NCBI RefSeq assembly: GCF_022271405.1
Contig: NZ_JAJNAL010000002.1
Coordinates: 62,001-126,000, forward strand
Direction: 5' to 3'
From: Rhodopseudomonas infernalis
GTDB lineage: Bacteria > Pseudomonadota > Alphaproteobacteria > Rhizobiales > Xanthobacteraceae
Length of the DNA: 64,000 nt
In this document: piece after piece, positions 1 to 64,000 of the stretch
Position numbering within the stretch: position 1 is the first letter of the stretch
Layout: every line of letters starts with the position of its first letter
The notes under the pieces: generated by a model
Told to the model about the DNA's origin: nothing
The model's input: the letters and a program-made list of their open reading frames with translations, nothing else
The model's database searches: none
Made by a program: the position numbers and the translations under genes

Positions 1-279
1 CTCGCGAAACGCGAAGCGCTCGATATGGCTGACCACGACGGTCTTGAGGGTCGCCAGACTGGTCGCGTCTGCGGCCGTCAGATGGATCACCAGGCACGCG
101 GGCTCGGCTTCCAGCCGTGCCTCGCCCAGGGGAAGTGCGATCCGGCCCTTGACCGGATCGAACTCGGTTTCGAATTTATGCGACCAATGCTTGCAGAGCT
201 GCTGCAAGTATCGGCTCGCATGTGCCGTGCTCACGGTCGCGCGGCTGTTTTGCGTGACGTTGTCCGACTGCAAATTCAT
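1..279 (-). CDS. DUF2218 family protein (3' end beyond window)
   Basis: Reading the minus strand from an ATG at 279 gives 93 uninterrupted codons that run off the left edge, so the C-terminus is missing. The protein begins MNLQSDNVTQNSRATVSTA and has the DUF2218 pattern: an early A-x-RYLxxLCKHWSHK segment, a central GRIALPLGEARLEAE strand, and a late segment on SHIERFAFRE. DUF2218 proteins are small (about 100 residues), so nearly the whole gene is here. Their function is not established; they are often found beside iron-uptake genes, as here, where the next gene on the same strand is a siderophore receptor. No signal peptide is evident, suggesting a cytoplasmic location. Confidence 0.75.
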   Translation of the reverse strand, partial: MNLQSDNVTQNSRATVSTAHASRYLQQLCKHWSHKFETEFDPVKGRIALPLGEARLEAEPACLVIHLTAADATSLATLKTVVVSHIERFAFRE

Positions 280-350
280 CGATGCTTCCTGAGTTCGAAC
301 TGCGAATCCATCGTGAATTCATAGCGCAATCCGCGGGCTGAATTCGGGCT

Positions 351-375
351 GCCCCCTCGGCGGAACCGAAGGGGC
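351..375 (-). terminator. Imperfect GC hairpin between receptor and DUF2218 gene
   Basis: GCCCC-C-TCGG and CCGA-A-GGGGC can pair around a 5-nt loop with one mismatch. It lies just past the stop of the TonB receptor, but no clear T-run follows on the minus strand. It may be a weak terminator or an intercistronic stem limiting readthrough. Confidence 0.35.
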
Positions 376-393
376 ATCGTTCAGGATCGGCGA

Positions 394-2712
394 CTAGAAA
401 TTGAACGTCGCTGACACCATGTAGGTCCGCGGTGCGCCCACCGCGAGATAGCCGCGAGCCGCGGACAGATAGTAGGCCGTATCGGCCACGTTCTCGATCG
501 CCGCCCGCAGCACGGCCGGCTTGCCCGTTGGGCCCGTGAACGCATACCGCGCACCGATGTCGAACCGGGTCCAGTCGGACACAGTCTGCGTGTTCGCCTG
601 ATCGTAGAACACGTCGCCGGTATGGATCACGCGACCGGTCAGCGTTACGCCCGGCGCCATCCAGTGGGGCAGGTCGTACTCGCCGTACAGGTTCAGCGCG
701 GTGACCGGCACGCCCGGAGCGTCGTTGCCGTTATAACGGCCGCCGATCGTGGAAGCCAGTTTGGCATCCATGAGGGTGATGCCGCCGACCAGGCGGACAC
801 CCTTGATCGGTTCGCCGAAAGCGCTCAACTCGATGCCGCGGTTGCGCTGCAGACCGCTGACGGAGAAGATGTTGGTGTTCGGATCGGTGAAGGCGTTCGG
901 CTGTTCGATCTGGAACAGCGAAGCCGTGAGGCCGACGATTCCGAAATCGTACTTGGCGCCGATCTCGTGCTGTTTGCTGACCACCGGCGGAAACACCGTA
1001 TTGCGGTTGTTCGCAAGTGCCGGCGCCGTCGGTCCAGAATCGAGCGACTCGATGTAGTTTCCATAGAATGACAGCTGGTCGGTCGCGCGGATCACCGCGC
1101 CGACGGCCGGACTGAAACGAGCCTCCTGATAGCGCGACGACTCCGTACCGTGCAGGGGCCCCGACGCAGTCACGAATCCTCGCAGCAGGATGTCCTGCCA
1201 GCGACCGCCCAATGTCACGAGCAGCCGGTCGTCGAACAGCGAAAGCGTATCGGATACTGCGACGCTGCGCGCGGTGAGCCGCGATAGCAACGGCCTGTCG
1301 TCGGACTTGGCAAAGCCGCTGGTCTGGAAGCTGCCCTGCGGCAAGCGGATGGGATTATAGATGTTCGTCACGTAACTGAAGGGCGTGAAGCCCAGAGCGC
1401 CGCCGCGGTAGAGCTCGTTGTTCGCTTCGACCGCCGAGACGTTCAGTTGATGCCCGATGACGCCGGTCCGGAACTTGGAACGTACGCCGATCTCGCCGGT
1501 GTATCCCATGAGTTTCTGGGGCTGAACCGCGAGAGAGTTGGTGGCCGTTCCGTTCGCATTGGTGATCCGGTACGAGGACGTAAGGAAGTCTTCGTTGTAT
1601 TGGCTGCCACCGCCGGCGAGGTACATGGTCGTGTCCGGCAGAAGATCGTATTCGGCGCGGCCGGCGATCATCTTGTAGCGGCTGTCGATGAATTCCTCGC
1701 GGCTCGATGTATTGATCCGGCCGTTCTGCGCGGGCGGGATCACGATGTTCGAGACTGCCGAATTGAACAGCGACGTCGGTGCCGTGATGTTCTGAACCGA
1801 GCTGTTCAGATCCAGCGAAGCGCGGAAGCGTTCACCGCGATAGTCGAGACCGAGAGCCGCGACGCCGACCTCGGCCGAGTTGAGATCGAGCGGTGTGTCG
1901 CCTTTGCGGTAGGAGCCGTTGAAGCGGACGCCCCACTCCTTGTTGTCGCCAAAGCGGCGGCCGAGATCGAGGTGGTTCCAGATCTGCGAATTGCTGATGT
2001 AGCTCGTGGTCAGGCGTGTCAGCGGCTCGTCGGTGGCTCGCTTCGGAATCAGATTGATCGTTCCGCCGACGCGTCCGGTGCCGCCGCTCAGCAGTGCGCT
2101 CGGGCCCTTCAGGATTTCGACGCGTTCGATGCCTTCGAGGAAGGCGCGGCGCGGGTTGGCGAGGTAGAACAGGCCATCGTAAGCGGTGTCGAGGTTGGTC
2201 ACCGAAAAGCCGCGGATGAAGAACGAGTCGCGTTCGCTGAAAGGCGGCGCGTCGTTGCGGACCGACGGATCATTGAGGACGACGTCTGCGACGCTGCGTG
2301 CCTGCTGATCCTCGATCAGCTTCGACGTGTAGCTGGTGATGTTGAACGGCGCCGTGAAGACGGAGGTGTTGCCCAACAGGCCGAGCCGAGCGCCGGTGGC
2401 GACCTGGCCGCCGACATAAGGCACCGGAGGCTGCCCGACGGTTGCGGTCTGAGGCGGGAGAGGCGCTGGAAACACCGGCGCGGCGTTTGCCGGGTCGCGC
2501 TGGCGCTGCCGCGTAGCGACCCGGCGCGGATTGGGCGATGCGCGAACGGTGCGACCAGGTGCGCGCTGTCGGACCTGCGGTTGCACGACTTCGATCGGTG
2601 TGAGCGTCGTCGGGTCGCGCGAAGACGGCGCTTGCGCTACCGCGGCTTCGGAAAAAGTCAGGGCGCCGAGGCTCGAGACCAAGAGAGCGAAGGGACCAGT
2701 TTGCTTTCTCAT
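394..2712 (-). CDS. TonB-dependent siderophore receptor (FhuA/FpvA type)
   Basis: 772-residue outer-membrane ligand-gated channel predicted to import a ferric siderophore with TonB energy. An N-terminal signal peptide is followed by an unusual Pro/Arg-rich linker (about residues 30-95). The plug domain (about 110-230) carries the siderophore-receptor features IRGFSV, RVEILKGPSALLSG and GGTINLIPK. A long beta-barrel ends in the aromatic terminus ATFNF expected for BAM recognition. The ATG at 2712 is preferred because GGAG lies 6 nt upstream; a TTG four codons earlier overlaps that site. There is no STN signalling domain, unlike the receptor at 3488-5746. With the petrobactin-type biosynthetic genes and importer nearby, it is the likeliest receptor for the self-made siderophore; substrate is inferred. 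Confidence 0.88.
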   Translation of the reverse strand: MRKQTGPFALLVSSLGALTFSEAAVAQAPSSRDPTTLTPIEVVQPQVRQRAPGRTVRASPNPRRVATRQRQRDPANAAPVFPAPLPPQTATVGQPPVPYVGGQVATGARLGLLGNTSVFTAPFNITSYTSKLIEDQQARSVADVVLNDPSVRNDAPPFSERDSFFIRGFSVTNLDTAYDGLFYLANPRRAFLEGIERVEILKGPSALLSGGTGRVGGTINLIPKRATDEPLTRLTTSYISNSQIWNHLDLGRRFGDNKEWGVRFNGSYRKGDTPLDLNSAEVGVAALGLDYRGERFRASLDLNSSVQNITAPTSLFNSAVSNIVIPPAQNGRINTSSREEFIDSRYKMIAGRAEYDLLPDTTMYLAGGGSQYNEDFLTSSYRITNANGTATNSLAVQPQKLMGYTGEIGVRSKFRTGVIGHQLNVSAVEANNELYRGGALGFTPFSYVTNIYNPIRLPQGSFQTSGFAKSDDRPLLSRLTARSVAVSDTLSLFDDRLLVTLGGRWQDILLRGFVTASGPLHGTESSRYQEARFSPAVGAVIRATDQLSFYGNYIESLDSGPTAPALANNRNTVFPPVVSKQHEIGAKYDFGIVGLTASLFQIEQPNAFTDPNTNIFSVSGLQRNRGIELSAFGEPIKGVRLVGGITLMDAKLASTIGGRYNGNDAPGVPVTALNLYGEYDLPHWMAPGVTLTGRVIHTGDVFYDQANTQTVSDWTRFDIGARYAFTGPTGKPAVLRAAIENVADTAYYLSAARGYLAVGAPRTYMVSATFNF

Positions 2713-2864
2713 GTGATGCTCCAATGCGATCCAGGTTCAATGCGGGTGTGAAGACAGTGCGAAGCGGGCGGCGAGGCCGCGGCCGTTCGTGTTGTGGTTC
2801 ATTGCAGGGAGTGTTCGGCTCCTACGCCTGGACCAGCATCGCGAGCCTCTTTCCGGAATGGGGA

Positions 2865-3350
2865 TCATCGCAGGCGCGCCATGCAATGGGCGTCGACGAA
2901 CGCGCCCTCTCGGAATGTCGCGGCCTTGTGAGTGCCTTCGATCTCGAAACCGAACTTGTCGTACAGAGCCAGCGCAGCGACATTGTCGGTAAACACCGTC
3001 ATTTCGATCCGCTTGATATTCAGCCAGTTGTCGGCGGTATCGATCATCGCGGAGAGCAGCCGCGAGCCGATGCCTCGTCGGGCGTATTCTTCATGCACGC
3101 CGATCCAGAATTCGGCCGCATGCGCGCGGCGCCCATAGAACGGGCGTAATGCGGACGCGCCGACGACGCGGCCATCCAGTTCGGCGGAAAAGTGCAAGTC
3201 TCGCGGCGACTGCGGCTCGAGCCATTTCTTGATGGTGTCGAACGATTCATAGGGGAGGGCGAGCGTCCAAAAGCGGAATGCGTGCTGGTTGACGATCTCG
3301 AAGATGTCGACGGCGTCCTCGCCGCGCATCGCGCGAATGGTAACCTTCAT
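2865..3350 (-). CDS. GNAT N-acetyltransferase, YhhY-like
   Basis: 161-residue single-domain GNAT enzyme that transfers acetyl from acetyl-CoA to an amine. The acetyl-CoA pyrophosphate loop is the R-R-G-I-G-S stretch near residue 93. The C-terminal half (IEMTVFTDNVAALALYDKFGF) closely follows the pattern of E. coli YhhY, an amino-acid acetyltransferase. It sits between two TonB receptor genes on the same strand. Rhodopetrobactins of R. palustris are described as N-acetylated on their polyamine arms, so this enzyme is a candidate for that step. That is inference from position only; a YhhY-like housekeeping role is equally possible. Confidence 0.8.
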   Translation of the reverse strand: MKVTIRAMRGEDAVDIFEIVNQHAFRFWTLALPYESFDTIKKWLEPQSPRDLHFSAELDGRVVGASALRPFYGRRAHAAEFWIGVHEEYARRGIGSRLLSAMIDTADNWLNIKRIEMTVFTDNVAALALYDKFGFEIEGTHKAATFREGAFVDAHCMARLR

Positions 3351-3487
3351 ATTGATCTCCAGATTGGTGGGACGATTGCGCGACGGGCGTGTCGCCGGGG
3401 CGCGGCCGTATCCATCGGGGCTTGCGGCTCCAGCGCGAGTGCGGCTTCCCTGCTATTCTCGTCCCGGTACACGTCGTCGCTCATCGG

Positions 3488-5746
3488 TCAGAAATCGAGC
3501 TTGGCGCTGACCAGGATGGATCGGCCGGGTTCGTACAGAGGCCGCACCACGCCGGTCCCGTATTCCAGGCCGTAAGTGCCGCGCGCTGCGTAGTGTCTGT
3601 TGAACAGGTTCCGCACTTCGCCACGTAGCGTCAGCGACGGCAGGGCGAGTAGGCGGTGCTCGACAAAGACATTGAGAACTTCGTAGCCGTCGAGCTTGCC
3701 GATGCCTGTCGTGGGGTCCAAGAGCTTGTCATTGTCGAGGACGATTTCGACGTCGCCGCCGAACGTCAGATTCCACGACACGATGGTGTGCGCGAATTGG
3801 AATGTCAGGACGTCGCCGATCGGTGCCGTGAGGTACTGGCCGAGATAGCTGTCGGCCGGCCGGCCATCGATTTCCGCCTCGGTGCGCGCGAACCGCACCC
3901 GCGCGAAGCCGCTGCCCCAGTTGTAGGTGCCGCCTACGTGGAAACCCTGCGTTTCCACGTCGAAGGCTCGCAGCGCCAGGGTGGCGGCCCACAAAGGTAC
4001 GCGTGCGTCGTTGACTCGGGTCCGGAATATGCCGGCTTCTGCGCGGAAGTCGCCATAGTAAGCGACGAGACCTGCGGTGTAGTTATCGGACGTGGTCGAC
4101 TTGGGTCCGATGCCGTAGATCCAGGCGGGGTTCTGGACGTAAGTTTCGGCAAGCGGCACGCCGGCCCAGACGTGCGAATATCCGGCCTTGGCGCTGAGGA
4201 AGCTGGTCAGCTCGTATTCGCCGGCGACGTTGCCGCTGAGGCCCTGGTCGCTGGAGCTGAAGCCGTTGACGCCCTTGAAGGTCTGGTGGTCTCCGCGGAT
4301 GCCGAAGGACAGCTTGGTGCGCTGCCAGGGTTTCAGCCGAGCCTGGGCATAGGCGCCGATATTGTCCGCCGTTTCCGCCGTCCGATAGCTTCGATCGATG
4401 TACTCGGTCCGGTCCCGATAGAAATCGATGCCGGTCACGATGTCGCCGATGGACAGGGCGAATTTGTTCTCCAGTCGTCCGTTGAGGCTGTCGCTGATGC
4501 CTGCGCTTGTGTAGCTGTAGGTATCGAGCGTGGCGCCCGAATACTGGTCCACCGTGACCTTCGAGCGATTGTAGCCCAACACGAATTTGGGATCCCACCA
4601 ACCGTCCGGGGATACGTTGGTGTAGGTGAAGACCGTGTTCTGCCGGTCGAGGGTGTATGGGCGCACCAAAGGCGTGGGCTTCCCGCCGAAGATCTGCACC
4701 GCGTTCGCCCGAAACGGGCGTAGGGCATCGTCACGGATCTGCTCGTGGCTGAGCGATACGCGGTGGCCCTCGCTGCTCTGATAGGCGATCTTGCCGAGGC
4801 CGCTCAGAAAGTTCGTAGCGGTGCCGAGAATCTCCTCACCGTTTCCGGCCTTGAACTCGTTGCCCTTGGCGTAGGTGAAGGAGCCGAGGACCTCGAAGCC
4901 GCCTTGGCGGGCGTACGAGGTGAGATTGTTCGTCGAGGTATTGCCATTGAAGTTGAACGTGGACTTGATCGAGCCGCCAAAGCCGTCGTCAGGCAGGAAG
5001 TCGCGCGCATCTTTCGTCACATAAGCGATCGCGCCGCCGAGCGCTCCGGAGCCGGCATCGGCGGGCGCCACGCCCGCATCGACCCGTACGGCCTTGAGCA
5101 GGCTCGGATCGATCATCGTCGTCGCATTGTGGTGGAAGACCTTGTTGTTCTGCCGCGAGCCGTCGATCGACACCGCGAGATTGGTTTCCTCGATGCCCTG
5201 CACATAGAGCTTCTGGGACATCGGCAGCGAGGAGCCGACGATGAGGCTCGGCTCGCCGCGAAACACGCCCTTGAGGTCGGTCGCGTTGCGGCGTTCGATA
5301 TCGACGCTCGTGATGTTGATCTCGCTGACGCCGTCGCGGCCGATGTCTTGTCCTGCGCCGGTCACGTTGATCGTATCCAGCGCGATGCCGCCGCCGGCGA
5401 CCGCGCCGGCGCCGCCAGGGGCGTCGATCGCGACGGTTCGCGGTCCGGTGAAGCGATAGTCGAGGCCGGAGCCGGCGAGGATCGTCCTGAGCGCGGTCTC
5501 GGCTGGATATCGGCCGTGCACCACCTGGGACCTGCCGCCGATCGCGGTCGCTCCCAGATGCACGACCTGGATTCCGGTCGTGGCGGTGAAATCCGCGAGG
5601 GCGGACAGACGCGATTTGGCCGGAATATTGAAATTGTAAGCGACATCCGCCTGAGCCCACGCTTCGGGCACACAGGCAACGGCCAGCGCCATCGCATACA
5701 TCGATGCGCCGCACCTCAGCATGGCAGCGCCTGCGAAATTCCGCAT
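3488..5746 (-). CDS. TonB-dependent receptor with STN signalling domain (FecA-like)
   Basis: 752-residue outer-membrane receptor. A signal peptide ending near AWA is followed by a secretin/TonB short N-terminal (STN) domain (about residues 35-110), marked by IPAKSRLSALADFTATTGI and ALRTILAGSGLDYRF. This domain lets the receptor contact a FecR-type anti-sigma protein. Plug features include LYVQGIEETN and GSGALGGAIAYVTKDA, and the barrel ends in SAKLDF. A fecR gene follows 98 nt upstream on the same strand, so this is the transducing receptor of a FecA-FecR-sigma circuit. Its plug resembles haem/iron receptors more than classical catecholate receptors; substrate uncertain. A second in-frame ATG eight codons downstream (5722) is also possible. 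Confidence 0.87.
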   Translation of the reverse strand: MRNFAGAAMLRCGASMYAMALAVACVPEAWAQADVAYNFNIPAKSRLSALADFTATTGIQVVHLGATAIGGRSQVVHGRYPAETALRTILAGSGLDYRFTGPRTVAIDAPGGAGAVAGGGIALDTINVTGAGQDIGRDGVSEINITSVDIERRNATDLKGVFRGEPSLIVGSSLPMSQKLYVQGIEETNLAVSIDGSRQNNKVFHHNATTMIDPSLLKAVRVDAGVAPADAGSGALGGAIAYVTKDARDFLPDDGFGGSIKSTFNFNGNTSTNNLTSYARQGGFEVLGSFTYAKGNEFKAGNGEEILGTATNFLSGLGKIAYQSSEGHRVSLSHEQIRDDALRPFRANAVQIFGGKPTPLVRPYTLDRQNTVFTYTNVSPDGWWDPKFVLGYNRSKVTVDQYSGATLDTYSYTSAGISDSLNGRLENKFALSIGDIVTGIDFYRDRTEYIDRSYRTAETADNIGAYAQARLKPWQRTKLSFGIRGDHQTFKGVNGFSSSDQGLSGNVAGEYELTSFLSAKAGYSHVWAGVPLAETYVQNPAWIYGIGPKSTTSDNYTAGLVAYYGDFRAEAGIFRTRVNDARVPLWAATLALRAFDVETQGFHVGGTYNWGSGFARVRFARTEAEIDGRPADSYLGQYLTAPIGDVLTFQFAHTIVSWNLTFGGDVEIVLDNDKLLDPTTGIGKLDGYEVLNVFVEHRLLALPSLTLRGEVRNLFNRHYAARGTYGLEYGTGVVRPLYEPGRSILVSAKLDF

Positions 5747-5791
5747 CGTCCGGATGTCCCCCGCGAACCAGGGGACACGCGATCGGCTACC

Positions 5792-5808
5792 CCCGTTTGT
5801 TCAACGGG
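5792..5808. other. Inverted repeat between fecR and receptor gene
   Basis: CCCGTT and AACGGG form a perfect 6-bp stem around a 5-nt loop in the 98-nt gap between the fecR stop and the receptor start. With no T-run it is a poor intrinsic terminator. It could separate fecR from receptor transcription or act as a protein-binding site. Confidence 0.35.
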
Positions 5809-5844
5809 CGGGGAGGGCCAACCCCGCAAAAATACTGGAGAGGT

Positions 5845-6834
5845 TTACCGATAGATCAGTGTCGCGACGCCCGGGATGGACAGGGTCCTCAATCCCAGCG
5901 CACTTCGCAGGGCTTCCAGCACCGCACCCGGTTCATTGGTCCGAAAGGTGCCCGAAAGCGTCAGGCGCTTCAGCTCCGGATCGGTGATGACCACGCGGCC
6001 AGGCGCCATCTTGTCGAGCTCTTCCACGACCTGCGAAAGCGGAGCACGATCGAGGATGATCAGCCCCCTGCGCCACGCGAACATCTGCTCCGGATCGACG
6101 GCGACCGGGGTGCCGGTCGCGTCGTCCCGAAGTGCAACGCGTTGCCAGGCCGTCAGCTTGACCGGATCGCGCCGGCTTTCGAGATCGGATACCGCGACCT
6201 CGCCGCGCTCGACGGTGACGGCGGCTGCCTCGCGATTGACCTCGAACGCCGTGCCGAGCACCCGAGCATCGACACGCCCGGCATGGACGGTGAAGGGCCG
6301 CGCAGGGTCACTGGTCACATCGAACCAGACCCGGCCGCGCAGCATGGTGATCTCGCGGCGATCGCCGTTCATCCGGGTCTTGAGAGCGGTGTCGCCATCG
6401 AGAAAGGCCAGCGTTCCATCGGCAAGGCGCACCTCGCGCCGCTCGCCGGGATAGGTCGCGACATCGGCGAGCGCGCGGTCGATCAAGCCGGGATCTCGCC
6501 ACACGGAAATTCCGCCGGCCAGTGCAACGACGACGACGGCAGCAGCGGCAAGCCTGCCCCCCCAGCTCGGCCATCCGCGCTGCGGTGACGCTGGAATTTC
6601 GGCAGTGCGATGCCAGCCGGAGGCCGCCAGATGAGCGGCGGGCTGATCGAGTTCGCTCCACAAATCCGACACGTCGCGGAATGCATCGCGATGGGCGGGG
6701 TCGGCCATCAGCCAATCCCGGTAAGCCCGCCGCGTATCGTCGGAGGCAAGAGGATTCTGCAGGCGGACGAACCATTCGATCGCTTCCCGCGATATCCGCT
6801 CCCGGTTCTCGCTATCGTCGGATGCGAACTCCAT
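5845..6834 (-). CDS. FecR-family anti-sigma factor / signal transducer
   Basis: 329-residue inner-membrane regulator. The cytoplasmic N-terminus (about 1-85) has the FecR_N pattern REAIEWFVRLQNP and RAYRDWLMADPAHRDAF. One hydrophobic segment (about 93-112) spans the membrane. The periplasmic part has the FecR core (GERREVRLADGTLAFLDGDT, LRGRVWFDVT, RPFTVHAG, VLGTAFEV), followed by a C-terminal STN-like region that docks on the receptor. It should relay receptor occupancy to the ECF sigma factor, whose gene lies unusually far away at 17114-17614. The ATG at 6834 is chosen; a GTG two codons earlier also fits, and neither has a strong ribosome-binding site. Confidence 0.88.
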   Translation of the reverse strand: MEFASDDSENRERISREAIEWFVRLQNPLASDDTRRAYRDWLMADPAHRDAFRDVSDLWSELDQPAAHLAASGWHRTAEIPASPQRGWPSWGGRLAAAAVVVVALAGGISVWRDPGLIDRALADVATYPGERREVRLADGTLAFLDGDTALKTRMNGDRREITMLRGRVWFDVTSDPARPFTVHAGRVDARVLGTAFEVNREAAAVTVERGEVAVSDLESRRDPVKLTAWQRVALRDDATGTPVAVDPEQMFAWRRGLIILDRAPLSQVVEELDKMAPGRVVITDPELKRLTLSGTFRTNEPGAVLEALRSALGLRTLSIPGVATLIYR

Positions 6835-7024
6835 CGCCACAGGTTCTCTCGCACAGGCGTCTGCCCCTCAAGGCAAGTGCCGCTGTTCTATGCCGCACGC
6901 CCGGCGACCCCGGGCGCAGGCGGGGATGGCTGCAAACAGTCGGTCCGGCTCCGCGACGTCATGACTGATCCGGGCCGACGATGGGATCTGCTGCAATGTG
7001 GAATTTTCCCGCGGCATCCTTTCA

Positions 7025-7783
7025 TTACAGGTGATTCAGCACAATCGGCTTCCCGTGATACGTCTCGACCGGCATGTCATAGCCGAAGATCTGCCGCAAG
7101 CTCGCGGTATTCGCGATCAGGTCGGGCGTGCCGCTGGCAATGAGGGCGCCGTTCTTCAACGCCACGATGTAGTCCGCGTAGGTGACGGCCTGATTGATGT
7201 CGTGGAGCACGATCACGATCGCGCGCCGTTCGCTGTCTGCCACTTCCCGGAGGGAGCGCATCAGCTCACGGGCATAAAACATGTCGAGGTTGTTGAGCGG
7301 CTCGTCGAGCAGCAGCCATCGGGTGCCCTGACAGAACGTCATCGCCACCAGCACGAGTTGCCGTTGTCCGCCCGACAGCGTGTCGATGAAACGGTCGGCG
7401 AAGGCGGTCAGGTCGAAGCGTTCGAGCGCGGCCTGTGTCAGCGCCCGATCCTCGTCCGTCGCGCGGCCATTGTTGTGCGGGAAACGGCCGAACGCCACCA
7501 GCTCGCGCACTTTGAGCCGGCTGGCGATCGCGGGGTCCTGCCGCAAGATCGCCAGCATGCGCGCGAGCACCCGGCTCGGCGTGTGGCCGATCGGCAGCCC
7601 GTCGACACTGATCGAGCCGGTCTGGATCGGCTGGAGCCGCGCGATCAGCGACAGCAAACTCGACTTGCCGGCGCCGTTCGGGCCGATCAGTGCGGTGACG
7701 CCGGTTTCGGGAATTTCCAGATTGATATCCCGCAGGATCTTCGCGCCCTGATAGGCGAGCGAGACATTTTTCACGACGATCAT
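7025..7783 (-). CDS. Iron-siderophore ABC transporter ATP-binding protein (FepC/FatE type)
   Basis: 252-residue ATPase of a type II importer. Walker A is GPNGAGKSS (about residue 35), the signature is LSGGQRQLV, Walker B is WLLLDEPLNNLD, and the switch histidine is in VLHDINQAV. It lacks any membrane segment and acts at the inner face of the cytoplasmic membrane. The start at 7783 overlaps the upstream permease stop by 4 nt (ATGA), implying translational coupling. With the two permeases and the binding protein it forms a complete FatBCD/VctPDGC-like importer, a family that includes petrobactin importers. Confidence 0.92.
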   Translation of the reverse strand: MIVVKNVSLAYQGAKILRDINLEIPETGVTALIGPNGAGKSSLLSLIARLQPIQTGSISVDGLPIGHTPSRVLARMLAILRQDPAIASRLKVRELVAFGRFPHNNGRATDEDRALTQAALERFDLTAFADRFIDTLSGGQRQLVLVAMTFCQGTRWLLLDEPLNNLDMFYARELMRSLREVADSERRAIVIVLHDINQAVTYADYIVALKNGALIASGTPDLIANTASLRQIFGYDMPVETYHGKPIVLNHL

Positions 7784-8730
7784 CGCCGGACTCCGTGGAG
7801 AAGCATTGCGAGGAAGACCAGGCCGCCCACGAATTCGATGACGACGCCCAGCGTGGATACGCCGCCTAATCCATGCTGAAGGATGGTCTGGCCGCCGACA
7901 AGCACGATGATCGCCACCAGCGCCGCGACCGGCAGCAGAACCGCGTGTCGACGGGTATCGATCAGCCGTTCGCCGAGAGCCACCACGAGCAGGCCGAAGA
8001 AGGCGACCGGTCCGACCAGCGCGGTGGAGACGGCGACCAGCATGGCGACGAGCATGATCATGCCGGCGACGACGCGCGTCCATTCGAGGCCGAGGCCCGT
8101 CGCGGTGTCGCGCCCGAGTGCGAGAACATCGAGCACGTGGCGCATCCGCCAGGCGATCGCGATTCCGATCGCGGACAACACCCCGGCTGCGACCAGGAGC
8201 TCGCCGTGGATCTTGCCGAAGCCGGCATAGGACGCGCTCTGCAGCAGGGCGAAGTCGTTGGGGTCGATCAGGCGGGCGAGCAGCGACGACAGGCTTCGGA
8301 ACAGAACGCCGATCGTGACGCCCGCCAGCAGCATCAGGATCAGGTCCATCCGCGACCTGAGCAGGGGCAGGAATAGGAGTCCCGCGAGCGCCACCATCAC
8401 GATGGCCTCGCCGGCGAATTTGAGACGCGGATCGAGTGACGCGAAGCCGAGCCCGCCGACCGCGAACACCAGCAGCGACTGGCTGAAGATGTAGAGCGCA
8501 TCTAGCCCCATGATCGACGGCGTCAGGATCCGGTTCGCCGTCACGGTCTGGAACACCACGGTCGAGACCGCGATAGACACCGCCACGAGAACGAGGGCGG
8601 CCAGGCGGATGCCGCGTAGTTCGAGCGCGAACGCCAGATTGCCGCGTAGTCCGATCGTCATGAAAGCGCCGCTGCATGCGAGTGCGATCAGGCCGAGTGC
8701 CGCCAGCACGATCATTGCGCGATCACGCAT
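7780..8730 (-). CDS. Siderophore ABC transporter permease (FatC/FecD type)
   Basis: 316-residue FecCD-family integral membrane protein with about nine or ten hydrophobic helices. Family marks include RLAALVLVAVSIAVSTVVFQT near the N-terminus, the GLEWTRV segment, and VGPVAFFGLLVVALGERL near the coupling region. It pairs with the permease at 8723-9700, overlapping it by 8 nt, and forms the channel through the inner membrane. Both permeases are shorter than FepD/FepG, as in the FatCD/VctDG subgroup that handles catecholate and citrate-catecholate siderophores. Confidence 0.9.
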   Translation of the reverse strand: MRDRAMIVLAALGLIALACSGAFMTIGLRGNLAFALELRGIRLAALVLVAVSIAVSTVVFQTVTANRILTPSIMGLDALYIFSQSLLVFAVGGLGFASLDPRLKFAGEAIVMVALAGLLFLPLLRSRMDLILMLLAGVTIGVLFRSLSSLLARLIDPNDFALLQSASYAGFGKIHGELLVAAGVLSAIGIAIAWRMRHVLDVLALGRDTATGLGLEWTRVVAGMIMLVAMLVAVSTALVGPVAFFGLLVVALGERLIDTRRHAVLLPVAALVAIIVLVGGQTILQHGLGGVSTLGVVIEFVGGLVFLAMLLHGVRR

Positions 8731-9700
8731 GGGCCGGCCTGCGAAACAGAAGCCAGAGGAAAGCCGCGGCGCCGACCACGCCGAGCACGGTGCCGACGGG
8801 AATCTCGTAGGGAAAGCGCAGCAGCCGGCCGATGATGTCGCAGGCCAGAACGAGAGCGGCGCCGCTGCCCGCCACCCAGGGTATCGCCGACCGCATGTTG
8901 TCGCCCATCAAGCGCGAAACCATGTTGGGCACCACCAGCCCGACGAACGGCACGAGCCCGACCACCACGACGGTGAGCGCGGTGACGACGGATATGATGA
9001 CGAGGCCGATCTGCATCATGTGGGCGTAGTCGAGGCCGAGGCCGATGCTGACGTCGCGCCCGAGCGACATCAGCGTGAAGCGGTCGGCGAAGATCCACGT
9101 CACCGCCAGCATGGCAGCAGAGACCCAGAGCAGTTCGTAGCGCCCGCGCAGAACGCCGGAAAATTCGCCGTTGGTCCAGATCTCGACGAATTGCAGCAGG
9201 TCGGCATGCCAGGCCACGAAGGTGACCGCGGCGCCGACGACTCCGCCATAGACCAGCCCGAACAGCGGTACGAGGAAGGGCTGCGTCGGCGGCAATCGAT
9301 GCGCGATCGACAGGAACAGCGAAGTGCCGGCAAGCGCGGTCAGGCTGGCGACGATGGTTTTGATCGCGATCGAACTCGACGGCATGAACAGCGTGACCAG
9401 CAGAATGCCGAGCGCGGCGCTCTGGCCTGTCCCCGCCGTCGTAGGCTCGACGAAACGGTTGCGCGCCAGCGTCTGCATGACGAGGCCCGCGATCGCCAGG
9501 CCGGCCCCCGTCAGCACGGCGGCGAGCGTTCGCGGCAGGCGACTCGCCGCGATGAGATATAGCGCATCGGAGTTGGAGAACGCGTCGAGAACCGAGACCT
9601 CTCCGACCCCCACGAACAGGCTGGTGATGAACAGCCCCGCCAGGATCAGAAGTGCGGCTGCGCTGACCGGGCGAGCGACCACCTGTTCGACGGGCATCAT
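8723..9700 (-). CDS. Siderophore ABC transporter permease (FatD/FecC type)
   Basis: 325-residue FecCD-family permease with multiple hydrophobic helices. The N-terminal family motif is SRLPRTLAAVLTGAGLAIAG followed by MQTLARNRFVEP. The motif PFVGLVVPNMVSRLMG precedes the ATPase-contacting helix. Its ATG overlaps the stop of the binding-protein gene by 4 nt. It is the first permease of the operon (binding protein, permease, permease, ATPase), and the gene order is that of FatBCD-type loci. Confidence 0.9.
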   Translation of the reverse strand: MMPVEQVVARPVSAAALLILAGLFITSLFVGVGEVSVLDAFSNSDALYLIAASRLPRTLAAVLTGAGLAIAGLVMQTLARNRFVEPTTAGTGQSAALGILLVTLFMPSSSIAIKTIVASLTALAGTSLFLSIAHRLPPTQPFLVPLFGLVYGGVVGAAVTFVAWHADLLQFVEIWTNGEFSGVLRGRYELLWVSAAMLAVTWIFADRFTLMSLGRDVSIGLGLDYAHMMQIGLVIISVVTALTVVVVGLVPFVGLVVPNMVSRLMGDNMRSAIPWVAGSGAALVLACDIIGRLLRFPYEIPVGTVLGVVGAAAFLWLLFRRPAHA

Positions 9701-10602
9701 TGCGTGGCCGAGAAACCGCGGGTGACGGCCGCGAGAACGCGGGTCATGGCCTGGATGCCGCCTCCCGCAATGTAGAGATCGGCAGCGGGGAGATAGATCA
9801 CCCGACCGCGCGTCCAGGCTTTGGTGCTGCGGACCAGTTCATTGTCGAGCGTCGCGCGGGCCTGACTGTCGCCGGCGCCGATCGCGACCGCGCGATCGAC
9901 CACGATCAGCCAGTCGGGATCGGCCTTGCGGACGAATTCGAAGGAGACCGCCTCGCCGTGTATTCCGGGGCTCATCGCAGTCACGGCCGGTTCGATGCCG
10001 AGCGTGCTGTGAAGCCAGCCGAACCGCGACCCGACGCCGAAGGCCGAGATCTTGGGTCCGTTCGTCATCAGGATCAGCGCGCGTCCCTTGTCCTTTGCCG
10101 CATCGCGCGCCGCGGCGATGGCGGCCTCGAATGTCTGCAGCGCCTTGCGTGCCGTCTCCTCGCGGCCGAACAGGCGGCCATAGGCGTCGAGGCGCGCTTC
10201 GGCGTCCCTGATCAGATCCTGTCCGTCGATCGACATGTCGATGGTCGGTGCGATGCGCGAGGTCTGCTTCAATTTCGGCGAGGAGCGTCCGCCCAGAATG
10301 ATGAGATCCGGGCCGAGGGCACTCAGCGCTTCGAGGTCCGGTTCGAACAAGGTGCCGACGACTTCCGCGCCGGCGGCGGCTTTCTTCAATTCGGGCAGAT
10401 ACACTCGATCCGGCACACCCGCGGGCCTGACGCCGAGCAGATCCAGCGTGTCGAGCGCCGCCATATCGAACACGGCGACGCGTTCGGGTTTGACCGGGAG
10501 TGCGACGATGCCCTGCGCCGTCTGGATTTCGACGGCCTGAGCGAAGGCGGCCGCCGGAAGGGCGAGGGCGGCCAGAATGGCGATTAGTCGGATCATGAAC
10601 AT
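9697..10602 (-). CDS. Periplasmic siderophore-binding protein (FatB/CeuE-like)
   Basis: 301-residue periplasmic receptor of the importer. The ATG at 10602 is preferred because AAAGG lies about 9 nt upstream; longer in-frame starts have no such site and would bury the signal peptide. The signal peptide ends near AFAQA. Two Fe-siderophore binding lobes follow (about residues 45-150 and 180-300), with VKPERVAVFDMAALDTLDLL, LGPDLIILGGRSS and DPDWLIVVDRAVAIG. The family includes FatB and CeuE; FatB-type proteins bind petrobactin. No lipobox was seen, so it is probably soluble. Confidence 0.9.
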   Translation of the reverse strand: MFMIRLIAILAALALPAAAFAQAVEIQTAQGIVALPVKPERVAVFDMAALDTLDLLGVRPAGVPDRVYLPELKKAAAGAEVVGTLFEPDLEALSALGPDLIILGGRSSPKLKQTSRIAPTIDMSIDGQDLIRDAEARLDAYGRLFGREETARKALQTFEAAIAAARDAAKDKGRALILMTNGPKISAFGVGSRFGWLHSTLGIEPAVTAMSPGIHGEAVSFEFVRKADPDWLIVVDRAVAIGAGDSQARATLDNELVRSTKAWTRGRVIYLPAADLYIAGGGIQAMTRVLAAVTRGFSATQ

Positions 10603-10682
10603 CGAGGACCTTTGCAGGGAGCACGGCTGGAAGCCCGGCGCGGGCCGATGATCCGAGCAGCCGACTGTGCGGATCAAGAGCT

Positions 10683-11993
10683 TCATTCTGCCGCCAATCG
10701 ATTGTCGAGCGACGATGCGGCAGGCCGGCCCTGGTCGTCACACCAGTCGAGAAACACCGCGTGCAGCCGCAGTTTGATCGCGGTCTCGAGCGCGTCGAGC
10801 CTGTCCAGCGTCGCGAACACCTTCGCAGCGTCGGAATGATCGTCGGTCTGTGCCAGTCGCAGAATCAGGAAGTGCAGGCCTTTGAGGCCGAGCGCCAGTT
10901 CCTCGATCCGGTCGCACCACTGCAAGAACTCGCCGTTCGGCAGGCGGAGCGCACGCCAGAAGAAAGCGAAGCCGTGCTCATAGGCCCATTTACGGATCGA
11001 GATCACCGGCAATTCGCGCAACGCAGTGTCGAGGCCGTGCACGCCGAGGCCGTCGCGGCCTTCGACATGGGCCGTCACGATCTCACGCACGCGGCGGAGC
11101 AACGGGTTGTCGTCGGCAATGAAGCAGGCGCGGAAGAAGTCGCGGATGTCCGCGTCCGCGGGCCGTTTCACCGCGCGGCGATCGAACACATAGCCGCCCG
11201 CGACGCTCGGCTGCGCGACCGCGTGGAGTAGGCGATCGCGCGCGATCGGACCCTCCCAGCGAAAGTCCGGATCGCGCACCTGCCAGACCTCTGGATCTTC
11301 GGTCGGCTCGACGATGAGATAGTGCGGGAAGGGGTTCTGGTTGAACTTGTTCTCCCGCTCGGGCAGGTGAAACATGTCCAGCATCACCATCACGCTGTCA
11401 GTGGTCCGGTGCGCGGCCATCAGGTCGAGAAGCTTGTCCAGATTGGCCTGCTTCGGCTTCGAATGGTCGTACCATTCGATGATCTCCACGCCGTAGAGCC
11501 GCTGAAACCAGCGGCGGAAGACGTCGTGGCTGATCTGCGGCGTGTGATACAGCAACTGGTATCGCTCGGAGACGGCGAAGTCCGCGTCCCAGATGCTGAA
11601 GTACATCGGCCGATGATCGAGCCCGGCCGCTTTCACTGCATCGCACAGGCACGAGACGAAGCAGTGGACCTTGATGTCGTGATAGACCTCGCCGTGCACG
11701 TCGGGCTCGGTCGTCTCTCCCGCGGCCGTCGCGTCTGGACGATCCGGTGCTTGGTCGGCCAGCAGGGCGGCGAGGTCGCCGACCGTCTCGATATCAGAAC
11801 CCGCGACGATCTCGTCGGGTGCCGGAAGGCCATGGTCCAGCTCCAGATGCAGAAACAGGTTCAGCATCAGCACGGAGTCCAGATACAGATCGGCGTTCAG
11901 CCGCGATTGCGGGCCGAAGCCGTCGAGATGTTTGTTGTCCATCTGCTCGGCGAGCACGGCGCGGATTGCGGCAACGACATCGTCGCGGGTCAT
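10683..11993 (-). CDS. Fused aryl carrier protein-DUF6005 (AsbD-AsbE-like) petrobactin-type biosynthesis protein
   Basis: 436-residue protein. The first ~85 residues form a carrier domain with the phosphopantetheine serine in ADLYLDSVLMLNLFLHLE. The rest (about 120-430) is a DUF6005 domain, the family of AsbE, which condenses 3,4-dihydroxybenzoyl groups onto polyamine arms. In Bacillus petrobactin loci these are separate proteins, AsbD and AsbE; here they are joined, so the loaded carrier is tethered to its condensation partner. The start at 11993 overlaps the aryl-AMP ligase stop by 4 nt. It is the last gene of the biosynthetic operon; the importer operon begins about 80 nt further on. Confidence 0.85.
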   Translation of the reverse strand: MTRDDVVAAIRAVLAEQMDNKHLDGFGPQSRLNADLYLDSVLMLNLFLHLELDHGLPAPDEIVAGSDIETVGDLAALLADQAPDRPDATAAGETTEPDVHGEVYHDIKVHCFVSCLCDAVKAAGLDHRPMYFSIWDADFAVSERYQLLYHTPQISHDVFRRWFQRLYGVEIIEWYDHSKPKQANLDKLLDLMAAHRTTDSVMVMLDMFHLPERENKFNQNPFPHYLIVEPTEDPEVWQVRDPDFRWEGPIARDRLLHAVAQPSVAGGYVFDRRAVKRPADADIRDFFRACFIADDNPLLRRVREIVTAHVEGRDGLGVHGLDTALRELPVISIRKWAYEHGFAFFWRALRLPNGEFLQWCDRIEELALGLKGLHFLILRLAQTDDHSDAAKVFATLDRLDALETAIKLRLHAVFLDWCDDQGRPAASSLDNRLAAE

Positions 11994-13261
11994 GCTGTGG
12001 CCCCTGCGACGGTCTGCTGGTCGAGCCGACCCTCGGCATACAGGCGCGCGATCTCGCGCCGGTTGATCTTGCCGTTCGCCTGCCGCGGCACGGAGGCGAC
12101 GCGGACCACCTCCATCGGCACCTGGTGTGCGGCGAGGTTCTGCGTGCACCATGCGCGCAGGCTCGCGGGCGCGACGGCGTGCTCGGCGCTGAAGGCGAGG
12201 GCGACCCGTTCGCCCGCGAACGGGTCGAGCTTGCGGAAAGCCACCGCATCCGTCACGCCCGGCATCGCCATCACCACATCCTCGACCTCTCGCGGATAGA
12301 CGTTGAGACCGGAGATGTTGATCGTATCGTCGAGCCTTGCGACGAAGACGAGGGTGCCATCGGCCTTCAGGTAGCCGAGATCGGCGGTGTGAATCTCGCG
12401 CTCGCCCGCGCGTAGCACGATCTCGCGCGGTGCATCTGCCGTGCCGGTCTCGATCGACAGATGTGGCAACGGGCGTCCCATGTCATCGGCGACGACGAGG
12501 TCGGGATTGATCGCGATACATCCCGCTTCCGAGCAGCCATATTGTTGAAAGAAATGCGTGGTGCGGGCGCGGATCGTCGCGAACCAGTTCTCCGGCAGGA
12601 GCGTGCCCGAGGTCATCGCGGCGAAGATCGTTTCGCCCGCCGGCAGCAGGCGGGCGATCGTATGGAGCATCGCGGGCGATGAGTACAGCAGCGGCCGGTG
12701 TGTCTCGCGCAGGCGGGCGATGAGAAATTTCGGATTGCCCGTGCCGAGAAGATGCGGCACCTGCCCGCGCCTGAGCGCGACCAGCAGGCCGCAGATCAGT
12801 CCGTAGGAATGCGTGACCGGGCAGGCGATCACGGGCGTCATGTCCTCCGGTTCGCAGAACGACGAGACGTAGCTTTCGATCTCGCGCCCGATCTCGGCCC
12901 AGCTCCTGGCAATCCGCTTCGGTTCGCCGGTGGTGCCGGAAGTCGTCTGCAGCAAACGCCCGGGAGCGGTGTCGCCGCCAGCGAGATCTTCGATCGTGAA
13001 ATCGTCGCAGACGAGCCGGTGACAGCCGATGCTGTTCGCCAGCCGGCGCGCCGCGGCGCGCGGCGTCGAAGGGTGGATCGGCAATACGCTGGCCCCGGCA
13101 TCGCGGATGGCGAAGAAGCTCGCCAGGAATTCAGCGGGGTCGGACAGGCACAATGCGTAGCTGAGGCCAGCGCGCTCCGCGACTCCCAGGGCGAGGGCCG
13201 CGCGTTCGCGCATGGCCTCCAGCAGCGCGCCATCGTAATGTCGGTCGTCGATACGGATCAT
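11990..13261 (-). CDS. Aryl-AMP ligase (AsbC-like), 3,4-dihydroxybenzoate activation
   Basis: 423-residue ANL-superfamily adenylating enzyme. The P-loop-like motif is TTSGTTGEPKRIARSW (about residue 105). The A5 region is QQYGCSEAGC, the hinge region is RLDDTINISGLNVYPREVE, and the C-terminal catalytic lysine is in RQANGKINRREIA. In petrobactin synthesis AsbC activates 3,4-dihydroxybenzoate and loads it on the carrier protein. The next gene downstream is that carrier, and the upstream neighbour is an NIS synthetase, both overlapping this gene by 4 nt. Substrate specificity is inferred from this context. 3,4-dihydroxybenzoate is protocatechuate, a normal aromatic-catabolism intermediate. Confidence 0.85.
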   Translation of the reverse strand: MIRIDDRHYDGALLEAMRERAALALGVAERAGLSYALCLSDPAEFLASFFAIRDAGASVLPIHPSTPRAAARRLANSIGCHRLVCDDFTIEDLAGGDTAPGRLLQTTSGTTGEPKRIARSWAEIGREIESYVSSFCEPEDMTPVIACPVTHSYGLICGLLVALRRGQVPHLLGTGNPKFLIARLRETHRPLLYSSPAMLHTIARLLPAGETIFAAMTSGTLLPENWFATIRARTTHFFQQYGCSEAGCIAINPDLVVADDMGRPLPHLSIETGTADAPREIVLRAGEREIHTADLGYLKADGTLVFVARLDDTINISGLNVYPREVEDVVMAMPGVTDAVAFRKLDPFAGERVALAFSAEHAVAPASLRAWCTQNLAAHQVPMEVVRVASVPRQANGKINRREIARLYAEGRLDQQTVAGATA

Positions 13262-14991
13262 GCGTGCTCCCGTGCCATTCGCGAAAGGCCCGCGAGCGCA
13301 TTCGGGACCTTGTGCTGAAAATCGGGGCCGTTCAGGCCGAGCTTGCGAGCGAGCAGGCTCTCGGTGGAGATTTCGCGCGTGCCGAAGCCGAGCCGGGCGA
13401 CCCGGGCTTCGAGCCTGTGCTCGGCAGCATCGGCAAGGAGGCGCTGGGTCACGCGATACCAGAATGCGCCCTCGTTCAGGCCGTAGAAACTCTGCAGCAG
13501 ATGCGAGATTTCCGAGAGGTTGAACACGAACAGACAGTCGACGAACAGGTCGCGCAAATCCTCGGGGCGTTGCATCCAGTAGTATTGATTGGGCTGCGCG
13601 CTGCGATACTCGGGGTTCAGCGTCTCGAAATCCGGTGCCAGCGACGGATTGGCCAGGAATCCCGGTACGTACTCCAGGCTGTCGTGAAAATCGCGCAGGA
13701 TCAGCCGCTCGGGCCAACCGTCGCGATGAACCAGCACCATGTTCTGCCCGTGCGCTTCGGTCGCGATGCCGTGGACGACGAGGAGCCGCCAGACCGGAAG
13801 CACGGCGACGGCGATGAAGCGCTCGATCCATTGCTTGATGCCGTAGCGGAGCAGCCACGGCTCGATGAATGGCCGTCCATCCGTCTCCACCGCCATCAGC
13901 GCGTTGAACGGCGCCGCGGCCTCGCCCTCGGCGAGCTTGCTCTCGACGCTCTCGCGCCAGATCGCCGCGATCTGCCCGCCGAGCGGTCCGTCGCGGTCCA
14001 CGATCGCGCCGGCATGTTCGCGCAGGATGTCGAGCCGGTAACGATCCCCGAACAGGGGATCGCGGCTCACGGCTTCGCCGAGCCAATGCGACAGAACCGG
14101 GGCGGTGCCGACCGAATGCGGTTCGATCGTGCGGCGCGTCGAGGTGTTGACGATGTTCATCGCGAGTTTGATGCCGCTCGCGCGTGGGTCGCGCGCATTG
14201 CTCAGTGAGCGCACCGACTGGCTGGCGCGATAGGGATCTCCCGCCGGCCCCAGCTCGTACACGCGCCCGGACTGAATCAGGGGCTTCAATCGATCTTCGA
14301 CCAGGTTGCGCCATTGCCACGGATGGATCGGCATCAGGCCGAAATTGCGCTCGTCGAGGCCGAGCGCAGCGGCGCGCGCGCGAAGGAGCTGCCGCCACTG
14401 GGCGCCGATCTGTCGCTCCCAGAACAGATCTTCACGCTCCGGCAGCGACAGATGCAGCAGATCGCGCGCGACTGCGAGCCAGACGAGCTGGAATGTGTTG
14501 CCGGCTTCCGGTCCGTAGGCGCGGTGGTCGGCTTCGCTGAAGCCGGTCCGCGACTTGAAGCAGGGGTGGTAGGGATGTCCCTCGTCAATCGCTGCGTCGA
14601 GTTCAGAGAAGGCCAGCTGGCGTCGGTCGCGGTGCGGCAAATGTTGCTTGTTCCAGCGCATCAGGGCTTCGGTCTGCGCGAGCTCGCGGCCGAGCCGGAT
14701 TCGGTCATGCTCTGCGCCCGGCAGGGCCGCGACCACATCGTCGATCGACGCCTGCCGCCAGTCGCGGTCCCCGCGCCAGGCGACCGTTCCGGGTTCGAGC
14801 CGCGGGCGTCCAAAGGCTCCGAGACGGCCCCGTGCCCGCCAGGCACGACCATCGATATACCATTCGAAGCTACGCGTGTCGCGATGGGTCAGGTCGAACC
14901 GTCCGAAAAGGTTCTCGTAGAGCGCCGCCGCAGCGAGCTGACGGACCACGCGTTCGTCCGGTCGGTCGACGATATCAAACGGCAGCGGCAC
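13258..14991 (-). CDS. NIS siderophore synthetase (AsbB-like, IucA/IucC family)
   Basis: 577-residue ATP-dependent NRPS-independent siderophore synthetase that joins citrate-derived carboxylates to polyamine amines. Family marks are GHPYHPCFKSRTGF (ATP-binding), LMPIHPWQW, the IKLAMNIVNTSTRRTIEP region, and EAHGQNMVLV with LILRDFHDSLE in the FhuF-like C-terminal part. The GTG at 14991 is preferred: GAGG lies 5 nt upstream, and it aligns with the usual start before the ALYENLF helix. An ATG at 15051 is possible. It overlaps the preceding NIS gene by 17 nt. Petrobactin synthesis needs two such enzymes in sequence, and both are present here. Confidence 0.87.
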   Translation of the reverse strand: MPLPFDIVDRPDERVVRQLAAAALYENLFGRFDLTHRDTRSFEWYIDGRAWRARGRLGAFGRPRLEPGTVAWRGDRDWRQASIDDVVAALPGAEHDRIRLGRELAQTEALMRWNKQHLPHRDRRQLAFSELDAAIDEGHPYHPCFKSRTGFSEADHRAYGPEAGNTFQLVWLAVARDLLHLSLPEREDLFWERQIGAQWRQLLRARAAALGLDERNFGLMPIHPWQWRNLVEDRLKPLIQSGRVYELGPAGDPYRASQSVRSLSNARDPRASGIKLAMNIVNTSTRRTIEPHSVGTAPVLSHWLGEAVSRDPLFGDRYRLDILREHAGAIVDRDGPLGGQIAAIWRESVESKLAEGEAAAPFNALMAVETDGRPFIEPWLLRYGIKQWIERFIAVAVLPVWRLLVVHGIATEAHGQNMVLVHRDGWPERLILRDFHDSLEYVPGFLANPSLAPDFETLNPEYRSAQPNQYYWMQRPEDLRDLFVDCLFVFNLSEISHLLQSFYGLNEGAFWYRVTQRLLADAAEHRLEARVARLGFGTREISTESLLARKLGLNGPDFQHKVPNALAGLSRMAREHA

Positions 14992-16825
14992 GGATGCCTC
15001 CCCGCCGCGCGGCGCGGCGCCCCGTGAACAATGGATTGGGCAATTGCACATAGATCGCCCGGCCGTCCTCGCCCTCCAGCTCGTCGATGTCGAGCATTCG
15101 CGTGAGCAGATTGGCCTTGGCGGCCACGGTCGGCCGGCTGAGAAAACTCGCCGCGAATTCGCCGCCGACGCCGTTGAGTTCGGTCGCGAGGCGCTCCAGT
15201 CGCTCGCGGAGCACGGCGAGCAGTGCCTCTTCGGCGACTAATTCGTCCTGGCCCATGCGCGCGATGACCGAGCAGACCTGATTGACGATCAAGTAGTAGC
15301 CGAAGCGTTCCTGGATCAAGCAGTCGTCGAAATACAGCCCGCCAATGCGGGCGGTCTCCGGCGCCAGCGCCGTGAGGCGGTCGCGATGCGCGTTCGACAA
15401 ATAGAAACCCTGATTGTCGCGATAGTAGAACGCGCTCGGAAGGCCGGCCGAGACATCGAGCAGTCCGTTCTGCTGATGCGCCTCGAACGCCACGCCGAGT
15501 TCGTCGTAGATCCGGACCAGCGGATCGAGTGCGCAATCGAGATAGGCCGCGAACCAACGCCTGCCGGCTTCCACGATCGAATCGCCGCTGCGCGCGGCGA
15601 GTCCGCGGATGATCCGCTCGAGCCTGGAGTGCGTGCCCGGCGGCGGATCGGCCGTCAAGGCTGCGATCGTGACGCCGTTGTTTTCGAATCCTCGCGTGAA
15701 CGGGTTTTCACGGAAGATGACCTCGAAGCCGCTCTCCGTGCGATCCGGCAGTGCGAGCGTGACATAGGCGGGATCGCGGATCAGGCGAAAGCGCGGATGG
15801 CGCGCGAGAATGTCCGTTCGCGCGAACAGGCGCGATACGGCGACGCCTGCTTCCAACTCGGACATGCGGTTCACGCGCAACGAATTGGTGATCCGCACCG
15901 GCAGCGAGAATTTCAGCATCCACGGCACATCCGCGCTGTAGAGCGTCCGGACCGAGGAGGTGGGGGAGAAACAGGTGCCGATCGGACCGAGGCAGCGTAA
16001 CCGTCCCGTGGCGGTCAGCTCCGCAATCGCGGGATCCAGCATCAGCGCCTCGGCTTGCAGCGGATGCATCGGAATCAACACTTCGCCAGGACGTAACCGG
16101 GGACGTTGGTCCGGCGCAATCAGGGCTTCCAGAATCTCGGGTAGCGAACAGCCCGGCGCGGCATCCTGCCGTATCAGCGCCGCGTCGGCGGCGAAAAAAA
16201 CAAGCGGGAAGCGCCCGCGGTGCTCGGGCGCATAGGTTGGCCGCTGCCAGTCCGTGATGCCTTGAAGGCTCTTGGGGGTCGGATGCAACCAATGCCCGAA
16301 TATCAGGCTCTGCTCGCAGTCGATGAAGTTCAGCCCACCGCATCCCGCCGCCGCTTCCAGGCCGTCGGCCATACCATGGTAGCTCGTCAGCACGCGCCCC
16401 AGCAGTCCTGCCTCCTCGTGGCGCAACGCATCTGCCCGTTCCGCGCCCATGCCGGCGTAGCATTCCTGCACCATGAGATAGAGCGCGCGCAGCGGGGCGA
16501 TCTCGCGCCAGTCATTCTCCTGCGCCCGGCGGACGAAGACCCGCCCGAAGCGAAGCGGCCCACACAGCGAATGCCGTTCGACTTCGGCACGAAGCGATGC
16601 GGCGGCGGCGGCGCAGGACCATTCGATGTAGTCGACAAGCGCACCGCCGCATTCCGGCTGATGCGCAGACGGCACGCCCGGGTCGACCTCGCGCAAATAG
16701 CAATTGGCAAAGCTCTGGAATGTCGCGCGTTCAGCGACTTCTCGCATGGAGACTTCGCGCACGGAGACTTGGCGCGTCGAGATCTGGCGCCTGGAGATCT
16801 GGCGCTTGGATAAGTGCATCGGCAT
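14975..16825 (-). CDS. NIS siderophore synthetase (AsbA-like, IucA/IucC family)
   Basis: 616-residue citrate-polyamine ligase and first gene of the biosynthetic operon. Motifs include GHWLHPTPKS (ATP-binding), LIPMHPLQAEAL, the TCFSPTSSVRTLYS region, and FEAHQQNGLLDVS. The N-terminal 25 residues are an odd low-complexity stretch of R-Q/E-I/V-S pentads encoded by a 15-bp tandem repeat; the conserved fold begins near residue 31. GGA lies 8 nt before the ATG, but an ATG at 16816 could also serve. AsbA condenses citrate with spermidine in petrobactin; the rhodopetrobactins use a homospermidine-like arm, so the polyamine here may be that one. Confidence 0.87.
   Translation of the reverse strand: MPMHLSKRQISRRQISTRQVSVREVSMREVAERATFQSFANCYLREVDPGVPSAHQPECGGALVDYIEWSCAAAAASLRAEVERHSLCGPLRFGRVFVRRAQENDWREIAPLRALYLMVQECYAGMGAERADALRHEEAGLLGRVLTSYHGMADGLEAAAGCGGLNFIDCEQSLIFGHWLHPTPKSLQGITDWQRPTYAPEHRGRFPLVFFAADAALIRQDAAPGCSLPEILEALIAPDQRPRLRPGEVLIPMHPLQAEALMLDPAIAELTATGRLRCLGPIGTCFSPTSSVRTLYSADVPWMLKFSLPVRITNSLRVNRMSELEAGVAVSRLFARTDILARHPRFRLIRDPAYVTLALPDRTESGFEVIFRENPFTRGFENNGVTIAALTADPPPGTHSRLERIIRGLAARSGDSIVEAGRRWFAAYLDCALDPLVRIYDELGVAFEAHQQNGLLDVSAGLPSAFYYRDNQGFYLSNAHRDRLTALAPETARIGGLYFDDCLIQERFGYYLIVNQVCSVIARMGQDELVAEEALLAVLRERLERLATELNGVGGEFAASFLSRPTVAAKANLLTRMLDIDELEGEDGRAIYVQLPNPLFTGRRAARRGGIRAAAV
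16731..16805 (-). repeat. 15-bp imperfect tandem repeat, about five units
   Basis: Five consecutive 15-nt units each end in a TCGC or GGCGC-like tail; the clearest four span 16746-16805. Because 15 is a multiple of 3, the array adds or loses pentapeptides (R-Q/E-I/V-S-x) in the NIS synthetase N-terminus without a frameshift. Confidence 0.75.
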
Positions 16826-16960
16826 GGACTTTTCCGCGAAACGCCCCGGGCGTGTGGAGCCTCATGGGGTAAACGGTCCACAGCGGCAAAAGCCGTAAAT
16901 GTGTGTTCGGTGCACAGTTTAGAATTCAACCAGTCAGCAATCGCAGTGGGGTCGTTGCCG

Positions 16961-16991
16961 TTGACACTGCTGAGACTAATACGCTTAGAAT
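16961..16991 (+). promoter_or_regulatory. Candidate promoter upstream of ECF sigma gene, with TTTAGAA elements
   Basis: TTGACA at 16961-16966 is followed after 19 nt by TAGAAT at 16986-16991, a plausible housekeeping promoter 120 nt before the sigma start. TTTAGAATTC occurs at 16918-16927 and TTAGAATAT at 16985-16993. These resemble half-sites of the rhizobial Irr iron-control element, which has a TTTAGAA core. The gap also separates the divergent biosynthetic operon, so shared iron control is plausible. Confidence 0.4.
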
Positions 16992-17113
16992 ATCGCCAGT
17001 AGTAACCTCTGAAGACATCGCTTTTGTATCGTTAAATAGTGCTGCGGCAGCCTCAATATTGTCTCCGGACGCTCGCTGTTCGGATTGGGCTGATGCGCGA
17101 CGATGAGGATACC

Positions 17114-17614
17114 ATGTCGTCTGGGACAGAACTGCTCAATATCTTCGGGACAGAGCAGGGCCACCTTCAGCGGCTGGTCCGCCGCATCACAGGCGACGTG
17201 CATACCGCCGAGGACGTCGTCCACGAAACCTTCATCAAACTGATGAACCGAGATGTCGGCAAGCGCGACGTCGGTCTTGTCGTGACGACGGCGCGCAATC
17301 TTGCGCGTGACGTCATGCGCGCCGAACGCGTGCGCACCTCCTATGCCGAAGGCGTGTCGCGCGAGCAGCTTCAGCCCGGCGTGGTAGGCCCCGAGGATGC
17401 GGTTGCGAGCCGGATGGATCTCGACGCGCTGTTGCGCTCGCTGCAGACGCTGCCGCGACGCACCCAGCGCATCTTTCTTTTGAGCAGGGTCGACGGCATG
17501 ACCTATCCGCAGATCGCCCGCGAACTGGGTGTTTCGGTCTCGACCGTCGAGAAGGAGATGATCTCGGCCCTGGAATTCTGTCGGAACTGGCGGCGCCGAC
17601 GAGAGACACTCTGA
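17114..17614 (+). CDS. ECF sigma factor, FecI-like
   Basis: 166-residue sigma-70 family factor. Region 2 (about residues 12-75) contains DVHTAEDVVHETFIKLMN and VVTTARNLARDVMRAE. Region 4 (about 110-160) contains LPRRTQRIFLLSRVDGMTYPQIARELGVS as the helix-turn-helix for the -35 element. The ATG at 17114 is chosen for GAGG 5 nt upstream; the longer frame has poor sites. It should be released by the FecR at 5845-6834 and activate siderophore genes. Unlike classic fecIRA loci, the sigma gene is divergent from the biosynthetic operon and more than 10 kb from fecR. It ends only 6 nt from the convergent Fic gene. Confidence 0.87.
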   Translation: MSSGTELLNIFGTEQGHLQRLVRRITGDVHTAEDVVHETFIKLMNRDVGKRDVGLVVTTARNLARDVMRAERVRTSYAEGVSREQLQPGVVGPEDAVASRMDLDALLRSLQTLPRRTQRIFLLSRVDGMTYPQIARELGVSVSTVEKEMISALEFCRNWRRRRETL

Positions 17615-17620
17615 GGTCCG

Positions 17621-18763
17621 TCACTGAAGCGCAGAATTCGAAGGGGACGTTGGACGGAAGCGATCAAACAGCCGCAACACCTCGTCTGCATAGAAGAGAC
17701 GGTTGCGCTTGACGTCTTGCGGCACCGTCAGAAGGCCTTCATCGGCCAATGTTCTCGCCGCGCCGTTGGCCGCCGCAAAACTAACCTCGAGATCCTGCTG
17801 GGCATCATTGATGGTGAAAACAGGTTTGACCATCGCGTAGGCGATCATGCGGTGCACGACGCTGTCGGAGCGAACTCTTCCGAAGCGCGCTCTCCAATCT
17901 TTCTCGATCGATTGCAGCCCATCGAGACGGTTGATGTTGGCTGATGCCGTCGTGCGGATGAATGCAAGCATCTGCCGTGAGTAGTTTGTCGTCTTGCCGG
18001 TGATGCGAGCGTCCTTGAGCATTCCAATGTAGAGGCTCTTGTTCTCGTGAACGGCCTCGCCAAAGTACGTGCAGGCAGTGCTCGTCTGTCCTTTCCGCTT
18101 CATCAGGATCGGGACAAGGAGGCGCCCGATGCGGCCGTTGCCGTCGGCCATTGGGTGGATGTGCTCGAACATCCAGTGCGACAGCAACTGCCTAAGAAGT
18201 TCGGGCATCGCCGGACGGGTTGCGAGCGTGAAAGCCCGCCATTCACGCAGCGCTGGCTCGACGGAGGTCGGGCTTGTGTAACCGAACATCCCGCCGGGAA
18301 CGTCGGGATCACCGGCGTAATTCGGAAGCGCTTTGAAATGTCCGGCACCGGCGGCCAGCATCCTGTTGCGGTGGTTTTCGAACAGGCGCCGGTGGAGGCG
18401 AAGCACGAGGTCTTCCGGCGTTGTCCAGACGAGGTCCTCATTCAACCCATCGGCGCAGGCGGCAACGATGGTGGCGTCGTCGACATCCGGCGCCGTTCGC
18501 AACGCGCTCTCGTACTCGAGAAGGTCGGTGAAGGTGGTGGTCGATCCTTCCGCTCCTGAGGAATGGACAGCATCGAGCCGCGCGAACAACCGACCGACAG
18601 CGCCGTGCCGGTCCCATTCCGTGAGACGCCGGTCGAACTCTCTGACCGCGGCGTTCGCTGCTTCCAGGACGTCGTGGACGTCTTCCAGAGGCGGGAAGGG
18701 AGGCATGGTCGGTCGAAATAGCCGGCGGCCATGCTCATCCAGTTCGTAGAGTCCCAAATCCAT
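17621..18763 (-). CDS. Fic-family AMPylator with C-terminal winged helix
   Basis: 380-residue protein that probably transfers AMP (or another NMP) to a protein hydroxyl. The catalytic loop at residues 203-214 reads HPMADGNGRIGR, a full match to HPFx(D/E)GNGRxxR. An N-terminal inhibitory helix carries S68-S-G-A-E72-G73, matching [S/T]xxxE[G/N], so it is a self-inhibited class II Fic. The last ~80 residues (FTINDAQQDLEVSFAAANGA... LLTVPQDVKRNRLFYADEV) look like a winged helix-turn-helix. There is no adjacent antitoxin gene, consistent with the built-in inhibitory motif. A perfect 12-bp inverted repeat 12-47 nt before its ATG suggests autoregulation through the C-terminal domain. Confidence 0.87.
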   Translation of the reverse strand: MDLGLYELDEHGRRLFRPTMPPFPPLEDVHDVLEAANAAVREFDRRLTEWDRHGAVGRLFARLDAVHSSGAEGSTTTFTDLLEYESALRTAPDVDDATIVAACADGLNEDLVWTTPEDLVLRLHRRLFENHRNRMLAAGAGHFKALPNYAGDPDVPGGMFGYTSPTSVEPALREWRAFTLATRPAMPELLRQLLSHWMFEHIHPMADGNGRIGRLLVPILMKRKGQTSTACTYFGEAVHENKSLYIGMLKDARITGKTTNYSRQMLAFIRTTASANINRLDGLQSIEKDWRARFGRVRSDSVVHRMIAYAMVKPVFTINDAQQDLEVSFAAANGAARTLADEGLLTVPQDVKRNRLFYADEVLRLFDRFRPTSPSNSALQ

Positions 18764-18774
18764 AAAGGCAACCG

Positions 18775-18810
18775 GCTTATTATAGGCTTTTACGCTATCC
18801 TATAATAAGC
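18775..18810. promoter_or_regulatory. Perfect 12-bp inverted repeat with 12-bp spacer upstream of fic
   Basis: GCTTATTATAGG (18775-18786) and CCTATAATAAGC (18799-18810) are exact reverse complements separated by 12 nt. Each arm contains TATAAT on one strand, so a -10 element is embedded whichever way it is read. The AT-rich composition stands out from the surrounding GC-rich DNA. It lies immediately upstream of the fic ATG and is best read as a dimer-binding operator overlapping the promoter. Confidence 0.7.
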
Positions 18811-18992
18811 GTCAGTATTGTTATTTGATAGGGGCGGCGGCCTATGCCTCCGAGAGCAAGCGGCATGGTGGAAACCGTTCGCCCGAAAACAGATTTTACC
18901 AAATGTAATCAATGGTTTGTGGCGGGTCGCGCCAGACAAAGATGAGCGGTCCGTTTACGCTATAGCCCCTCCCGTGGAGGAAGTTGGTGCGG

Positions 18993-19442
18993 CTATGCAA
19001 GCGCCTCCGCAACCCTCGTGAGCATCTCGATGGCATCTGGAGTCGCAGCCTCACGTGCCAGCCGTTCCGAATTCTGGGCGGCCAGGTGAGCTTGCGCCAG
19101 AGACGCCCGCCCTTCCTCCGTCAGCTCGGTTCGTTGAATGCGTCCATGCTCCGCATCCGGGCTGCGCTCGATCAGACCTAACTGTTCGAGCTTCACCAGC
19201 ATGGCCTGCATGGTCTGCGGGGTCACAAACGCCCGACGCGCCAGCCTTGCGTTCGAGGCGCCTGGTTCGGCCTCGAGGCTCACCAACACGTTGTATTGCG
19301 GCGCGTTCAGTCCGATCTCCTTCAACTGCCGGTCCATATGCAGGCGCATCGCCTGCTGCGCGCGCTTCAGCGCATAGCCGAGCGTTTCATGCGGCAAGAA
19401 GGGTTGGTCTACGGGGATGGATGTCGCCTTGAGACTTGTCAT
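18993..19442 (-). CDS. MarR-family transcriptional regulator
   Basis: 149-residue regulator. Its winged helix spans about residues 45-110: LNAPQYNVLVSLEAEPGAS, then the recognition helix NARLARRAFVTPQTMQAMLVKLE, and a wing with SPDAEHGRIQRTELTEEG. The flanking helices form the dimer interface. It is divergent from a VOC-family gene, and a palindrome lies in the 65-nt gap, so it probably represses itself and that gene. The ligand is unknown. Confidence 0.88.
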   Translation of the reverse strand: MTSLKATSIPVDQPFLPHETLGYALKRAQQAMRLHMDRQLKEIGLNAPQYNVLVSLEAEPGASNARLARRAFVTPQTMQAMLVKLEQLGLIERSPDAEHGRIQRTELTEEGRASLAQAHLAAQNSERLAREAATPDAIEMLTRVAEALA

Positions 19443-19477
19443 ATCAGGGGGCTTACATTATATCAGTTGCCTGATAT
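19441..19477. promoter_or_regulatory. ATATCAG operator in the marR/VOC divergent gap
   Basis: ATATCAG-TTGC-CTGATAT (19460-19477) is a perfect 7-bp inverted repeat. A third ATATCAG copy starts at 19441, overlapping the marR start codon. The spacing and position fit a MarR dimer site controlling both divergent genes. Confidence 0.65.
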
Positions 19478-19507
19478 TGGCATCTTCCCACGAAAAGGAC
19501 AACTCGA

Positions 19508-19882
19508 GTGCCGCGCCTCATCGGACCCGACTTCATAGGCATCCAGGTCGCCGACCTCGATGCGGCTCACACGTTCTATACCAAGGTCGTAGGATTGACT
19601 GCGGTCCCGAATGGACCGCCCGGAGCCGTGGTTTTCGACACTAAGCCTATCCCCTTCGCCGTGCGCGCGCCCGTAGTCGATCTCGATGCGGTCGACATAC
19701 TTGGCCATGGTATCGCCATCTGGTTCGGGTGCGACGATGCCGACGCCTTGCACGACCACCTCGCCTCACGCGACGTGCCGATTGCCTTTCCGCCGAAGGA
19801 CGGGCCGTTTGGGCGTTATTTTGCCTTCCAGGATCCGTTTGGCTACACGATCACCGCCCATACCGTGCAAGAGACGGCCTGA
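19508..19882 (+). CDS. VOC-family protein (glyoxalase/bleomycin-resistance fold)
   Basis: 124-residue protein with paired beta-alpha-beta-beta-beta modules of the vicinal oxygen chelate fold. IGIQVADLDAAHTFYTKVVGL opens the first module and RYFAFQDPFGYTITAH closes the second. It starts at a GTG with AAGGA about 9 nt upstream. Small VOC proteins beside MarR regulators often act on, or sequester, toxic or antibiotic small molecules. No specific substrate can be named. Confidence 0.82.
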   Translation: MPRLIGPDFIGIQVADLDAAHTFYTKVVGLTAVPNGPPGAVVFDTKPIPFAVRAPVVDLDAVDILGHGIAIWFGCDDADALHDHLASRDVPIAFPPKDGPFGRYFAFQDPFGYTITAHTVQETA

Positions 19883-20090
19883 GCCGTGGTGTTCCGGATG
19901 GGCATCGCATCGGATGTATGGGAGCAGCGCTCCCGCTCCAACGAAGCCGCGTGTTCGCCAATGTGATGTTCTGAGGCCCGCCGAACGCAGGCGATCCCGG
20001 CTCGGTAGTGATCGGTGCCGGCATTCCGGGCGAATGTCGCGGCGCTTGAATTGATCGGCATCGCCGCCAAATCTCGAGCCGATCGTGCGA

Positions 20091-20798
20091 TCAGTCCGAA
20101 AATCGTTCCAGCAAGGCGGCGCCGCCGATCAGAATATCCTCACTCATCGCATGGCGGGCGGCCTCCGCGTCGCGGCTCCTGAGCGCTTCGATGACGGCGA
20201 GATGGCCGTGCTTGCTGTCGTGGAACGGTCTGCTCGCGCTATCGTACAAGGCCGATAAAATCGGTCCGAATTGCATCCAGAGGTTCTCGACGAGCCGAAA
20301 CAGGGCAGGCGCTTGCGCCAAGCGGCAAACCGCGAAGTGGAAGTTCTCGTTCTCGACGAGGGCCCTGGCAAAGTCGTTTTGGGATTCGGTTTCTGTGTAG
20401 CGGGCGTGGATTGCTTCGAGACCGGCCACATCGGATTCCGTGGCGTGCTGCGCGGCGCGTGCGGCGCCTTCGCCTTCGAGCAGACGGCGCAGGTCGCGAA
20501 TTTCAATGCAGCGCGCGCGCGTCAGCCGCGGCACGATCACCGTCCCGCGCTCGTCGATCGTCAGCACGTGTTCGGATGCGAGACGTAGCAGCGACTCGCG
20601 TACCGGCGTCACGCTGATGCCGAGTTCATCCGCGACTTGCCGTGCAACGAGCTTCTGTCCCGGCTTCAGACGACTCCGCATCAAGGAGTCGCGGATCGCC
20701 GCATAGGCCTGCTGGCTCACGCTCTCCTTCGAAATCGGTCGCCCGAAGGGATGGGACAGAAGGTCATCGTCCGACGGCGTGCGAATGGTTATTGACAT
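20091..20798 (-). CDS. GntR-family regulator, FCD subgroup
   Basis: 235-residue regulator. The N-terminal winged helix is at about residues 25-90 (QQAYAAIRDSLMRSRLKPGQ, VADELGISVTPVRESLLRL). The FCD ligand domain (about 95-225) has conserved metal-site histidines in ENENFHFAVCRLA and HLAVIEALRSRDAEAA. It is divergent from the sugar-type ABC operon at 20958-29201, with a perfect 14-bp palindrome in the gap, and so is its probable repressor. FCD regulators usually sense organic or sugar acids. Confidence 0.88.
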   Translation of the reverse strand: MSITIRTPSDDDLLSHPFGRPISKESVSQQAYAAIRDSLMRSRLKPGQKLVARQVADELGISVTPVRESLLRLASEHVLTIDERGTVIVPRLTRARCIEIRDLRRLLEGEGAARAAQHATESDVAGLEAIHARYTETESQNDFARALVENENFHFAVCRLAQAPALFRLVENLWMQFGPILSALYDSASRPFHDSKHGHLAVIEALRSRDAEAARHAMSEDILIGGAALLERFSD

Positions 20799-20818
20799 GC
20801 TCGGAACCTTGTGATGTT

Positions 20819-20832
20819 TTTGTTATAACAAA
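20819..20832. promoter_or_regulatory. 14-bp palindrome TTTGTTATAACAAA, probable GntR operator
   Basis: A perfect palindrome 21-34 nt upstream of the GntR start and about 125 nt upstream of the divergent ABC permease. Its AT-rich symmetric form is typical of GntR/FCD operators, and its location would allow autoregulation and control of the operon. Confidence 0.68.
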
Positions 20833-20957
20833 TAATACGCAACTAACAAGAGTGGCTGCACGCAAGTTGCAGGCACAGAGGGCGAACTGCCCCGTGAGGA
20901 AACGCTGGTCGCGCGATTGATCGTTCGAGCGCTCGGCCGAAGGACCAGGAGGGGAAC

Positions 20958-21959
20958 GTGTCCAGCGAAGCGTTGGTCGGCGCACGTCGTCGTGCGCCTT
21001 TCAAGCCAAGTCAGTCGTTGCTCGTTCTCGGCGTGACTCTCGCGCTTTTCGTTGTGCTGAGCGCCGCGCTTCCCGGGTTCGTCACGTTGGGCAACCTGTT
21101 CACCCTGGCCCGCAACATCTCGATCCTCGGCATCCTCGCGCTCGGGATGGCGGTGGTGGTGATCGGCCGCGGCATCGACTTGTCGCAGATCGCAACGCTG
21201 GCCTGTTCGAGCGCCATCGCGGTGACGCTGATCAACAGCGGATGGCCGGCGGCCGCTGCTATCATGTTCGGTCTGGTGCTGGCGATCCTGGTCGGGGTCG
21301 TGAACGGCTACTTCGTCTCCGTCATCGAAATTCCGCCGCTGTTCACGACGCTCGCGTCCGGCCTGCTGGTGCTTGGGCTCACCCGCGCGCTCGTGGTCCC
21401 GCACTATCAGGTGTTCCTGCAGCCGGGGCACGAATTTCTGCTCCTGCTGGGTGGTACGGTGCTGGGCGGCGTGCCGGTCCCGCTGATCGCCTTCGCCATC
21501 TGCGCGCTGTTGCTCCACCTGTTCCTGTCGCGCACGGTGATCGGACGGTTCATCTACGCCCATGGCGACAATGCGCAGGCCGCGCGGATGTCCGGCATCG
21601 CGACGCGTCCGCTCACCATGATCGAATATGCGCTGTCGGCGACCATCGGCTACATCGGCGGCATCATCATGGTGGGATCGACGTCCCTGATGCATCTCCA
21701 GGTCGTCGAATCCACGATGATCTTCGACGTCATTCTGGTTGTGGTGCTGGGCGGCGTCAGCCTCGTCGGCGGTCGCGGCAACGTCCTCAGCGTGATCGCC
21801 GGTACGCTTCTGATCGGCGTTCTGCTGAACGCCATGACGATCATGAATCTCGATATCCAGACCCAGGACATCATCAAGGGCGGGGTGCTGCTGCTCGCGA
21901 TCATTCTCGACAGCTACATTCACCCGCGCGACGAAGAAACCGCCAAACAGGGCGACTGA
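20958..21959 (+). CDS. Sugar-type ABC transporter permease (RbsC/AraH family)
   Basis: 333-residue BPD_transp_2 permease with about 8-10 hydrophobic helices. Family marks are GMAVVVIGRGIDLS near the N-terminus, FIYAHGDNAQAARMSGI in the ATPase-contact loop, and VVVLGGVSLVGGRGNV near the end. It begins at a GTG with a strong AGGAGG just upstream. It is the first gene of a GntR-controlled operon containing two permeases, a binding protein and a double ATPase, so the channel is probably a heterodimer with the permease half of 23103-25292. Confidence 0.88.
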   Translation: MSSEALVGARRRAPFKPSQSLLVLGVTLALFVVLSAALPGFVTLGNLFTLARNISILGILALGMAVVVIGRGIDLSQIATLACSSAIAVTLINSGWPAAAAIMFGLVLAILVGVVNGYFVSVIEIPPLFTTLASGLLVLGLTRALVVPHYQVFLQPGHEFLLLLGGTVLGGVPVPLIAFAICALLLHLFLSRTVIGRFIYAHGDNAQAARMSGIATRPLTMIEYALSATIGYIGGIIMVGSTSLMHLQVVESTMIFDVILVVVLGGVSLVGGRGNVLSVIAGTLLIGVLLNAMTIMNLDIQTQDIIKGGVLLLAIILDSYIHPRDEETAKQGD

Positions 21960-22001
21960 TACGCCCGATCGAACAAAAAGAAATCAAACGGGGAGGAAGA
22001 C

Positions 22002-23021
22002 ATGATCCACAAAAGCACAGAGCACGGCCGTCGTCGCCGCATCCTTCTTGCGCTGGCTACGACCGCGTTGATGGTCGGTGGAAGCCAGGCGATGGCCGCC
22101 GATCCGCGCGCCGAACTGCTTCAGAAATTCGAGAAAGCCGTAAAGGGCAAGACCGTCGCCTGGGTGCCGGTCTGGATGGGCGTTCTTGAAGGCGAGTGGA
22201 CTCGCGTGATGAAAGCCCACTTCGACGATTACGGGATCAAGATGGTGACGCGCGATCCGAACATGAAGTCGGACGTGCAGTTGCAGGCGGTGTCGTCGCT
22301 GATCAACGAAAAGCCCGACGTGCTGATCGTGCAGAATCCGACGACGACATTGCTGGCGCGCGAATTGAAGCGGGCGATGGACGCAGGGATCAAGGTGATC
22401 CAGGTCAACATGGCCTCGAACCAGCTCACCGACGCCTATGTGGGCGCCGACGTGCCGAAGCTCGGTCGCATGCTGGCCGGAGAAGTGATCAAGGCCTGCG
22501 GCGGCGGGAAGGGATCGGGCAAGATATCGATCCTGCAAGGCGAAGCGACCGCGGCCTATTCGCTCGACATGGTCAAGGCGGCGATGGAAGTGTTCAAGAC
22601 CGACCCGTCGATCAAGGTCGTGTCCTCGCAGCCGACCAATTGGGACGCCAACAAGGCTTCCGACATCACTACCAATGTGCTGCAGCAGAACCCGGACCTG
22701 TGCGGGATCTTCAGCGTCTGGGGGCCTCAGACGGTGGGTGCGGCGCAGGTCGTGAAGAACGCCGGCAAGAAGGGCGAAGTGAAGATCTTCGTCGCAAGCG
22801 ATGGCCAGCCGGCGGATTGCGACATGGTCGAGCAGGGCCTGTTCACCAAGAACCTGTCCTATCGCGCCGACACGCAAGGCGAAGCGATCGCCAACGCGGT
22901 CCTGACTCTGCTGCAGGACAACCGACCCGCCGGAACGACCCAGTTCGCCTACTACACGACGAACTATTGGGTCTCCAGCAAGGACGATCGTCAGTATTGC
23001 TTCGTCGTCCCGAAGGAATAG
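22002..23021 (+). CDS. Sugar-type ABC transporter periplasmic binding protein
   Basis: 339-residue Peripla_BP_4-type receptor (RbsB-like two-lobe fold). A basic, hydrophobic signal peptide ends at AMAAD. The body has VAWVPVWMGVLEGEW, INEKPDVLIVQNPTTT, and a second lobe with the ILQGEATAAYSLDMVKAAM stretch and CGIFSVWGPQTVGAAQVV. GGGGAGGAAG lies just upstream of the ATG. A strong hairpin after the stop probably keeps its mRNA in excess over the permease genes, as is common for binding proteins. The ligand is not recognisable. Confidence 0.87.
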   Translation: MIHKSTEHGRRRRILLALATTALMVGGSQAMAADPRAELLQKFEKAVKGKTVAWVPVWMGVLEGEWTRVMKAHFDDYGIKMVTRDPNMKSDVQLQAVSSLINEKPDVLIVQNPTTTLLARELKRAMDAGIKVIQVNMASNQLTDAYVGADVPKLGRMLAGEVIKACGGGKGSGKISILQGEATAAYSLDMVKAAMEVFKTDPSIKVVSSQPTNWDANKASDITTNVLQQNPDLCGIFSVWGPQTVGAAQVVKNAGKKGEVKIFVASDGQPADCDMVEQGLFTKNLSYRADTQGEAIANAVLTLLQDNRPAGTTQFAYYTTNYWVSSKDDRQYCFVVPKE

Positions 23022-23052
23022 CCGGCAACCTCAGCGTTTGCCCGACATCACG

Positions 23053-23079
23053 GATGCCATTCCGCTGTGGGATGGCATC
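23053..23079 (+). other. Intercistronic 11-bp hairpin after binding-protein gene
   Basis: GATGCCATTCC pairs with GGGATGGCATC around a 5-nt loop, with one G-T wobble. No T-run follows, so it is more likely an mRNA-stabilising or partial-readthrough element between the binding protein and the permease fusion. It also argues against a GTG start at 23067, which lies inside the stem. Confidence 0.6.
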
Positions 23080-23102
23080 GGCTGTCCGAAAGTCTGTTGC
23101 TC

Positions 23103-25292
23103 ATGAAGTCCCTGCGCCGTCTATGGTACCGCCTTTCGCCCCAGCTTCTGCTCGGCGAACTCCTCGAAAAGCGCTGGATGGAGCCGATCGTTCCGTTCAC
23201 GCTGCTGCTGGTGGTGTTCGTCGCGTTCATCGTGATGATCCCGGGCTACACCTCGATCCCGCAACTCCAGCAATTGATGCGGAGCTTTCCCGAGCAGGGA
23301 TTCGTCGCGATGGCGATGGCCATCTCGATTCTCTCCGGCGGGCTCGATCTCTCCGTCGGCGCCGTCTTCGCGATGGCGGATTTCCTGACGCTGTATTTCC
23401 TGATGATCCTCGAGTGGCCGCTGCCGCTCACCATCGTCGCCGTCATGGCGTGGGGGGCGTTGATCGGCGCGATCAATGGCGGGCTGATCGCCTATGCGAA
23501 GACGCGGCCGTTCCTCACCACGATGGTGGTCCTTATCATCCTGCGTGCCGCCTACAACAAGATCACCGGGCATTTTGCGGTCGAACTCGCGGGCGCATCC
23601 TCGGATAGCGCAGCGTGGGATTTCCTCGGCGGCGGCTTCCTGTTCGGCATCCCGATCAATATGGTTTGCCTGCTCGTCGTCGGCATCGTCGCGCACTTCT
23701 ATCTGACGCGAATTCGTTCCGGCGTTCACATCATGGCGGTGGGCTCCAGCCGCAAAGCGGCGCGCCACGCGGGCATCGATGTGAAGTGGTCGCTGTTCAT
23801 GGCCTATGTGCTGTCCGGCATGATGGCGTCGCTCGCGGGGATTCTCTATGCCGCACGCCAGAACAGCGCCGGCACCGACACCGGCGTCGGCTGGGAGGTG
23901 AACGCGCTCGCCGCGGCGGTGCTCGGCGGCATCAGCCTGTCCGGCGGCCGCGGCACCATCAGCCGAGCGCTGATGGGCGCCGCCATCATCTTCCTGCTCA
24001 TCAACGGCCTGGTGCAACTCGGCACGCATGGCAGCCTGACCACCGCGATCATCGGCGCAATCCTGCTCGCCGCCGTGGCCTTCAACGTCAAGTTCGTGAA
24101 GAACAAAGGCAAGCTCCTGCAGAAGATCTACGTCACGCCGTCGCTGGTCGAATTCGAACCCCCGGCCTCGATCGCGCGTGACAGCGGCACGGTCTTCGCC
24201 GAGAACGATCGGCTGAAAAATGCCGAGGCGATCGCGCTCGACAAGATCGAGGGGCCTGAAGATATCATCCTCGACGAGCACGATCATCTCTACACGGTGA
24301 ATCGCAACGGCTCGATCATTCGGTTTCTCGCCCCGGACTACGAAGTGCGCGAGGAGTTCGCCCGCATCGGCGGACGTCCGCTCGGCATGGCGCTCGACCG
24401 CGACAAGAACATTCTCGTCTGCGTGGCCGGCATGGGCGTCTACGGCGTGAAGCCCGACCGCACCGTCTTCAAGGTCACCGACGAGACCAACCGAACCTGG
24501 TATCGCTTCAAGGACGACTCGCGGCTGTGGCTTGCCGACGATCTCGACGTCGCGCCGGACGGCAAGATCTATTTCAGCGATGCGACGACACGCTACGATC
24601 TTTCGGATTGGGCACTGGACGGCTTCGAGGGGCGGGGCAATGGCCGCATCGTTTGCCACGATCCGGCGACGGGAAAGACCAGCACGGTGCTGTCCGGCCT
24701 GGCGTTCCCGAACGGCGTATGCGTGTCTCACGACGGGCAATCGGTGCTCTGGGTCTCGACGTGGCTTTGCCGGATCTACAGATACTGGATTGCCGGCGAG
24801 AAGGCCGGCCAGCTCGAGCTGCTGGTCGACAATCTACCGGGCTATCCGGACAACGTGAACCGCGCCTCCGACGGGACCTATTGGCTCGCGCTCGTGGGGC
24901 TTCGATCACCGGTCTACGACCTTGCGATGGCGGACCCCGCATTCCGCACGCGGATGGTGAAGCAGATCCCGCCGGACGAGTGGATGTGTCCCGGCATCAA
25001 CAACGGTTGCGTCATCAAGTTCGACGACACCGGTCGCGTTCTCGAATCCTTGTGGGATCCGGGTGGACGTTCTCATCCGACGATTACTTCGATGCGCGAA
25101 CACAAGGGCTATCTCTATATCGGCGGGCTCGAGAACAACCGGATTGGTCGCGTCAAGCTGCCGAACGGCGACGTGAACTGGACCGGGTGGAAGTCCTACT
25201 GGTCGTCGAATAGCCAAAGCAATTCCGGCTTTGCAGCAAGCAACGTGCGTTCGATCACTACAGCGAAGGCGAAGCATGTCTCTGGCGCGTGA
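23103..25292 (+). CDS. ABC permease fused to SMP-30/strictosidine-synthase-like beta-propeller
   Basis: About 729 residues in two parts. Residues 1-330 are a BPD_transp_2 permease (AMAISILSGGLDLSVGAVF, IMAVGSSRKAARHAGIDVKW, AVLGGISLSGGRGTIS). After a ~30-residue linker, residues ~365-720 form a beta-propeller of the SMP-30/strictosidine-synthase-like superfamily: GPEDIILDEHDHLYTVNRNG, DDLDVAPDGKIYFSDAT, LAFPNGVCVSHDG, YPDNVNRASDGTYWLAL. Relatives include calcium-dependent lactonases and esterases. No frameshift or stop separates the halves, so the fusion is real in this sequence. The ATG at 23103 avoids the preceding hairpin, though its ribosome-binding site is weak. The propeller may hydrolyse the incoming substrate; this is inferred. 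Confidence 0.82.
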   Translation: MKSLRRLWYRLSPQLLLGELLEKRWMEPIVPFTLLLVVFVAFIVMIPGYTSIPQLQQLMRSFPEQGFVAMAMAISILSGGLDLSVGAVFAMADFLTLYFLMILEWPLPLTIVAVMAWGALIGAINGGLIAYAKTRPFLTTMVVLIILRAAYNKITGHFAVELAGASSDSAAWDFLGGGFLFGIPINMVCLLVVGIVAHFYLTRIRSGVHIMAVGSSRKAARHAGIDVKWSLFMAYVLSGMMASLAGILYAARQNSAGTDTGVGWEVNALAAAVLGGISLSGGRGTISRALMGAAIIFLLINGLVQLGTHGSLTTAIIGAILLAAVAFNVKFVKNKGKLLQKIYVTPSLVEFEPPASIARDSGTVFAENDRLKNAEAIALDKIEGPEDIILDEHDHLYTVNRNGSIIRFLAPDYEVREEFARIGGRPLGMALDRDKNILVCVAGMGVYGVKPDRTVFKVTDETNRTWYRFKDDSRLWLADDLDVAPDGKIYFSDATTRYDLSDWALDGFEGRGNGRIVCHDPATGKTSTVLSGLAFPNGVCVSHDGQSVLWVSTWLCRIYRYWIAGEKAGQLELLVDNLPGYPDNVNRASDGTYWLALVGLRSPVYDLAMADPAFRTRMVKQIPPDEWMCPGINNGCVIKFDDTGRVLESLWDPGGRSHPTITSMREHKGYLYIGGLENNRIGRVKLPNGDVNWTGWKSYWSSNSQSNSGFAASNVRSITTAKAKHVSGA

Positions 25293-26391
25293 CATCATCG
25301 ACCGGATCTTCTTCCCGAATCGCGACGTGCACGCGATCCCGGTGTTGGACGGAAACCTCTCGCCGAACGAGCGCCTCGATCGCGCGTCTGTTCTCGGTGA
25401 AGCGATCGAGGCACCGGACGCGCTCGCGCTCGATGCGCACGGCACGTTGTATGTGTCGAGCGGTCGGACAATTCTGGCGTGCGGCGGTCCTGATTTTGTC
25501 GAACGCCGGACTTTCGCGGTGTTCGACGCCGAGGTCGGCGCGCTGGCATGGTCCGCGACATCCGGGCTGGTCGCTGCTCTGTCGGGGCAGGGAGTTGTGT
25601 CTCTCGATGCTGATGGAGCAATCGTCGCGCGGCTGACGGGTGTGGCGGGTGAGCCGCTGCGATGCCCGACGGCGCTGGCGATCGGAGACGACGGTCGGAT
25701 CTACATCGCCGACGGGTCGCGTCACAATCCCGCCTCCGAATGGCATCGCGACCTTCTCGAGAAACGACCGCCGTCCGGCCGGATCATCTCCTGCGACGCA
25801 AATCTGTCGGAAGCGCGTGTCATTGCCAACGGTCTCGACTGGCCCGCAGGTCTCGTCGTGTCTCACGACGGTCGCGGTCTGCTGGTCACCGAATCCTGGG
25901 CGCATCGGCTGAGCGCGCTGTCCCTTGATGGCGGCGCGCCGCGCATTCTGGTGAAGAATTTTGCCGGGTATCCGTCCCGCATATCGCGTGGCTCTCGCGG
26001 CGACTATTGGCTCGCGTTCTTCGGTTTGCGCACCCAATTGACCGAGTTCGTGTTGCGCGAGGACGCGTTTCGCATGCGGATGCTGGAAGCCGTCGAGCCG
26101 CATCTGTGGATCGGCCCGCGGCTCGGAGGCGCTGCCGACTATCGCGAGGCGATGCAGATCGGCCGTATCAAGAAACTCGGCATCCAGAAGCCCTGGGCGC
26201 CTCCGCGGTCCTACGGTCTCGTCGCGCGCATCGGAGCAGACGGTGCTGCGCGCGAGAGCTTTCACAGTCGGACGTCGGGAGAGGTTCACGGGATCACGGC
26301 TGTGTTGCCGGATCCTGCGGGGCGTGTCTTCGCCGTGTCGAAGGGGAACGGCAAGCTGATCAAACTGCCCACCGGCCCCGTGTCCGAGTAG
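25276..26391 (+). CDS. SMP-30/strictosidine-synthase-like beta-propeller protein
   Basis: 371-residue paralogue of the propeller half of the preceding gene, which it overlaps by 17 nt. Shared features include PDALALDAHGTLYVSSG, PTALAIGDDGRIYIADGS, LDWPAGLVVSHDGRGLLVTES and YPSRISRGSRGDYWLAFFGLR. The start at 25276 is favoured by a purine-rich AAGGCGAAG before the ATG; a longer frame is less likely. There is no signal peptide, so it is probably cytoplasmic. A lactonase or esterase role on the transported compound is plausible but unproven. Two propellers in one transport operon suggest two hydrolytic or isomer-specific steps. Confidence 0.78.
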   Translation: MSLARDIIDRIFFPNRDVHAIPVLDGNLSPNERLDRASVLGEAIEAPDALALDAHGTLYVSSGRTILACGGPDFVERRTFAVFDAEVGALAWSATSGLVAALSGQGVVSLDADGAIVARLTGVAGEPLRCPTALAIGDDGRIYIADGSRHNPASEWHRDLLEKRPPSGRIISCDANLSEARVIANGLDWPAGLVVSHDGRGLLVTESWAHRLSALSLDGGAPRILVKNFAGYPSRISRGSRGDYWLAFFGLRTQLTEFVLREDAFRMRMLEAVEPHLWIGPRLGGAADYREAMQIGRIKKLGIQKPWAPPRSYGLVARIGADGAARESFHSRTSGEVHGITAVLPDPAGRVFAVSKGNGKLIKLPTGPVSE

Positions 26392-26400
26392 GAGGACGCC

Positions 26401-27942
26401 ATGACCACGATCGAAATCGCTCCGGTGCTGCAGATCACAGCGGGAAGCAAGGTCTACAGCGGTGTCCACGCGATCGACCAGGTCGACTTTACGCTGCGCC
26501 CCGGCGAGATCCATGCGTTGCTGGGCGAGAACGGCGCGGGCAAATCGACCTTGTGCAAAGCCATAGCGGGCGCCATCAAGCTGACATCCGGCGACTATCT
26601 TCTCGGCGGAGAGAAGGTGTCTTTCTCCTCGCCCGGCGAAGCGTTGGCGCAAGGGGTTGCCATGGTTTACCAGGAAACCAGCCTGGTGCCGTCGATGACG
26701 GTCGCGCAGAACCTCGAGCTCGGCATGGAGAGCTGGTTCACGATCTACCGCAAGATCAACATCGCCGCGCAGCAGTCACAACAGGCCCTGAATTTCAACG
26801 TCGATCCATTGGCGCTGGTGGAAACGCTCGGCACCGCGAAGCGTCAGATGGTGGAGATCGCCCGTGCGGTCCGCCACAATGCGCGCGTCATCATCTTCGA
26901 CGAACCGACCGCCAGCCTCACTCCGGAAGAGATCCAGCATCTGTTCCACCTGCTCAACAGCCTGCGCGCGAAGGGCGTCGGCGTCATTTTCATTTCGCAC
27001 GCTTTGGAAGAAGCGCTGAAGATTGCCGACCGGATCACGATCCTGCGCGACGGCAAGCTGGTACATACCGGTCCGGCGAACGAACTCGACCGGCCGAAGA
27101 TCGTGCGCATGATGGTCGGACGCGACGTCGCGACGAGCCACTACGCGGCCGCCGAAATCGCCGGAGATGCGGCGCTTCCACCGGTGCACGATGCCGAGCC
27201 TGCCAAGCGCAAGCGCGTGTTGGCGGTCGAGAACGTCACCATGGGGAACGTCGTCAAGAACATGTCGTTCTCGGTCTATGAGGGGGAGGTCGTCGGCATC
27301 GCGGGCCTGGTCGGATCGGGCCGAACCGAGATTGCGCACATCATCTGCGGGGCCCGCAAGCGCAACTTCCTCCGCGGCGGACTGGTGTATCTGAACGACA
27401 AGCCGATCCGCTATCGCGTGCCGCGTCAGGCGATCCGCGACGGCATCGTCTACATCACCGAGGACCGCAAGCTCGATGGCTTTTTCGAGACCATGACGGC
27501 CGATGATAACATCTATCTCGGCTATCTCGCCTCGCCCAAAGGACGAAGCCTGTTCTATTCGCTCAGGAAGCGTAAGCAGGTCGCCGATCGGTGGGTCAAG
27601 GCGCTGTCGATCTCGGCGCTCAAGCGCAGTTTGAAGATCATCGAATATTCCGGCGGAAACCAGCAGAAGGTGGTGGTGGCGAAGTCGCTGGCGCAGGAGC
27701 CGTCACTGGTGATCTTCGACGAACCGACGCGCGGTGTCGACGTCGGCGCGATCCCGCAGATTCACGCCTCTATTCGGGAACTTGCCAAGAGCGGCAAAGC
27801 TGTCGTGGTGATCTCCTCGTATCTGCCGGAAGTGCTGGCTCTGTCCGATCGGATACTCGTGGCCCGCGGCGGACGCATCGTCGAGGAAATGCCCGCGTCC
27901 GAAGCGACGGAAGAAAAGATCATGTACGCCGCGATCCATTAA
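26401..27942 (+). CDS. Sugar-type ABC transporter double ATP-binding protein (RbsA/MglA family)
   Basis: 513-residue protein with two ABC domains. The N-terminal domain (about 10-245) has Walker [10 protein letters not shown] and Walker [13 protein letters not shown]. The C-terminal domain (about 270-510) has a degenerate P-loop GLVGSGRTE, signature YSGGNQQKV and Walker [13 protein letters not shown], as usual for this family. It energises the operon's permeases. GGAGGA sits upstream of the ATG, 9 nt after the previous stop. Confidence 0.92.
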
Positions 27943-27989
27943 ACAGGACAGCGCGGTTACTATTCCAACAATCCCACTTGCGAGACTCC

Positions 27990-29201
27990 ATGCTTTATCC
28001 CGAATCTGAGCGCGTTGCCGTCGTCAAGCACCGCCTGTTGTCCTTCATGGACCGATACATCTATCCGAACGAGGAACGCTTCTACAAAGAAGCTGAAGAA
28101 CTCGGCCCCTGGAAGGTCTATCCGACAGTCGAGGAGCTCAAGCCGCTCGCGCGCGAGCAGGGTCTCTGGAATCTATTTCTGCCCGACAGCGAACATGGCG
28201 CGGGCCTTACCAATCTCGAATATGCCAGTCTTTGCGAAGTAATGGGCCGCTCACATCTCGCGCCCGAAGTCTTCAATTGCTCGGCTCCCGACACCGGAAA
28301 TATGGAAGTGCTGGCGCGCTACGGGACCGCCGAGCATCAGGAGCGTTGGCTAAAGCCACTGCTGGCCGGTGAGATCCGGTCTTGCTTCGCCATGACCGAG
28401 CCCGCGGTGGCGTCCAGCGATGCAACCAATATCGAGAGCCGTATCGTGCGCGATGGCGACAGCTACGTCATCAACGGACGCAAATGGTACACCACCAATG
28501 CCACCGACCCGCGCTGCAAGATCTGCATCTTCATGGGCAAGACCGATCCGGACAATCCGAACCGGCATCAGCAGCAATCGATGATCCTGGTGCCGATGGA
28601 TACGCCGGGCGTCGAGGTGCTTCGCCCGATTCCGGTGTTCGGCTTCTACGGCGTTCCGGATCGTGCATCCGAAGTGGTGTTTCGTGACGTTCGTGTCCCG
28701 GTGTCGAATATTCTGCTCGGCGAGGGGCGGGGATTCGAGATCGCTCAGGGGCGCCTTGGGCCCGGACGTATTCACCACTGTATGCGACTGATCGGGCTCG
28801 CCGAGCGAACGCTGGAAAAGATGTGCCGACGCGCCGCCAGCCGGGTGGCATTCGGCAAGCCGGTCTCGGAACAGACCGTGACGCAGGAGCGGATCGCGGA
28901 ATCCCGCATCATGATCGAGCAGGCCCGTTTGCTCACGCTCAATGCGGCCCATGCGATGGATACGGTCGGCAACAAGGTCGCCAAGACCGAGATCGCAATG
29001 ATCAAGGTCGCGGTGCCCAACATGGCCTGCCAGGTGATCGACTGGGCGATCCAGGCGCATGGCGGTGGCGGCACGAGCAATGATTTCGGCCTGACGGCCG
29101 CATATGCGACGGCGCGGCTGCTACGCCTGGCCGATGGTCCGGACGAAGTGCACCGCAACCAGATCGCCCGGCTGGAATTGAGGAAGTATTCGAACAAATA
29201 G
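27990..29201 (+). CDS. Acyl-CoA dehydrogenase family protein
   Basis: 403-residue flavoenzyme predicted to oxidise an acyl-CoA at the alpha-beta bond. The N-terminal helical domain (about 1-125) is followed by the FAD/substrate motif [19 protein letters not shown] and the beta domain ingress [15 protein letters not shown]. The C-terminal domain carries [21 protein letters not shown] and the FAD-contacting [14 protein letters not shown]. The pattern resembles the ACAD10/11-like subgroup. It ends the transport operon, 47 nt after the ATPase, so it may act on the carbon skeleton of the imported compound after CoA activation. No ligase gene is present nearby. Confidence 0.88.
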
Positions 29202-29269
29202 TATCCGCCGGCCCCATGATGCTGGCGTAGCCGGTTATCAGCACCGCATCGAACAGTGAGACCGCGACC

Positions 29270-29435
29270 GTCTGTGATCCCGTCGATGCCGACCGGACAA
29301 TCGAACACCATGCCGTCCGGTCCCTGGAAATACAGGAAGCGGGCGCCGGCTGTCGGCTGCCGGCCAGGGGCCGAACACGATCGCAACGCGCTGCTCCGAC
29401 AGATGATAGAACGACCGCCGCACGTCGTCGTTAAA
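29270..29435 (-). pseudogene. Remnant of a VOC extradiol-dioxygenase-like C-terminus
   Basis: On the minus strand one frame encodes FNDDVRRSFYHLSEQRVAIVFGP, and after a frame change near 29365 another encodes ARFLYFQGPDGMVFDCPVGID. Both match the end of VOC-fold ring-cleavage dioxygenases (the latter their FLYFQGPDGMVFEY-type terminus). There is no start, and the frame is broken, so this is a decayed fragment. Confidence 0.55.
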
Positions 29436-29454
29436 CGTCTCAGTCAGCTTACGC

Positions 29455-29645
29455 CTACTGCCCGCGCCACACCGGCTGGCGCTTGCTGAGAAAGGCGTCG
29501 AGTCCTTCCTGGGCATGCTGGGCCTGAAGGTTCTTCGCCATCACTGCACGGGTATAGTCATAGGCGACGCCGTGAACGCGGGCGATTACCGGCTGCGGGA
29601 GATGGACGATAGCTTGCATCACCTCGGCGCACTCGGCGAACAGCC
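29455..29645 (-). pseudogene. Enoyl-CoA hydratase remnant with internal deletion
   Basis: The minus strand encodes LFAECAEVMQAIVHLPQPVI and RVHGVAYDY from the hydratase/crotonase N-terminal half. This joins directly to VMAKNLQAQHAQEGLDAFLS and KRQPVWRGQ from the C-terminus, then a stop at 29457-29455. Roughly 150 residues, including the oxyanion-hole region, are missing in frame. It cannot be a functional hydratase. Confidence 0.65.
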
Positions 29646-29673
29646 CGTCGACATTTCCACATTCTGGAAATCC

Positions 29674-29760
29674 TCAACGGCCGGAGAAGACCGGCGCGCG
29701 TTTCGTCAGGAACGCGGCGATGCCTTCGCGACAAGTAACCGAGATTGGTGAGTGACAGCG
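29674..29760 (-). pseudogene. Second enoyl-CoA hydratase C-terminal fragment
   Basis: Immediately upstream (in minus-strand sense) of the other fragment, the sequence EGIAAFLTKRAPVFSGR ends at a stop at 29676-29674. This is a textbook crotonase-family C-terminus. The preceding frame loses family similarity within about 20 codons. It represents a second, distinct gene reduced to its tail. Confidence 0.55.
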
Positions 29761-29798
29761 CGGCTTCGGAGCCGTGGCCGAGTGACTGAACAGCTCCA

Positions 29799-30275
29799 TC
29801 AGAACGGCGCGACCCTAAACGGCAACCTCAGCCCGTAGGCGAAGATGCCGACCGACATCACCGACAGGGCAATTCCGGAAGCCGACACGGCGGGCCAACG
29901 TGCCTCGCGGTTCGCGAGGCCGCTCACGGCGACGACTCCGAACGTGGCGAGCGCCAGTCCGGCCGATTCGATTGCTGCGGCAAACAGCAGAACGCTGGCG
30001 GAGATCAGCAGCGCCGGACGAAGGCAAGACCAGTTGAACGGCGCGTTGCTGGCCGATCGGTCGGTGATCGGCCGGCGGCGTAGTGCACTGATTCCGATCA
30101 GCACGCCGATGCAGGACAGCAGCAGACCGAGCAGGGCCGGGAAATAGCCCGGTCCCATTCGCATCGCCGTTCCCAACGGGTAATTGACGGCGACGAGTGA
30201 AAACGAGATCCCGAACAGAACGAACGCCGCGCCAGCCATGAATTCGCGCTGATCGAGTCTGCGCCGAAAAGACAT
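29799..30275 (-). CDS. Tripartite tricarboxylate transporter small subunit (TctB family), orphan
   Basis: 158-residue integral membrane protein with about four hydrophobic helices. It has the TctB opening REFMAGAAFVLFGISF, the conserved YPLGTAMRMGPGYFPALLG loop, and GVLIGISALRRR. The ATG at 30275 has AGGAG 6 nt upstream. TctB works with the large channel TctA and a periplasmic TctC; neither is in the window. Together with adjacent decayed catabolic fragments it looks like a survivor of a larger eroded locus. Confidence 0.8.
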   Translation of the reverse strand: MSFRRRLDQREFMAGAAFVLFGISFSLVAVNYPLGTAMRMGPGYFPALLGLLLSCIGVLIGISALRRRPITDRSASNAPFNWSCLRPALLISASVLLFAAAIESAGLALATFGVVAVSGLANREARWPAVSASGIALSVMSVGIFAYGLRLPFRVAPF

Positions 30276-30875
30276 TGTTACTCCTGAGACGTGCGGCGAC
30301 GCGATCATCCGTAAATCGTCGACGACATCGAAGATCGCGAAGGCGACCCAGTGCGGAAAGGCCTCGCAATTTCTCTCCAAATGGCCGGCCCGGCAATGAA
30401 ATACTGTTACAAATGCGGACGCCGATAGAGAGGAATACGATTGCTACGCGACGTTGGCCTAGAAGAACTTCGCGCGGACGGCCTGCGATGCGGTGAGAGC
30501 TAGCGTCGGGATATAGGCGTTCAACAGAGCGCTGCGCAACAGCGCTCGCGATCCTGTCGATGGCGCGTGCGTGACCAATGATTCCGCGGGTGGAGCAAAG
30601 GAAGGTCGACTCGTTTTGGCGCAAGCCGATCGGTGCGTTGTTCGTATCCTGTGTGACTACAAGACTGGCCCACGATAGCGTTCGGCCATGTTGTTAGTTA
30701 TGCGCGATGGTCGTGTTCTCAATCCCGCGCCACATTTGAAACGCGGTTTCATTGACCATGTAGCGGCGTCTCCGCAATATGGTGTGGGCATGAGGCGCGG
30801 CGTTGCTGCGCTGATCAAATAACGACTGCAACGATCGTCGATCGTCGCCGGCAGGTCGATCGAACTGGAGGCATC
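30276..30875. other. 600-nt gene-poor gap with a possible short fragment
   Basis: No convincing gene fills this interval. An in-frame stretch at 30688-30822 (+) encodes 44 residues ending YGVGMRRGVAALIK. It reads like the tail of a lost protein, but I could not assign a family. The last ~50 nt should hold the promoter and ribosome-binding site (GGAG) of the downstream ABC operon. Confidence 0.4.
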
Positions 30876-31967
30876 ATGAGAGATCAGAACGACCACGGCC
30901 TGAGCCGCCGCAAATTGCTGCTCGGTGCGGCGGCGACGTCGGTGGCGTTGCCGTCCGGCTTGTTCGGCGCGCAGGCGCTGCCGGGACGTCCCGCTCCTTA
31001 TGATTTCGCCGATGCTCCGATCTGCCGCGCGTCCGCAGAGGGAGCCGCGCCGGTGCTGACCGGCGCACCTCGCAAGCTGAAGTTTTCCTGGAACGCCAAC
31101 GCCGTGTGTTCGGTGCAGGTGCCGGTGGCGATCGACTACGGCTTCTTCCAGAAGCAGAATCTCGACGTCGAGCTGGTGAACTTTTCGGGATCGACCGATC
31201 AGTTGCTCGAGGCGATCGCGACCGGCAAGAGCGACGGCGGCGTCGGCATGGCGCTGCGCTGGCTGAAGCCGCTGGAGCAGGGCTTCGACGTCAAGATCGT
31301 CGCCGGCACGCACGGCGGATGTCTGCGCGCGCTGGCGCCGGCAAAATCCGGCATCAAGACTCTGGCTGACCTCAAGGGCAAGATCGTCGCGACCGCAGAC
31401 CTCACCAGTCCCGACAAGAACTTCTTCTCGATCCAGCTCGCCAAGGCCGGCATCGATCCGGTCAAGGATGTCGAATGGCGACAGTATCCGGGCAATCTGG
31501 TGCGGCTCGCCGTCGAGAAGGGGGAGGTGCATGCGCTGACCGGATCCGATCCACTGACCTACGCGTGGCTCAAGGACGGTGAATTCACCGAGGTCGCGTC
31601 CAATCTCAACGGCATCTATGCCAACGTCAGTTGCTGTGTGGTCGGCGCGCGCGCCAGTCTGATCCGCGACGAGCCGCTGGTGGCGAGGGCGTTGACGCAG
31701 GGGCTGCTAGATGCCGCGCAGTTCTGCTCGAAGAATCCCGAGAAGGCGGCAAAGTCGTTCCTGCCCTTCGCGCCGAAGACGGTCACCGAAGAGGATCTGG
31801 TGGAACTGATCCGCTACCACACCCACGATCATCATCCGACCGGCGATCGGCTGAAGAGCGAGCTGAAGCTCTATGCCGACGATCTGAAGATCGTGTCGGT
31901 GATCAAGCAGTCGACCGACACCACCAAGTTCGCGGACAAAATCTATGCCGACGTATTCCGCGTCTGA
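30876..31967 (+). CDS. NitT/TauT-family ABC transporter binding protein (system 1), Tat signal
   Basis: 363-residue periplasmic receptor. The N-terminus contains a twin-arginine motif (SRRKLLLG) and a hydrophobic stretch. After a ~30-residue spacer comes an NMT1/SsuA-type fold: CSVQVPVAIDYGFFQKQNLD, LLEAIATGKSDGGVGMALRW, KTLADLKGKIVATAD. A Cys pair (SCCVVGA) lies mid-protein. It is clearly paralogous to the binding protein at 60966-61997, including LKPLEQGFDVK and HGGC segments. Family members bind taurine, alkanesulfonates, nitrate or thiamine precursors. The sulfur setting favours an organosulfur ligand. GGAG precedes the ATG. Confidence 0.85.
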   Translation: MRDQNDHGLSRRKLLLGAAATSVALPSGLFGAQALPGRPAPYDFADAPICRASAEGAAPVLTGAPRKLKFSWNANAVCSVQVPVAIDYGFFQKQNLDVELVNFSGSTDQLLEAIATGKSDGGVGMALRWLKPLEQGFDVKIVAGTHGGCLRALAPAKSGIKTLADLKGKIVATADLTSPDKNFFSIQLAKAGIDPVKDVEWRQYPGNLVRLAVEKGEVHALTGSDPLTYAWLKDGEFTEVASNLNGIYANVSCCVVGARASLIRDEPLVARALTQGLLDAAQFCSKNPEKAAKSFLPFAPKTVTEEDLVELIRYHTHDHHPTGDRLKSELKLYADDLKIVSVIKQSTDTTKFADKIYADVFRV

Positions 31968-32973
31968 GACGCTCGATCTGCCGGTCGCCTCGTCGGAGAC
32001 GGCGGGATTCCCCACGGTTCTCCGCGGCCTGCGCGGACGTGTCGTCGGCTTTGCGGCGAGCGCGGTCTGGATGGTGTTCGGTCTGTCGTGCTGGTGGCGG
32101 GAGGATCTCGGGGACTGGACGCGCACCAACGAGGTGGCGATTGGCGCATTGGTGATCGCCGGCGTGCTGCTGGTCGCATCGATTGCCGGGTTGTGGTCGG
32201 AGCGAGCGGCCGCATTGGTCCGGCACCGTGCACCCTGGCTGGTGGTGCTCGGTGCGGTGTTTTCGGTGTGGGAAGTCGCCACCGCCAAGCTCGGCTGGCT
32301 GCCGCTGCCGTTCTTTCCGCCGCCGCAGGCGATCGTCGAGGTCTTCACCGACGATCTGCCGAAGCTGCTCGATAGCGTGATCTCCTCGATCAAGCTGCAA
32401 CTCGGTGGCTACGCGATCGGCGCAGGGCTGGGATTCATCACCGGCGTCTCGATCGGCTGGTCGCGTGCGGTCGGGTACTGGGTGCACCCGCTGCTGCGGT
32501 TCATCGGGCCGCTGCCGGCGACCGCGTGGTTGCCGATCGCGTTCTTCGCGTTTCCGTCGAGCTGGAGCGCCTCCACTTTCCTGATCGCGCTCGCCACCGG
32601 CTTTCCGGTGACGGTGCTGACCTGGTCGGGGGTCGCCAGCGTTAGCAACGCTTACTACGACGTCGCGCGCACGCTCGGCGCCAAGCCGTCGTTCCTGGTG
32701 TTCAAGGTCGCGATTCCGGCGGCGCTGCCGCACGTCTTCGTCGGCCTGTTCATGGGGCTCGGCGCCTCCTTCGCTGTGCTGGTGGTCGCGGAGATGATGG
32801 GCGTCAAATCCGGGCTGGGCTGGTATCTGCAATGGGCCCAGGGCTGGGCGTCCTATTCCAACATGTACGCAGCGCTGCTGGTGATGTCTCTACTGTGCTC
32901 GGGTGCGATTACGCTGTTGTTCAAGGTGCGGGATCGCTTGCTGATCTGGCAGAAGGGTGTCGTCAAATGGTGA
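31945..32973 (+). CDS. NitT/TauT-family ABC transporter permease (system 1)
   Basis: 342-residue permease. Unlike standard ~260-residue SsuC/TauC proteins it has an extra N-terminal ~90 residues with about two more hydrophobic segments. The core has GLGFITGVSIGWSRAVGYWV, LRFIGPLPATAWLPIAFFAF, and the EAA-type loop DVARTLGAKPSFLVFKVAIP. Its start overlaps the binding-protein end by 23 nt. The paralogous permease at 62008-63006 has the same N-terminal extension, so the two systems form one subfamily. Confidence 0.86.
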   Translation: MPTYSASETLDLPVASSETAGFPTVLRGLRGRVVGFAASAVWMVFGLSCWWREDLGDWTRTNEVAIGALVIAGVLLVASIAGLWSERAAALVRHRAPWLVVLGAVFSVWEVATAKLGWLPLPFFPPPQAIVEVFTDDLPKLLDSVISSIKLQLGGYAIGAGLGFITGVSIGWSRAVGYWVHPLLRFIGPLPATAWLPIAFFAFPSSWSASTFLIALATGFPVTVLTWSGVASVSNAYYDVARTLGAKPSFLVFKVAIPAALPHVFVGLFMGLGASFAVLVVAEMMGVKSGLGWYLQWAQGWASYSNMYAALLVMSLLCSGAITLLFKVRDRLLIWQKGVVKW

Positions 32974-33761
32974 GCGCACTGGCGTTGAAACAGGAGGCGA
33001 CGCTCGCCGGCGCTGCGCTCGACGTCGATGACGTCAGCCATCACTTCGACATCGACGGCAAGGTGCTGCCGGTGCTCGACCATGTCACGCTGAACGCCAA
33101 GCCCGGCGAGTTCGTCGCGCTGCTCGGCCCATCCGGCTGCGGCAAGTCCACGCTGCTGCGGCTGGTCGCGGGGCTCGAGCCGCCGCGCTCCGGCCGCCTG
33201 CTGGAGGACGGCCGCGTCATCACCGGCCCGCATCCGTCGCGGGTGGTGGTGTTCCAGGACCCGACGCTGTTTCCGTGGCGCACGGTGTGGAAGAACGTCG
33301 CGCTCGGGCTCGAAGCGCAGGGCATCATCAAGAGCGAGCGTCACCGCGTCGACGCGGCGCTCGAACTGGTGGGCCTCAGCAGCTTCGCCAACGCCTATCC
33401 GCATCAACTCTCGGGCGGCATGGCGCAGCGGGTGTCGCTGGCGCGGGCGCTGGTCAACGATCCGCAGATCCTGATTCTCGACGAGCCGCTCGGCAAGCTC
33501 GACTCGCTGACGCGGCTCAGCATGCAGACCGAGATCGTGTCGCTGTGGCAGCGCAATGGCTTCACCACGCTGCTGGTGACACACGACGTCGAGGAGGCGC
33601 TGTTTCTGGCGCAACGCGTCATCGTGTTCAGTGATCGGCCGGCCCGCATCAAGGCCGACATCGCGGTCGATCTGCCGTATCCGCGGCGGCGCGGCGATCA
33701 GCGTCTGGCCGATCTGCGCCACGACATTCTCGGACTGCTCGGACTGGACGCAACATGGTGA
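32967..33761 (+). CDS. NitT/TauT-family ABC transporter ATP-binding protein (system 1)
   Basis: 264-residue SsuB/TauB-type ATPase: Walker A GPSGCGKST, Q-loop VVFQDPTLFPW, signature LSGGMAQRVSLARAL, Walker B ILILDEPLGKLD and switch histidine in LLVTHDVEEAL. Its ATG sits inside ATGGTGA, overlapping the permease stop by 7 nt. The following DUF1847 gene overlaps this one through the same ATGGTGA arrangement, so the four genes are tightly coupled. Confidence 0.92.
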   Translation: MVSALALKQEATLAGAALDVDDVSHHFDIDGKVLPVLDHVTLNAKPGEFVALLGPSGCGKSTLLRLVAGLEPPRSGRLLEDGRVITGPHPSRVVVFQDPTLFPWRTVWKNVALGLEAQGIIKSERHRVDAALELVGLSSFANAYPHQLSGGMAQRVSLARALVNDPQILILDEPLGKLDSLTRLSMQTEIVSLWQRNGFTTLLVTHDVEEALFLAQRVIVFSDRPARIKADIAVDLPYPRRRGDQRLADLRHDILGLLGLDATW

Positions 33762-34423
33762 AGAAGAGCGTCGCGGAGCTGTCCTGCGCGGATTGCGGCC
33801 CGCTGAACTGCGATCGACGAGACCAGAAGTTTCCAAAATTCTGTCTCACCGAAGCGGTCGATACCGATCTGTTGAACGAAACCCTCGAACTTTACACCGG
33901 CGCCGGCCTTGACGGGCGGATCGCGCATGCCGCGGCTGAGGTCGAAGGGCTGTATTACGGCAAGCTGTCGCGGGTCGAGGAGACCGTCGCGTTCGCGCGT
34001 CGGATCGGTGCGCAGAAGATCGGCGTGGCGAGCTGCGTCGGGTTGATGTCGGAGGCCAAGATCTTCGTCAAAGTGCTCGAACGCGCCGGCTTCAGGCCCT
34101 ACACCGTCGCTTGCAAGCTCGGCTCGGTTGACAAGACCGCGATCGGCATTCCCGAGGAGCTGAAGATCAAGAGCGGCAGCTTCGAGGGAATGTGCAATCC
34201 TGCCTTGCAGGCCAAGGCGCTGAACGCGGTGAACACCGATCTCAACGTGATGATCGGCCTGTGCGTCGGCCACGACTCACTGTTCTATCGCTATTCGAAG
34301 GCGCCGGTGACGACGCTGGTGGTCAAGGACCGGGTGCTCGGGCACAATCCGGTTGCGGCGCTGTACACCGCCGAGACCTATTGCTCCCGGCTGCAGGATG
34401 CCGAGCGGTTGCAGGCGCTCTGA
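33755..34423 (+). CDS. DUF1847 cysteine-rich metal-binding protein
   Basis: 222-residue cytoplasmic protein of unknown function. The N-terminus has a Cys cluster, SCADCGPLNC followed by FC about 20 residues later. Further cysteines lie in VASCVGLMSEAK, VACKLGS, GMCNPALQA and GLCVGHDS. The regular repetition fits a metal or Fe-S site. DUF1847 genes are often near anaerobic or sulfur metabolism. Coupling by a 7-nt overlap to an ABC ATPase suggests it processes or senses the imported compound. No catalytic function can be assigned. Confidence 0.82.
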   Translation: MVKKSVAELSCADCGPLNCDRRDQKFPKFCLTEAVDTDLLNETLELYTGAGLDGRIAHAAAEVEGLYYGKLSRVEETVAFARRIGAQKIGVASCVGLMSEAKIFVKVLERAGFRPYTVACKLGSVDKTAIGIPEELKIKSGSFEGMCNPALQAKALNAVNTDLNVMIGLCVGHDSLFYRYSKAPVTTLVVKDRVLGHNPVAALYTAETYCSRLQDAERLQAL

Positions 34424-34520
34424 AGCGCCTGCTGCCGAAGCGGCGCCGCCCGATCTCTTTCCCTTGGTCGGCATTGGCGATATCCGTAGCACCGTCGCAT
34501 TCACCGCTCAGGATTGACGC

Positions 34521-36119
34521 GTGACGTCATCACAACATCCGACCACCCGTGTCGTCAGCGTCGCGGACATTCATGCAGCTTTGATCGAGGGGCGCGAAAT
34601 CGCCTTGCTCGATGTGCGGGAGGAGGGGCCGTTTTCGCGCGGCCATCCGCTGTTCGCGGTGCCGCTGCCGCTCAGCCGGATCGAACTGGATGTGCTCGAT
34701 CTGGTGCCACGCCTTGACGCGCCGATCGTGCTCTACGACGACGGCGAAGGCTTGGTCGCGCGTGCCGCGCATAAGCTGGCTTCGCTCGGCTACAGCAACG
34801 TCGCGCGGCTCGACGGTGGGCTCGATGGCTGGCGTCGCGCAGGCGGCGAAGTGTTCATCGACGTCAACGTGCCGAGCAAGGCGTTCGGCGAGTTGGTGGA
34901 GTCGCAGCGGCATACGCCGTCGCTGCCGGCCGCGGAGGTCGAGCGACTGATCAAGGATCAGGCCGACATCGTCGTGCTGGATTCGCGCCGCTTCGAGGAA
35001 TATCGCACGATGTCGATCCCGACCGGCACCAGCGTGCCGGGCGGCGAACTGGTGCTGCGACTGCAGGATGTCGCGCCGCGGCCGGAGACGACAGTGATCG
35101 TCAATTGCGCCGGACGGACGAGGTCGATCATCGGCACGCAATCGCTGATCAATGCTGGTGTTCCCAACAAGGTCTATGCGCTGCGCAACGGCACGATCGG
35201 CTGGACGCTGGCGGGATTGCAGGTGGAGCGCGGGGCGGACAAGCGGTTTCCGAAACTGTCCGAGACGGCGAGGGAGGTCGCGCGCGAGCGCGCGCAAGCG
35301 CTGGCGGATCGCGTCGGCGTACGAACCATCGATCGAGATACACTGGCTCGCTCGCGCAGCCAGCGCGACGTGACGTTGTACCTGCTCGACGTCCGCACGC
35401 CGGAGGAATTCGAAGCCGGGCATCTGGCCGGCTTTCGCTCTGCACCCGGCGGGCAGTTGGTGCAGGCGACCGACGAATGGGTCGGCGTGCGCCATGCCCG
35501 TCTGGTACTGGCCGACGATGACGGCGTGCGGGCGACGCTCGCCGCCTCGTGGTTGATCCAGATGGGTTGGCGCGACGTCCATGTCTTGCAGGGGCCGATC
35601 GCGGGCGACCTCGAGACAGGACCCCGGCCGCCACGCCGGCCGCCGTTACCAGACGCAGCGATCACGGCGATAACGCCCGCAGAACTTGCGGCTGAGCTGG
35701 ACTCTGCGATCGTGATCGATCTGGCGCCGAGCCCGCGTCATGCGGCCGGCCACATTCCGGGCGCCTGGTTCGCGGTGCGCGCACAACTGGCCGAGGCGTT
35801 GCACCGGCTGCGGCCGGAGGGGCGTCTGGTGCTGACGTCGTGGGACGGCGCGCTGGCGCACTACGCCGCTGCGGAGTTGTTGGCGCTGACCGATCGCCTG
35901 GCGGTGCTATTGGCAGGCGGCACGCAAGCCTGGGAAGCCGCCGGGCTGCCGCTCGAGTCCGGCATCGCACGGGCCGCGGTCGACGTCGATGACGTTTACA
36001 AGCGTCCCTACGAAGGCACCGACAATGCCGCGGCCGCGATGCAAGCCTATCTTGACTGGGAGTTCGGCCTGGTCGAGCAACTCGCCCGCGACGGCACCCA
36101 CGGTTTTCGCGTGCTCTGA
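34521..36119 (+). CDS. Four-domain rhodanese-like protein with one catalytic cysteine
   Basis: 532-residue protein with four rhodanese modules (about 10-110, 125-235, 265-365, 395-485), each with the DVR/DSR and HIPGA- or HxxG-type signatures (LLDVREEGPFSRGH, VVLDSRRFEEYRTM, LLDVRTPEEFEAGH, VIDLAPSPRHAAGH). Only module 2 keeps an active-site cysteine, C196 in NCAGRTRS. The equivalent loops of modules 1, 3 and 4 carry DDGEG, DDDGV and SWDGA. The likely role is transfer of sulfane sulfur by one site, with the rest acting as scaffold. It begins at a GTG 97 nt after the DUF1847 gene. No signal peptide is seen. Confidence 0.87.
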   Translation: MTSSQHPTTRVVSVADIHAALIEGREIALLDVREEGPFSRGHPLFAVPLPLSRIELDVLDLVPRLDAPIVLYDDGEGLVARAAHKLASLGYSNVARLDGGLDGWRRAGGEVFIDVNVPSKAFGELVESQRHTPSLPAAEVERLIKDQADIVVLDSRRFEEYRTMSIPTGTSVPGGELVLRLQDVAPRPETTVIVNCAGRTRSIIGTQSLINAGVPNKVYALRNGTIGWTLAGLQVERGADKRFPKLSETAREVARERAQALADRVGVRTIDRDTLARSRSQRDVTLYLLDVRTPEEFEAGHLAGFRSAPGGQLVQATDEWVGVRHARLVLADDDGVRATLAASWLIQMGWRDVHVLQGPIAGDLETGPRPPRRPPLPDAAITAITPAELAAELDSAIVIDLAPSPRHAAGHIPGAWFAVRAQLAEALHRLRPEGRLVLTSWDGALAHYAAAELLALTDRLAVLLAGGTQAWEAAGLPLESGIARAAVDVDDVYKRPYEGTDNAAAAMQAYLDWEFGLVEQLARDGTHGFRVL

Positions 36120-36253
36120 GCCGCGCCGGCGGCCGCGGGTCGCGCGTTCGACCACGCGGACTCGAGCGATCGACTCACAAATCTGCAAGTTGCGCCAGCC
36201 TAAGCATGCGATCAGGTCATCAATGGCCCTGCGTCGCGGACTACACCCGTCAA

Positions 36254-36294
36254 GATAACGGAGGCGTGTCCGTGATAACGGAAAAGCTGTCCGT
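36254..36294 (+). promoter_or_regulatory. Tandem 20-bp repeat with inverted arms upstream of Met-rich gene
   Basis: GATAACGGA occurs at 36254 and 36274, and TGTCCGT at 36267 and 36288. Each repeat can be read as an ACGGA...TCCGT inverted pair; the second extends to AACGGA-N7-TCCGTT. The ~20-bp period is two helical turns. This fits two adjacent regulator sites in the promoter of the methionine-rich protein gene. Confidence 0.5.
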
Positions 36295-36391
36295 TCGGGC
36301 GACGGCTCGGATGCTTTGTTGGAGGAAAGCGACGAGACGGTTTTGGTTGTCGTTGAGCGATTTGGAGCATGCTCGTACTTTTACTCGGGAC

Positions 36392-36411
36392 AGACGAAGT
36401 CAATTTCGTCT
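36392..36411 (+). promoter_or_regulatory. 7-bp inverted repeat in leader of Met-rich gene
   Basis: AGACGAA-GTCAAT-TTCGTCT is a perfect inverted repeat ending 19 nt before the ATG at 36431. In RNA it would form a hairpin just upstream of the GGAG ribosome-binding site. In DNA it could be an operator. Confidence 0.5.
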
Positions 36412-36430
36412 CAGATCGATGGAGCGAGCC

Positions 36431-36784
36431 ATGAACACCGCGATGCAGATGATGCCCATGATGCCGATGATGGGTGGCATGAACCCGATGATGAATTCGA
36501 TGATGAGCCCCGTGATGATGAACCCGATGATGGCCGGGATGTCGATGATGGGGATGCCCGGCATGCCGATGCCAATGCCGATGCCGATGATGATGTGCAA
36601 GATGACCTGCACGATGTCGCCGGCCGGGATGATGACCTGCGAAATGGCGCCGATGGATCCGGCGATGAAGGACATGTTCATGCAGTGCTGCCAGACCATG
36701 ATGACCATGATGGGCAATGGCATGCCGATGATGATGAACTGCGGCGGCATGACGATGATGGGCATGATGCCCGCCAAGGCCTGA
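36431..36784 (+). CDS. Extremely methionine-rich small protein
   Basis: 117-residue protein with about 50 methionines (43%), plus six cysteines and many Pro and Gly. The first ~50 residues are M-M-x, M-P and M-N-P repeats. The second half adds a Cys pattern CKMTC, TCEM, QCCQ and NCGG. The ATG at 36431 has GGAG at a 6-nt spacing. A strong terminator follows 28 nt after the stop, so the gene is probably monocistronic. No signal peptide or confident family was recognised. Met/Cys motifs suggest binding of Cu(I) or another soft metal, but a methionine (sulfur) store or an oxidant sink is equally possible in this sulfur island. The antisense frame is also open but is hydrophobic nonsense created by the repeats. 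Confidence 0.72.
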   Translation: MNTAMQMMPMMPMMGGMNPMMNSMMSPVMMNPMMAGMSMMGMPGMPMPMPMPMMMCKMTCTMSPAGMMTCEMAPMDPAMKDMFMQCCQTMMTMMGNGMPMMMNCGGMTMMGMMPAKA

Positions 36785-36811
36785 CGTCTCGGTCTCTTGA
36801 TCAGCCAGAAG

Positions 36812-36834
36812 GGCCGGCGTTCGCCGGCCTTTTT
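36812..36834 (+). terminator. Intrinsic terminator after Met-rich gene
   Basis: GGCCGGCG and CGCCGGCC form a perfect 8-bp GC stem around a TT centre, followed by five T residues. It may also stop the convergent regulator transcript. Confidence 0.85.
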
Positions 36835-36868
36835 GCTGCGTGGCGCCTTGCTGCGCGGAGCCTTGGCG

Positions 36869-37495
36869 TCAGCCGATCGCCTCGACGTAAGTCATCACCA
36901 GGAATAGCACGGCTTCGTCGGTGCCGAGATTACGATAGCTGTGCGCGACGTCGGCTTCGAACAGGATGGCGTCGCCTTCGGTCAGGATCACCGGGCGCTC
37001 CGTGCCGGCGGTGATCTCGACCGCGCCCTTGGAGACCACCAGATTTTCCCGTGTGCCCGGCGCGTGCGCCTCGGCTTCCTCGCGATGCAACGGCGCGAGC
37101 CTCAGTTCGTAGAATTCCACCTGCCGCTCGCCGTCGTAGGGAAACAGCGCGCGCGAGGTGAACTGGCCCTGGTTCGACGATAACAGCTTGGCGCTCTTGC
37201 GCCGGAACACCTGCGGATGATGCGCGTCTTCGGTGGCGATCAGGTTTGCGAACGGCACGCCGAGTGCGGTTGCGACTTTCCACAGCAGGCCGATCGTCGG
37301 CGTGCTCTTGCCGGTTTCGATCTGGCCGAGCATGGCGCGGCTGACGCCTGACTGCTTGGCGAGGCGTTCGAGCGAATGGCCCTGCCGGATCCGCAAGCGA
37401 CGGAGATTCCGGCCGACGATGGTGGGCAGATCGACGGACAGGTGCCCGAGCTCCGCTCCGCCATTCGCCCCCAGCGGAAGTCCCGCATCAGTCAT
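36869..37495 (-). CDS. XRE-family regulator with C-terminal cupin domain
   Basis: 208-residue regulator. The helix-turn-helix (about 28-85) reads VGRNLRRLRIRQGHSLERLA then SGVSRAMLGQIETGKSTPTI. The C-terminal cupin (about 125-200) is a small-molecule sensing barrel with ENLVVSKGAVEI and EGDAILFEADVAHSY. Such regulators often control amino-acid, polyamine or sulfonate genes. Its start overlaps the stop of the small-protein gene by 8 nt. It is convergent to the Met-rich gene, whose promoter repeats are one candidate target. Confidence 0.88.
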   Translation of the reverse strand: MTDAGLPLGANGGAELGHLSVDLPTIVGRNLRRLRIRQGHSLERLAKQSGVSRAMLGQIETGKSTPTIGLLWKVATALGVPFANLIATEDAHHPQVFRRKSAKLLSSNQGQFTSRALFPYDGERQVEFYELRLAPLHREEAEAHAPGTRENLVVSKGAVEITAGTERPVILTEGDAILFEADVAHSYRNLGTDEAVLFLVMTYVEAIG

Positions 37496-37703
37496 ATGTC
37501 GATTCTCCGGACCATCCCGACATCATCATCGGCATCGGAGCCATCACCCAGCACGGCCAGAAGCCGAAGAAGAAGGTCGGCGCATAGAACGGAAACGGCT
37601 GAACCGCGTGCTGGACGGCGATCGGAGATTCCTTCAATTGAAGAGCCTTGCGGCGTTCGCGATAGGATCTCAGATCGATGATATTTGCCGCTTGCGAAGA
37701 CAT
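37488..37703 (-). CDS. Small hypothetical protein, coupled to XRE-cupin regulator
   Basis: 71 residues opening with the basic segment IIDLRSYRERRKAL. A hydrophobic, aromatic-rich run follows (about 38-62, FYAPTFFFGFWPCWVMAPMP), possibly one membrane helix. GGTGAG precedes the ATG and the stop overlaps the regulator start by 8 nt, supporting a real coupled gene. I do not recognise the family. Confidence 0.6.
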   Translation of the reverse strand: MSSQAANIIDLRSYRERRKALQLKESPIAVQHAVQPFPFYAPTFFFGFWPCWVMAPMPMMMSGWSGESTYD

Positions 37704-37768
37704 GCTATCTCACCGCTGCCGGTCGATGGTCGTTCGGTTTCGCTGATCGAATGTGTGGCGCGGCCGGT

Positions 37769-38746
37769 TCAAGAGCCGCGGGGCGTCCAGATCTTCACCG
37801 CGTCGGTCTTCACCTTGGTGGGGATCAGGCCTTCGGCGAAAAACACGTCCGCGATCTTCTGTTGCTCGGACAGGCCGTCGGGCGTGACCCGATCGACCGC
37901 GTAGGAGCGGTGGCTGTTGGCCTCTTCGACGATCGCGGGTTCGATGCTCCACAGTCCCGCGAGCAGAGCCGCCGCGTCCTTGGGATGTTGCTTGACCCAG
38001 CGCCCGGTCTCCGCGAGCTTTGCATAGATCACGTTCAGCACGTCGCTGCGCTTGTCGGCGAACGCCGCGGAGGCGAGATAATAGCGCTTGTAGCTGGCGA
38101 GCCCGTCGGAGCCGTCCGACAGAACGCGCGCGTTGGTCTGGTGACGCGCGCTGGTATAGAACGGGTCCCATGCCACCCAGGCATCGACATTGTTGCTGAC
38201 GAAGGCGGCGCGGCCATCGGCCGGCGCGAGATAAGCCGGGGTGATGTCCTTGAAGGTCAGCCCGGCCTTGGCGAGCGCCGCGAGCAGCAGATAGTGACTG
38301 CCGGCGCCCTTGGTCACCGCGACTTTCTTGCCTTTGAGGTCGGCGAGTGCGTGAATCGGCGATTTCTCGGCGACGAGAATTGCCTGTGCCGACGGCGATG
38401 CCTTCTCTTCGGCCACATAGGCGAGTTGCGCACCGGCCGCCTGCGCGAAGATCGGTACGGTGTCGGCAACATCCGCGCCGAAATCGACACTGCCGACATT
38501 GATCGACTCGAGCAGCGGCAGGCCGCTGGTGAATTCGTTCCAGGTCACCTTCACGCCGAGCGGCGCCAGCGCCTTTTCCAGTTCGCCGTTCGACTTCAGA
38601 ATCGCGATCAGCGTCGAGGAGCGCTGGTAGCCGATCCTGACCGTGTCCGACGCCTGCGCGAAGCCAGGTTGGCCGGAGAAGCCGATCGATGTGGCAGCCA
38701 AGGTCGACGCGAAGGCCGACAGCAGGATGGAACGTCGCGAGATCAT
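37769..38746 (-). CDS. Aliphatic sulfonate-type ABC binding protein (SsuA-like), orphan
   Basis: 325-residue periplasmic receptor. An N-terminal SRRS-type signal peptide ends near GFAQA. The SsuA fold shows TVRIGYQRSSTLIAILKSNG, ESINVGSVDFGADVADTVPI, LADLKGKKVAVTKGAGSHYL, and VDAWVAWDPFYTSA. These are typical of aliphatic-sulfonate receptors. No SsuB or SsuC gene is adjacent, so it must share another system's permease (for example 31945-33761) or act with distant genes. It is divergent from the sulfoacetate-type operon at 39161, which fits a sulfonate ligand. Confidence 0.87.
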   Translation of the reverse strand: MISRRSILLSAFASTLAATSIGFSGQPGFAQASDTVRIGYQRSSTLIAILKSNGELEKALAPLGVKVTWNEFTSGLPLLESINVGSVDFGADVADTVPIFAQAAGAQLAYVAEEKASPSAQAILVAEKSPIHALADLKGKKVAVTKGAGSHYLLLAALAKAGLTFKDITPAYLAPADGRAAFVSNNVDAWVAWDPFYTSARHQTNARVLSDGSDGLASYKRYYLASAAFADKRSDVLNVIYAKLAETGRWVKQHPKDAAALLAGLWSIEPAIVEEANSHRSYAVDRVTPDGLSEQQKIADVFFAEGLIPTKVKTDAVKIWTPRGS

Positions 38747-39160
38747 TACGGAGCCTTCCTGACGAGAAGAGTGAAGTCGGCGCGGATAGGCGATCGCACC
38801 GCCGATTGAGCTTTGTCTTGAACCTCATCTTGCCGGCGGCGCTTTCCGTCGGCAATTCTGCAGTTTTCGTGAAGGCGGATCGTTTGTACTTCGCGACGTT
38901 GTTGATTGAGAAAATCATTTCGTGCCCGCGTAGGTGCGGTTAGGGCGGCTGGGAGGGGCCAAATCGATCGCGCTGGCGAGAAACAGATATTCCGATGTGT
39001 CCCCAGCGAACAGAACAGGCTGACTGCTTAGTTGGCATTCGCTGGAACGCTCTTTCGAATCCAAGGAAGACAAGCGGTGATTTGATCTGAGGCAAAGTCT
39101 GGCGTGATGAGCCGAACCAAAAGTACCTGCTGAAGCAAATGGCTTGCCGAGGTAGGACAG
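38747..39160. promoter_or_regulatory. Divergent control region with 8-bp inverted repeat
   Basis: This 414-nt gap separates the sulfonate-binding protein gene from the sulfoacetaldehyde dehydrogenase operon. CCAGCGAA (39003-39010) and TTCGCTGG (39038-39045) are exact reverse complements 27 nt apart. They could be paired operator sites or the stem of a large-loop hairpin. No gene is evident; GAGGTAGGACAG precedes the dehydrogenase ATG. Confidence 0.45.
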
Positions 39161-40612
39161 ATGACGAGTGCGATGGCGGACAACGAAACGTTCGTCCCGC
39201 AGGACCCCGATGTCATCGCAACCGTCGTCCGCCGAGCGCGGAAGGCTCAGGCTGCGTTCGCCGGCGTCAGCCAGGAGAGCGCCGACTCGGCGGTGCGCGC
39301 ACTCGCCTGGGCGATCTATCGGCCGGATCGCGCCCGCGAATTGGCGGCGCTCGCGGTGGCCGATACGGCGCTCGGCAATGTGCCGGACAAGATCGTGAAG
39401 AAGCAGCGCAAGACGTTCGGGACGCTGCGCGACCTGCTGCGGGTGAAATCCGTCGGGGTGATCGAGGAGGACGTTGCGCGTGGCCTCGTCAAATACGCCA
39501 AGCCGATCGGTGTCGTCGCGGCGCTGACGCCGTCGACCAATCCGGGCGCAACGCCGGTCAACAAGGCAATGATGGCGCTGAAGGGCCGCAACGCCATTAT
39601 CATCGCGCCATCGCCGCTCGGCTACGCCACGACCGCGCGCGCGGTCGAGCTGATGCGGGCGGAGCTTGCATCAATCGCGCTGGATCCGGATCTGGTGCAG
39701 GTGCTGCCGGCGCCGGTGACCAAGGAGGCGACCGACGCCTTGATGAAAGTGGTCGATCTCGTCGTGGTTACTGGATCCCAGGACAACGTCCGCCGTGCGG
39801 CCGCCAGCGGCACGCCGGCCATCGGCGTCGGCGTCGGCAACGTCCCGGTGATCATCGACGAAACGGCCGATCTCACAGAGGCGGCGGCGAAGATCGCGGC
39901 GTCGAAGACCTTCGACAACGCCACCTCCTGTTCGTCGGAGAACGCGCTGGTGATCGTCGATGCGGTCTACGATCAGGCGATCGATGCCTTGCGCCAGGCG
40001 GGCGCCTATCTCTGCAGCGCGGAGGAGAAGCAGCGGATCGAGAGTACGTTGTGGCAGGGCGGCAAGCTCGACCGCAATCTGATCGCGCGGGATGCTTCTG
40101 TGCTGGCGTCCGCGTTCGCGTTGCCGGCGGAAGCCGCATCGGCGCGGTTCTTCCTTGCCGAGGAGGTCGGAGTCGGAAAAGCGCATCCGCTGTCGGGCGA
40201 GAAGCTCGCGCTGGTGCTCACGGTGTATCGCGCTCGCGACTTCGCCGCCGCCAAGGCGATCGTGCACGACATTCTCGCTTACCAGGGGCGCGGCCATTCG
40301 GTCGGGCTGCATTCGCGCAACGCCGCGCGCGGCGATGAACTCGCGGCCGATCTCGACGTCGCGCGCGTCCTGGTGAATTTTGCCCACACCTTCGGCAATG
40401 GCGGCGGGTTCGACTCGGGTCTCAACTTCACGCTGTCGATGGGCTGCGGCTCCTGGCAGAAGAACTCGATCTCCGAAAATCTCAACTATCGCCACTTCCT
40501 CAACATCACTCATCTGGTGCGGGTGATCCCGGAGGATCGTCCGAGCGAGCAGGAGCTGTTCGGGCCGCATTGGGCGAAGATCGGCTACACGCCGCGCGGC
40601 GACGCGTCGTGA
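39161..40612 (+). CDS. Acylating sulfoacetaldehyde dehydrogenase (SauS-like)
   Basis: 483-residue CoA-dependent aldehyde dehydrogenase. The catalytic cysteine C257 lies in NATSCSSENALVI. Other marks are VGVVAALTPSTNPGATPVNK, the nucleotide loop region around VVTGSQDNVRRA, and a C-terminal HTFGNGGGFDSGLNFTLSMG segment found in SauS-type enzymes. It would reduce sulfoacetyl-CoA to sulfoacetaldehyde with NAD(P)H. The next genes encode a SucCD-like CoA ligase and Xsc, which together give sulfoacetate to acetyl phosphate plus sulfite. The reaction direction is inferred from this order. Confidence 0.85.
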   Translation: MTSAMADNETFVPQDPDVIATVVRRARKAQAAFAGVSQESADSAVRALAWAIYRPDRARELAALAVADTALGNVPDKIVKKQRKTFGTLRDLLRVKSVGVIEEDVARGLVKYAKPIGVVAALTPSTNPGATPVNKAMMALKGRNAIIIAPSPLGYATTARAVELMRAELASIALDPDLVQVLPAPVTKEATDALMKVVDLVVVTGSQDNVRRAAASGTPAIGVGVGNVPVIIDETADLTEAAAKIAASKTFDNATSCSSENALVIVDAVYDQAIDALRQAGAYLCSAEEKQRIESTLWQGGKLDRNLIARDASVLASAFALPAEAASARFFLAEEVGVGKAHPLSGEKLALVLTVYRARDFAAAKAIVHDILAYQGRGHSVGLHSRNAARGDELAADLDVARVLVNFAHTFGNGGGFDSGLNFTLSMGCGSWQKNSISENLNYRHFLNITHLVRVIPEDRPSEQELFGPHWAKIGYTPRGDAS

Positions 40613-40625
40613 TCCCGGGGCAGTG

Positions 40626-41756
40626 ATGATGAATCTGCTCGAATACGCCGCCAAGACTCTGGTGCTGACGCCTGCCGGCATCGCGACGCTGCCGGCGCGC
40701 CTTTGCGCGACGCCCGAGGAAGCCGCCGCTGCCGTCGCCGCGCTGGGACCGGCGATGGTCAAGGCGCAGGTGCCGACCGGCAAGCGCGGCAAGGCTGGCG
40801 GCATCCGGCCGGCAGATAGCGCCGAGCAGGCCGAAGCGGTCGCGCGCGACATCCTGGCGATGACCATCGATGGCCATCGGGTGTTCAGCGTGCTGGTCGA
40901 GCAGCGTGCAACTATCGCGCGGGAGTACTATGTCGCTGTGCTGTGCGACCCGGTGCGCCGCACCCCGCTCGTGCTGTTTTCTCCGGACGGCGGAGTCGAA
41001 ATCGAAGCCACGGCGGCGCGCGCGCCGGCGAGGTTGCGCCGCCACGAGGTCGATCTGCTGCACGGCTTTACGCGGGACGAGGCGGAGCAGTTCACGGCCG
41101 GGCTCGATCTGCACGACGCGCGCGGCGCAGTCGTCGATGTGCTGGTCCGGCTCTACGACGCCTTCGTTGGCAGCGACGCCGAACTGGTCGAGATCAATCC
41201 GCTGGCGGTGCTGGTGGACGGGCGTGTCGTTGCCCTCGATGCCAAGGTCACGCTCGATGACGCGGCCGCATTTCGTCAGCCGGTGCTCGCCGCCGCCGCG
41301 GCGGCCGAACCAGCGACCGAGCTGGAGCGGCGTGGCGCGGCCGCCGGTCTGAAATTCCTGCAGTTCGACGGCAATGTCGGCGTACTCGCCAACGGCGCCG
41401 GGCTGACCATGACGACGATGGACGTCATCCGGCATTACGGCGGCCGGCCGGCCAATTTCCTCGAGATCGGCGGCGAGGCGTACACCAAGTCGGAGATTGC
41501 ACTCGGGCTGGTGCTGGACAATCCCGGAGTGAAGAGTCTCGTCGTGAATTTTTGCGGCGCGTTCGCGCGGACCGATGTGATGGCCGCAGGCGTCGTGCAG
41601 GCCTGGCACAAATTGAATCCGTCGGTCCCGGTGTTCTTCTCGATTCACGGCACCGGCGAAGACGAGGCGATCCGGCTGGTGCGCGAGCAACTCGGGATCG
41701 AGCCGTTCGACCTGATGGAAGACGCGGTCAAGGCTGCCGTCGAGGCCGCGTCATGA
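40626..41756 (+). CDS. SucC-like ADP-forming acyl-CoA ligase beta subunit (probable sulfoacetate-CoA ligase)
   Basis: 376-residue ATP-grasp protein of the succinyl-CoA synthetase beta family. Features are LLEYAAKTLV at the start, MVKAQVPTGKRGKAGGI (ATP-grasp), the VEINPLAVLVDGRVVALDAK metal site, and a C-terminal ligase domain with GGRPANFLEIGGEA. It begins 13 nt after the dehydrogenase gene (three overlapping start codons at 40623-40629), and its stop overlaps the alpha-subunit start. A true TCA-cycle SucCD would normally sit with sucAB or mdh. This context points to sulfoacetate activation with ATP to ADP, as described for the SqwKL ligase of sulfoglycolysis. Confidence 0.82.
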   Translation: MMNLLEYAAKTLVLTPAGIATLPARLCATPEEAAAAVAALGPAMVKAQVPTGKRGKAGGIRPADSAEQAEAVARDILAMTIDGHRVFSVLVEQRATIAREYYVAVLCDPVRRTPLVLFSPDGGVEIEATAARAPARLRRHEVDLLHGFTRDEAEQFTAGLDLHDARGAVVDVLVRLYDAFVGSDAELVEINPLAVLVDGRVVALDAKVTLDDAAAFRQPVLAAAAAAEPATELERRGAAAGLKFLQFDGNVGVLANGAGLTMTTMDVIRHYGGRPANFLEIGGEAYTKSEIALGLVLDNPGVKSLVVNFCGAFARTDVMAAGVVQAWHKLNPSVPVFFSIHGTGEDEAIRLVREQLGIEPFDLMEDAVKAAVEAAS

Positions 41757-42652
41757 TCATCTTCCGCAAGCAGCACCGCGTTCTGGTGCAGGGGATCACC
41801 GGCAAGCAGGGCTCGTTCTGGACCGAGAAGATGATTGGCGCCGGCACCCGCATCGTCGCCGGCGTCAATCCGAAGCGGGCCGGCGACATCTATCTCGATG
41901 CGCCGATCTATGCGTCGGCGCAACGCGCGATGGCCGAGACGCCGTTCGACGTCGCGGTGATGTTCATCCCGCCGGCGCTGGCGAAGCATGCGGCGCTCGA
42001 CGCGATCGAGGCCGGCGCGAAGCTGCTGGTGGTGCTGACCGAGCACATCCCGATTCACGACGTGATGGCGATCCATGCGGTGGCGCGGATCAACGGGACT
42101 CGCATTCTTGGGCCGAACACGGCCGGACTGGTGACGCCGGGCGAAGGCTTCGTCGGCATCATGCCCGGACACAACGACACCATCTTCCGCCCCGGTGCGA
42201 TCGGCGTGGTGTCGCGCAGCGGCAGCCTCGGCACGCTGGTGTCGCTGAATCTCACCCGCGCCGGGCTCGGGCAGTCCGCCTTCATCGGCATCGGCGGCGA
42301 TCCGATGATCGGCACCACGACGCGTGACGCTCTCGAAGCACTCGATCGCGATCCGCGGACGCAGGCGGTCGTCCTGGTCGGCGAGATCGGCGGCGCGATG
42401 GAGGAAGACGCGGCGATTCACGCGGCGGGAATGTCGAAGCCGGTAGTTGCCTTCATCGCCGGCCGCGCGGCGCCGCCCGGCAAGAAGATGGGCCACGCCG
42501 GCGCCATCGTCGGCGCGTCCGGCGGCAGCTACGCGGGCAAGCGCAATGCGCTCGAGCGTGCGGGAGTGACCGTCGTCGACACCCCGGCGGAGATCCCGGA
42601 CGCTGTTCGGCGTCGATTGGCCGAGCGGCCACCGCAAGTCGCAAGTCACTGA
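41753..42652 (+). CDS. SucD-like acyl-CoA ligase alpha subunit (probable sulfoacetate-CoA ligase)
   Basis: 299-residue partner of the preceding protein. The CoA-binding Rossmann domain starts VLVQGITGKQGSFW. The phosphohistidine is H248 in KKMGHAGAIVGAS, and TRILGPNTAGLVTPGE and GVVSRSGSLGTL are typical. The start overlaps the beta-subunit stop by 4 nt (ATGA), implying stoichiometric translation. It differs from canonical SucD in the substrate loop region, consistent with a different acid, but the substrate is inferred from context. Confidence 0.84.
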   Translation: MIIFRKQHRVLVQGITGKQGSFWTEKMIGAGTRIVAGVNPKRAGDIYLDAPIYASAQRAMAETPFDVAVMFIPPALAKHAALDAIEAGAKLLVVLTEHIPIHDVMAIHAVARINGTRILGPNTAGLVTPGEGFVGIMPGHNDTIFRPGAIGVVSRSGSLGTLVSLNLTRAGLGQSAFIGIGGDPMIGTTTRDALEALDRDPRTQAVVLVGEIGGAMEEDAAIHAAGMSKPVVAFIAGRAAPPGKKMGHAGAIVGASGGSYAGKRNALERAGVTVVDTPAEIPDAVRRRLAERPPQVASH

Positions 42653-42732
42653 CATCCGGGGCGCAACGCAAGCTGCTGCGTGAGCTGCCATCGCCAATCT
42701 TCTCGAATCCAGCCGACCAACAGGAACCGACC

Positions 42733-44502
42733 ATGAAGATGACCACCGAAGAAGCCTTCGTCAAAGTGCTGCAGCGCCACGGCATCCAGCACGCTTTCGG
42801 GATCATCGGTTCGGCCTTCATGCCGATCTCGGATCTGTTTCCGAGGGCCGGCATCATCTTCTGGGATTGTGCGCACGAGGGCAACGCGGCGCTGATCTGC
42901 GACGGCTTCACCAGGTCGACCGGGAAGATCGCGATGCTGGTTGCGCAGAACGGGCCGGGTATCACCAATTTCGTCACCTCGGTGAAGACGGCCTACTGGA
43001 ATCACACGCCGATGCTGCTGGTAACGCCGCAGGCCGCCAACAAGACGATCGGGCAGGGTGGCTTTCAGGAAGTCGAACAGATGGCGCTGTTTCGCGACAT
43101 GGTCTGCTATCAGGAAGAGGTGCGCGATCCGTCGCGGATCGCCGAGGTGCTGAACCGCGTGATCGGCAAGGCGATCCGTGGCTCGGCGCCGGCGCAGATT
43201 AACGTGCCGCGCGATTTCTGGACCCATGTGATCGACATCGAACTGCCGCAGATCGTTAGCTTCGAGCGCCCGAGCGGTGGCCCCGCGGCGATCGCCGAGG
43301 CGGCGCGGCTGCTGTCGGGTGCGCAATTTCCGGTGATCCTGGCCGGCGCAGGCGTGGTGATCGGCGATGCGATTGCTGACACGGTGACGCTCGCCGAGCG
43401 GCTCGACGCGCCGGTGTGCTCCGGCTATCAGCACAATGACAGCTTCCCCGGCAGCCACCCGCTGGCGCTCGGCCCGCTCGGCTACAACGGCTCCAAGGCC
43501 GCGATGGAGGTGATCGCCAGGGCCGACGTCGTGCTGGCGCTCGGCACACGGCTCAATCCGTTTTCGACCCTGCCGGGCTATGGCATCGACTACTGGCCGA
43601 ACAACGCCAAGCTGATTCAAGTGGACATCAACCCGGATCGGATCGGCCTCACCAAGCCGGTGAGTGTCGCGATCGCTGGCGATGCCGCCCAGGTGGCGCG
43701 GCAGATATTGGCGGAGCTCGCACCGCACGCCGACGATTCCGGCCGCGACGCGCGCAAGGCGATCGTTCATCAGGCGAAGTCGGCGTGGCTGCAGGCGTTG
43801 TCGGGGATCGATCACGAGGACGACGACGACGGTACCAATTGGAACGAACGCGCACGGACGCGCGATCCGGAGCGGATGTCGCCGCGCCAAGCCTGGCGCG
43901 CGATCCAGGACGGTTTGCCGAAGCAGGCGATCATCTCGTCCGACATCGGCAACAATTGCGCGATCGGCAACGCCTATCCGACGTTCGACGAGGGCCGCAA
44001 ATATCTCGCGCCGGGCCTGTTCGGCCCCTGCGGCTATGGCTTTCCGGCGATCGTTGGCGCCAAGATCGGCCAGCCCGACGTGCCCGTGGTCGGCTTCGCC
44101 GGCGACGGTGCCTTCGGCATCTCGATGAGCGAGATGGGCTCGATCGGTCGCAAGCCGTGGCCGGCGATCACCATGGTGATCTTCCGCAACTATCAATGGG
44201 GCGCCGAGAAGCGCAATACCACGCTGTGGTACGACGACAATTTCGTCGGCACCGAACTCAATCCCAATCTCAGCTACGCTCGCGTGGCGGAAGCTTGCGG
44301 GCTGAAGGGCGTGGTTGCGCGAACCGCCGGCGACCTGACCGCGGCGATCAGCACGGCCTGCGCGGCGCAGGACGACGGCGTCACCACCTTCATCGAAGTG
44401 ATCCTGAATCAGGAACTCGGCGAGCCGTTCCGTCGCGACGCGATGAAGAAGCCGGTGGTCGTGGCGGGCATCGATCCAGCGGACATGCGTCCGCAGCGAT
44501 GA
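42733..44502 (+). CDS. xsc: Sulfoacetaldehyde acetyltransferase
   Basis: 589-residue thiamine-diphosphate enzyme that splits sulfoacetaldehyde with phosphate into acetyl phosphate and sulfite. The N-terminal domain opens TTEEAFVKVLQRHGIQHAFG with the catalytic glutamate region WDCAHEGNAALICDG. The TPP motif is GDGAFGISMSEMGSIGR followed by IFRNYQWGAEKRN. Xsc-specific segments include YQHNDSFPGSHPLALGPLGY and IDYWPNNAKLIQVDINPDRIG. It is the last step of the sulfoacetate route. No phosphotransacetylase or sulfite exporter gene is adjacent, so sulfite is probably assimilated. ATG preceded by an 80-nt gap. Confidence 0.93.
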   Translation: MKMTTEEAFVKVLQRHGIQHAFGIIGSAFMPISDLFPRAGIIFWDCAHEGNAALICDGFTRSTGKIAMLVAQNGPGITNFVTSVKTAYWNHTPMLLVTPQAANKTIGQGGFQEVEQMALFRDMVCYQEEVRDPSRIAEVLNRVIGKAIRGSAPAQINVPRDFWTHVIDIELPQIVSFERPSGGPAAIAEAARLLSGAQFPVILAGAGVVIGDAIADTVTLAERLDAPVCSGYQHNDSFPGSHPLALGPLGYNGSKAAMEVIARADVVLALGTRLNPFSTLPGYGIDYWPNNAKLIQVDINPDRIGLTKPVSVAIAGDAAQVARQILAELAPHADDSGRDARKAIVHQAKSAWLQALSGIDHEDDDDGTNWNERARTRDPERMSPRQAWRAIQDGLPKQAIISSDIGNNCAIGNAYPTFDEGRKYLAPGLFGPCGYGFPAIVGAKIGQPDVPVVGFAGDGAFGISMSEMGSIGRKPWPAITMVIFRNYQWGAEKRNTTLWYDDNFVGTELNPNLSYARVAEACGLKGVVARTAGDLTAAISTACAAQDDGVTTFIEVILNQELGEPFRRDAMKKPVVVAGIDPADMRPQR

Positions 44503-44555
44503 TGCGGAGGGAGGCGTCCGACCCGCTCCGACCCGGGCGCCGATGTCGTTCGACG

Positions 44556-45029
44556 CTAGTCCGGCATGGGCACCGGGAGGGCGGTGACCGACTTGATCTT
44601 CTCCATCGCGAACCGCGATGTGACGTTCTTGAGCAAGGCGGTGCTGATCAGCTTGCGATAGAACGTGTCGAAGCTCTTCATGTCGGCCGTGACCACGCGA
44701 AGCACGTAGTCGACGTCGCCGGCCATCCGGTAGATTTCCATCACTTCCGGCATGGCGCTGAGGGTCTGCGAGAATTGGACCTGCCAGCCCTTGGAATGAT
44801 CTCCGCTCTCGACGAACACGAAGACGGACAGGCCGAGCCCGATTTTCGCCTGATCGACCAGCGCCACCCGTCCGGTGATGACGCCCTCCATTTCCAGCCG
44901 CTGCATGCGCTTCCAGCAGGGTGTGGATGACAGGCCGATCCGACTGGCGATTGCCGCGACCGAAAGAGACGCATTCTCCTGCATCACCTGCAGGATCTTG
45001 CGGTCGAGTGCATCGAGCGGACGGGACAT
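44556..45029 (-). CDS. Lrp/AsnC-family transcriptional regulator
   Basis: 157-residue regulator. The helix-turn-helix (about 5-60) reads LDRKILQVMQENASLSVAAI and IGLSSTPCWKRMQRLE. The RAM effector domain (about 70-150) has GRVALVDQAKIGLGLSVFVF and MAGDVDYVLRVVTADM. The start at 45029 matches the usual Lrp beginning; longer in-frame starts exist, none with a strong ribosome site. It is convergent with xsc and may sense an amino acid such as methionine or cysteine. Confidence 0.87.
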   Translation of the reverse strand: MSRPLDALDRKILQVMQENASLSVAAIASRIGLSSTPCWKRMQRLEMEGVITGRVALVDQAKIGLGLSVFVFVESGDHSKGWQVQFSQTLSAMPEVMEIYRMAGDVDYVLRVVTADMKSFDTFYRKLISTALLKNVTSRFAMEKIKSVTALPVPMPD

Positions 45030-45330
45030 GTCGGGCGATAACCAAAGAGCATTCGAGTACATCGCCATCACCGACCGCCGACGCCATTGGAGCGTGCGTC
45101 GATAGATCGGCACCGATTACGTCCGATCTAACGGCGGGGCGCGAGCAAATACAACGGCTCTCACGTAATTTGAAACGGCGTTTTCCCAGGCGCTTGTTTC
45201 GGAGAACAGCTCACTCTTCGTGCCTCGACTGTGAGTTAATCATTGCGGCGGCCCAAATGACGTTGGCATCGTCGGCTGTCGATTTAGGCCTCCGCGGAGG
45301 AAGTCCGATGACCGCGAGTGGGTGAGTCCG
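45030..45330. other. 300-nt gap with a perfect 12-bp palindrome
   Basis: CCTCCGCGGAGG at 45289-45300 is a perfect palindrome close to the 3' end of the cupin gene. No gene was recognised. The gap should also contain the promoter of the lrp-type gene. Confidence 0.35.
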
Positions 45331-45828
45331 CTATGCTGCGCGGCCGGTGAACTCCGCAGCCCAGCCGGCGGCATCGCTGAGATAACGCAGCGCCTTGATC
45401 CGCCGCGTCGAGGTCAGCCGGAAATTGTGCTCGAGACCTGCCGGCACCACGATGAAATCACCCGGCCCGACGTGAAGCGCGGCCCGCTGGCCGTCGACGA
45501 TGACGCCGAAGACGCCCGCGCCGTCGAGGATATGACGGATTTCGTCGCCGCCATGCCGGTGCCAGCTCTCGAATTTGGTAGCCAACTCTTCGTTGTCCGG
45601 CCGGTCGGGATGCAGCACGATCAAATCGCGCGCGGGAAACTCTGGGCGCGGCGGCACCGCGGACAGCAACTGCTCTTCGGCATGGCGATCCAGCAGAGGT
45701 TGGTGCAACAACGACTCCAGCCCTGCCGGAATTGGCTGGTGCTCGACGACGATGCGATGGGTTCTTGCCAGGAGCGCAATGTCGTCAGCAGTCGCTTTGC
45801 GTCCGTCGTCGAACAATAGGGTTGCCAT
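45331..45828 (-). CDS. Acireductone-dioxygenase-like cupin (MtnD family)
   Basis: 165-residue cupin. The metal site is complete: WHRHGGDEIRHILDG supplies H-x-H-x3-E, and VPAGLEHNF supplies the fourth ligand histidine, as in acireductone dioxygenase. That enzyme oxidises the acireductone of the methionine salvage pathway and, with Fe(II), returns the methylthio group as a 2-oxo acid precursor of methionine. The ATG at 45828 has AAGGA 7 nt upstream; an ATG at 45843 overlaps it. No other salvage gene (mtnA, B, C) is in the window. Location beside the NifB-like gene ties it to methylthio metabolism. Confidence 0.78.
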   Translation of the reverse strand: MATLLFDDGRKATADDIALLARTHRIVVEHQPIPAGLESLLHQPLLDRHAEEQLLSAVPPRPEFPARDLIVLHPDRPDNEELATKFESWHRHGGDEIRHILDGAGVFGVIVDGQRAALHVGPGDFIVVPAGLEHNFRLTSTRRIKALRYLSDAAGWAAEFTGRAA

Positions 45829-45882
45829 TGAGTGGTCCTTCATTTGTCACGCAGTGTTCGAATGCGTGAGGGGATTGGGGGC

Positions 45883-46809
45883 TCATCCATGTGAAAAAGT
45901 CGGTTCAGTCCGGATGTCGGCGACGCTGCAGAGCGCGGTAGCGAGTTCGTCGTTTGGCGCTGTCCCGCAGGCGTCCGCGGCGCATTGCTGGCAATGGTGC
46001 GAGACGCGCAGATAGCGTTCGGCATCGGCGCGCGCGACATAGCGCTTCATCAATCCGGGCGCTGGCAGATGCGCGAAGCGGTGCTGCGGGACCAAAGGAA
46101 TGATGTTGATGAGATGCGCGCCGGCATGGGCGACCCGTTCGGCAATGTCGCTGATGTGGTCTTCGTTGACGGTGGGGATCAGCACGGTGTTGACCTTGAC
46201 GGCAAGGCCTCGGGCCGATGCCTGCGCGATGCCGTCGATCTGGTTGCCGATCAGTCGCTCGGCGGCCTCGATGCCGTCGAGCCGGCGGTGGCGCCAGGCG
46301 ATCGACGGCGTGATCCGAGCCTGAATAACCGGATCGACGGCGTTTACGGTGACCGTCAGGGTCGTGATGCCGAACGCGGCGATGTGGTCGATCTGGTCTG
46401 GCAGCAGCAACCCGTTGGTCGAGAGGCAAAGCGCGAGATCGGGCCAGCGCTCGTGCACTTTCGCGAGCGCGTCGAGTGCGTGGTGCGTTGCCAGCGGCTC
46501 GCCGGGACCGGAGATGCCTACTACCGACAACGTAGGAGAGAGGGCTCGTGTTCTTGTGACGAGTTCGATCGCCTGCGTCGGTGTCAGCAGCCTGGATGCT
46601 TGATCTGAGTGATGATCCTGCTGATCGAACGCCTGGGCGCAGAAGGCACAGTCGACGTTGCAGGTGGGACTGACCGGAAGATTCAGCCGCGTGATCCGGA
46701 CGCTGGTCTGTACAGACGGGAGAACATTGTGACGATTCCCGTCCGGCGCTGGAAACGCCGGCATTGGCGTCGTCATCGTCTGCGATAGACCGGCGCCGCC
46801 TTCGGTCAT
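45883..46809 (-). CDS. NifB-like radical SAM protein (probable MarB)
   Basis: 308-residue radical SAM enzyme expected to build the iron-sulfur-carbide cluster precursor for the nitrogenase-like subunits at 53210-56107. The SAM-cluster motif C50-NVD-C54-AF-C57 follows LPVSPTCNVDCAFCAQ. NifB-type features are LLTPTQAIEL, VVGISGPGEPLA, and the C-terminal CQQCAADACG that resembles NifB CRQCRADAxG. No cysteine precedes C50, and the HPC(Y/F) N-terminal motif of canonical NifB is not visible. Its start overlaps the NifX-like stop by 4 nt. R. palustris-type genomes carry a separate nif locus, so this is likely a dedicated paralogue. Confidence 0.82.
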   Translation of the reverse strand: MTEGGAGLSQTMTTPMPAFPAPDGNRHNVLPSVQTSVRITRLNLPVSPTCNVDCAFCAQAFDQQDHHSDQASRLLTPTQAIELVTRTRALSPTLSVVGISGPGEPLATHHALDALAKVHERWPDLALCLSTNGLLLPDQIDHIAAFGITTLTVTVNAVDPVIQARITPSIAWRHRRLDGIEAAERLIGNQIDGIAQASARGLAVKVNTVLIPTVNEDHISDIAERVAHAGAHLINIIPLVPQHRFAHLPAPGLMKRYVARADAERYLRVSHHCQQCAADACGTAPNDELATALCSVADIRTEPTFSHG

Positions 46810-47186
46810 GACGTGACGCTCCGGCGCAGCAAGCCGCTCTCTGCCAGTTCGCGCACGGCGGTGTCGACGGCGTCCTCGGTCTCGAAGGCGAGAATGCCGA
46901 GCGCGGTCAGCCGATTGACGCCGCATTCGCCGATCCGTGCGACGATCACGGCGCTGCAGTCGGCGACCAGCTCCACCGACTCGTCCATCGGCTCGCGTCG
47001 CGCCTCGCGACGATCCGCTCCGCAGGCGGGCCGGTTGGTTCTGGTTTCCAGCAGGTGCGGCGTGCCGTCGGCGAAATTCCAGATCTGGAATCGCGTCGCG
47101 TAGCCGAAATGTTCGGTCACGGTGACGCCGTCGCCGGTGGCGATCGCGACTTTGATCTGCCGTGCGGTCGGTGTCGGCGAATCCAT
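46806..47186 (-). CDS. NifX/NafY-like cofactor-binding domain protein
   Basis: 126-residue protein of the dinitrogenase iron-molybdenum-cofactor family. It starts with the characteristic KVAIATGDGVTVTEHFGYAT (strand plus histidine in EHFG), continues RFQIWNF, and ends with CSAVIVARIGECGVNRLTAL. Such domains carry cofactor precursors between NifB and the assembly or catalytic proteins; some NifB proteins have this domain fused. Here it is separate but directly upstream of, and overlapping, the NifB-like gene. The ATG at 47186 gives the family-typical length. Confidence 0.83.
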   Translation of the reverse strand: MDSPTPTARQIKVAIATGDGVTVTEHFGYATRFQIWNFADGTPHLLETRTNRPACGADRREARREPMDESVELVADCSAVIVARIGECGVNRLTALGILAFETEDAVDTAVRELAESGLLRRSVTS

Positions 47187-47354
47187 GGGCACCACGTGGT
47201 TTGTGAACCGGATCCGTAAAATCGTCTCGTTGTGCGAACGCCCTTGTTTAGCGCAACCGGCGGAGGAAGAATTTTCGTAGTCCCGCGGCAAGAGTGATGA
47301 GCATTTCGAAATTTCGTCGGCCGCTGGTGTCCGCTGCTACGCACGACGTGAACT

Positions 47355-47392
47355 CATCCCCGGGATGTAGCGAGTGGGTCGCTGCCATCCCG
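47355..47392. promoter_or_regulatory. Alternative-pairing hairpin in the nifX/CBS divergent gap
   Basis: CGGGATG (47361-47367) pairs with CATCCCG (47386-47392), enclosing AGCGA/TCGCT around a GTGGG loop. The same GGGATG can instead pair with CATCC at 47355-47359. Two mutually exclusive stems sharing one strand are reminiscent of an RNA switch, but no known riboswitch class was recognised. The rest of the 450-nt gap (47187-47635) has no convincing gene. Confidence 0.45.
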
Positions 47393-47635
47393 ATCACCAT
47401 GGTCGATACGGCGACCGCCTCGCGTTGTCGTCACGCGCCGGACTCGCATCGATCGAGAAACGACTTCCACGCGATCATCGGTAGTTGAAACAACTCTGCT
47501 GCGATCGTGCCCGGTGAGCAGGCTTCTTGCTGAACTAATCCGAGCATATTGACGACGATCAGCAGGGAGCATCACCTTGCGCAGGGCCCGTCTCGGCGTG
47601 GCGATCCGCAGCGGCGGAAAATCGAGGGACAGATC

Positions 47636-49033
47636 GTGAGCCTGGCAGAATTCGCCCAGCCGAAGGGCCGTGCGCCGACGGGCGTCATCGACTTGATCGG
47701 CAACACGCCTCTGGTTTATCTGGCGCGGCTCGATACGGGCCCATGCCGCTTGTTCGCCAAGCTCGAAGGCCAGAATCCCGGCGGATCGATCAAGGATCGT
47801 CCGGCGCTGGCGATGATCGAGGCATTCGAGCGCAGCGGAGAATTGCGTCCCGGCGGCACCTTGGTCGAGGCGACCGCCGGCAACACCGGCCTCGGTCTGG
47901 CGTTGATCGCGTCCCTCAAGGGCTATCGGCTCATTCTGGTGATCCCGGACAAGATGAGCCGGGAGAAGGTGCTCCACCTCAAGGCGATGGGCGCCGATGT
48001 GGTGATGACCCGGTCCGATGTCGGCAAAGGGCATCCGGCGTACTATCAGGACCTCGCTCGCAAGATTGCAGCGGAAACACCCGGCGCCGTCTTCGTCAAT
48101 CAGTTCGCCAACCCTGCCAATCCGCTGGCGCATGAGTCTGGCACCGGGCCGGAGATCTGGGAGCAGATGGGCCGCCGGGTCGATGCCGTGGTGTGCGGCA
48201 TCGGGTCCGGCGGGACGTTGACCGGCATCGGCCGGTTTTTCGCGCGGGCTTCGCCGTCGACCGAGATCATCCTGGCCGATCCGAAGGGATCGGTGCTGGT
48301 CGATGTGGTCGAAGGGCGCAAGCCCGGCGAGGTCGGAAGCTGGCTGGTCGAAGGCATCGGCGAAGACTTCGTCCCGGACAATGCCGATCTGCGGTTGGTC
48401 ACGCGCGGCTACACCGTCACCGACGCGGAATCGTTTCATGCCGCGCGAGAGCTGCTGGGCCGCGAAGGAATTCTGGCCGGTTCGTCGTCGGGAACGCTGC
48501 TCGCGGCGGCGTTACGCTATTGCCGGGAGCAGGACCGCCCGAAGCGGGTCGTTACACTGCTGCCGGACGGCGGCAACAAGTATCTGTCCAAGATGTTCAA
48601 CGACACCTGGATGGCCGATCAGGGCTTCCTCGCGCGCCGTCACGACGGCGATCTGCGCGATCTGATCGTGCGTCGCCACGACGAAGGCGCATCGATCACG
48701 GTCGGTCCCGACGACACCCTCAATTTCGCGTATTCGCGGATGAAGCTTTACGAGGTGTCGCAGCTGCCGGTCCTGGTCGACGATCAGGTCGTCGGGATCA
48801 TCGATGAATCGGATCTGCTGATGGCGACGATCGGCAATCCGGCCAAATTCGCCGAGCCGGTGCATCTGGCGATGAGCAAACGCGTCGAAACGGTGCAGTC
48901 GTCAGCACCGTTCGAAAGCCTGATGCCGGTGTTCGATCGCGGCCATGTCGTGGTCGTGGTCGACGGTGTTCGCTTTCTCGGCCTGATCACCCGGATCGAC
49001 CTGATCAACCACCTCCGCAGCAAGGTTCACTGA
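47636..49033 (+). CDS. Cystathionine beta-synthase with Bateman (CBS) domains
   Basis: 465-residue PLP enzyme joining serine (or O-acetylserine) and homocysteine. The catalytic domain (about 15-320) has the PLP lysine in NPGGSIKDRP, substrate loop EATAGNTGLGLALI, and phosphate-binding GIGSGGTLTGIG. Two CBS domains (about 345-460) follow, ending VVVVDGVRFLGLITRIDL; they may bind SAM or adenine nucleotides. The GTG at 47636 has GAGGGA upstream, and upstream codons lack family similarity. The next gene, 14 nt away, encodes the paired gamma-family enzyme, giving a complete reverse transsulfuration pair. Confidence 0.88.
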   Translation: MSLAEFAQPKGRAPTGVIDLIGNTPLVYLARLDTGPCRLFAKLEGQNPGGSIKDRPALAMIEAFERSGELRPGGTLVEATAGNTGLGLALIASLKGYRLILVIPDKMSREKVLHLKAMGADVVMTRSDVGKGHPAYYQDLARKIAAETPGAVFVNQFANPANPLAHESGTGPEIWEQMGRRVDAVVCGIGSGGTLTGIGRFFARASPSTEIILADPKGSVLVDVVEGRKPGEVGSWLVEGIGEDFVPDNADLRLVTRGYTVTDAESFHAARELLGREGILAGSSSGTLLAAALRYCREQDRPKRVVTLLPDGGNKYLSKMFNDTWMADQGFLARRHDGDLRDLIVRRHDEGASITVGPDDTLNFAYSRMKLYEVSQLPVLVDDQVVGIIDESDLLMATIGNPAKFAEPVHLAMSKRVETVQSSAPFESLMPVFDRGHVVVVVDGVRFLGLITRIDLINHLRSKVH

Positions 49034-49047
49034 CAAGGTTCAACGCA

Positions 49048-50220
49048 ATGGATAAGTCGACCAACGTCCGGACACGAGGCGTCAACACCCGCGCCGTGCA
49101 CGGCGGCCAGCAATTCGATCCGGCGACCGGCGCGGTGACGACGCCGATCTACGCCACCTCGACATTCGCGCAGTCGGCGCCGGGCGTGCACAAAGGGTAC
49201 GAATACGCGCGATCACAGAACCCGACACGGGCGGCATTCGAAGCGGCGATCGCCGACGCCGAGCGCGGCATCGCCGGTTTCGCGTTCGCCTCTGGTCTCG
49301 CGGCGGAAGCAGCGCTGCTCGAACTGGCCGAACAGGGCAGCCACGTCGTCGCCTCCGATGATCTGTATGGCGGAAGCTGGCGGCTGTTCCATCGCGTCCG
49401 CAGCTATTCGGCCGGTCTCACGATCACTCACGTCGACCCCGCGAATCTCGACGCGCTCCGCGCCGCGCTCCGCCCGAACACGGCTTTCATCTGGATCGAG
49501 ACGCCGAGCAATCCGACATTGCGGCTGGCGGACCTCGAAGCGATCGCCGCGATCGGGCGCGAGCACAAGGTGCTCACCGTGGTCGACAACACGTTCGCCT
49601 CGCCGGCGGTGCAACGTCCGCTCGAGCACGGCATCGACATCGTGGTTCACTCGGTCACCAAATATATCGGCGGCCATTCCGACATCGTCGGCGGCGCCAT
49701 CGTGGTGCGCGATCCAGAACTGATCCAGAAGCTGCAATTCCTGCAGAACGCCACCGGCGGCATCCTCGATCCGTTTTCGAGCTTCCTGGCGCTGCGCGGG
49801 ATCAAGACGTTGCCGTTGCGGCTGCAGCGTCACAACGCCAACGCGCTGGCGGTGGCGCACTGGCTCGAAGCGCATCCGAAGGTCGAGCGCGTGGTTTATC
49901 CCGGCCTCGCCAGCCATCCCCAGCATGCATTGGCGACGCGCCAAATGGATGGCGGCGGTGGCATGGTCGCGGCGTATCTCAAGGCGGACGATCAGCAGAC
50001 CGTGGCGGTGCTCAGCCGGTTCAAGCTGTTCGCGCTGGCGGAGAGTCTGGGCGCGGTCGAGAGTCTGGTTGGGCAGCCGTGGAGCATGAGCCATGCGTCG
50101 CTGCCGGAGCCCGATCGCCTGGCTCGCGACATCCACCCAAATCTGATCAGGCTGTCGATCGGCATCGAAGACGCCGACGACCTGATCGACGATCTCGAAC
50201 AGGCGCTCGCGGTGCTCTGA
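49048..50220 (+). CDS. Cystathionine gamma-lyase / Cys-Met metabolism PLP enzyme
   Basis: 390-residue Cys/Met-metabolism enzyme. The PLP lysine is in HSVTKYIGGHSDIVGG. Other marks are TPIYATSTFAQ, EYARSQNPTRAAFE, and IETPSNPTLRLADLEAIA. Paired with the upstream CBS gene it most likely cleaves cystathionine to cysteine, ammonia and 2-oxobutyrate. Sequence alone cannot exclude cystathionine gamma-synthase activity. Confidence 0.86.
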   Translation: MDKSTNVRTRGVNTRAVHGGQQFDPATGAVTTPIYATSTFAQSAPGVHKGYEYARSQNPTRAAFEAAIADAERGIAGFAFASGLAAEAALLELAEQGSHVVASDDLYGGSWRLFHRVRSYSAGLTITHVDPANLDALRAALRPNTAFIWIETPSNPTLRLADLEAIAAIGREHKVLTVVDNTFASPAVQRPLEHGIDIVVHSVTKYIGGHSDIVGGAIVVRDPELIQKLQFLQNATGGILDPFSSFLALRGIKTLPLRLQRHNANALAVAHWLEAHPKVERVVYPGLASHPQHALATRQMDGGGGMVAAYLKADDQQTVAVLSRFKLFALAESLGAVESLVGQPWSMSHASLPEPDRLARDIHPNLIRLSIGIEDADDLIDDLEQALAVL

Positions 50221-50239
50221 ATGCCGGTCCTCGCTTCCG

Positions 50240-51286
50240 CTAATAGGCGGAGGCGAGGCTCGGCTCGATCGCGAAATCCTCGAGCAGATCGGCGTGGTGC
50301 CGGCGCGCCACGTCGGGATGCGAGCGCAGCCGGCCCTTGAGGTAGTTGCGGCCGACTTCGCGGAACAGTGGATTGTTGGGATCCTGCGTGATGCCCCGCG
50401 CGTGCGGCGCGAGCGAAGGCGGCAGCGACAACACAGGCACGGAAGCGTCGAGCCGGGCGCCGAGGAAAAACGCGACCGACAGCCGATCGCTGCCGGCCGG
50501 CGGCGTCACCACGCGATGCACGTTGGCGCGCAGCGTGCCGTTCGAGGCGAGTTCGAGAATCTCGCCGATGTTCACGACGAACGAACCGGGCAGCGGCGGC
50601 GCATCGATCCAGCCGTCGTCGGTCTCGACCTGCAGGCCGGCGACCGTGTCTTGCAGAAGGATGGTGACAAAGCCGGAATCCTTGTGCGCGCCGACGCCCT
50701 GATCGCTCTCGGTCGCATCGCGGCCGGGATAGCGGATGATCTTGATAAGCTGGTGCGGTGATGGCGCGTGGATCGGTTCGAATACGTCCTCGGGCTGGTC
50801 GAGCGCGGCAGCGAACACCCGCAGCACCTTGATCGCGAGCGCGGTCACCTCCAGCTGATAGCGCAGCAGCAGCGGCTTCAATTCCGGCAAGGCGTCCGGC
50901 CATTGGTTGGGACCCTGCAGACGTGTCCACGCCGGCGCCGACCGGCTGAACGGGAAGGCCTCACGCTCGGCGCCGATGTCGAGCTGTTCGCGCCAATCTG
51001 CCGCGCCACGCGTGAACTCGCGCCCGGCGCGGGTGTAGCCGCGGAAATGTGGGGAGTTGACCATTTCGATCGCGAGCTTGTTGGCATCGGGAAGCGAGAA
51101 GAAGTTGCGTGATGCGGTCACCACGTCGCGGATCAGCCGGTCGGAGATTCCGTGACCGACCAGATAGAAAAAGCCGGGGCCGAAAGCCGCATCGCGGACA
51201 TCTCGCAGGAATGCTTCGCGCCGGGCGTCGCCTGCGTCGAACCGGGTGAGGTCGAGGACAGGGAGCGTTCGGTATGAGCTGGGCAT
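50240..51286 (-). CDS. Isopenicillin-N-synthase-like Fe(II)/2-oxoglutarate dioxygenase
   Basis: 348-residue non-haem iron enzyme. The iron triad is the HKD of GAHKDSGFVTILLQD plus the later histidine in ANVHRVVTPP. The oxoglutarate-binding R-x-S is DRLSVAFF. The N-terminal DIOX_N domain includes GPGFFYLVGHGI. The ATG at 51286 has GGAGG 8 nt upstream. It is convergent with the transsulfuration pair. Aerobic dioxygenases in a nitrogenase-like cluster are unexpected; it might open an oxic branch, for example oxidising an organosulfur compound. Substrate unknown. Confidence 0.85.
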   Translation of the reverse strand: MPSSYRTLPVLDLTRFDAGDARREAFLRDVRDAAFGPGFFYLVGHGISDRLIRDVVTASRNFFSLPDANKLAIEMVNSPHFRGYTRAGREFTRGAADWREQLDIGAEREAFPFSRSAPAWTRLQGPNQWPDALPELKPLLLRYQLEVTALAIKVLRVFAAALDQPEDVFEPIHAPSPHQLIKIIRYPGRDATESDQGVGAHKDSGFVTILLQDTVAGLQVETDDGWIDAPPLPGSFVVNIGEILELASNGTLRANVHRVVTPPAGSDRLSVAFFLGARLDASVPVLSLPPSLAPHARGITQDPNNPLFREVGRNYLKGRLRSHPDVARRHHADLLEDFAIEPSLASAY

Positions 51287-51868
51287 CGGCGGGCCTCCGG
51301 TTGGGATCATTGGCGCAAATGATGATGGCGTCCTACACGACTGTCGAGCCGCCGCTGAAAATAGCATCGTCCATGCTTTTCATGCGTCGGCCCGTGCTTA
51401 GTTTGTGTCGCCCATCTGGGTGAAGATGGAGAGTCATTCCCGCTCGGCCGATACGGCGGATGCGGCGAGGTCGCCGCCATCGCCCTGATCGCCTGCAGCG
51501 GGGCGCTGGCAGGTCCATCGAGCAAGACGGTGACTACGAACGTACCAGAGAACGCAATGAGTGATGCCTGCGGGCGGAAATGCGAATCTCATTTTCCGTC
51601 GCGTGCCGAATTTGGACGGTCCTTCTCGCGCTGCTGATTGAAAACGTCGGAAACGGTCTCTAGCATTGAAGGTGGTACTTAACGGACGACGTAACTGCGT
51701 GATCAGCAGCATGAAGGCAGCGTGATGGTGGTCGTTCTCGTCGCCATCGTGCAGAGCGTCCGATTGCTCGGCGACGCCGCGGCACGCGCCGTCAACCATC
51801 GGATCGCACGCGGCAAGCGATCGACCTCCTGACCGTAACGCATCGCCGCCAACCGAAGGACATCGACC
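51287..51868. other. 580-nt control region before the O-acetylhomoserine sulfhydrylase-mar genes
   Basis: Apart from a possible 35-codon ORF (51725-51832, listed separately), no gene was recognised. It must hold the promoter for the sulfhydrylase and nitrogenase-like genes. No SAM-II riboswitch consensus, common before metX/metZ-type genes in related bacteria, could be found, and no convincing sigma-54 site was seen. Confidence 0.4.
51725..51832 (+). CDS. Possible 35-residue peptide upstream of O-acetylhomoserine sulfhydrylase
   Basis: An ATG with AAGG upstream opens 35 codons: a hydrophobic start (MVVVLVAIVQSVRLL) and a basic tail ending RGKRST. It stops 36 nt before the sulfhydrylase ATG. 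It could be a leader peptide or chance; composition alone supports it. Confidence 0.25.
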   Translation: MVVVLVAIVQSVRLLGDAAARAVNHRIARGKRSTS

Positions 51869-53182
51869 ATGTCGCTGCAAACCGTCCAACCGCTTCATCC
51901 TGGCAACATTGATACGCTCGCGCTGCACGGCGGTTCGTTTCGCGCCGATCCGGCGACCGGCGCGACGCAGGTGCCGATCTATCAGAGTACGTCGTTCGAT
52001 CTGCAGAGCACCGAACGCGCCGACCGTCTGGTGAACTTCGAGGAGTTCGGGTTCGTCTATTCGCGGATCGGCAATCCGACCTCGCATGTGCTGGAGGAGC
52101 GTCTCGCGGCGATCGAGGGCGGTGCGGCGGCGCTGGCGCTGGCGTCGGGGCAGGCGGCCGTCGCGCTGTCGGTGCTGACGCTGGTGCAGGCCGGCGACAA
52201 CATCGTCACCGGCACCGATCTCTATGGCGGTACCTGGAATTTCTTCGCCAACCGGCTGGAGCGGTTCGGCATCGAGGCGCGCTTCGTCGATCCGGCGGAT
52301 CCTGAGGCGTTCCGCGCGGCGACGGACGACCGCACCAGATTGTACTTCGGCGAGACGCTGCCGAACCCGAAGCTCAACGTGTTCCCGATCCGCGAAGTCG
52401 CCGACATCGGCCGCAGCTTCGGCATCCCGCTGATCATCGACAACACCGCGGCGCCACTGCTGGCGCGGCCGATCGACCACGGCGCATCGATCGTGGTGCA
52501 TTCGGCGACCAAATATATCGGCGGCCACGGCACCACCATCGGCGGTGTCATCATCGACAGCGGCTTGTTCCCGTGGGAGGAGTTTGCCGACCGGCACCGG
52601 CTGATCACCGGCCCGGACCCGTCCTACAACGGCCGCAACTGGCCGGACATCGCGCGCCCATTTGGGCCGGTGGCTTACGCCTTCGCGGCGCGCGCCGGTC
52701 TGCTGCGCGACCTCGGCCCGGCGCTGTCGCCGCAGAATGCGTTTCAGCTGATTCAGGGGCTGGAGACGCTTCCGCTACGCATCCGGCAGCAGACCGCCAA
52801 CGCGGCCAAGGTGGCGGACTATCTGTCGAAGCATCCCAAAGTCGAGACGGTGATCTATCCGGGCTTGCAGAGCGGCGATGCGCGCCGACGCGCCGACACC
52901 TATCTGCAAGGCGGCTATGGCGCGCTGGTCGGCTTCGAACTCCCCGGCGGCTTCGCGGCCGGCCGCCGCTTCATCAACTCGCTGAAGCTGCTGTTCCACG
53001 TCGCCAATATCGGTGACGCGCACAGCCTGGCGATCCATCCGTCGTCGACCACGCATGCGCAACTGGCGCCGGAGAAGCAGCTCGCGGCCGGCGTCACGCC
53101 CGGCTACGTGCGGCTGTCGGTCGGCATCGAGAGCGTCGACGACATCATCGCCGATATCGCGCAGGCGCTCGACCAGGCCTGA
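51869..53182 (+). CDS. O-acetylhomoserine sulfhydrylase (MetY-type)
   Basis: 437-residue PLP enzyme that replaces the acetyl group of O-acetylhomoserine with sulfide or methanethiol. Signatures are IDTLALHGGSFRADPATGA, VPIYQSTSFDL and the PLP lysine HSATKYIGGHGTTIGGVI. The length and insert (LFPWEEFADRH) fit O-acetylhomoserine (thiol)-lyases rather than cystathionine enzymes. It lies 27 nt upstream of the NifD-like gene on the same strand. In the methylthio-alkane reductase pathway this enzyme class captures released methanethiol as methionine, so its position is functionally telling. Confidence 0.9.
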   Translation: MSLQTVQPLHPGNIDTLALHGGSFRADPATGATQVPIYQSTSFDLQSTERADRLVNFEEFGFVYSRIGNPTSHVLEERLAAIEGGAAALALASGQAAVALSVLTLVQAGDNIVTGTDLYGGTWNFFANRLERFGIEARFVDPADPEAFRAATDDRTRLYFGETLPNPKLNVFPIREVADIGRSFGIPLIIDNTAAPLLARPIDHGASIVVHSATKYIGGHGTTIGGVIIDSGLFPWEEFADRHRLITGPDPSYNGRNWPDIARPFGPVAYAFAARAGLLRDLGPALSPQNAFQLIQGLETLPLRIRQQTANAAKVADYLSKHPKVETVIYPGLQSGDARRRADTYLQGGYGALVGFELPGGFAAGRRFINSLKLLFHVANIGDAHSLAIHPSSTTHAQLAPEKQLAAGVTPGYVRLSVGIESVDDIIADIAQALDQA

Positions 53183-53209
53183 TCCATCCTGCAGGAGGCG
53201 AGGCGCGCC

Positions 53210-54715
53210 ATGGCGCTCAATCTGAAGAATCCGCAAGTCGAAACCCGCGACCAGCGGCTCGGCACCATCACCCAATGGGACGGTCGCGCCGATCAGCTGG
53301 TACGGGACTCGGCCTTCACCTATGGCTGCTCCAAAGGTTGCGACAACGGAGGGCGGCGACTGTGCGAGCAGTCGAGCCCATTCCAGCAGGCCTCGATGTG
53401 CGCCGAGCATATCGCCGTCACCAACGCCACGATCATTCAGGAATCGGTGGTGGTGCAGCATTCGCCGATCGGCTGCGCGGCCAGCCAGTCGTTCACCGCC
53501 CGCTACTATCGCGATCTCGCGGCGCGGCGCGGCTGGAAGCTCGAAGATCCGAAATCGATCTGCACCAATCTCGGCGAGCAGGACATGGTGTTCGGCGGCG
53601 TGGAGCGCCTCGAACAGACCATCCGCGATGCGTTCGAACGGCACAATCCGCGCGTGATCTTCGTCGCCACCTCCTGCGCGACCGGGATCATCGGCGACGA
53701 TGTCGACGGCGCGGCCAAGCGGGTCGAGGAGGAGATCGGCATTCCGGTCGTGACCCTGCATTGCGAGGGGTTCAAGTCGAAGCACTGGTCGAGCGGCTGG
53801 GACGTGATCGAGCACGGCATCCTGCGGCGGCTGGTGCCGCACGCGCCGCAGCGGCAGCCGGATCTGATCAACGTCATTCATCTCGGCGGACCCGACGTGT
53901 TCTCGCCATTGCTGGGTCCGCTCGGGCTTCGCGTCAATCTGGTGATGGGCGGCAACACGCTGGAGCGGCTGGCGCAGATGTCGGAAGCCGCCGCGACCGT
54001 CACGATGTGCTTCGTGCTGTCCTATCTCGCCACCGGGCTCGAACAGGAATTCGGCGTGCCGGAGGTCAAGGCGCCGCTGCCCTACGGGCTCGACGCCACC
54101 GACAATTGGCTGCGCGACATCGCGCGATTGACTAGCGCAGAAGACAAGGTCGAGGCCGTGATCGCCGGCGAGCGCGCACGGATCGCGCCGGAGCTGGCGC
54201 GGCTGCGCAACGCGCTCAAAGGCAAGCGCGGCTTCGTTGCCGCGGGAGCCGCGTTCGCGCACGGCCTGCTGGCGGATCTGCGCGAACTGGGCGTCGACGT
54301 CGATAGTGCGTTCTCGTTCCACCACGATCCGGCCACCGACAGCGGCGACCCGCAGCAGGATTCGCTCGGCCACCTGGTCGACGTCTGGGGTGACGTGCCG
54401 AACTACACGGTCAGCCCTGACCAGCATTTCCAGGCTCACGCGGCGTTGCAGCGGGCGCGGCCGGACTTCGTGATCTGCCGTCACTCCGGCACGATGGCGG
54501 TGCTGGCCGGGCGGATGGGAATCCCGGTGCTGCCGATCTTCTATTCCAACGACGGTCTCGGCTACGAAGGCCTGCTGACGATCGGCCGCGCTATCCTCCG
54601 AGTGTTGCCGCGCAAGAGGTTCTATGACGACGTCGCCGCGCACAGCTCCTTCCCGTATCAACCGTGGTGGCTGGCGGAAACCGACCCCTACGCCGCCATT
54701 GCCGAACCGGCCTGA
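53210..54715 (+). CDS. marD: Nitrogenase-like alpha subunit, probable methylthio-alkane reductase MarD
   Basis: 501-residue NifD-family protein. P-cluster-type cysteines align at C64, C89 (SPIGC) and C156 (TSCATGIIGDD), with NifD spacing. FGGVERL, the HCEGFKSKHWSSG region and C267 in TMCFVLSYLATGLEQEFGVP match NifD; C267 corresponds to the cofactor-ligand Cys275. The cofactor histidine (NifD His442) has no obvious counterpart in the IFYSNDGLGYEG region. An N-terminal cluster of extra cysteines (C40, C44, C52) is unusual. The upstream O-acetylhomoserine sulfhydrylase and the dedicated NifB/NifX-like genes favour MarD over NifD or NifE. It should reduce methylthio-alkanes to methanethiol plus alkane or alkene with MarK and MarH. 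Confidence 0.78.
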   Translation: MALNLKNPQVETRDQRLGTITQWDGRADQLVRDSAFTYGCSKGCDNGGRRLCEQSSPFQQASMCAEHIAVTNATIIQESVVVQHSPIGCAASQSFTARYYRDLAARRGWKLEDPKSICTNLGEQDMVFGGVERLEQTIRDAFERHNPRVIFVATSCATGIIGDDVDGAAKRVEEEIGIPVVTLHCEGFKSKHWSSGWDVIEHGILRRLVPHAPQRQPDLINVIHLGGPDVFSPLLGPLGLRVNLVMGGNTLERLAQMSEAAATVTMCFVLSYLATGLEQEFGVPEVKAPLPYGLDATDNWLRDIARLTSAEDKVEAVIAGERARIAPELARLRNALKGKRGFVAAGAAFAHGLLADLRELGVDVDSAFSFHHDPATDSGDPQQDSLGHLVDVWGDVPNYTVSPDQHFQAHAALQRARPDFVICRHSGTMAVLAGRMGIPVLPIFYSNDGLGYEGLLTIGRAILRVLPRKRFYDDVAAHSSFPYQPWWLAETDPYAAIAEPA

Positions 54716-54727
54716 GAAAGACCAAGC

Positions 54728-56107
54728 ATGCTGTCTCCCGTCACCGACAATCTCGACGCTTCCGGCGCGTTCTGCAGCTCGCTGGGCGCGATCGAGCAGG
54801 TTCGCTACGGCTGTAGTCTGGGCGCGCTCGCGAGCGTGATCGCAATTCCTGGTGCGGTGCCCATCACGCATTGCGGACCGGGCTGCGCCACCAAGCAATT
54901 CCACGCGCTGTCCGGAATCAACGCCTATCAGGGCGGCGAATTCCACGTGCCGAGCAGCAATCTCGGCAACCAGGAAGTGATCTTCGGCGGCGCCGATCGC
55001 CTCGACGAACTGATCCGGTCGACGCTGAAGGTGATGCAGGCCGATCTGTTCGTGGTGCAGTCCGGCTGCATCCCGGGGCTGGTCGGCGACGACGTCGGCA
55101 GCGTCGTGCGGAGCTATCAGAAACAGGGCGTGCCGATCGTTTTCGCCGAGACCAGCGGCTATCGCGGCAATAATTTCACGGGCCACGAAACCGTCATTCG
55201 CGCTATCATCGACCAGTTCGTTGACACCAACGATGCGCCGCTGCAGCACGGCCTGGTCAATGTCTGGTCGTTGCTGCCCTATCAGAATCCGTTCTGGCGC
55301 GGCGATCTCACCGAGATCAGGCGGATCCTCGAAGGCATCGGGCTTCAGGTCAACATCCTGTTCGGCCCGTCGTCGGCCGGCGTCGAGGAGTGGCGCGCGA
55401 TTCAGCGTGCGCAATTCAATCTGGTCCTGTCGCCGTGGCTCGGCCTCGCCACCGCCGCGCATCTCGAAGACCTTTACGGCCAGCCGTTCCTGCACGTGCC
55501 GACGATCCCGATCGGCGCCAAGGCCACCAGCGCCTTCCTGCGCCAGGTGGTCGATTTCGCAGGTCTCGATCGCGCCCGTGCGGAGGTCTTCATCGCGCAG
55601 GAGGAGAAGGAGCACTACGTCTATCTCCGCGACTTCGCCTCGTTCTACGCCGGCTGCACCAGCCAGTATCGGCTGCCGTCGACAGCGATCGTGGTCAGCG
55701 AAAGCGCCTACAATCTCGCGGTGGCGAGTTTCCTGGTTGAGCAGCTCGGTCTCAATCCGGGTCCGATGGTGATCAGCGAGAATCCGCCGGCGGATTTTCG
55801 CGAGACGATCCAGAAGCAATATCGCGCGCTGGCCGATAACACGGGTGCCGAGGCTCTGTTCGAGCAGGACGGTCACCGGATTCACGAATTGATCCGGCAG
55901 GCCGATTTCACGGGCGAATTGCCGATCGTGTTCGGCTCGACCTGGGAGGCGGCGCTGGCGGACAAGATCGGTGCGCCGCTGGTCGAGATCGGCTATCCGT
56001 GCACCGACGAGGTCGTGCTGTCGCGCGCCTATGTCGGCTATCGCGGCGCGCTGGCGCTGATCGAGCGCACCTATACGACGGTGGTTCGCGCCAGCACGAT
56101 GGGGTAG
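54728..56107 (+). CDS. marK: Nitrogenase-like beta subunit, probable methylthio-alkane reductase MarK
   Basis: 459-residue NifK-family partner, beginning 12 nt after MarD. Cysteines C29, C53 (HCGPGC) and C114 (SGCIPGLVGDD) have the spacing of the NifK P-cluster ligands. FGGADRLDELI and the TSGYRGNNFTGHE segment match the beta-subunit pattern. It lacks the long NifK N-terminal arm. Together the pair keeps all six P-cluster cysteines, suggesting an 8Fe-type cluster rather than the single 4Fe4S site of BchNB-like proteins. No reductase (NifH/MarH-like) gene follows; the next gene is convergent. Confidence 0.77.
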   Translation: MLSPVTDNLDASGAFCSSLGAIEQVRYGCSLGALASVIAIPGAVPITHCGPGCATKQFHALSGINAYQGGEFHVPSSNLGNQEVIFGGADRLDELIRSTLKVMQADLFVVQSGCIPGLVGDDVGSVVRSYQKQGVPIVFAETSGYRGNNFTGHETVIRAIIDQFVDTNDAPLQHGLVNVWSLLPYQNPFWRGDLTEIRRILEGIGLQVNILFGPSSAGVEEWRAIQRAQFNLVLSPWLGLATAAHLEDLYGQPFLHVPTIPIGAKATSAFLRQVVDFAGLDRARAEVFIAQEEKEHYVYLRDFASFYAGCTSQYRLPSTAIVVSESAYNLAVASFLVEQLGLNPGPMVISENPPADFRETIQKQYRALADNTGAEALFEQDGHRIHELIRQADFTGELPIVFGSTWEAALADKIGAPLVEIGYPCTDEVVLSRAYVGYRGALALIERTYTTVVRASTMG

Positions 56108-56138
56108 TGCGCAACCGAGGCGTCGTCCGGCGGTCGCG

Positions 56139-57248
56139 TTACCTGACAATTGAGAGTTGGCGCGGCTTATTAATTTCGCTGGCGGAGCGCTGAAGAATAT
56201 CACGGGTGATATCGAGCGTCGCTTCGATCAGATCGGTGCCGACGTCGAGATGAGTGCAGGCGCGCATCCGGCCGCCCATAATCGAAACCAGAACACCGTT
56301 CTGACGCAGCGCGGCTGTGAGGTCTTCATTGGAGATGCCGGCGTTGCCGACGTCGAAGAACACCAGATTGGTCTCGGGGGACTGCACGTCGACGCCGTCA
56401 AACTGCGATAGCCCGTCGGCGAGCAGCCGGGCGTTGGCGTGATCGTCGGCGAGGCGGTCGATGTTGTGATCGAGCGCGTAGTGGCAGGCGGCGGCACAGA
56501 TGCCGGCCTGCCGCAGCGAGCCGCCGAGCCGCTGTTTCCAGCGCCAGACCTCGTCGATGAAGTCGCGTGACCCGGCGAGCACCGCGCCGAGCGGCGCGCC
56601 GAGGCCTTTGCTGAAATCGATCCAGACGGAGTCCCAGCCCGCCACCATCTCGAGCGGCGCGACGCCAGCGGCGACGCTGGCATTCAGCAGCCGTGCGCCG
56701 TCCATATGCGTCGCGAGGCCGGCGGCCTTGGCGAGAGCCGCGACCGAAGCGAGTGTGGAGATGTCCCAGACCGTGCCGCCGCCGAGATTGGTCGTCTGCT
56801 CGACGCTCACCAGCGTCTGCTTCGCCTGATGCCGGTCCGGCGGACGAAGCGCTGCGCGGAGCGTATCGGGCGAGAATTGTCCATTGGCGCCCCGCAATGC
56901 TTTGATCTGAACGCCACCGAGCGCGGCGTGGGTGCAGCCCTCGAGCGAAACGATGTGCGCAACCTCATGCGCCAGGATCTCGTCGCCCGGGCGGCAATGC
57001 GCGAGCGTCGCTGCGATATTGCAGATGGTGCCCGAGGGCATGAACACGGCGGCCTGCTTGCCGAGCAGCGCGGCGACGCGCTCGCACAGGCTGTTCACCG
57101 TGGGATCGGCGCCGATCTGTTCGTCGCCAACGTCCGCCGCCGCCATCGCGGCCCGCATGCCCGCGCTCGGCCTTGTCTGCGTATCCGAGAGCAGATTGAT
57201 CCGGATCGGTGGAAGGCTCGGGTCGTCGGGGACGGGCGCGTACACCAT
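56139..57248 (-). CDS. Low-specificity threonine aldolase family PLP enzyme
   Basis: 369-residue fold-type I enzyme that cleaves threonine or similar beta-hydroxy amino acids to glycine and an aldehyde. Family marks are LLSDTQTRPSAGMRAAMAAA, FMPSGTICNIAATLAH, HMDGARLLNASVAAG and the PLP lysine in WIDFSKGLGAPLGAVLAG. It starts 2 nt after the soxZ stop, in an operon with soxYZ, an odd partnership. A sulfur-containing beta-hydroxy amino acid or a desulfurising reaction cannot be excluded. Confidence 0.85.
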   Translation of the reverse strand: MVYAPVPDDPSLPPIRINLLSDTQTRPSAGMRAAMAAADVGDEQIGADPTVNSLCERVAALLGKQAAVFMPSGTICNIAATLAHCRPGDEILAHEVAHIVSLEGCTHAALGGVQIKALRGANGQFSPDTLRAALRPPDRHQAKQTLVSVEQTTNLGGGTVWDISTLASVAALAKAAGLATHMDGARLLNASVAAGVAPLEMVAGWDSVWIDFSKGLGAPLGAVLAGSRDFIDEVWRWKQRLGGSLRQAGICAAACHYALDHNIDRLADDHANARLLADGLSQFDGVDVQSPETNLVFFDVGNAGISNEDLTAALRQNGVLVSIMGGRMRACTHLDVGTDLIEATLDITRDILQRSASEINKPRQLSIVR

Positions 57249-57250
57249 GG

Positions 57251-57586
57251 CTAGGTCACGGCAACGTGCACGGACGTGCTGATGCTGCGACCGTCTTCGT
57301 GGGTCCAGACGAACTTGAAGTCGGTCGCAGCGGCAACGCGCGCGTGAAAGACAAGGTCCGGATTGGCTGAGGTCGCGTTGCGAAAGTCGATGTGCAGAAA
57401 CGTCTCGCCATTGGCCTGGGCCTCGAAGCGGGCCAGGATGTCGCGAGGGATCGGCTGCCCATCTGGCGTCCGGCGCAGACCGGTTTCCATCGGATGTTCG
57501 AGCAGCGTGCGGATCTCGATGATCTCTCCTGCTTTCGCAGCGGGAGGAATCCTGACGCGCGGGCGGCTGCTGAGCGGAGCGGTCAC
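57251..57586 (-). CDS. soxZ: SoxZ-like protein
   Basis: 111-residue immunoglobulin-like protein matching SoxZ: RVRIPPAAKAGEIIEIRTLLEHPMETG-type opening (seen in pieces RVRIPPAAKAGEIIEIRT and LLEHPMETGLR), then DILARFEAQANGE and DFKFVWTHEDG near the end. SoxZ pairs with SoxY as the periplasmic sulfur carrier of thiosulfate oxidation. The GTG start overlaps the soxY stop (GTGA). No soxAXBCD gene is in the window, so this is a separate SoxYZ pair. Confidence 0.88.
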   Translation of the reverse strand: MTAPLSSRPRVRIPPAAKAGEIIEIRTLLEHPMETGLRRTPDGQPIPRDILARFEAQANGETFLHIDFRNATSANPDLVFHARVAAATDFKFVWTHEDGRSISTSVHVAVT

Positions 57587-58059
57587 GTCAGGAACCCTCC
57601 GACACTCACCTTGATCTCCGCCGCGGCGCGATCGACCGTGCCGTCGCTGTGTTCGGCAAACACCAGAAGCGTTTGCCTTTCGGCGAGCCGGATCCGCATC
57701 GAAACCTGGGCCTTGCCGGAGGCTGGCGTCAGCCTGAAGCTGGCGATCCCCGGCGTGGGGTTCCTGGTCGCGATGAGGTGAATGGCGCGGACATGGCGCT
57801 CCGCAGTCATAGGGCTGTCGACCAGGACGGTGACCGGCACCGCCGCGCCGTTTTCGGCGGTCTCCGGAACTTGCAGCACAATCCCGCCGTCCCGAGGCGT
57901 CGCGCTTCCTATCAACTCACCGATCGCCGCCTCGATTCGATCGGACGTCGGGGCCTTCACAATCGGAATGATCGATGCGACCAATCCGACCGCAGCCGCG
58001 ACCAGCATCTCACGCCGGTCGACCGAAAGCGGTGTGCTGTCCCGATGCTCGTTCATCAC
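57583..58059 (-). CDS. SoxY-like protein lacking the sulfur-carrier cysteine
   Basis: 158-residue protein with a Tat-like N-terminus (VDRREMLVAAAVG), a SoxY helical start (RIEAAIGELIGSATP), and a SoxY Ig fold (ILVQVPETAENG-type strand, PVTVLVDSPMT). SoxY normally ends GGCGG, whose cysteine carries sulfur. Here the end is SVGGFLT and the whole protein has no cysteine. The codon after GGG is TTC, one base from TGC. The stop overlaps soxZ, so the change is not a sequencing frameshift that shortens it. The pair must work differently, as a binding or chaperone complex, or be decaying. Confidence 0.82.
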   Translation of the reverse strand: MMNEHRDSTPLSVDRREMLVAAAVGLVASIIPIVKAPTSDRIEAAIGELIGSATPRDGGIVLQVPETAENGAAVPVTVLVDSPMTAERHVRAIHLIATRNPTPGIASFRLTPASGKAQVSMRIRLAERQTLLVFAEHSDGTVDRAAAEIKVSVGGFLT

Positions 58060-58795
58060 GGGGAATCCGACGTCACGAGATCAATCTGCTGCATGAGGCG
58101 TAAAATCGCCCGAACGAAACGGTCTCGGCAAGCGGTCGCCAAAAATAAGTAGTAAGGCCTCTTATATGTCGCTCGATGGAGGCGAACGTTCTGTCGGCGC
58201 GATGAAGTCGATCGACTTATTCTCGCGCCCTGCGACAGATCTTCGAATCGATTGCGTCGCTACCTCTTGGGGTACGCTCGACCGCTTCGCCCGTCCACCA
58301 TGCTCGCCCTCTCGCATGTTGTCCGTAGGCTCGCTTCGTACCGCAGCGTCAGGCGCCGCTATCATGCAAAGCCGATTGTCGGAGCAGTGTTGAGAGCGCT
58401 GGAAAGCGGTGACGATCAACCGTGCCGGCACATCTTCCTTCGCGATTCGTCATGGTGATCGACCTGCTACGTCGGCCGAGATCAGTGGCGATCGAAAGAT
58501 CAATCGACTGCAACTAGGAATGATTAGTTCAATTTCCAAATCGAACAGCATGAACGATGCGGGGCGGCGACGGTGGATGGCCGATTGTTGTCGATCGGGT
58601 GATGAATATGAAATTGACCGATGACACGTCGTCTATCGATACTTGGAAGACTGCTAACAAGGAAGCAGGCGCTGCCTGGACAAGATTCGTCGCAATCGTT
58701 GCTTGTTCGGAATGTTGGCGTGGTTCGATCTGGCGGCAGTACCTGCGTGCAGGTTCAGCACGACATTGATCTAAGGAATTGAGGAGCGTGATAAT
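58060..58795. other. 735-nt gene-free gap upstream of pucBA
   Basis: No convincing gene on either strand. It is the divergent control region of the soxYZ operon and pucBA. I found no perfect TGT-N12-ACA (PpsR) site near the puc start. GAGGAG lies about 10 nt before the pucB ATG. Confidence 0.5.
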
Positions 58796-58951
58796 ATGGC
58801 AGACGATCCGAACAGGGGCTGGCCGACCGGTCTGACCATCGCGGAATCGGAAGAAATCCACAAGCATGTGATCGACGGCACGCGCATCTTCGGCGCGATC
58901 GCGATCGTCGCTCACTTTCTCGCTTTCGTCTATTCGCCCTGGCTGAAGTAA
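58796..58951 (+). CDS. pucB: Light-harvesting complex 2 beta subunit
   Basis: 51-residue antenna polypeptide. It opens [20 protein letters not shown] and has the conserved histidines of LH2 beta: one in HKHVIDG near the cytoplasmic side and the B850 bacteriochlorophyll ligand in [10 protein letters not shown] within the single membrane helix. It ends FVYSPWLK. The alpha gene follows 12 nt later. R. palustris-type genomes hold several pucBA pairs, and this is one copy without a nearby pucC. Confidence 0.95.
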
Positions 58952-58963
58952 GGAGATCAGCAG

Positions 58964-59146
58964 ATGTCAAATCAGGCAAGAATCTGGACCGTCGTCAAGC
59001 CGACCGTGGGATTGCCGCTGTTTCTCGGCAGCGTCGCCGTGATCGCCATTCTCGTTCACTTCGCGGTGCTGACCCACACCACCTGGTTCCCGAAATACTG
59101 GAACGGCAAGGCGGCCGCGATCGAGACCTCCGTCAGCACGGGGTGA
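58964..59146 (+). CDS. pucA: Light-harvesting complex 2 alpha subunit
   Basis: 60-residue partner of Puc[21 protein letters not shown] is followed by one membrane helix with the B850 ligand histidine in AILVHFAVL, then [12 protein letters not shown]. The Tyr-Trp pair in PKYWNG is typical of B850-type (high-light) LH2 rather than the B800-820/LH4 forms that lack it. AGGAG precedes the ATG by 8 nt. A strong terminator follows the stop. Confidence 0.95.
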
Positions 59147-59172
59147 GCGAAGCTTCAGCGACCTTGAAGCGG

Positions 59173-59199
59173 GGCCGGGATCTACGGATCCCGGCCTTT
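59173..59199 (+). terminator. UACG-tetraloop terminator after pucA
   Basis: GGCCGGGATC and GATCCCGGCC form a perfect 10-bp stem capped by the very stable C-TACG-G tetraloop, then TTT. It ends 56 nt before the convergent hisC-like stop and probably stops transcripts in both directions. Confidence 0.88.
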
Positions 59200-59254
59200 C
59201 GATTATTCCGTCGCGTGCATCGTCAAAGTACAATCAGCTCGACACCGCTTCCGC

Positions 59255-60283
59255 TCACGGTCGATGCAGCAACTCGGCAACGGCCTGCCGGGCGATTTCG
59301 TTTTCCGCGGCCGTACCGATCGAGATCCGGACCCAATTCTCCAGCGGCGGGTGACCGCGGCCGATGTCGATCCCCTTGGCCGCCAGTTCTGATGCGATCA
59401 TCCGCTGCGGACGCCCCGCGTCGAAGAACACGAAATTGGCGCGGGACTCGGTAAAGCGTCGATTGTGCTGTCGGAACAGCGCGTGCCACGCCTCGCGCTC
59501 GACCGCGATCCTGGTGCGCGTGGCCTCGATGAAGCTGTGGTCCTGGAGGCTGGCGCTTGCGGCGACGAGGCCGAGCCGGTTCAGGTTGAAGTATGCGCCG
59601 ATGCCGATCTGCGCCATCGCCGCAGCGAGGTCGGGCGGGGCGAGGGCGTAGCCGAAGCCGAGCCCGGCAAGGCCGTGAAGCTTGGCGAAGGTGCGAAAGA
59701 CGACCACGCGGGCCCCGCGGCTGAGCAGCCGCGCGGCGGTTCGCTCGCGGAAATCCGGCAGGAAGTCGAGATAGGCTTCGTCGACCAGCACCAGCGTGCG
59801 CTGTGAAAGCTCGGACACGACATCGAGAAAGCGTTGCCTGTCTTCGACGAGGCCGGTCGGATTGTGTGGATTGACGAGATAGACCGCTCTGGTCTGCGCG
59901 TTCAGTCGTTGCAGGAAAGCGGGAAGGTCGTTTCCCAAACGATCATCGAGCGGAACGCCGACCACGTTGCCGCCGGCCGGCGCAACTGCGTCGACTAGCG
60001 CGGTGTAGCCCGGCTCGGAATAGAGAAAATCGCTACCCGGCCCTCCGTGCGCAGCCAGATACAGGCCGAAAACATTGAGCACTTCGCCAAGGACGATTTG
60101 CTCCGGAGCGACATTGTCCTCGGCGGCGATGGTCGCTTTCAGGGCGGCGATAGCGTCGCCGGCATAGCGGCTGACGCCGGGGAGGGCGTCATTGATCGCT
60201 TGCAGCGCCCGTGGCGACGGGCCGATTGGGTTCTCGTTCAGTGACAGGCGAAGCGGTTTGGTCGTCGAAGCAATGGTCATCAT
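59255..60283 (-). CDS. Histidinol-phosphate aminotransferase-like PLP enzyme
   Basis: 342-residue fold-type I aminotransferase of the HisC family. Marks are LRLSLNENPIGPSPRALQAI, VYLVNPHNPTGLV, LVDEAYLDFLPDF, the PLP lysine in FRTFAKLHGLAGLGFGYA, and WVRISIGTAAENE. It is not in a his operon and sits alone between pucBA and the second importer. It may be a HisC paralogue acting on aromatic or sulfur amino acids; histidinol phosphate is the default assignment. Confidence 0.85.
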   Translation of the reverse strand: MMTIASTTKPLRLSLNENPIGPSPRALQAINDALPGVSRYAGDAIAALKATIAAEDNVAPEQIVLGEVLNVFGLYLAAHGGPGSDFLYSEPGYTALVDAVAPAGGNVVGVPLDDRLGNDLPAFLQRLNAQTRAVYLVNPHNPTGLVEDRQRFLDVVSELSQRTLVLVDEAYLDFLPDFRERTAARLLSRGARVVVFRTFAKLHGLAGLGFGYALAPPDLAAAMAQIGIGAYFNLNRLGLVAASASLQDHSFIEATRTRIAVEREAWHALFRQHNRRFTESRANFVFFDAGRPQRMIASELAAKGIDIGRGHPPLENWVRISIGTAAENEIARQAVAELLHRP

Positions 60284-60965
60284 CGTCCCGGCCCGGCGTT
60301 ACTCTTGCATGCCATCATCGCCCAGAAAATTTAGCAAGCAAAGACCGTCGCGTGCCAGTCCTCGCGGTTCCCGCACGGAACAGCTGTGTTTTGGCGCGGT
60401 TCTGATCGGACGAATTGAGCTGATTAGTAAGGTTTGGATCGCGAATGTTGTTGGTAATTGAGTAATTGATTGAGGCGACGCAGTCCCGTTGCGTCGATGG
60501 CGGTGTTGATTTTTCATGTGTGTGCCGGAGCAGGAATGAACTACACGCGTGCGTGCCGTGAAAATAGCGGCGGCGTGGCTTGCATTGAGACGGTGTGTTC
60601 ATCGCTATTTTTGCGCGTGTCTCGACTCCGTGTAGCTGCGGCGGCATCATTCGCTGCGGTTGTCACTACCCCGGGCTCTCGCGATCGTACGGGCGGAGAT
60701 GTCGATCCATGGCGATTGCCGTCGATGCTTGTGTTGTCGTCGCGTGCGCCTATCGCAGGCTCGGATCGGATGTACGTCCGGCGCTTCTGCGACAGGTGCG
60801 AACGGCGGCGCGGAGCCCGGGGGCTTTTTATCCGGCTGGCATGTTGCGGCCGATCCTGCAATTCGCCGCCATCTGCTTCGTTCACGCCCGTCGTGACCGA
60901 AGCGCCATAAGCACGATCCGGCTCCACGCCCGCGAGCCTCGCAATTTCCGATCCTGGAGAACCTG
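60284..60965. other. 680-nt gap without recognised gene
   Basis: Overlapping frames exist on both strands, but none has a recognisable product or good ribosome-binding site. The start is AT-rich relative to the neighbourhood. It should contain promoters for the hisC-like gene and the divergent importer operon. Confidence 0.5.
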
Positions 60966-61997
60966 ATGTCACGATCGAAATCCAAGAGTGATGGTGTGTC
61001 GCGTCGCACGTTGTTGAAGGCGACCGGCGCGGCTGGCCTCGTGGCGTCGGCCGGTGCCGTGACCAGCAACATCTTTTCGCCGGCGATCGCAGGCCCGGCG
61101 CCGAAAGTGCGGCTGGCCTGGACCGAGGTCGCGGCGTGCCACTCGCCGCTCGGGTTCGGCGTCGCCAAGGGGCTCTACGCCAAGCACAATCTCGACGTCG
61201 AACTGTTCTTTCAGGGCGCCAGCGGCCAGACGCTGATCCAGGCGCTCGCCACCGGCAAGGCCGACGTCGGCGCGGGGCTGATCGGCGACTGGCTGAAGCC
61301 GCTGGAGCAGGGGTTCGACGTCAAGCTGTTCGTCGGCTCGCACGGCGGCTGTCAACGGTTGCTGGCTTCGCAGGCTTCGGGCATCAAGGACATCGCCAGC
61401 GTCAAGGGCAAGACCATTGCCAGCTACGATGTGGTGTCGCCGCCCAAGGTAGCGTTCCAGGTCACGTTGGCGAAGGCCGGCATCGATCCGGAAAACGACG
61501 TCACCTGGAAGGTGGTGCCGTTCGACCTGGTCGGCGAGGCGGTCAATCGCGGCGACGCCGACATCGCGGCGCATCTCGATCCGTGGGCGTTCTCGATCGA
61601 GAAGAAGTTCAATCTGGTGAAGATCGCCGACACTCAGACCGGCGTGTATGAGGGCCACACCTGCTGCGTGCTCGGCGCCAATGGCCCGTTCCTGAAGGCC
61701 AACAAGGATGCGGTGCGCCGGCTCGCCGAGGCCAATATCGAGGTTCACGATTACGTCGCCGGTCATGTCGAAGAAGCGGCGAAGTGGTATCTCGACGAGT
61801 TGAAGCCCGCCGGCCTGACCCTCGCCGAACTGACCGAGATCCTCGGCTCCTTCGTGCTGCACAACCATCCGATCGGACAGCCGCTGGTCGATCAGATTCG
61901 CAGATCGGCGGAAGATCTCAAGCTGGTGAAGGTGCTGGATTCGTCCACGGATCCGACGGCCTTCGCCGAGCGCGTCACCGTCAATCTGCTGGCCTGA
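60966..61997 (+). CDS. NitT/TauT-family ABC transporter binding protein (system 2), Tat signal
   Basis: 343-residue periplasmic receptor with a twin-arginine motif (SRRTLLKA) and a cleavage region near AIAGP. The SsuA/NMT1 fold shows HSPLGFGVAKGLYAKHNLD, LIQALATGKADVGAGLIGDW, VKGKTIASYD. It is paralogous to the receptor at 30876-31967, sharing LKPLEQGFDVK, SHGGC/THGGC and a Cys pair (TCCVLGA). The two proteins are divergent in between, so they probably bind related but distinct compounds. ATG preceded by GGAGAACCTG. Confidence 0.85.
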   Translation: MSRSKSKSDGVSRRTLLKATGAAGLVASAGAVTSNIFSPAIAGPAPKVRLAWTEVAACHSPLGFGVAKGLYAKHNLDVELFFQGASGQTLIQALATGKADVGAGLIGDWLKPLEQGFDVKLFVGSHGGCQRLLASQASGIKDIASVKGKTIASYDVVSPPKVAFQVTLAKAGIDPENDVTWKVVPFDLVGEAVNRGDADIAAHLDPWAFSIEKKFNLVKIADTQTGVYEGHTCCVLGANGPFLKANKDAVRRLAEANIEVHDYVAGHVEEAAKWYLDELKPAGLTLAELTEILGSFVLHNHPIGQPLVDQIRRSAEDLKLVKVLDSSTDPTAFAERVTVNLLA

Positions 61998-62007
61998 GGT
62001 CGCTGCG

Positions 62008-63006
62008 ATGACCGATGCGGTGCAGACGAACGGCGAGGGCGCGATCACCGCCCGCGTCCCGATCTTTCCAAGGCTGTGGCGCGACGGTCTGTTGGCCGGC
62101 TTGTCCTGGTGCGCTGCCAGCGTCGTGACAGTGAGCCTTCCGGATGTCGTACCGTGGGGCAGCGGACAGTTTTTCGCATTGATCACCGGCGGCATCGCGG
62201 CGGCTTTGATCGTGCTGGCGCTGGTCGTGCATCGGCTCGGCCGGGTGGGCGAGGTGCTGATCCACTATGGGCCGTGGCTGATCGCGATCGGGATCTGGCT
62301 GGCGCTGTGGGAATTGACGACGGCGAAATTCGGCTGGCTGCCGAAGCCGTTCTTCTCGCCGCCGCACGGGCTTCTGAATGTCTACGTCACCGACGGCCAG
62401 CGGCTGCTGATCTGCATCGGCTATACGCTGCGGCTGTGGGCGCTCGGCTTCCTGTCCGGAATCGTGGTCGGCTACGTTGTCGGCGTCGCGCTCGGCTGGT
62501 CGAAGCGGTTCAGCTATTGGGGCATGCCGCTGTTGAAGCTGATCGGACCGGTGCCGGCGACGGCGTGGATTCCCTGCACTTTCTATTTCTTTCCGACAAC
62601 CTTCGGCGCCAGCATCTTCATCGTCGCGCTCGCTTCCGGCATTCCGGTGGCGATTCTGACGGCCTCCGGCGTCGGTTCGGTCAATCGGGCGTTCTACGAC
62701 GTCGGCCGGATTCTCGGCGCCGACAATCGCTACTTGATCCGCCGCGTCGCGATTCCGGCCGCGATGCCGCATGTGTTCGTCGGCCTGTTCATGGCGCTGT
62801 ACTATTCCTTCGCCGTGCTGGTGGTCGCCGAGATGCTCGGCGCCAAATACGGGCTCGGCTGGTACATCCAGTTTCAGACGGCGTATTCGGGCTACGCCAA
62901 CGTCTACGCGGCGCTGTTGATCATGGCGTTGCTGTGTGCGGGCATCATCCGGCTGCTGTTCGTCGTTCGCGATCGTCTGCTCGGCTGGCAGCAAGGGTTC
63001 ATCTGA
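62008..63006 (+). CDS. NitT/TauT-family ABC transporter permease (system 2)
   Basis: 332-residue permease with the same ~90-residue, two-helix N-terminal extension as the system 1 permease. Core segments are GWLPKPFFSPPHGLLNVYVT, VGVALGWSKRFSYWGMPLLK, LIGPVPATAWIPCTFYFFP and the coupling loop VGRILGADNRYLIRRVAIP. It starts 10 nt after the binding-protein stop and ends in TGATG, overlapping the ATPase start. Confidence 0.86.
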   Translation: MTDAVQTNGEGAITARVPIFPRLWRDGLLAGLSWCAASVVTVSLPDVVPWGSGQFFALITGGIAAALIVLALVVHRLGRVGEVLIHYGPWLIAIGIWLALWELTTAKFGWLPKPFFSPPHGLLNVYVTDGQRLLICIGYTLRLWALGFLSGIVVGYVVGVALGWSKRFSYWGMPLLKLIGPVPATAWIPCTFYFFPTTFGASIFIVALASGIPVAILTASGVGSVNRAFYDVGRILGADNRYLIRRVAIPAAMPHVFVGLFMALYYSFAVLVVAEMLGAKYGLGWYIQFQTAYSGYANVYAALLIMALLCAGIIRLLFVVRDRLLGWQQGFI

Positions 63007-63818
63007 TGACGGGCACAGCTTTCGTGGAAGCCGAGATTGCGGCGTCCTCGATCCGGGATGGGGCGCCATCTGGCATGGCCGTCGACATCCGCGGGGTCAG
63101 CCATCAATTCAACCTGTCCGGATCGGCGCTGCCTGTTCTCGAAGCGGTCGATTTCAGCGTGGCGCCCGGCGAATTCGTTGCGCTGCTCGGCCCGTCCGGG
63201 TGCGGCAAGTCGACCTTGCTGCGGCTGATCGCAGGGCTGGAGCCGCCGTCGAGCGGCGCGATCCTCGCGGACGGCGACGCGGTGGTCCGGCCTGATCCGT
63301 CGCGCAATCTGGTGTTTCAGGATCCGACGTTGTTTCCCTGGGCCACCGTCTGGAGCAACGTCGCCACCGGGCTCGAGGCGCGCGGGGTGCTGAAGCAGCA
63401 GCGTGGGCGGGTCGACGAGGCGCTGGCGTTGGTCGAACTGGGCGGCTTCGCCTGCGCCTATCCGCATCAACTCTCCGGCGGCATGGCGCAACGCGCCTCG
63501 CTGGCCCGCGCACTGGTCAATGATCCGTCGCTGCTGTTGCTCGACGAGCCACTCGGGAAACTGGATTCGCTGACACGTCTGACGTTGCAGGCCGAACTGG
63601 TTCGGCTGTGGCAGCGCAACGGCTTCACCGCACTGCTGGTCACCCACGACGTCGAGGAGGCGCTGCTGCTGGCGTCGCGCATCATCGTGTTCAGCGAGCG
63701 GCCGGCGCGGATCAAGGCGGAGTTTGCCTTTGACGAGCCATATCCGCGGCGGCGCGACGATCCGGAATTGATCGATCTGCGGCGGCGCATTCTGGCCACG
63801 CTCGGCCTCGCCACGTGA
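63006..63818 (+). CDS. NitT/TauT-family ABC transporter ATP-binding protein (system 2)
   Basis: 270-residue SsuB/TauB-type ATPase: Walker A GPSGCGKST, Q-loop LVFQDPTLFPW, signature LSGGMAQRASLARAL, Walker B LLLLDEPLGKLD and switch histidine in LLVTHDVEEAL. It overlaps the permease stop by 1 nt (TGATG). Its sequence is close to the system 1 ATPase throughout, supporting duplication of the whole importer. Confidence 0.92.
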   Translation: MTGTAFVEAEIAASSIRDGAPSGMAVDIRGVSHQFNLSGSALPVLEAVDFSVAPGEFVALLGPSGCGKSTLLRLIAGLEPPSSGAILADGDAVVRPDPSRNLVFQDPTLFPWATVWSNVATGLEARGVLKQQRGRVDEALALVELGGFACAYPHQLSGGMAQRASLARALVNDPSLLLLDEPLGKLDSLTRLTLQAELVRLWQRNGFTALLVTHDVEEALLLASRIIVFSERPARIKAEFAFDEPYPRRRDDPELIDLRRRILATLGLAT

Positions 63819-63825
63819 GGCCGAC

Positions 63826-64000
63826 GTGACGCGCGTGGGCAAAGTTCTCCTCGCCACCGGAGCTCTGGTTCTGTTGGCCGCGGTCGCCTGGTGGTGGCTG
63901 ACCTATGCGGACGTGGTGCAATACACCTATCTCAGTGCACCGGAAGCGGCCGCCTGTCTGGTCGGTCGCTCGGGCATCTGCGATCTCGCGCGCGCGCTGT
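63826..64000 (+). CDS. Hypothetical membrane-anchored protein (5' part only)
   Basis: A GTG 8 nt after the ATPase gene, with AGG upstream, opens 58 codons that continue past the window end. One hydrophobic helix (about residues 7-25, ending AWWWLTY) is followed by a presumably periplasmic stretch with two cysteines (AAACLVGRSGICDLA). It is coupled to importer 2 in the place where DUF1847 follows importer 1. Family not recognised. Confidence 0.55.
   Translation, partial: MTRVGKVLLATGALVLLAAVAWWWLTYADVVQYTYLSAPEAAACLVGRSGICDLARAL

Follow-up and report, generated by a model that had tools for sequence, protein, structure and literature searches.

The locus described here raises the question of what a bacterium might use a protein for in which 50 of 117 residues are methionine. 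Its gene lies in a stretch of 64,000 nucleotides from Rhodopseudomonas infernalis, which we refer to as the window, and consists of exactly 117 codons and a stop. The figures of about 50 methionines and six cysteines given in an initial annotation of this DNA proved exact, and 15 prolines and 11 glycines accompany them. The product has a mass of 12.9 kDa, of which sulfur makes up 13.9%. Three functions had been offered for it, namely a copper buffer, a methionine or sulfur reserve and an oxidant sink. None of these is proven, but among them the reserve agrees best with conservation, an adjacent regulator and the surrounding genes, and we put the probability that the protein is a sulfur-status-controlled, protein-bound reserve of methionine and cysteine at roughly 0.45. 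The features of the locus are compiled in Table 1.

Table 1. Features of the methionine-rich locus and its surroundings (positions within the window)
Feature	Position	Strand	Remarks
Rhodanese (sulfurtransferase)	34521..36119	+	PF00581, 4 stretches
Two tandem operator-like sites, 20-bp period	36250..36281	+	36250-36261 with one mismatch, 36270-36281 exact CCRNNATNNYGG
Conserved TTGTTGGAGGAAAGCGA element	36316..36332	+	From related upstreams
Promoter-like TTGAGC-17-TACTTT	36353..36381	+	From layout comparison; not consensus sigma-70
Leader hairpin	36392..36411	+	From folding
Methionine-rich protein, 117 aa	36431..36784	+	Variable Met-rich tail (residues 1-53), conserved core (about 54-117), from homologue alignments
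Intrinsic terminator	36807..36834	+	Separates the two convergent genes; GC stem, T run
XRE-HTH and cupin regulator, SutR-like, 208 aa	36869..37495	-	Convergent with the methionine-rich gene, 84-bp gap
Small protein, 71 aa	37488..37703	-	IDLxxYRxxR motif; C-terminal half hydrophobic; gene overlaps that of the regulator at the latter's start; without a match in Pfam or NCBIfam
SsuA-family sulfonate-binding protein	37769..38746	-	TIGR01728, 200.7 bits (cut-off 163.5)
SauS acylating sulfoacetaldehyde dehydrogenase, two CoA-ligase-like subunits, Xsc sulfoacetaldehyde acetyltransferase	39161..44502	+	
Cysteine-synthase-like gene, two Cys/Met PLP-enzyme-like genes, two nitrogenase-component-1-like genes	47549..56107	+	

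The methionine-rich protein family

A lack of conservation among relatives would have refuted the reading of the initial annotation, but homologues were found in samples of the family, the order and the phylum, which, together with that of the class, overlap. Of the 296 genomes searched from the family, 19 gave a match to the gene, which was strong in 16 (E ≤ 1e-9), while the three weak ones (G054, G002 and G148; E 1.1e-4 to 8.6e-4) were dropped as compositional. It is also present in 11 of 397 genomes of the order sample and in 8 of 398 of the phylum sample; the single occurrence among 162 genomes of the class sample is the window's own. A contig scan confirmed ten relatives, among them those of Rhodopseudomonas palustris, R. 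rhenobacensis, Nitrobacter, Bradyrhizobium, an Afipia MAG, Rhodovulum sp. PH10 and Siculibacillus. The distribution is patchy even within the window's genus (5 of 16 genomes), and a tandem form with two cores occurs in five genomes of a distant family of the same phylum (f87). Carriage by mobile elements or phages was considered and rejected, since neither the window protein nor a two-core relative had a match on plasmids, and no relative was confirmed on viral contigs.

Given its low sequence complexity, the ATG-rich stretch could be imagined to be a DNA or RNA element or a product of chance, and not a protein at all. We find this hardly credible, since purifying selection acts at the codon level (core dN/dS of 0.09–0.37 in 15 pairs from six sequences), the core is conserved across distant groups, the upstream layout is conserved too, and one frame alone is strongly methionine-rich. 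In a six-frame scan of the window, the richest 60-residue stretch of the protein contains 48% methionine, whereas the runner-up among open stretches, be it antisense to the gene or elsewhere, reaches 11.7%. In the reading frame, 91% of the third positions of non-methionine codons are G or C. On the strength of codon-level selection and conservation, a chance or non-coding stretch was rejected, and so was an RNA element, with no Rfam match within 28000–46000. We conclude from these sequence comparisons that the protein represents a genuine, conserved coding gene family. Its start was placed at 36431 and a longer in-frame start at 36206 was rejected, because the extension would contain the conserved upstream sites and the leader.

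No family match for the protein was obtained in NCBIfam or in Pfam (no family at E ≤ 1), in agreement with the initial annotation, which had recognised none, and a search of the open-licence literature found no description of such a protein. On present evidence, the system is unlike any known to us; the methionine-rich protein matches no family tested, and its regulator, which is described below, belongs to an already known kind.

Pooled over 23 members, methionine makes up 42% of the residues and is about seven times as common as cysteine (6.2%), while isoleucine, leucine and valine together account for 0.9% and histidine for 0.08% (the loci are related and not independent, which makes p-values too small for these counts as well as for the marker, upstream-site and hairpin counts given below). 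Likewise, in the 30 columns with a methionine consensus across 26 core sequences, 633 of 778 letters are methionine and 18 are isoleucine, leucine or valine. Ordinary proteins exchange methionine freely with leucine, isoleucine and valine; the scarcity of these three here, at less than 1% of residues, argues for selection on sulfur-bearing residues, beyond greasiness alone.

According to the alignments, the core of about 65 residues keeps cysteine, methionine, glycine and proline at fixed positions. Cys60 and Cys104 are invariant in an alignment of 15 sequences, Cys70 and Cys86 are at least 90% conserved, and a CC pair is present in most members. The tail, which is predicted to be disordered, varies in length and is methionine-rich in every aligned member; it is almost missing in one (L009). 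AlphaFold predicts a β-hairpin (56–62 and 68–74) and a helix (77–95) with modest confidence and a low-confidence tail, at a poor mean pLDDT of 51 and 53 for the models of the full protein and of the core alone. A known fold was rejected, as the best Foldseek match of these models has an E-value of 5.3, and a profile of the core found no PDB sequence at E ≤ 10. No export signal was seen on inspection of the N-termini by eye, and the protein is presumably cytosolic.

The fixed positions of the core bear on the main rival to a reserve, a cytosolic soft-metal buffer, in which the conserved cysteines and the methionine thioethers would serve as ligands for Cu(I), Ag(I), Hg(II) or Cd(II), with the tail tuning affinity or capacity. 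Methionine and cysteine are soft ligands, and both the position-by-position conservation of the core and the invariant or nearly invariant cysteines with the CC pair would suit such a site. However, metal binding does not require a near-total replacement of isoleucine, leucine and valine by methionine, histidine is nearly absent, methionine-only Cu(I) sites usually lie outside the cytosol, and both the regulator and the gene context, in which no family for copper handling was listed (see below), indicate sulfur. We therefore regard the buffer as somewhat unlikely. The protein resembles copper storage proteins (Csp) and metallothioneins in being small and rich in sulfur ligands, but these both rely on cysteine. 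For the window protein, neither a Pfam family nor a PDB match was found at the thresholds above. Csp forms a four-helix bundle with a cysteine-lined core; the low-confidence models of the window protein show a hairpin and one helix. Metallothioneins contain about 20–30% cysteine in CxC and CxxC clusters, compared with the 6.2% observed over the 23 members.

The facing regulator

The gene had initially been described as a unit of its own. Upstream sites and a terminator do belong to it, but a convergent XRE-cupin regulator and a small gene ahead of that regulator had been overlooked. In 27 of the 31 loci compared for context, such a regulator is encoded on the other strand, 42–163 bp downstream of the methionine-rich gene, and a facing regulator at a distance of about 335 bp in a further genome (G786) brings the total to 28 of 31; it was missed by the crude longest-ORF method used for calling neighbouring genes and recovered by a separate search. 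In G096, the regulator is found elsewhere in the genome and not beside the methionine-rich gene, and in G801, where the methionine-rich gene sits at a contig edge, it is found on a different contig. In G046 (locus L007, R. rhenobacensis), the methionine-rich gene and both upstream sites are present and the regulator is absent.

The two genes also co-occur. Among the 296 genomes of the family, 16 carry the methionine-rich gene, 16 the regulator and 15 both (15 of the 17 with either), and among the 397 genomes of the order, the same 11 carry the methionine-rich gene and a regulator scoring above 300 bits. There, a gap separates the paired regulators (at least 304 bits) from ten lower-scoring relatives (at most 255 bits), all of which belong to one family (f2). 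Furthermore, all 11 genomes of the window's genus that lack the methionine-rich gene also lack the regulator (E ≤ 1e-30), and the two genes stay linked within the order as well as in the distant f87. One genome (G114) has the regulator and no methionine-rich gene within the 10.6 kb read. From its sequence neighbourhood, the methionine-rich gene is thus evidently one half of a conserved convergent pair, and a module of these two genes is well supported. As to the small gene ahead of the regulator, a motif search found a short gene with IDLxxYRxxR in this place in 17 of 43 loci scanned, the window included. The window's own genome contains a second, weaker relative of the regulator (G000:C87:95411-95956; 109.8 bits), and nothing of comparable score was seen in three other genomes searched.

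This near one-to-one co-occurrence, the conserved core and the linkage retained in the order and in f87 would all suit a regulatory partner, that is, a protein made in dependence on the methionine supply that binds or inhibits the convergent regulator, or that reports the availability of methionine through the translation of its 50 ATG codons. We give this explanation a small chance, since the enrichment of methionine over the whole protein far exceeds the needs of a binding partner, the tail is free to vary in length yet remains methionine-rich, and G046 keeps the gene without the regulator.

The regulator combines an N-terminal Cro/C1-type HTH domain (PF01381, 1.1e-14) with a C-terminal cupin domain (PF07883, 1.9e-10). 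Over both, it aligns with SutR (YdcN) of E. coli (hhalign; 99.9% probability, E 2.6e-32, 39% identity over 161 columns), and we classify it on this homology as SutR-like. SutR is reportedly tied to sulfur utilisation, to go by the title of a 2015 paper; its neighbours in E. coli K-12 are ydcO and rlhA, with no methionine-rich gene there, unlike at the window locus. The best solved match over HTH and cupin is 1y9q, an XRE-cupin regulator of Vibrio cholerae (E 2.4e-34). H144, E150 and H185 of the window regulator are invariant in 21 sequences and align with H, E and H in the cupin of 1y9q; we take them to be the cupin metal-binding residues. In the literature, the cupin pocket of 1y9q is described as holding D-methionine (PMC7901475), which may be incidental to crystallisation, zinc is listed for the same structure (PMC2684688), and XRE-cupin factors of Pseudomonas are called local, highly specialised repressors (PMC7901475).

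Nine of the ten lower-scoring f2 relatives adjoin cysT-cysW-cysA-cysB and sbp, and the tenth (L132) adjoins sbp only. NCBIfam gene names were obtained for two of these loci: CysT, CysW and CysB above their cut-offs, with CysA through the sulfate ATPase subfamily, at L124, and a sulfate-binding protein at L127. No methionine-rich gene was found within the 10.2–10.6 kb read around each of the ten. In G096, it is the regulator itself that lies beside sbp-cysT-cysW. From this gene context, we infer that the regulator may sense a sulfur compound or govern sulfur genes. At three f2 loci (L124, L125 and L127), a very short hydrophobic reading frame lies between the SutR-like gene and cysT.

Sulfur genes and control region

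The claim that the gene resides in a sulfur-metabolism island holds, with SsuA, a rhodanese, SauS, Xsc, cysteine and methionine enzymes and nitrogenase-like subunits encoded in the window. SauS, the CoA-ligase-like pair and Xsc stand in a row and likely form a sulfoacetate degradation cluster. Beyond the window, sulfur markers were found near 18 of 31 foreground loci, which include near-duplicates and short contigs, as opposed to 0 of 40 control regions, which we spread over 10 of the genomes at round-number positions; the marker panel was drawn from the foreground loci, in families chosen after these had been inspected, and no locus was searched with queries from its own group. Fourteen of 22 representative loci have such a marker, 13 of the 31 have none by a query from another locus group, and a loose threshold produced three weak matches in the controls. 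The neighbours above NCBIfam cut-offs comprise SsuA, SsuD, MetQ/NlpA, CysK, cystathionine gamma-synthase, NtaA/DmoA and Xsc, and one below its cut-off is a mercaptopyruvate sulfurtransferase. By contrast with these, neither a copper-ATPase or heavy-metal-associated family nor an Msr family is among the neighbour families listed (25 of 74 and 25 of 76), which stem from the 152 of 231 neighbour ORFs put to Pfam, regulators and antisense-looking ORFs being left out; the first two of these absences count against a soft-metal buffer.

Several further genes of these neighbourhoods are worth recording. The gene at 33755–34423, flanked by that of an ABC transporter and that of the rhodanese, encodes a DUF1847 protein. 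A Cys/Met PLP-enzyme-like gene is followed by the two nitrogenase-component-1-like genes (51869–56107), and a NifB-like gene below the curated cut-off lies at 45883–46926; together, they resemble the layout of methylthio-alkane reductase. These genes are about 15–19 kb away from the methionine-rich gene, and similar ones adjoin the members at L064 and L065, with the nitrogenase-component-1-like genes beside L064 being 70–80% identical to those of the window. L003 features a NifH-like gene below the nifH cut-off.

The neighbourhood also bears on the notion of an oxidant sink, whose methionines would absorb peroxide or hypochlorous acid and be repaired by methionine sulfoxide reductase, like MrpX/BcrX. 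These are small, methionine-rich bacterial proteins as well, and MrpX is said to be periplasmic, in the title of a 2015 paper. The very high methionine content would suit this role, and methionine-rich sacrificial peptides, BcrX and MrpX, have been proposed in bacteria; BcrX shares its operon with an msrPQ-like pair, and an ECF sigma factor drives it (PMC8315932). Compared with this description, the window locus differs: its methionine-rich gene is flanked by a rhodanese gene and an XRE-cupin regulator and not by msrPQ-like or ECF sigma genes. No Msr family is among those listed for the neighbours of its relatives, and by eye no export signal is visible. We consider an oxidant sink quite improbable.

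Upstream of the gene, the repeated promoter element noticed in the initial annotation corresponds to a palindrome-like 12-bp site, CCRNNATNNYGG, with a copy near -180 from the ATG (one mismatch) and another near -160 (exact). Exact matches occur in 14 of 25 related upstreams, compared with 3.7% of random windows, and GGAGGAAA, a part of TTGTTGGAGGAAAGCGA, is equally found in 14 of the 25, compared with 0.42% of random windows; the set comes without L006 and the f87 loci and retains two near-duplicates. A promoter-like TTGA..-TA...T layout is present in nine of the 25 upstreams, and a strict consensus scan of 36100–37800 detected no consensus sigma-70 promoter. The arrangement of the control region as a whole suggests activation from upstream, in contrast to the mostly repressing relatives of the regulator. 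The regulator is a candidate for binding the tandem sites; given that G046 keeps both sites without it, another factor may bind them. A genome-wide regulon under this operator was rejected as unsupported, since the window's own genome contains three exact copies of one strict form, CCRWGATAACGG, one of them at the methionine-rich gene.

The leader hairpin described earlier stands in part. The segment does fold, and 17 of 23 loci contain a stem of this strength somewhere in the 52 nt preceding the start, compared with 25% of random windows. Shuffled versions of the leader are nonetheless just as stable (z -0.3). Downstream, the fold of 36796–36840 (-26.9 kcal/mol, z -5.2) bears out the strong terminator; the consensus scanner did not list it.

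A putative reserve of reduced sulfur

The reserve that we favour would be part of a sulfur module of two or three genes, comprising the regulator, the methionine-rich gene and perhaps the small upstream gene. The SutR-type XRE-cupin regulator would sense the sulfur status, probably by binding a sulfur amino acid, or a ligand related to one, at the metal site of its cupin, and control the gene opposite it. The presumably cytosolic product of that gene contains sulfur amino acids at about the highest density possible in a small folded protein. With sulfur in good supply, this reserve would be produced from a transcript of its own, to be broken down once sulfonates, sulfate or volatile organic sulfur become scarce. 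Known bacterial reserves hold carbon, nitrogen (cyanophycin) and phosphorus (polyphosphate), or elemental sulfur in the form of globules, and we know of no protein-bound methionine store in bacteria. In a more general and more tentative form, bacteria could possess a genetically encoded store of reduced sulfur, namely a cytosolic protein with methionine in place of nearly all its hydrophobic residues, which is built up and mobilised under an XRE-cupin sulfur sensor of its own. In maize, the methionine-rich beta- and delta-zeins act as a methionine sink (PMC3420316); zeins are plant seed storage proteins, whereas the window protein is bacterial, matches no Pfam family and has a putative storage role.

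What speaks most strongly against a pure store is that the core is conserved position by position. A metal site or a binding partner would explain this better, as a pure store should need no fixed cysteine, methionine, glycine or proline positions. Further points against the reserve are the methionine-rich gene without a regulator in G046, the regulator without a nearby methionine-rich gene in G114 and in the ten f2 relatives, the 13 of 31 loci without a sulfur marker, the lack of a genome-wide regulon and the poor confidence of the AlphaFold models. If the reserve is real, it would account for the facing gene pair at sulfonate and other sulfur-acquisition loci, give the little-studied SutR-type regulators a defined target, and constitute a natural ultra-high-methionine protein. 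Should the protein bind metal instead, it would still be of a new kind by virtue of its nearly all-methionine set of hydrophobic residues. Since the gene is paired with a regulator dedicated to it, the question of its function can be tested directly.

A minor observation concerns the C-terminus, which is alanine in 18 of 23 members, compared with 21% of neighbouring proteins. This would weakly fit a C-terminal degradation tag and regulated proteolysis. The f87 forms end in CCTC and not in alanine, and this terminus is common to the tandem two-core proteins at four loci of that family (L042, L044, L045 and L046).
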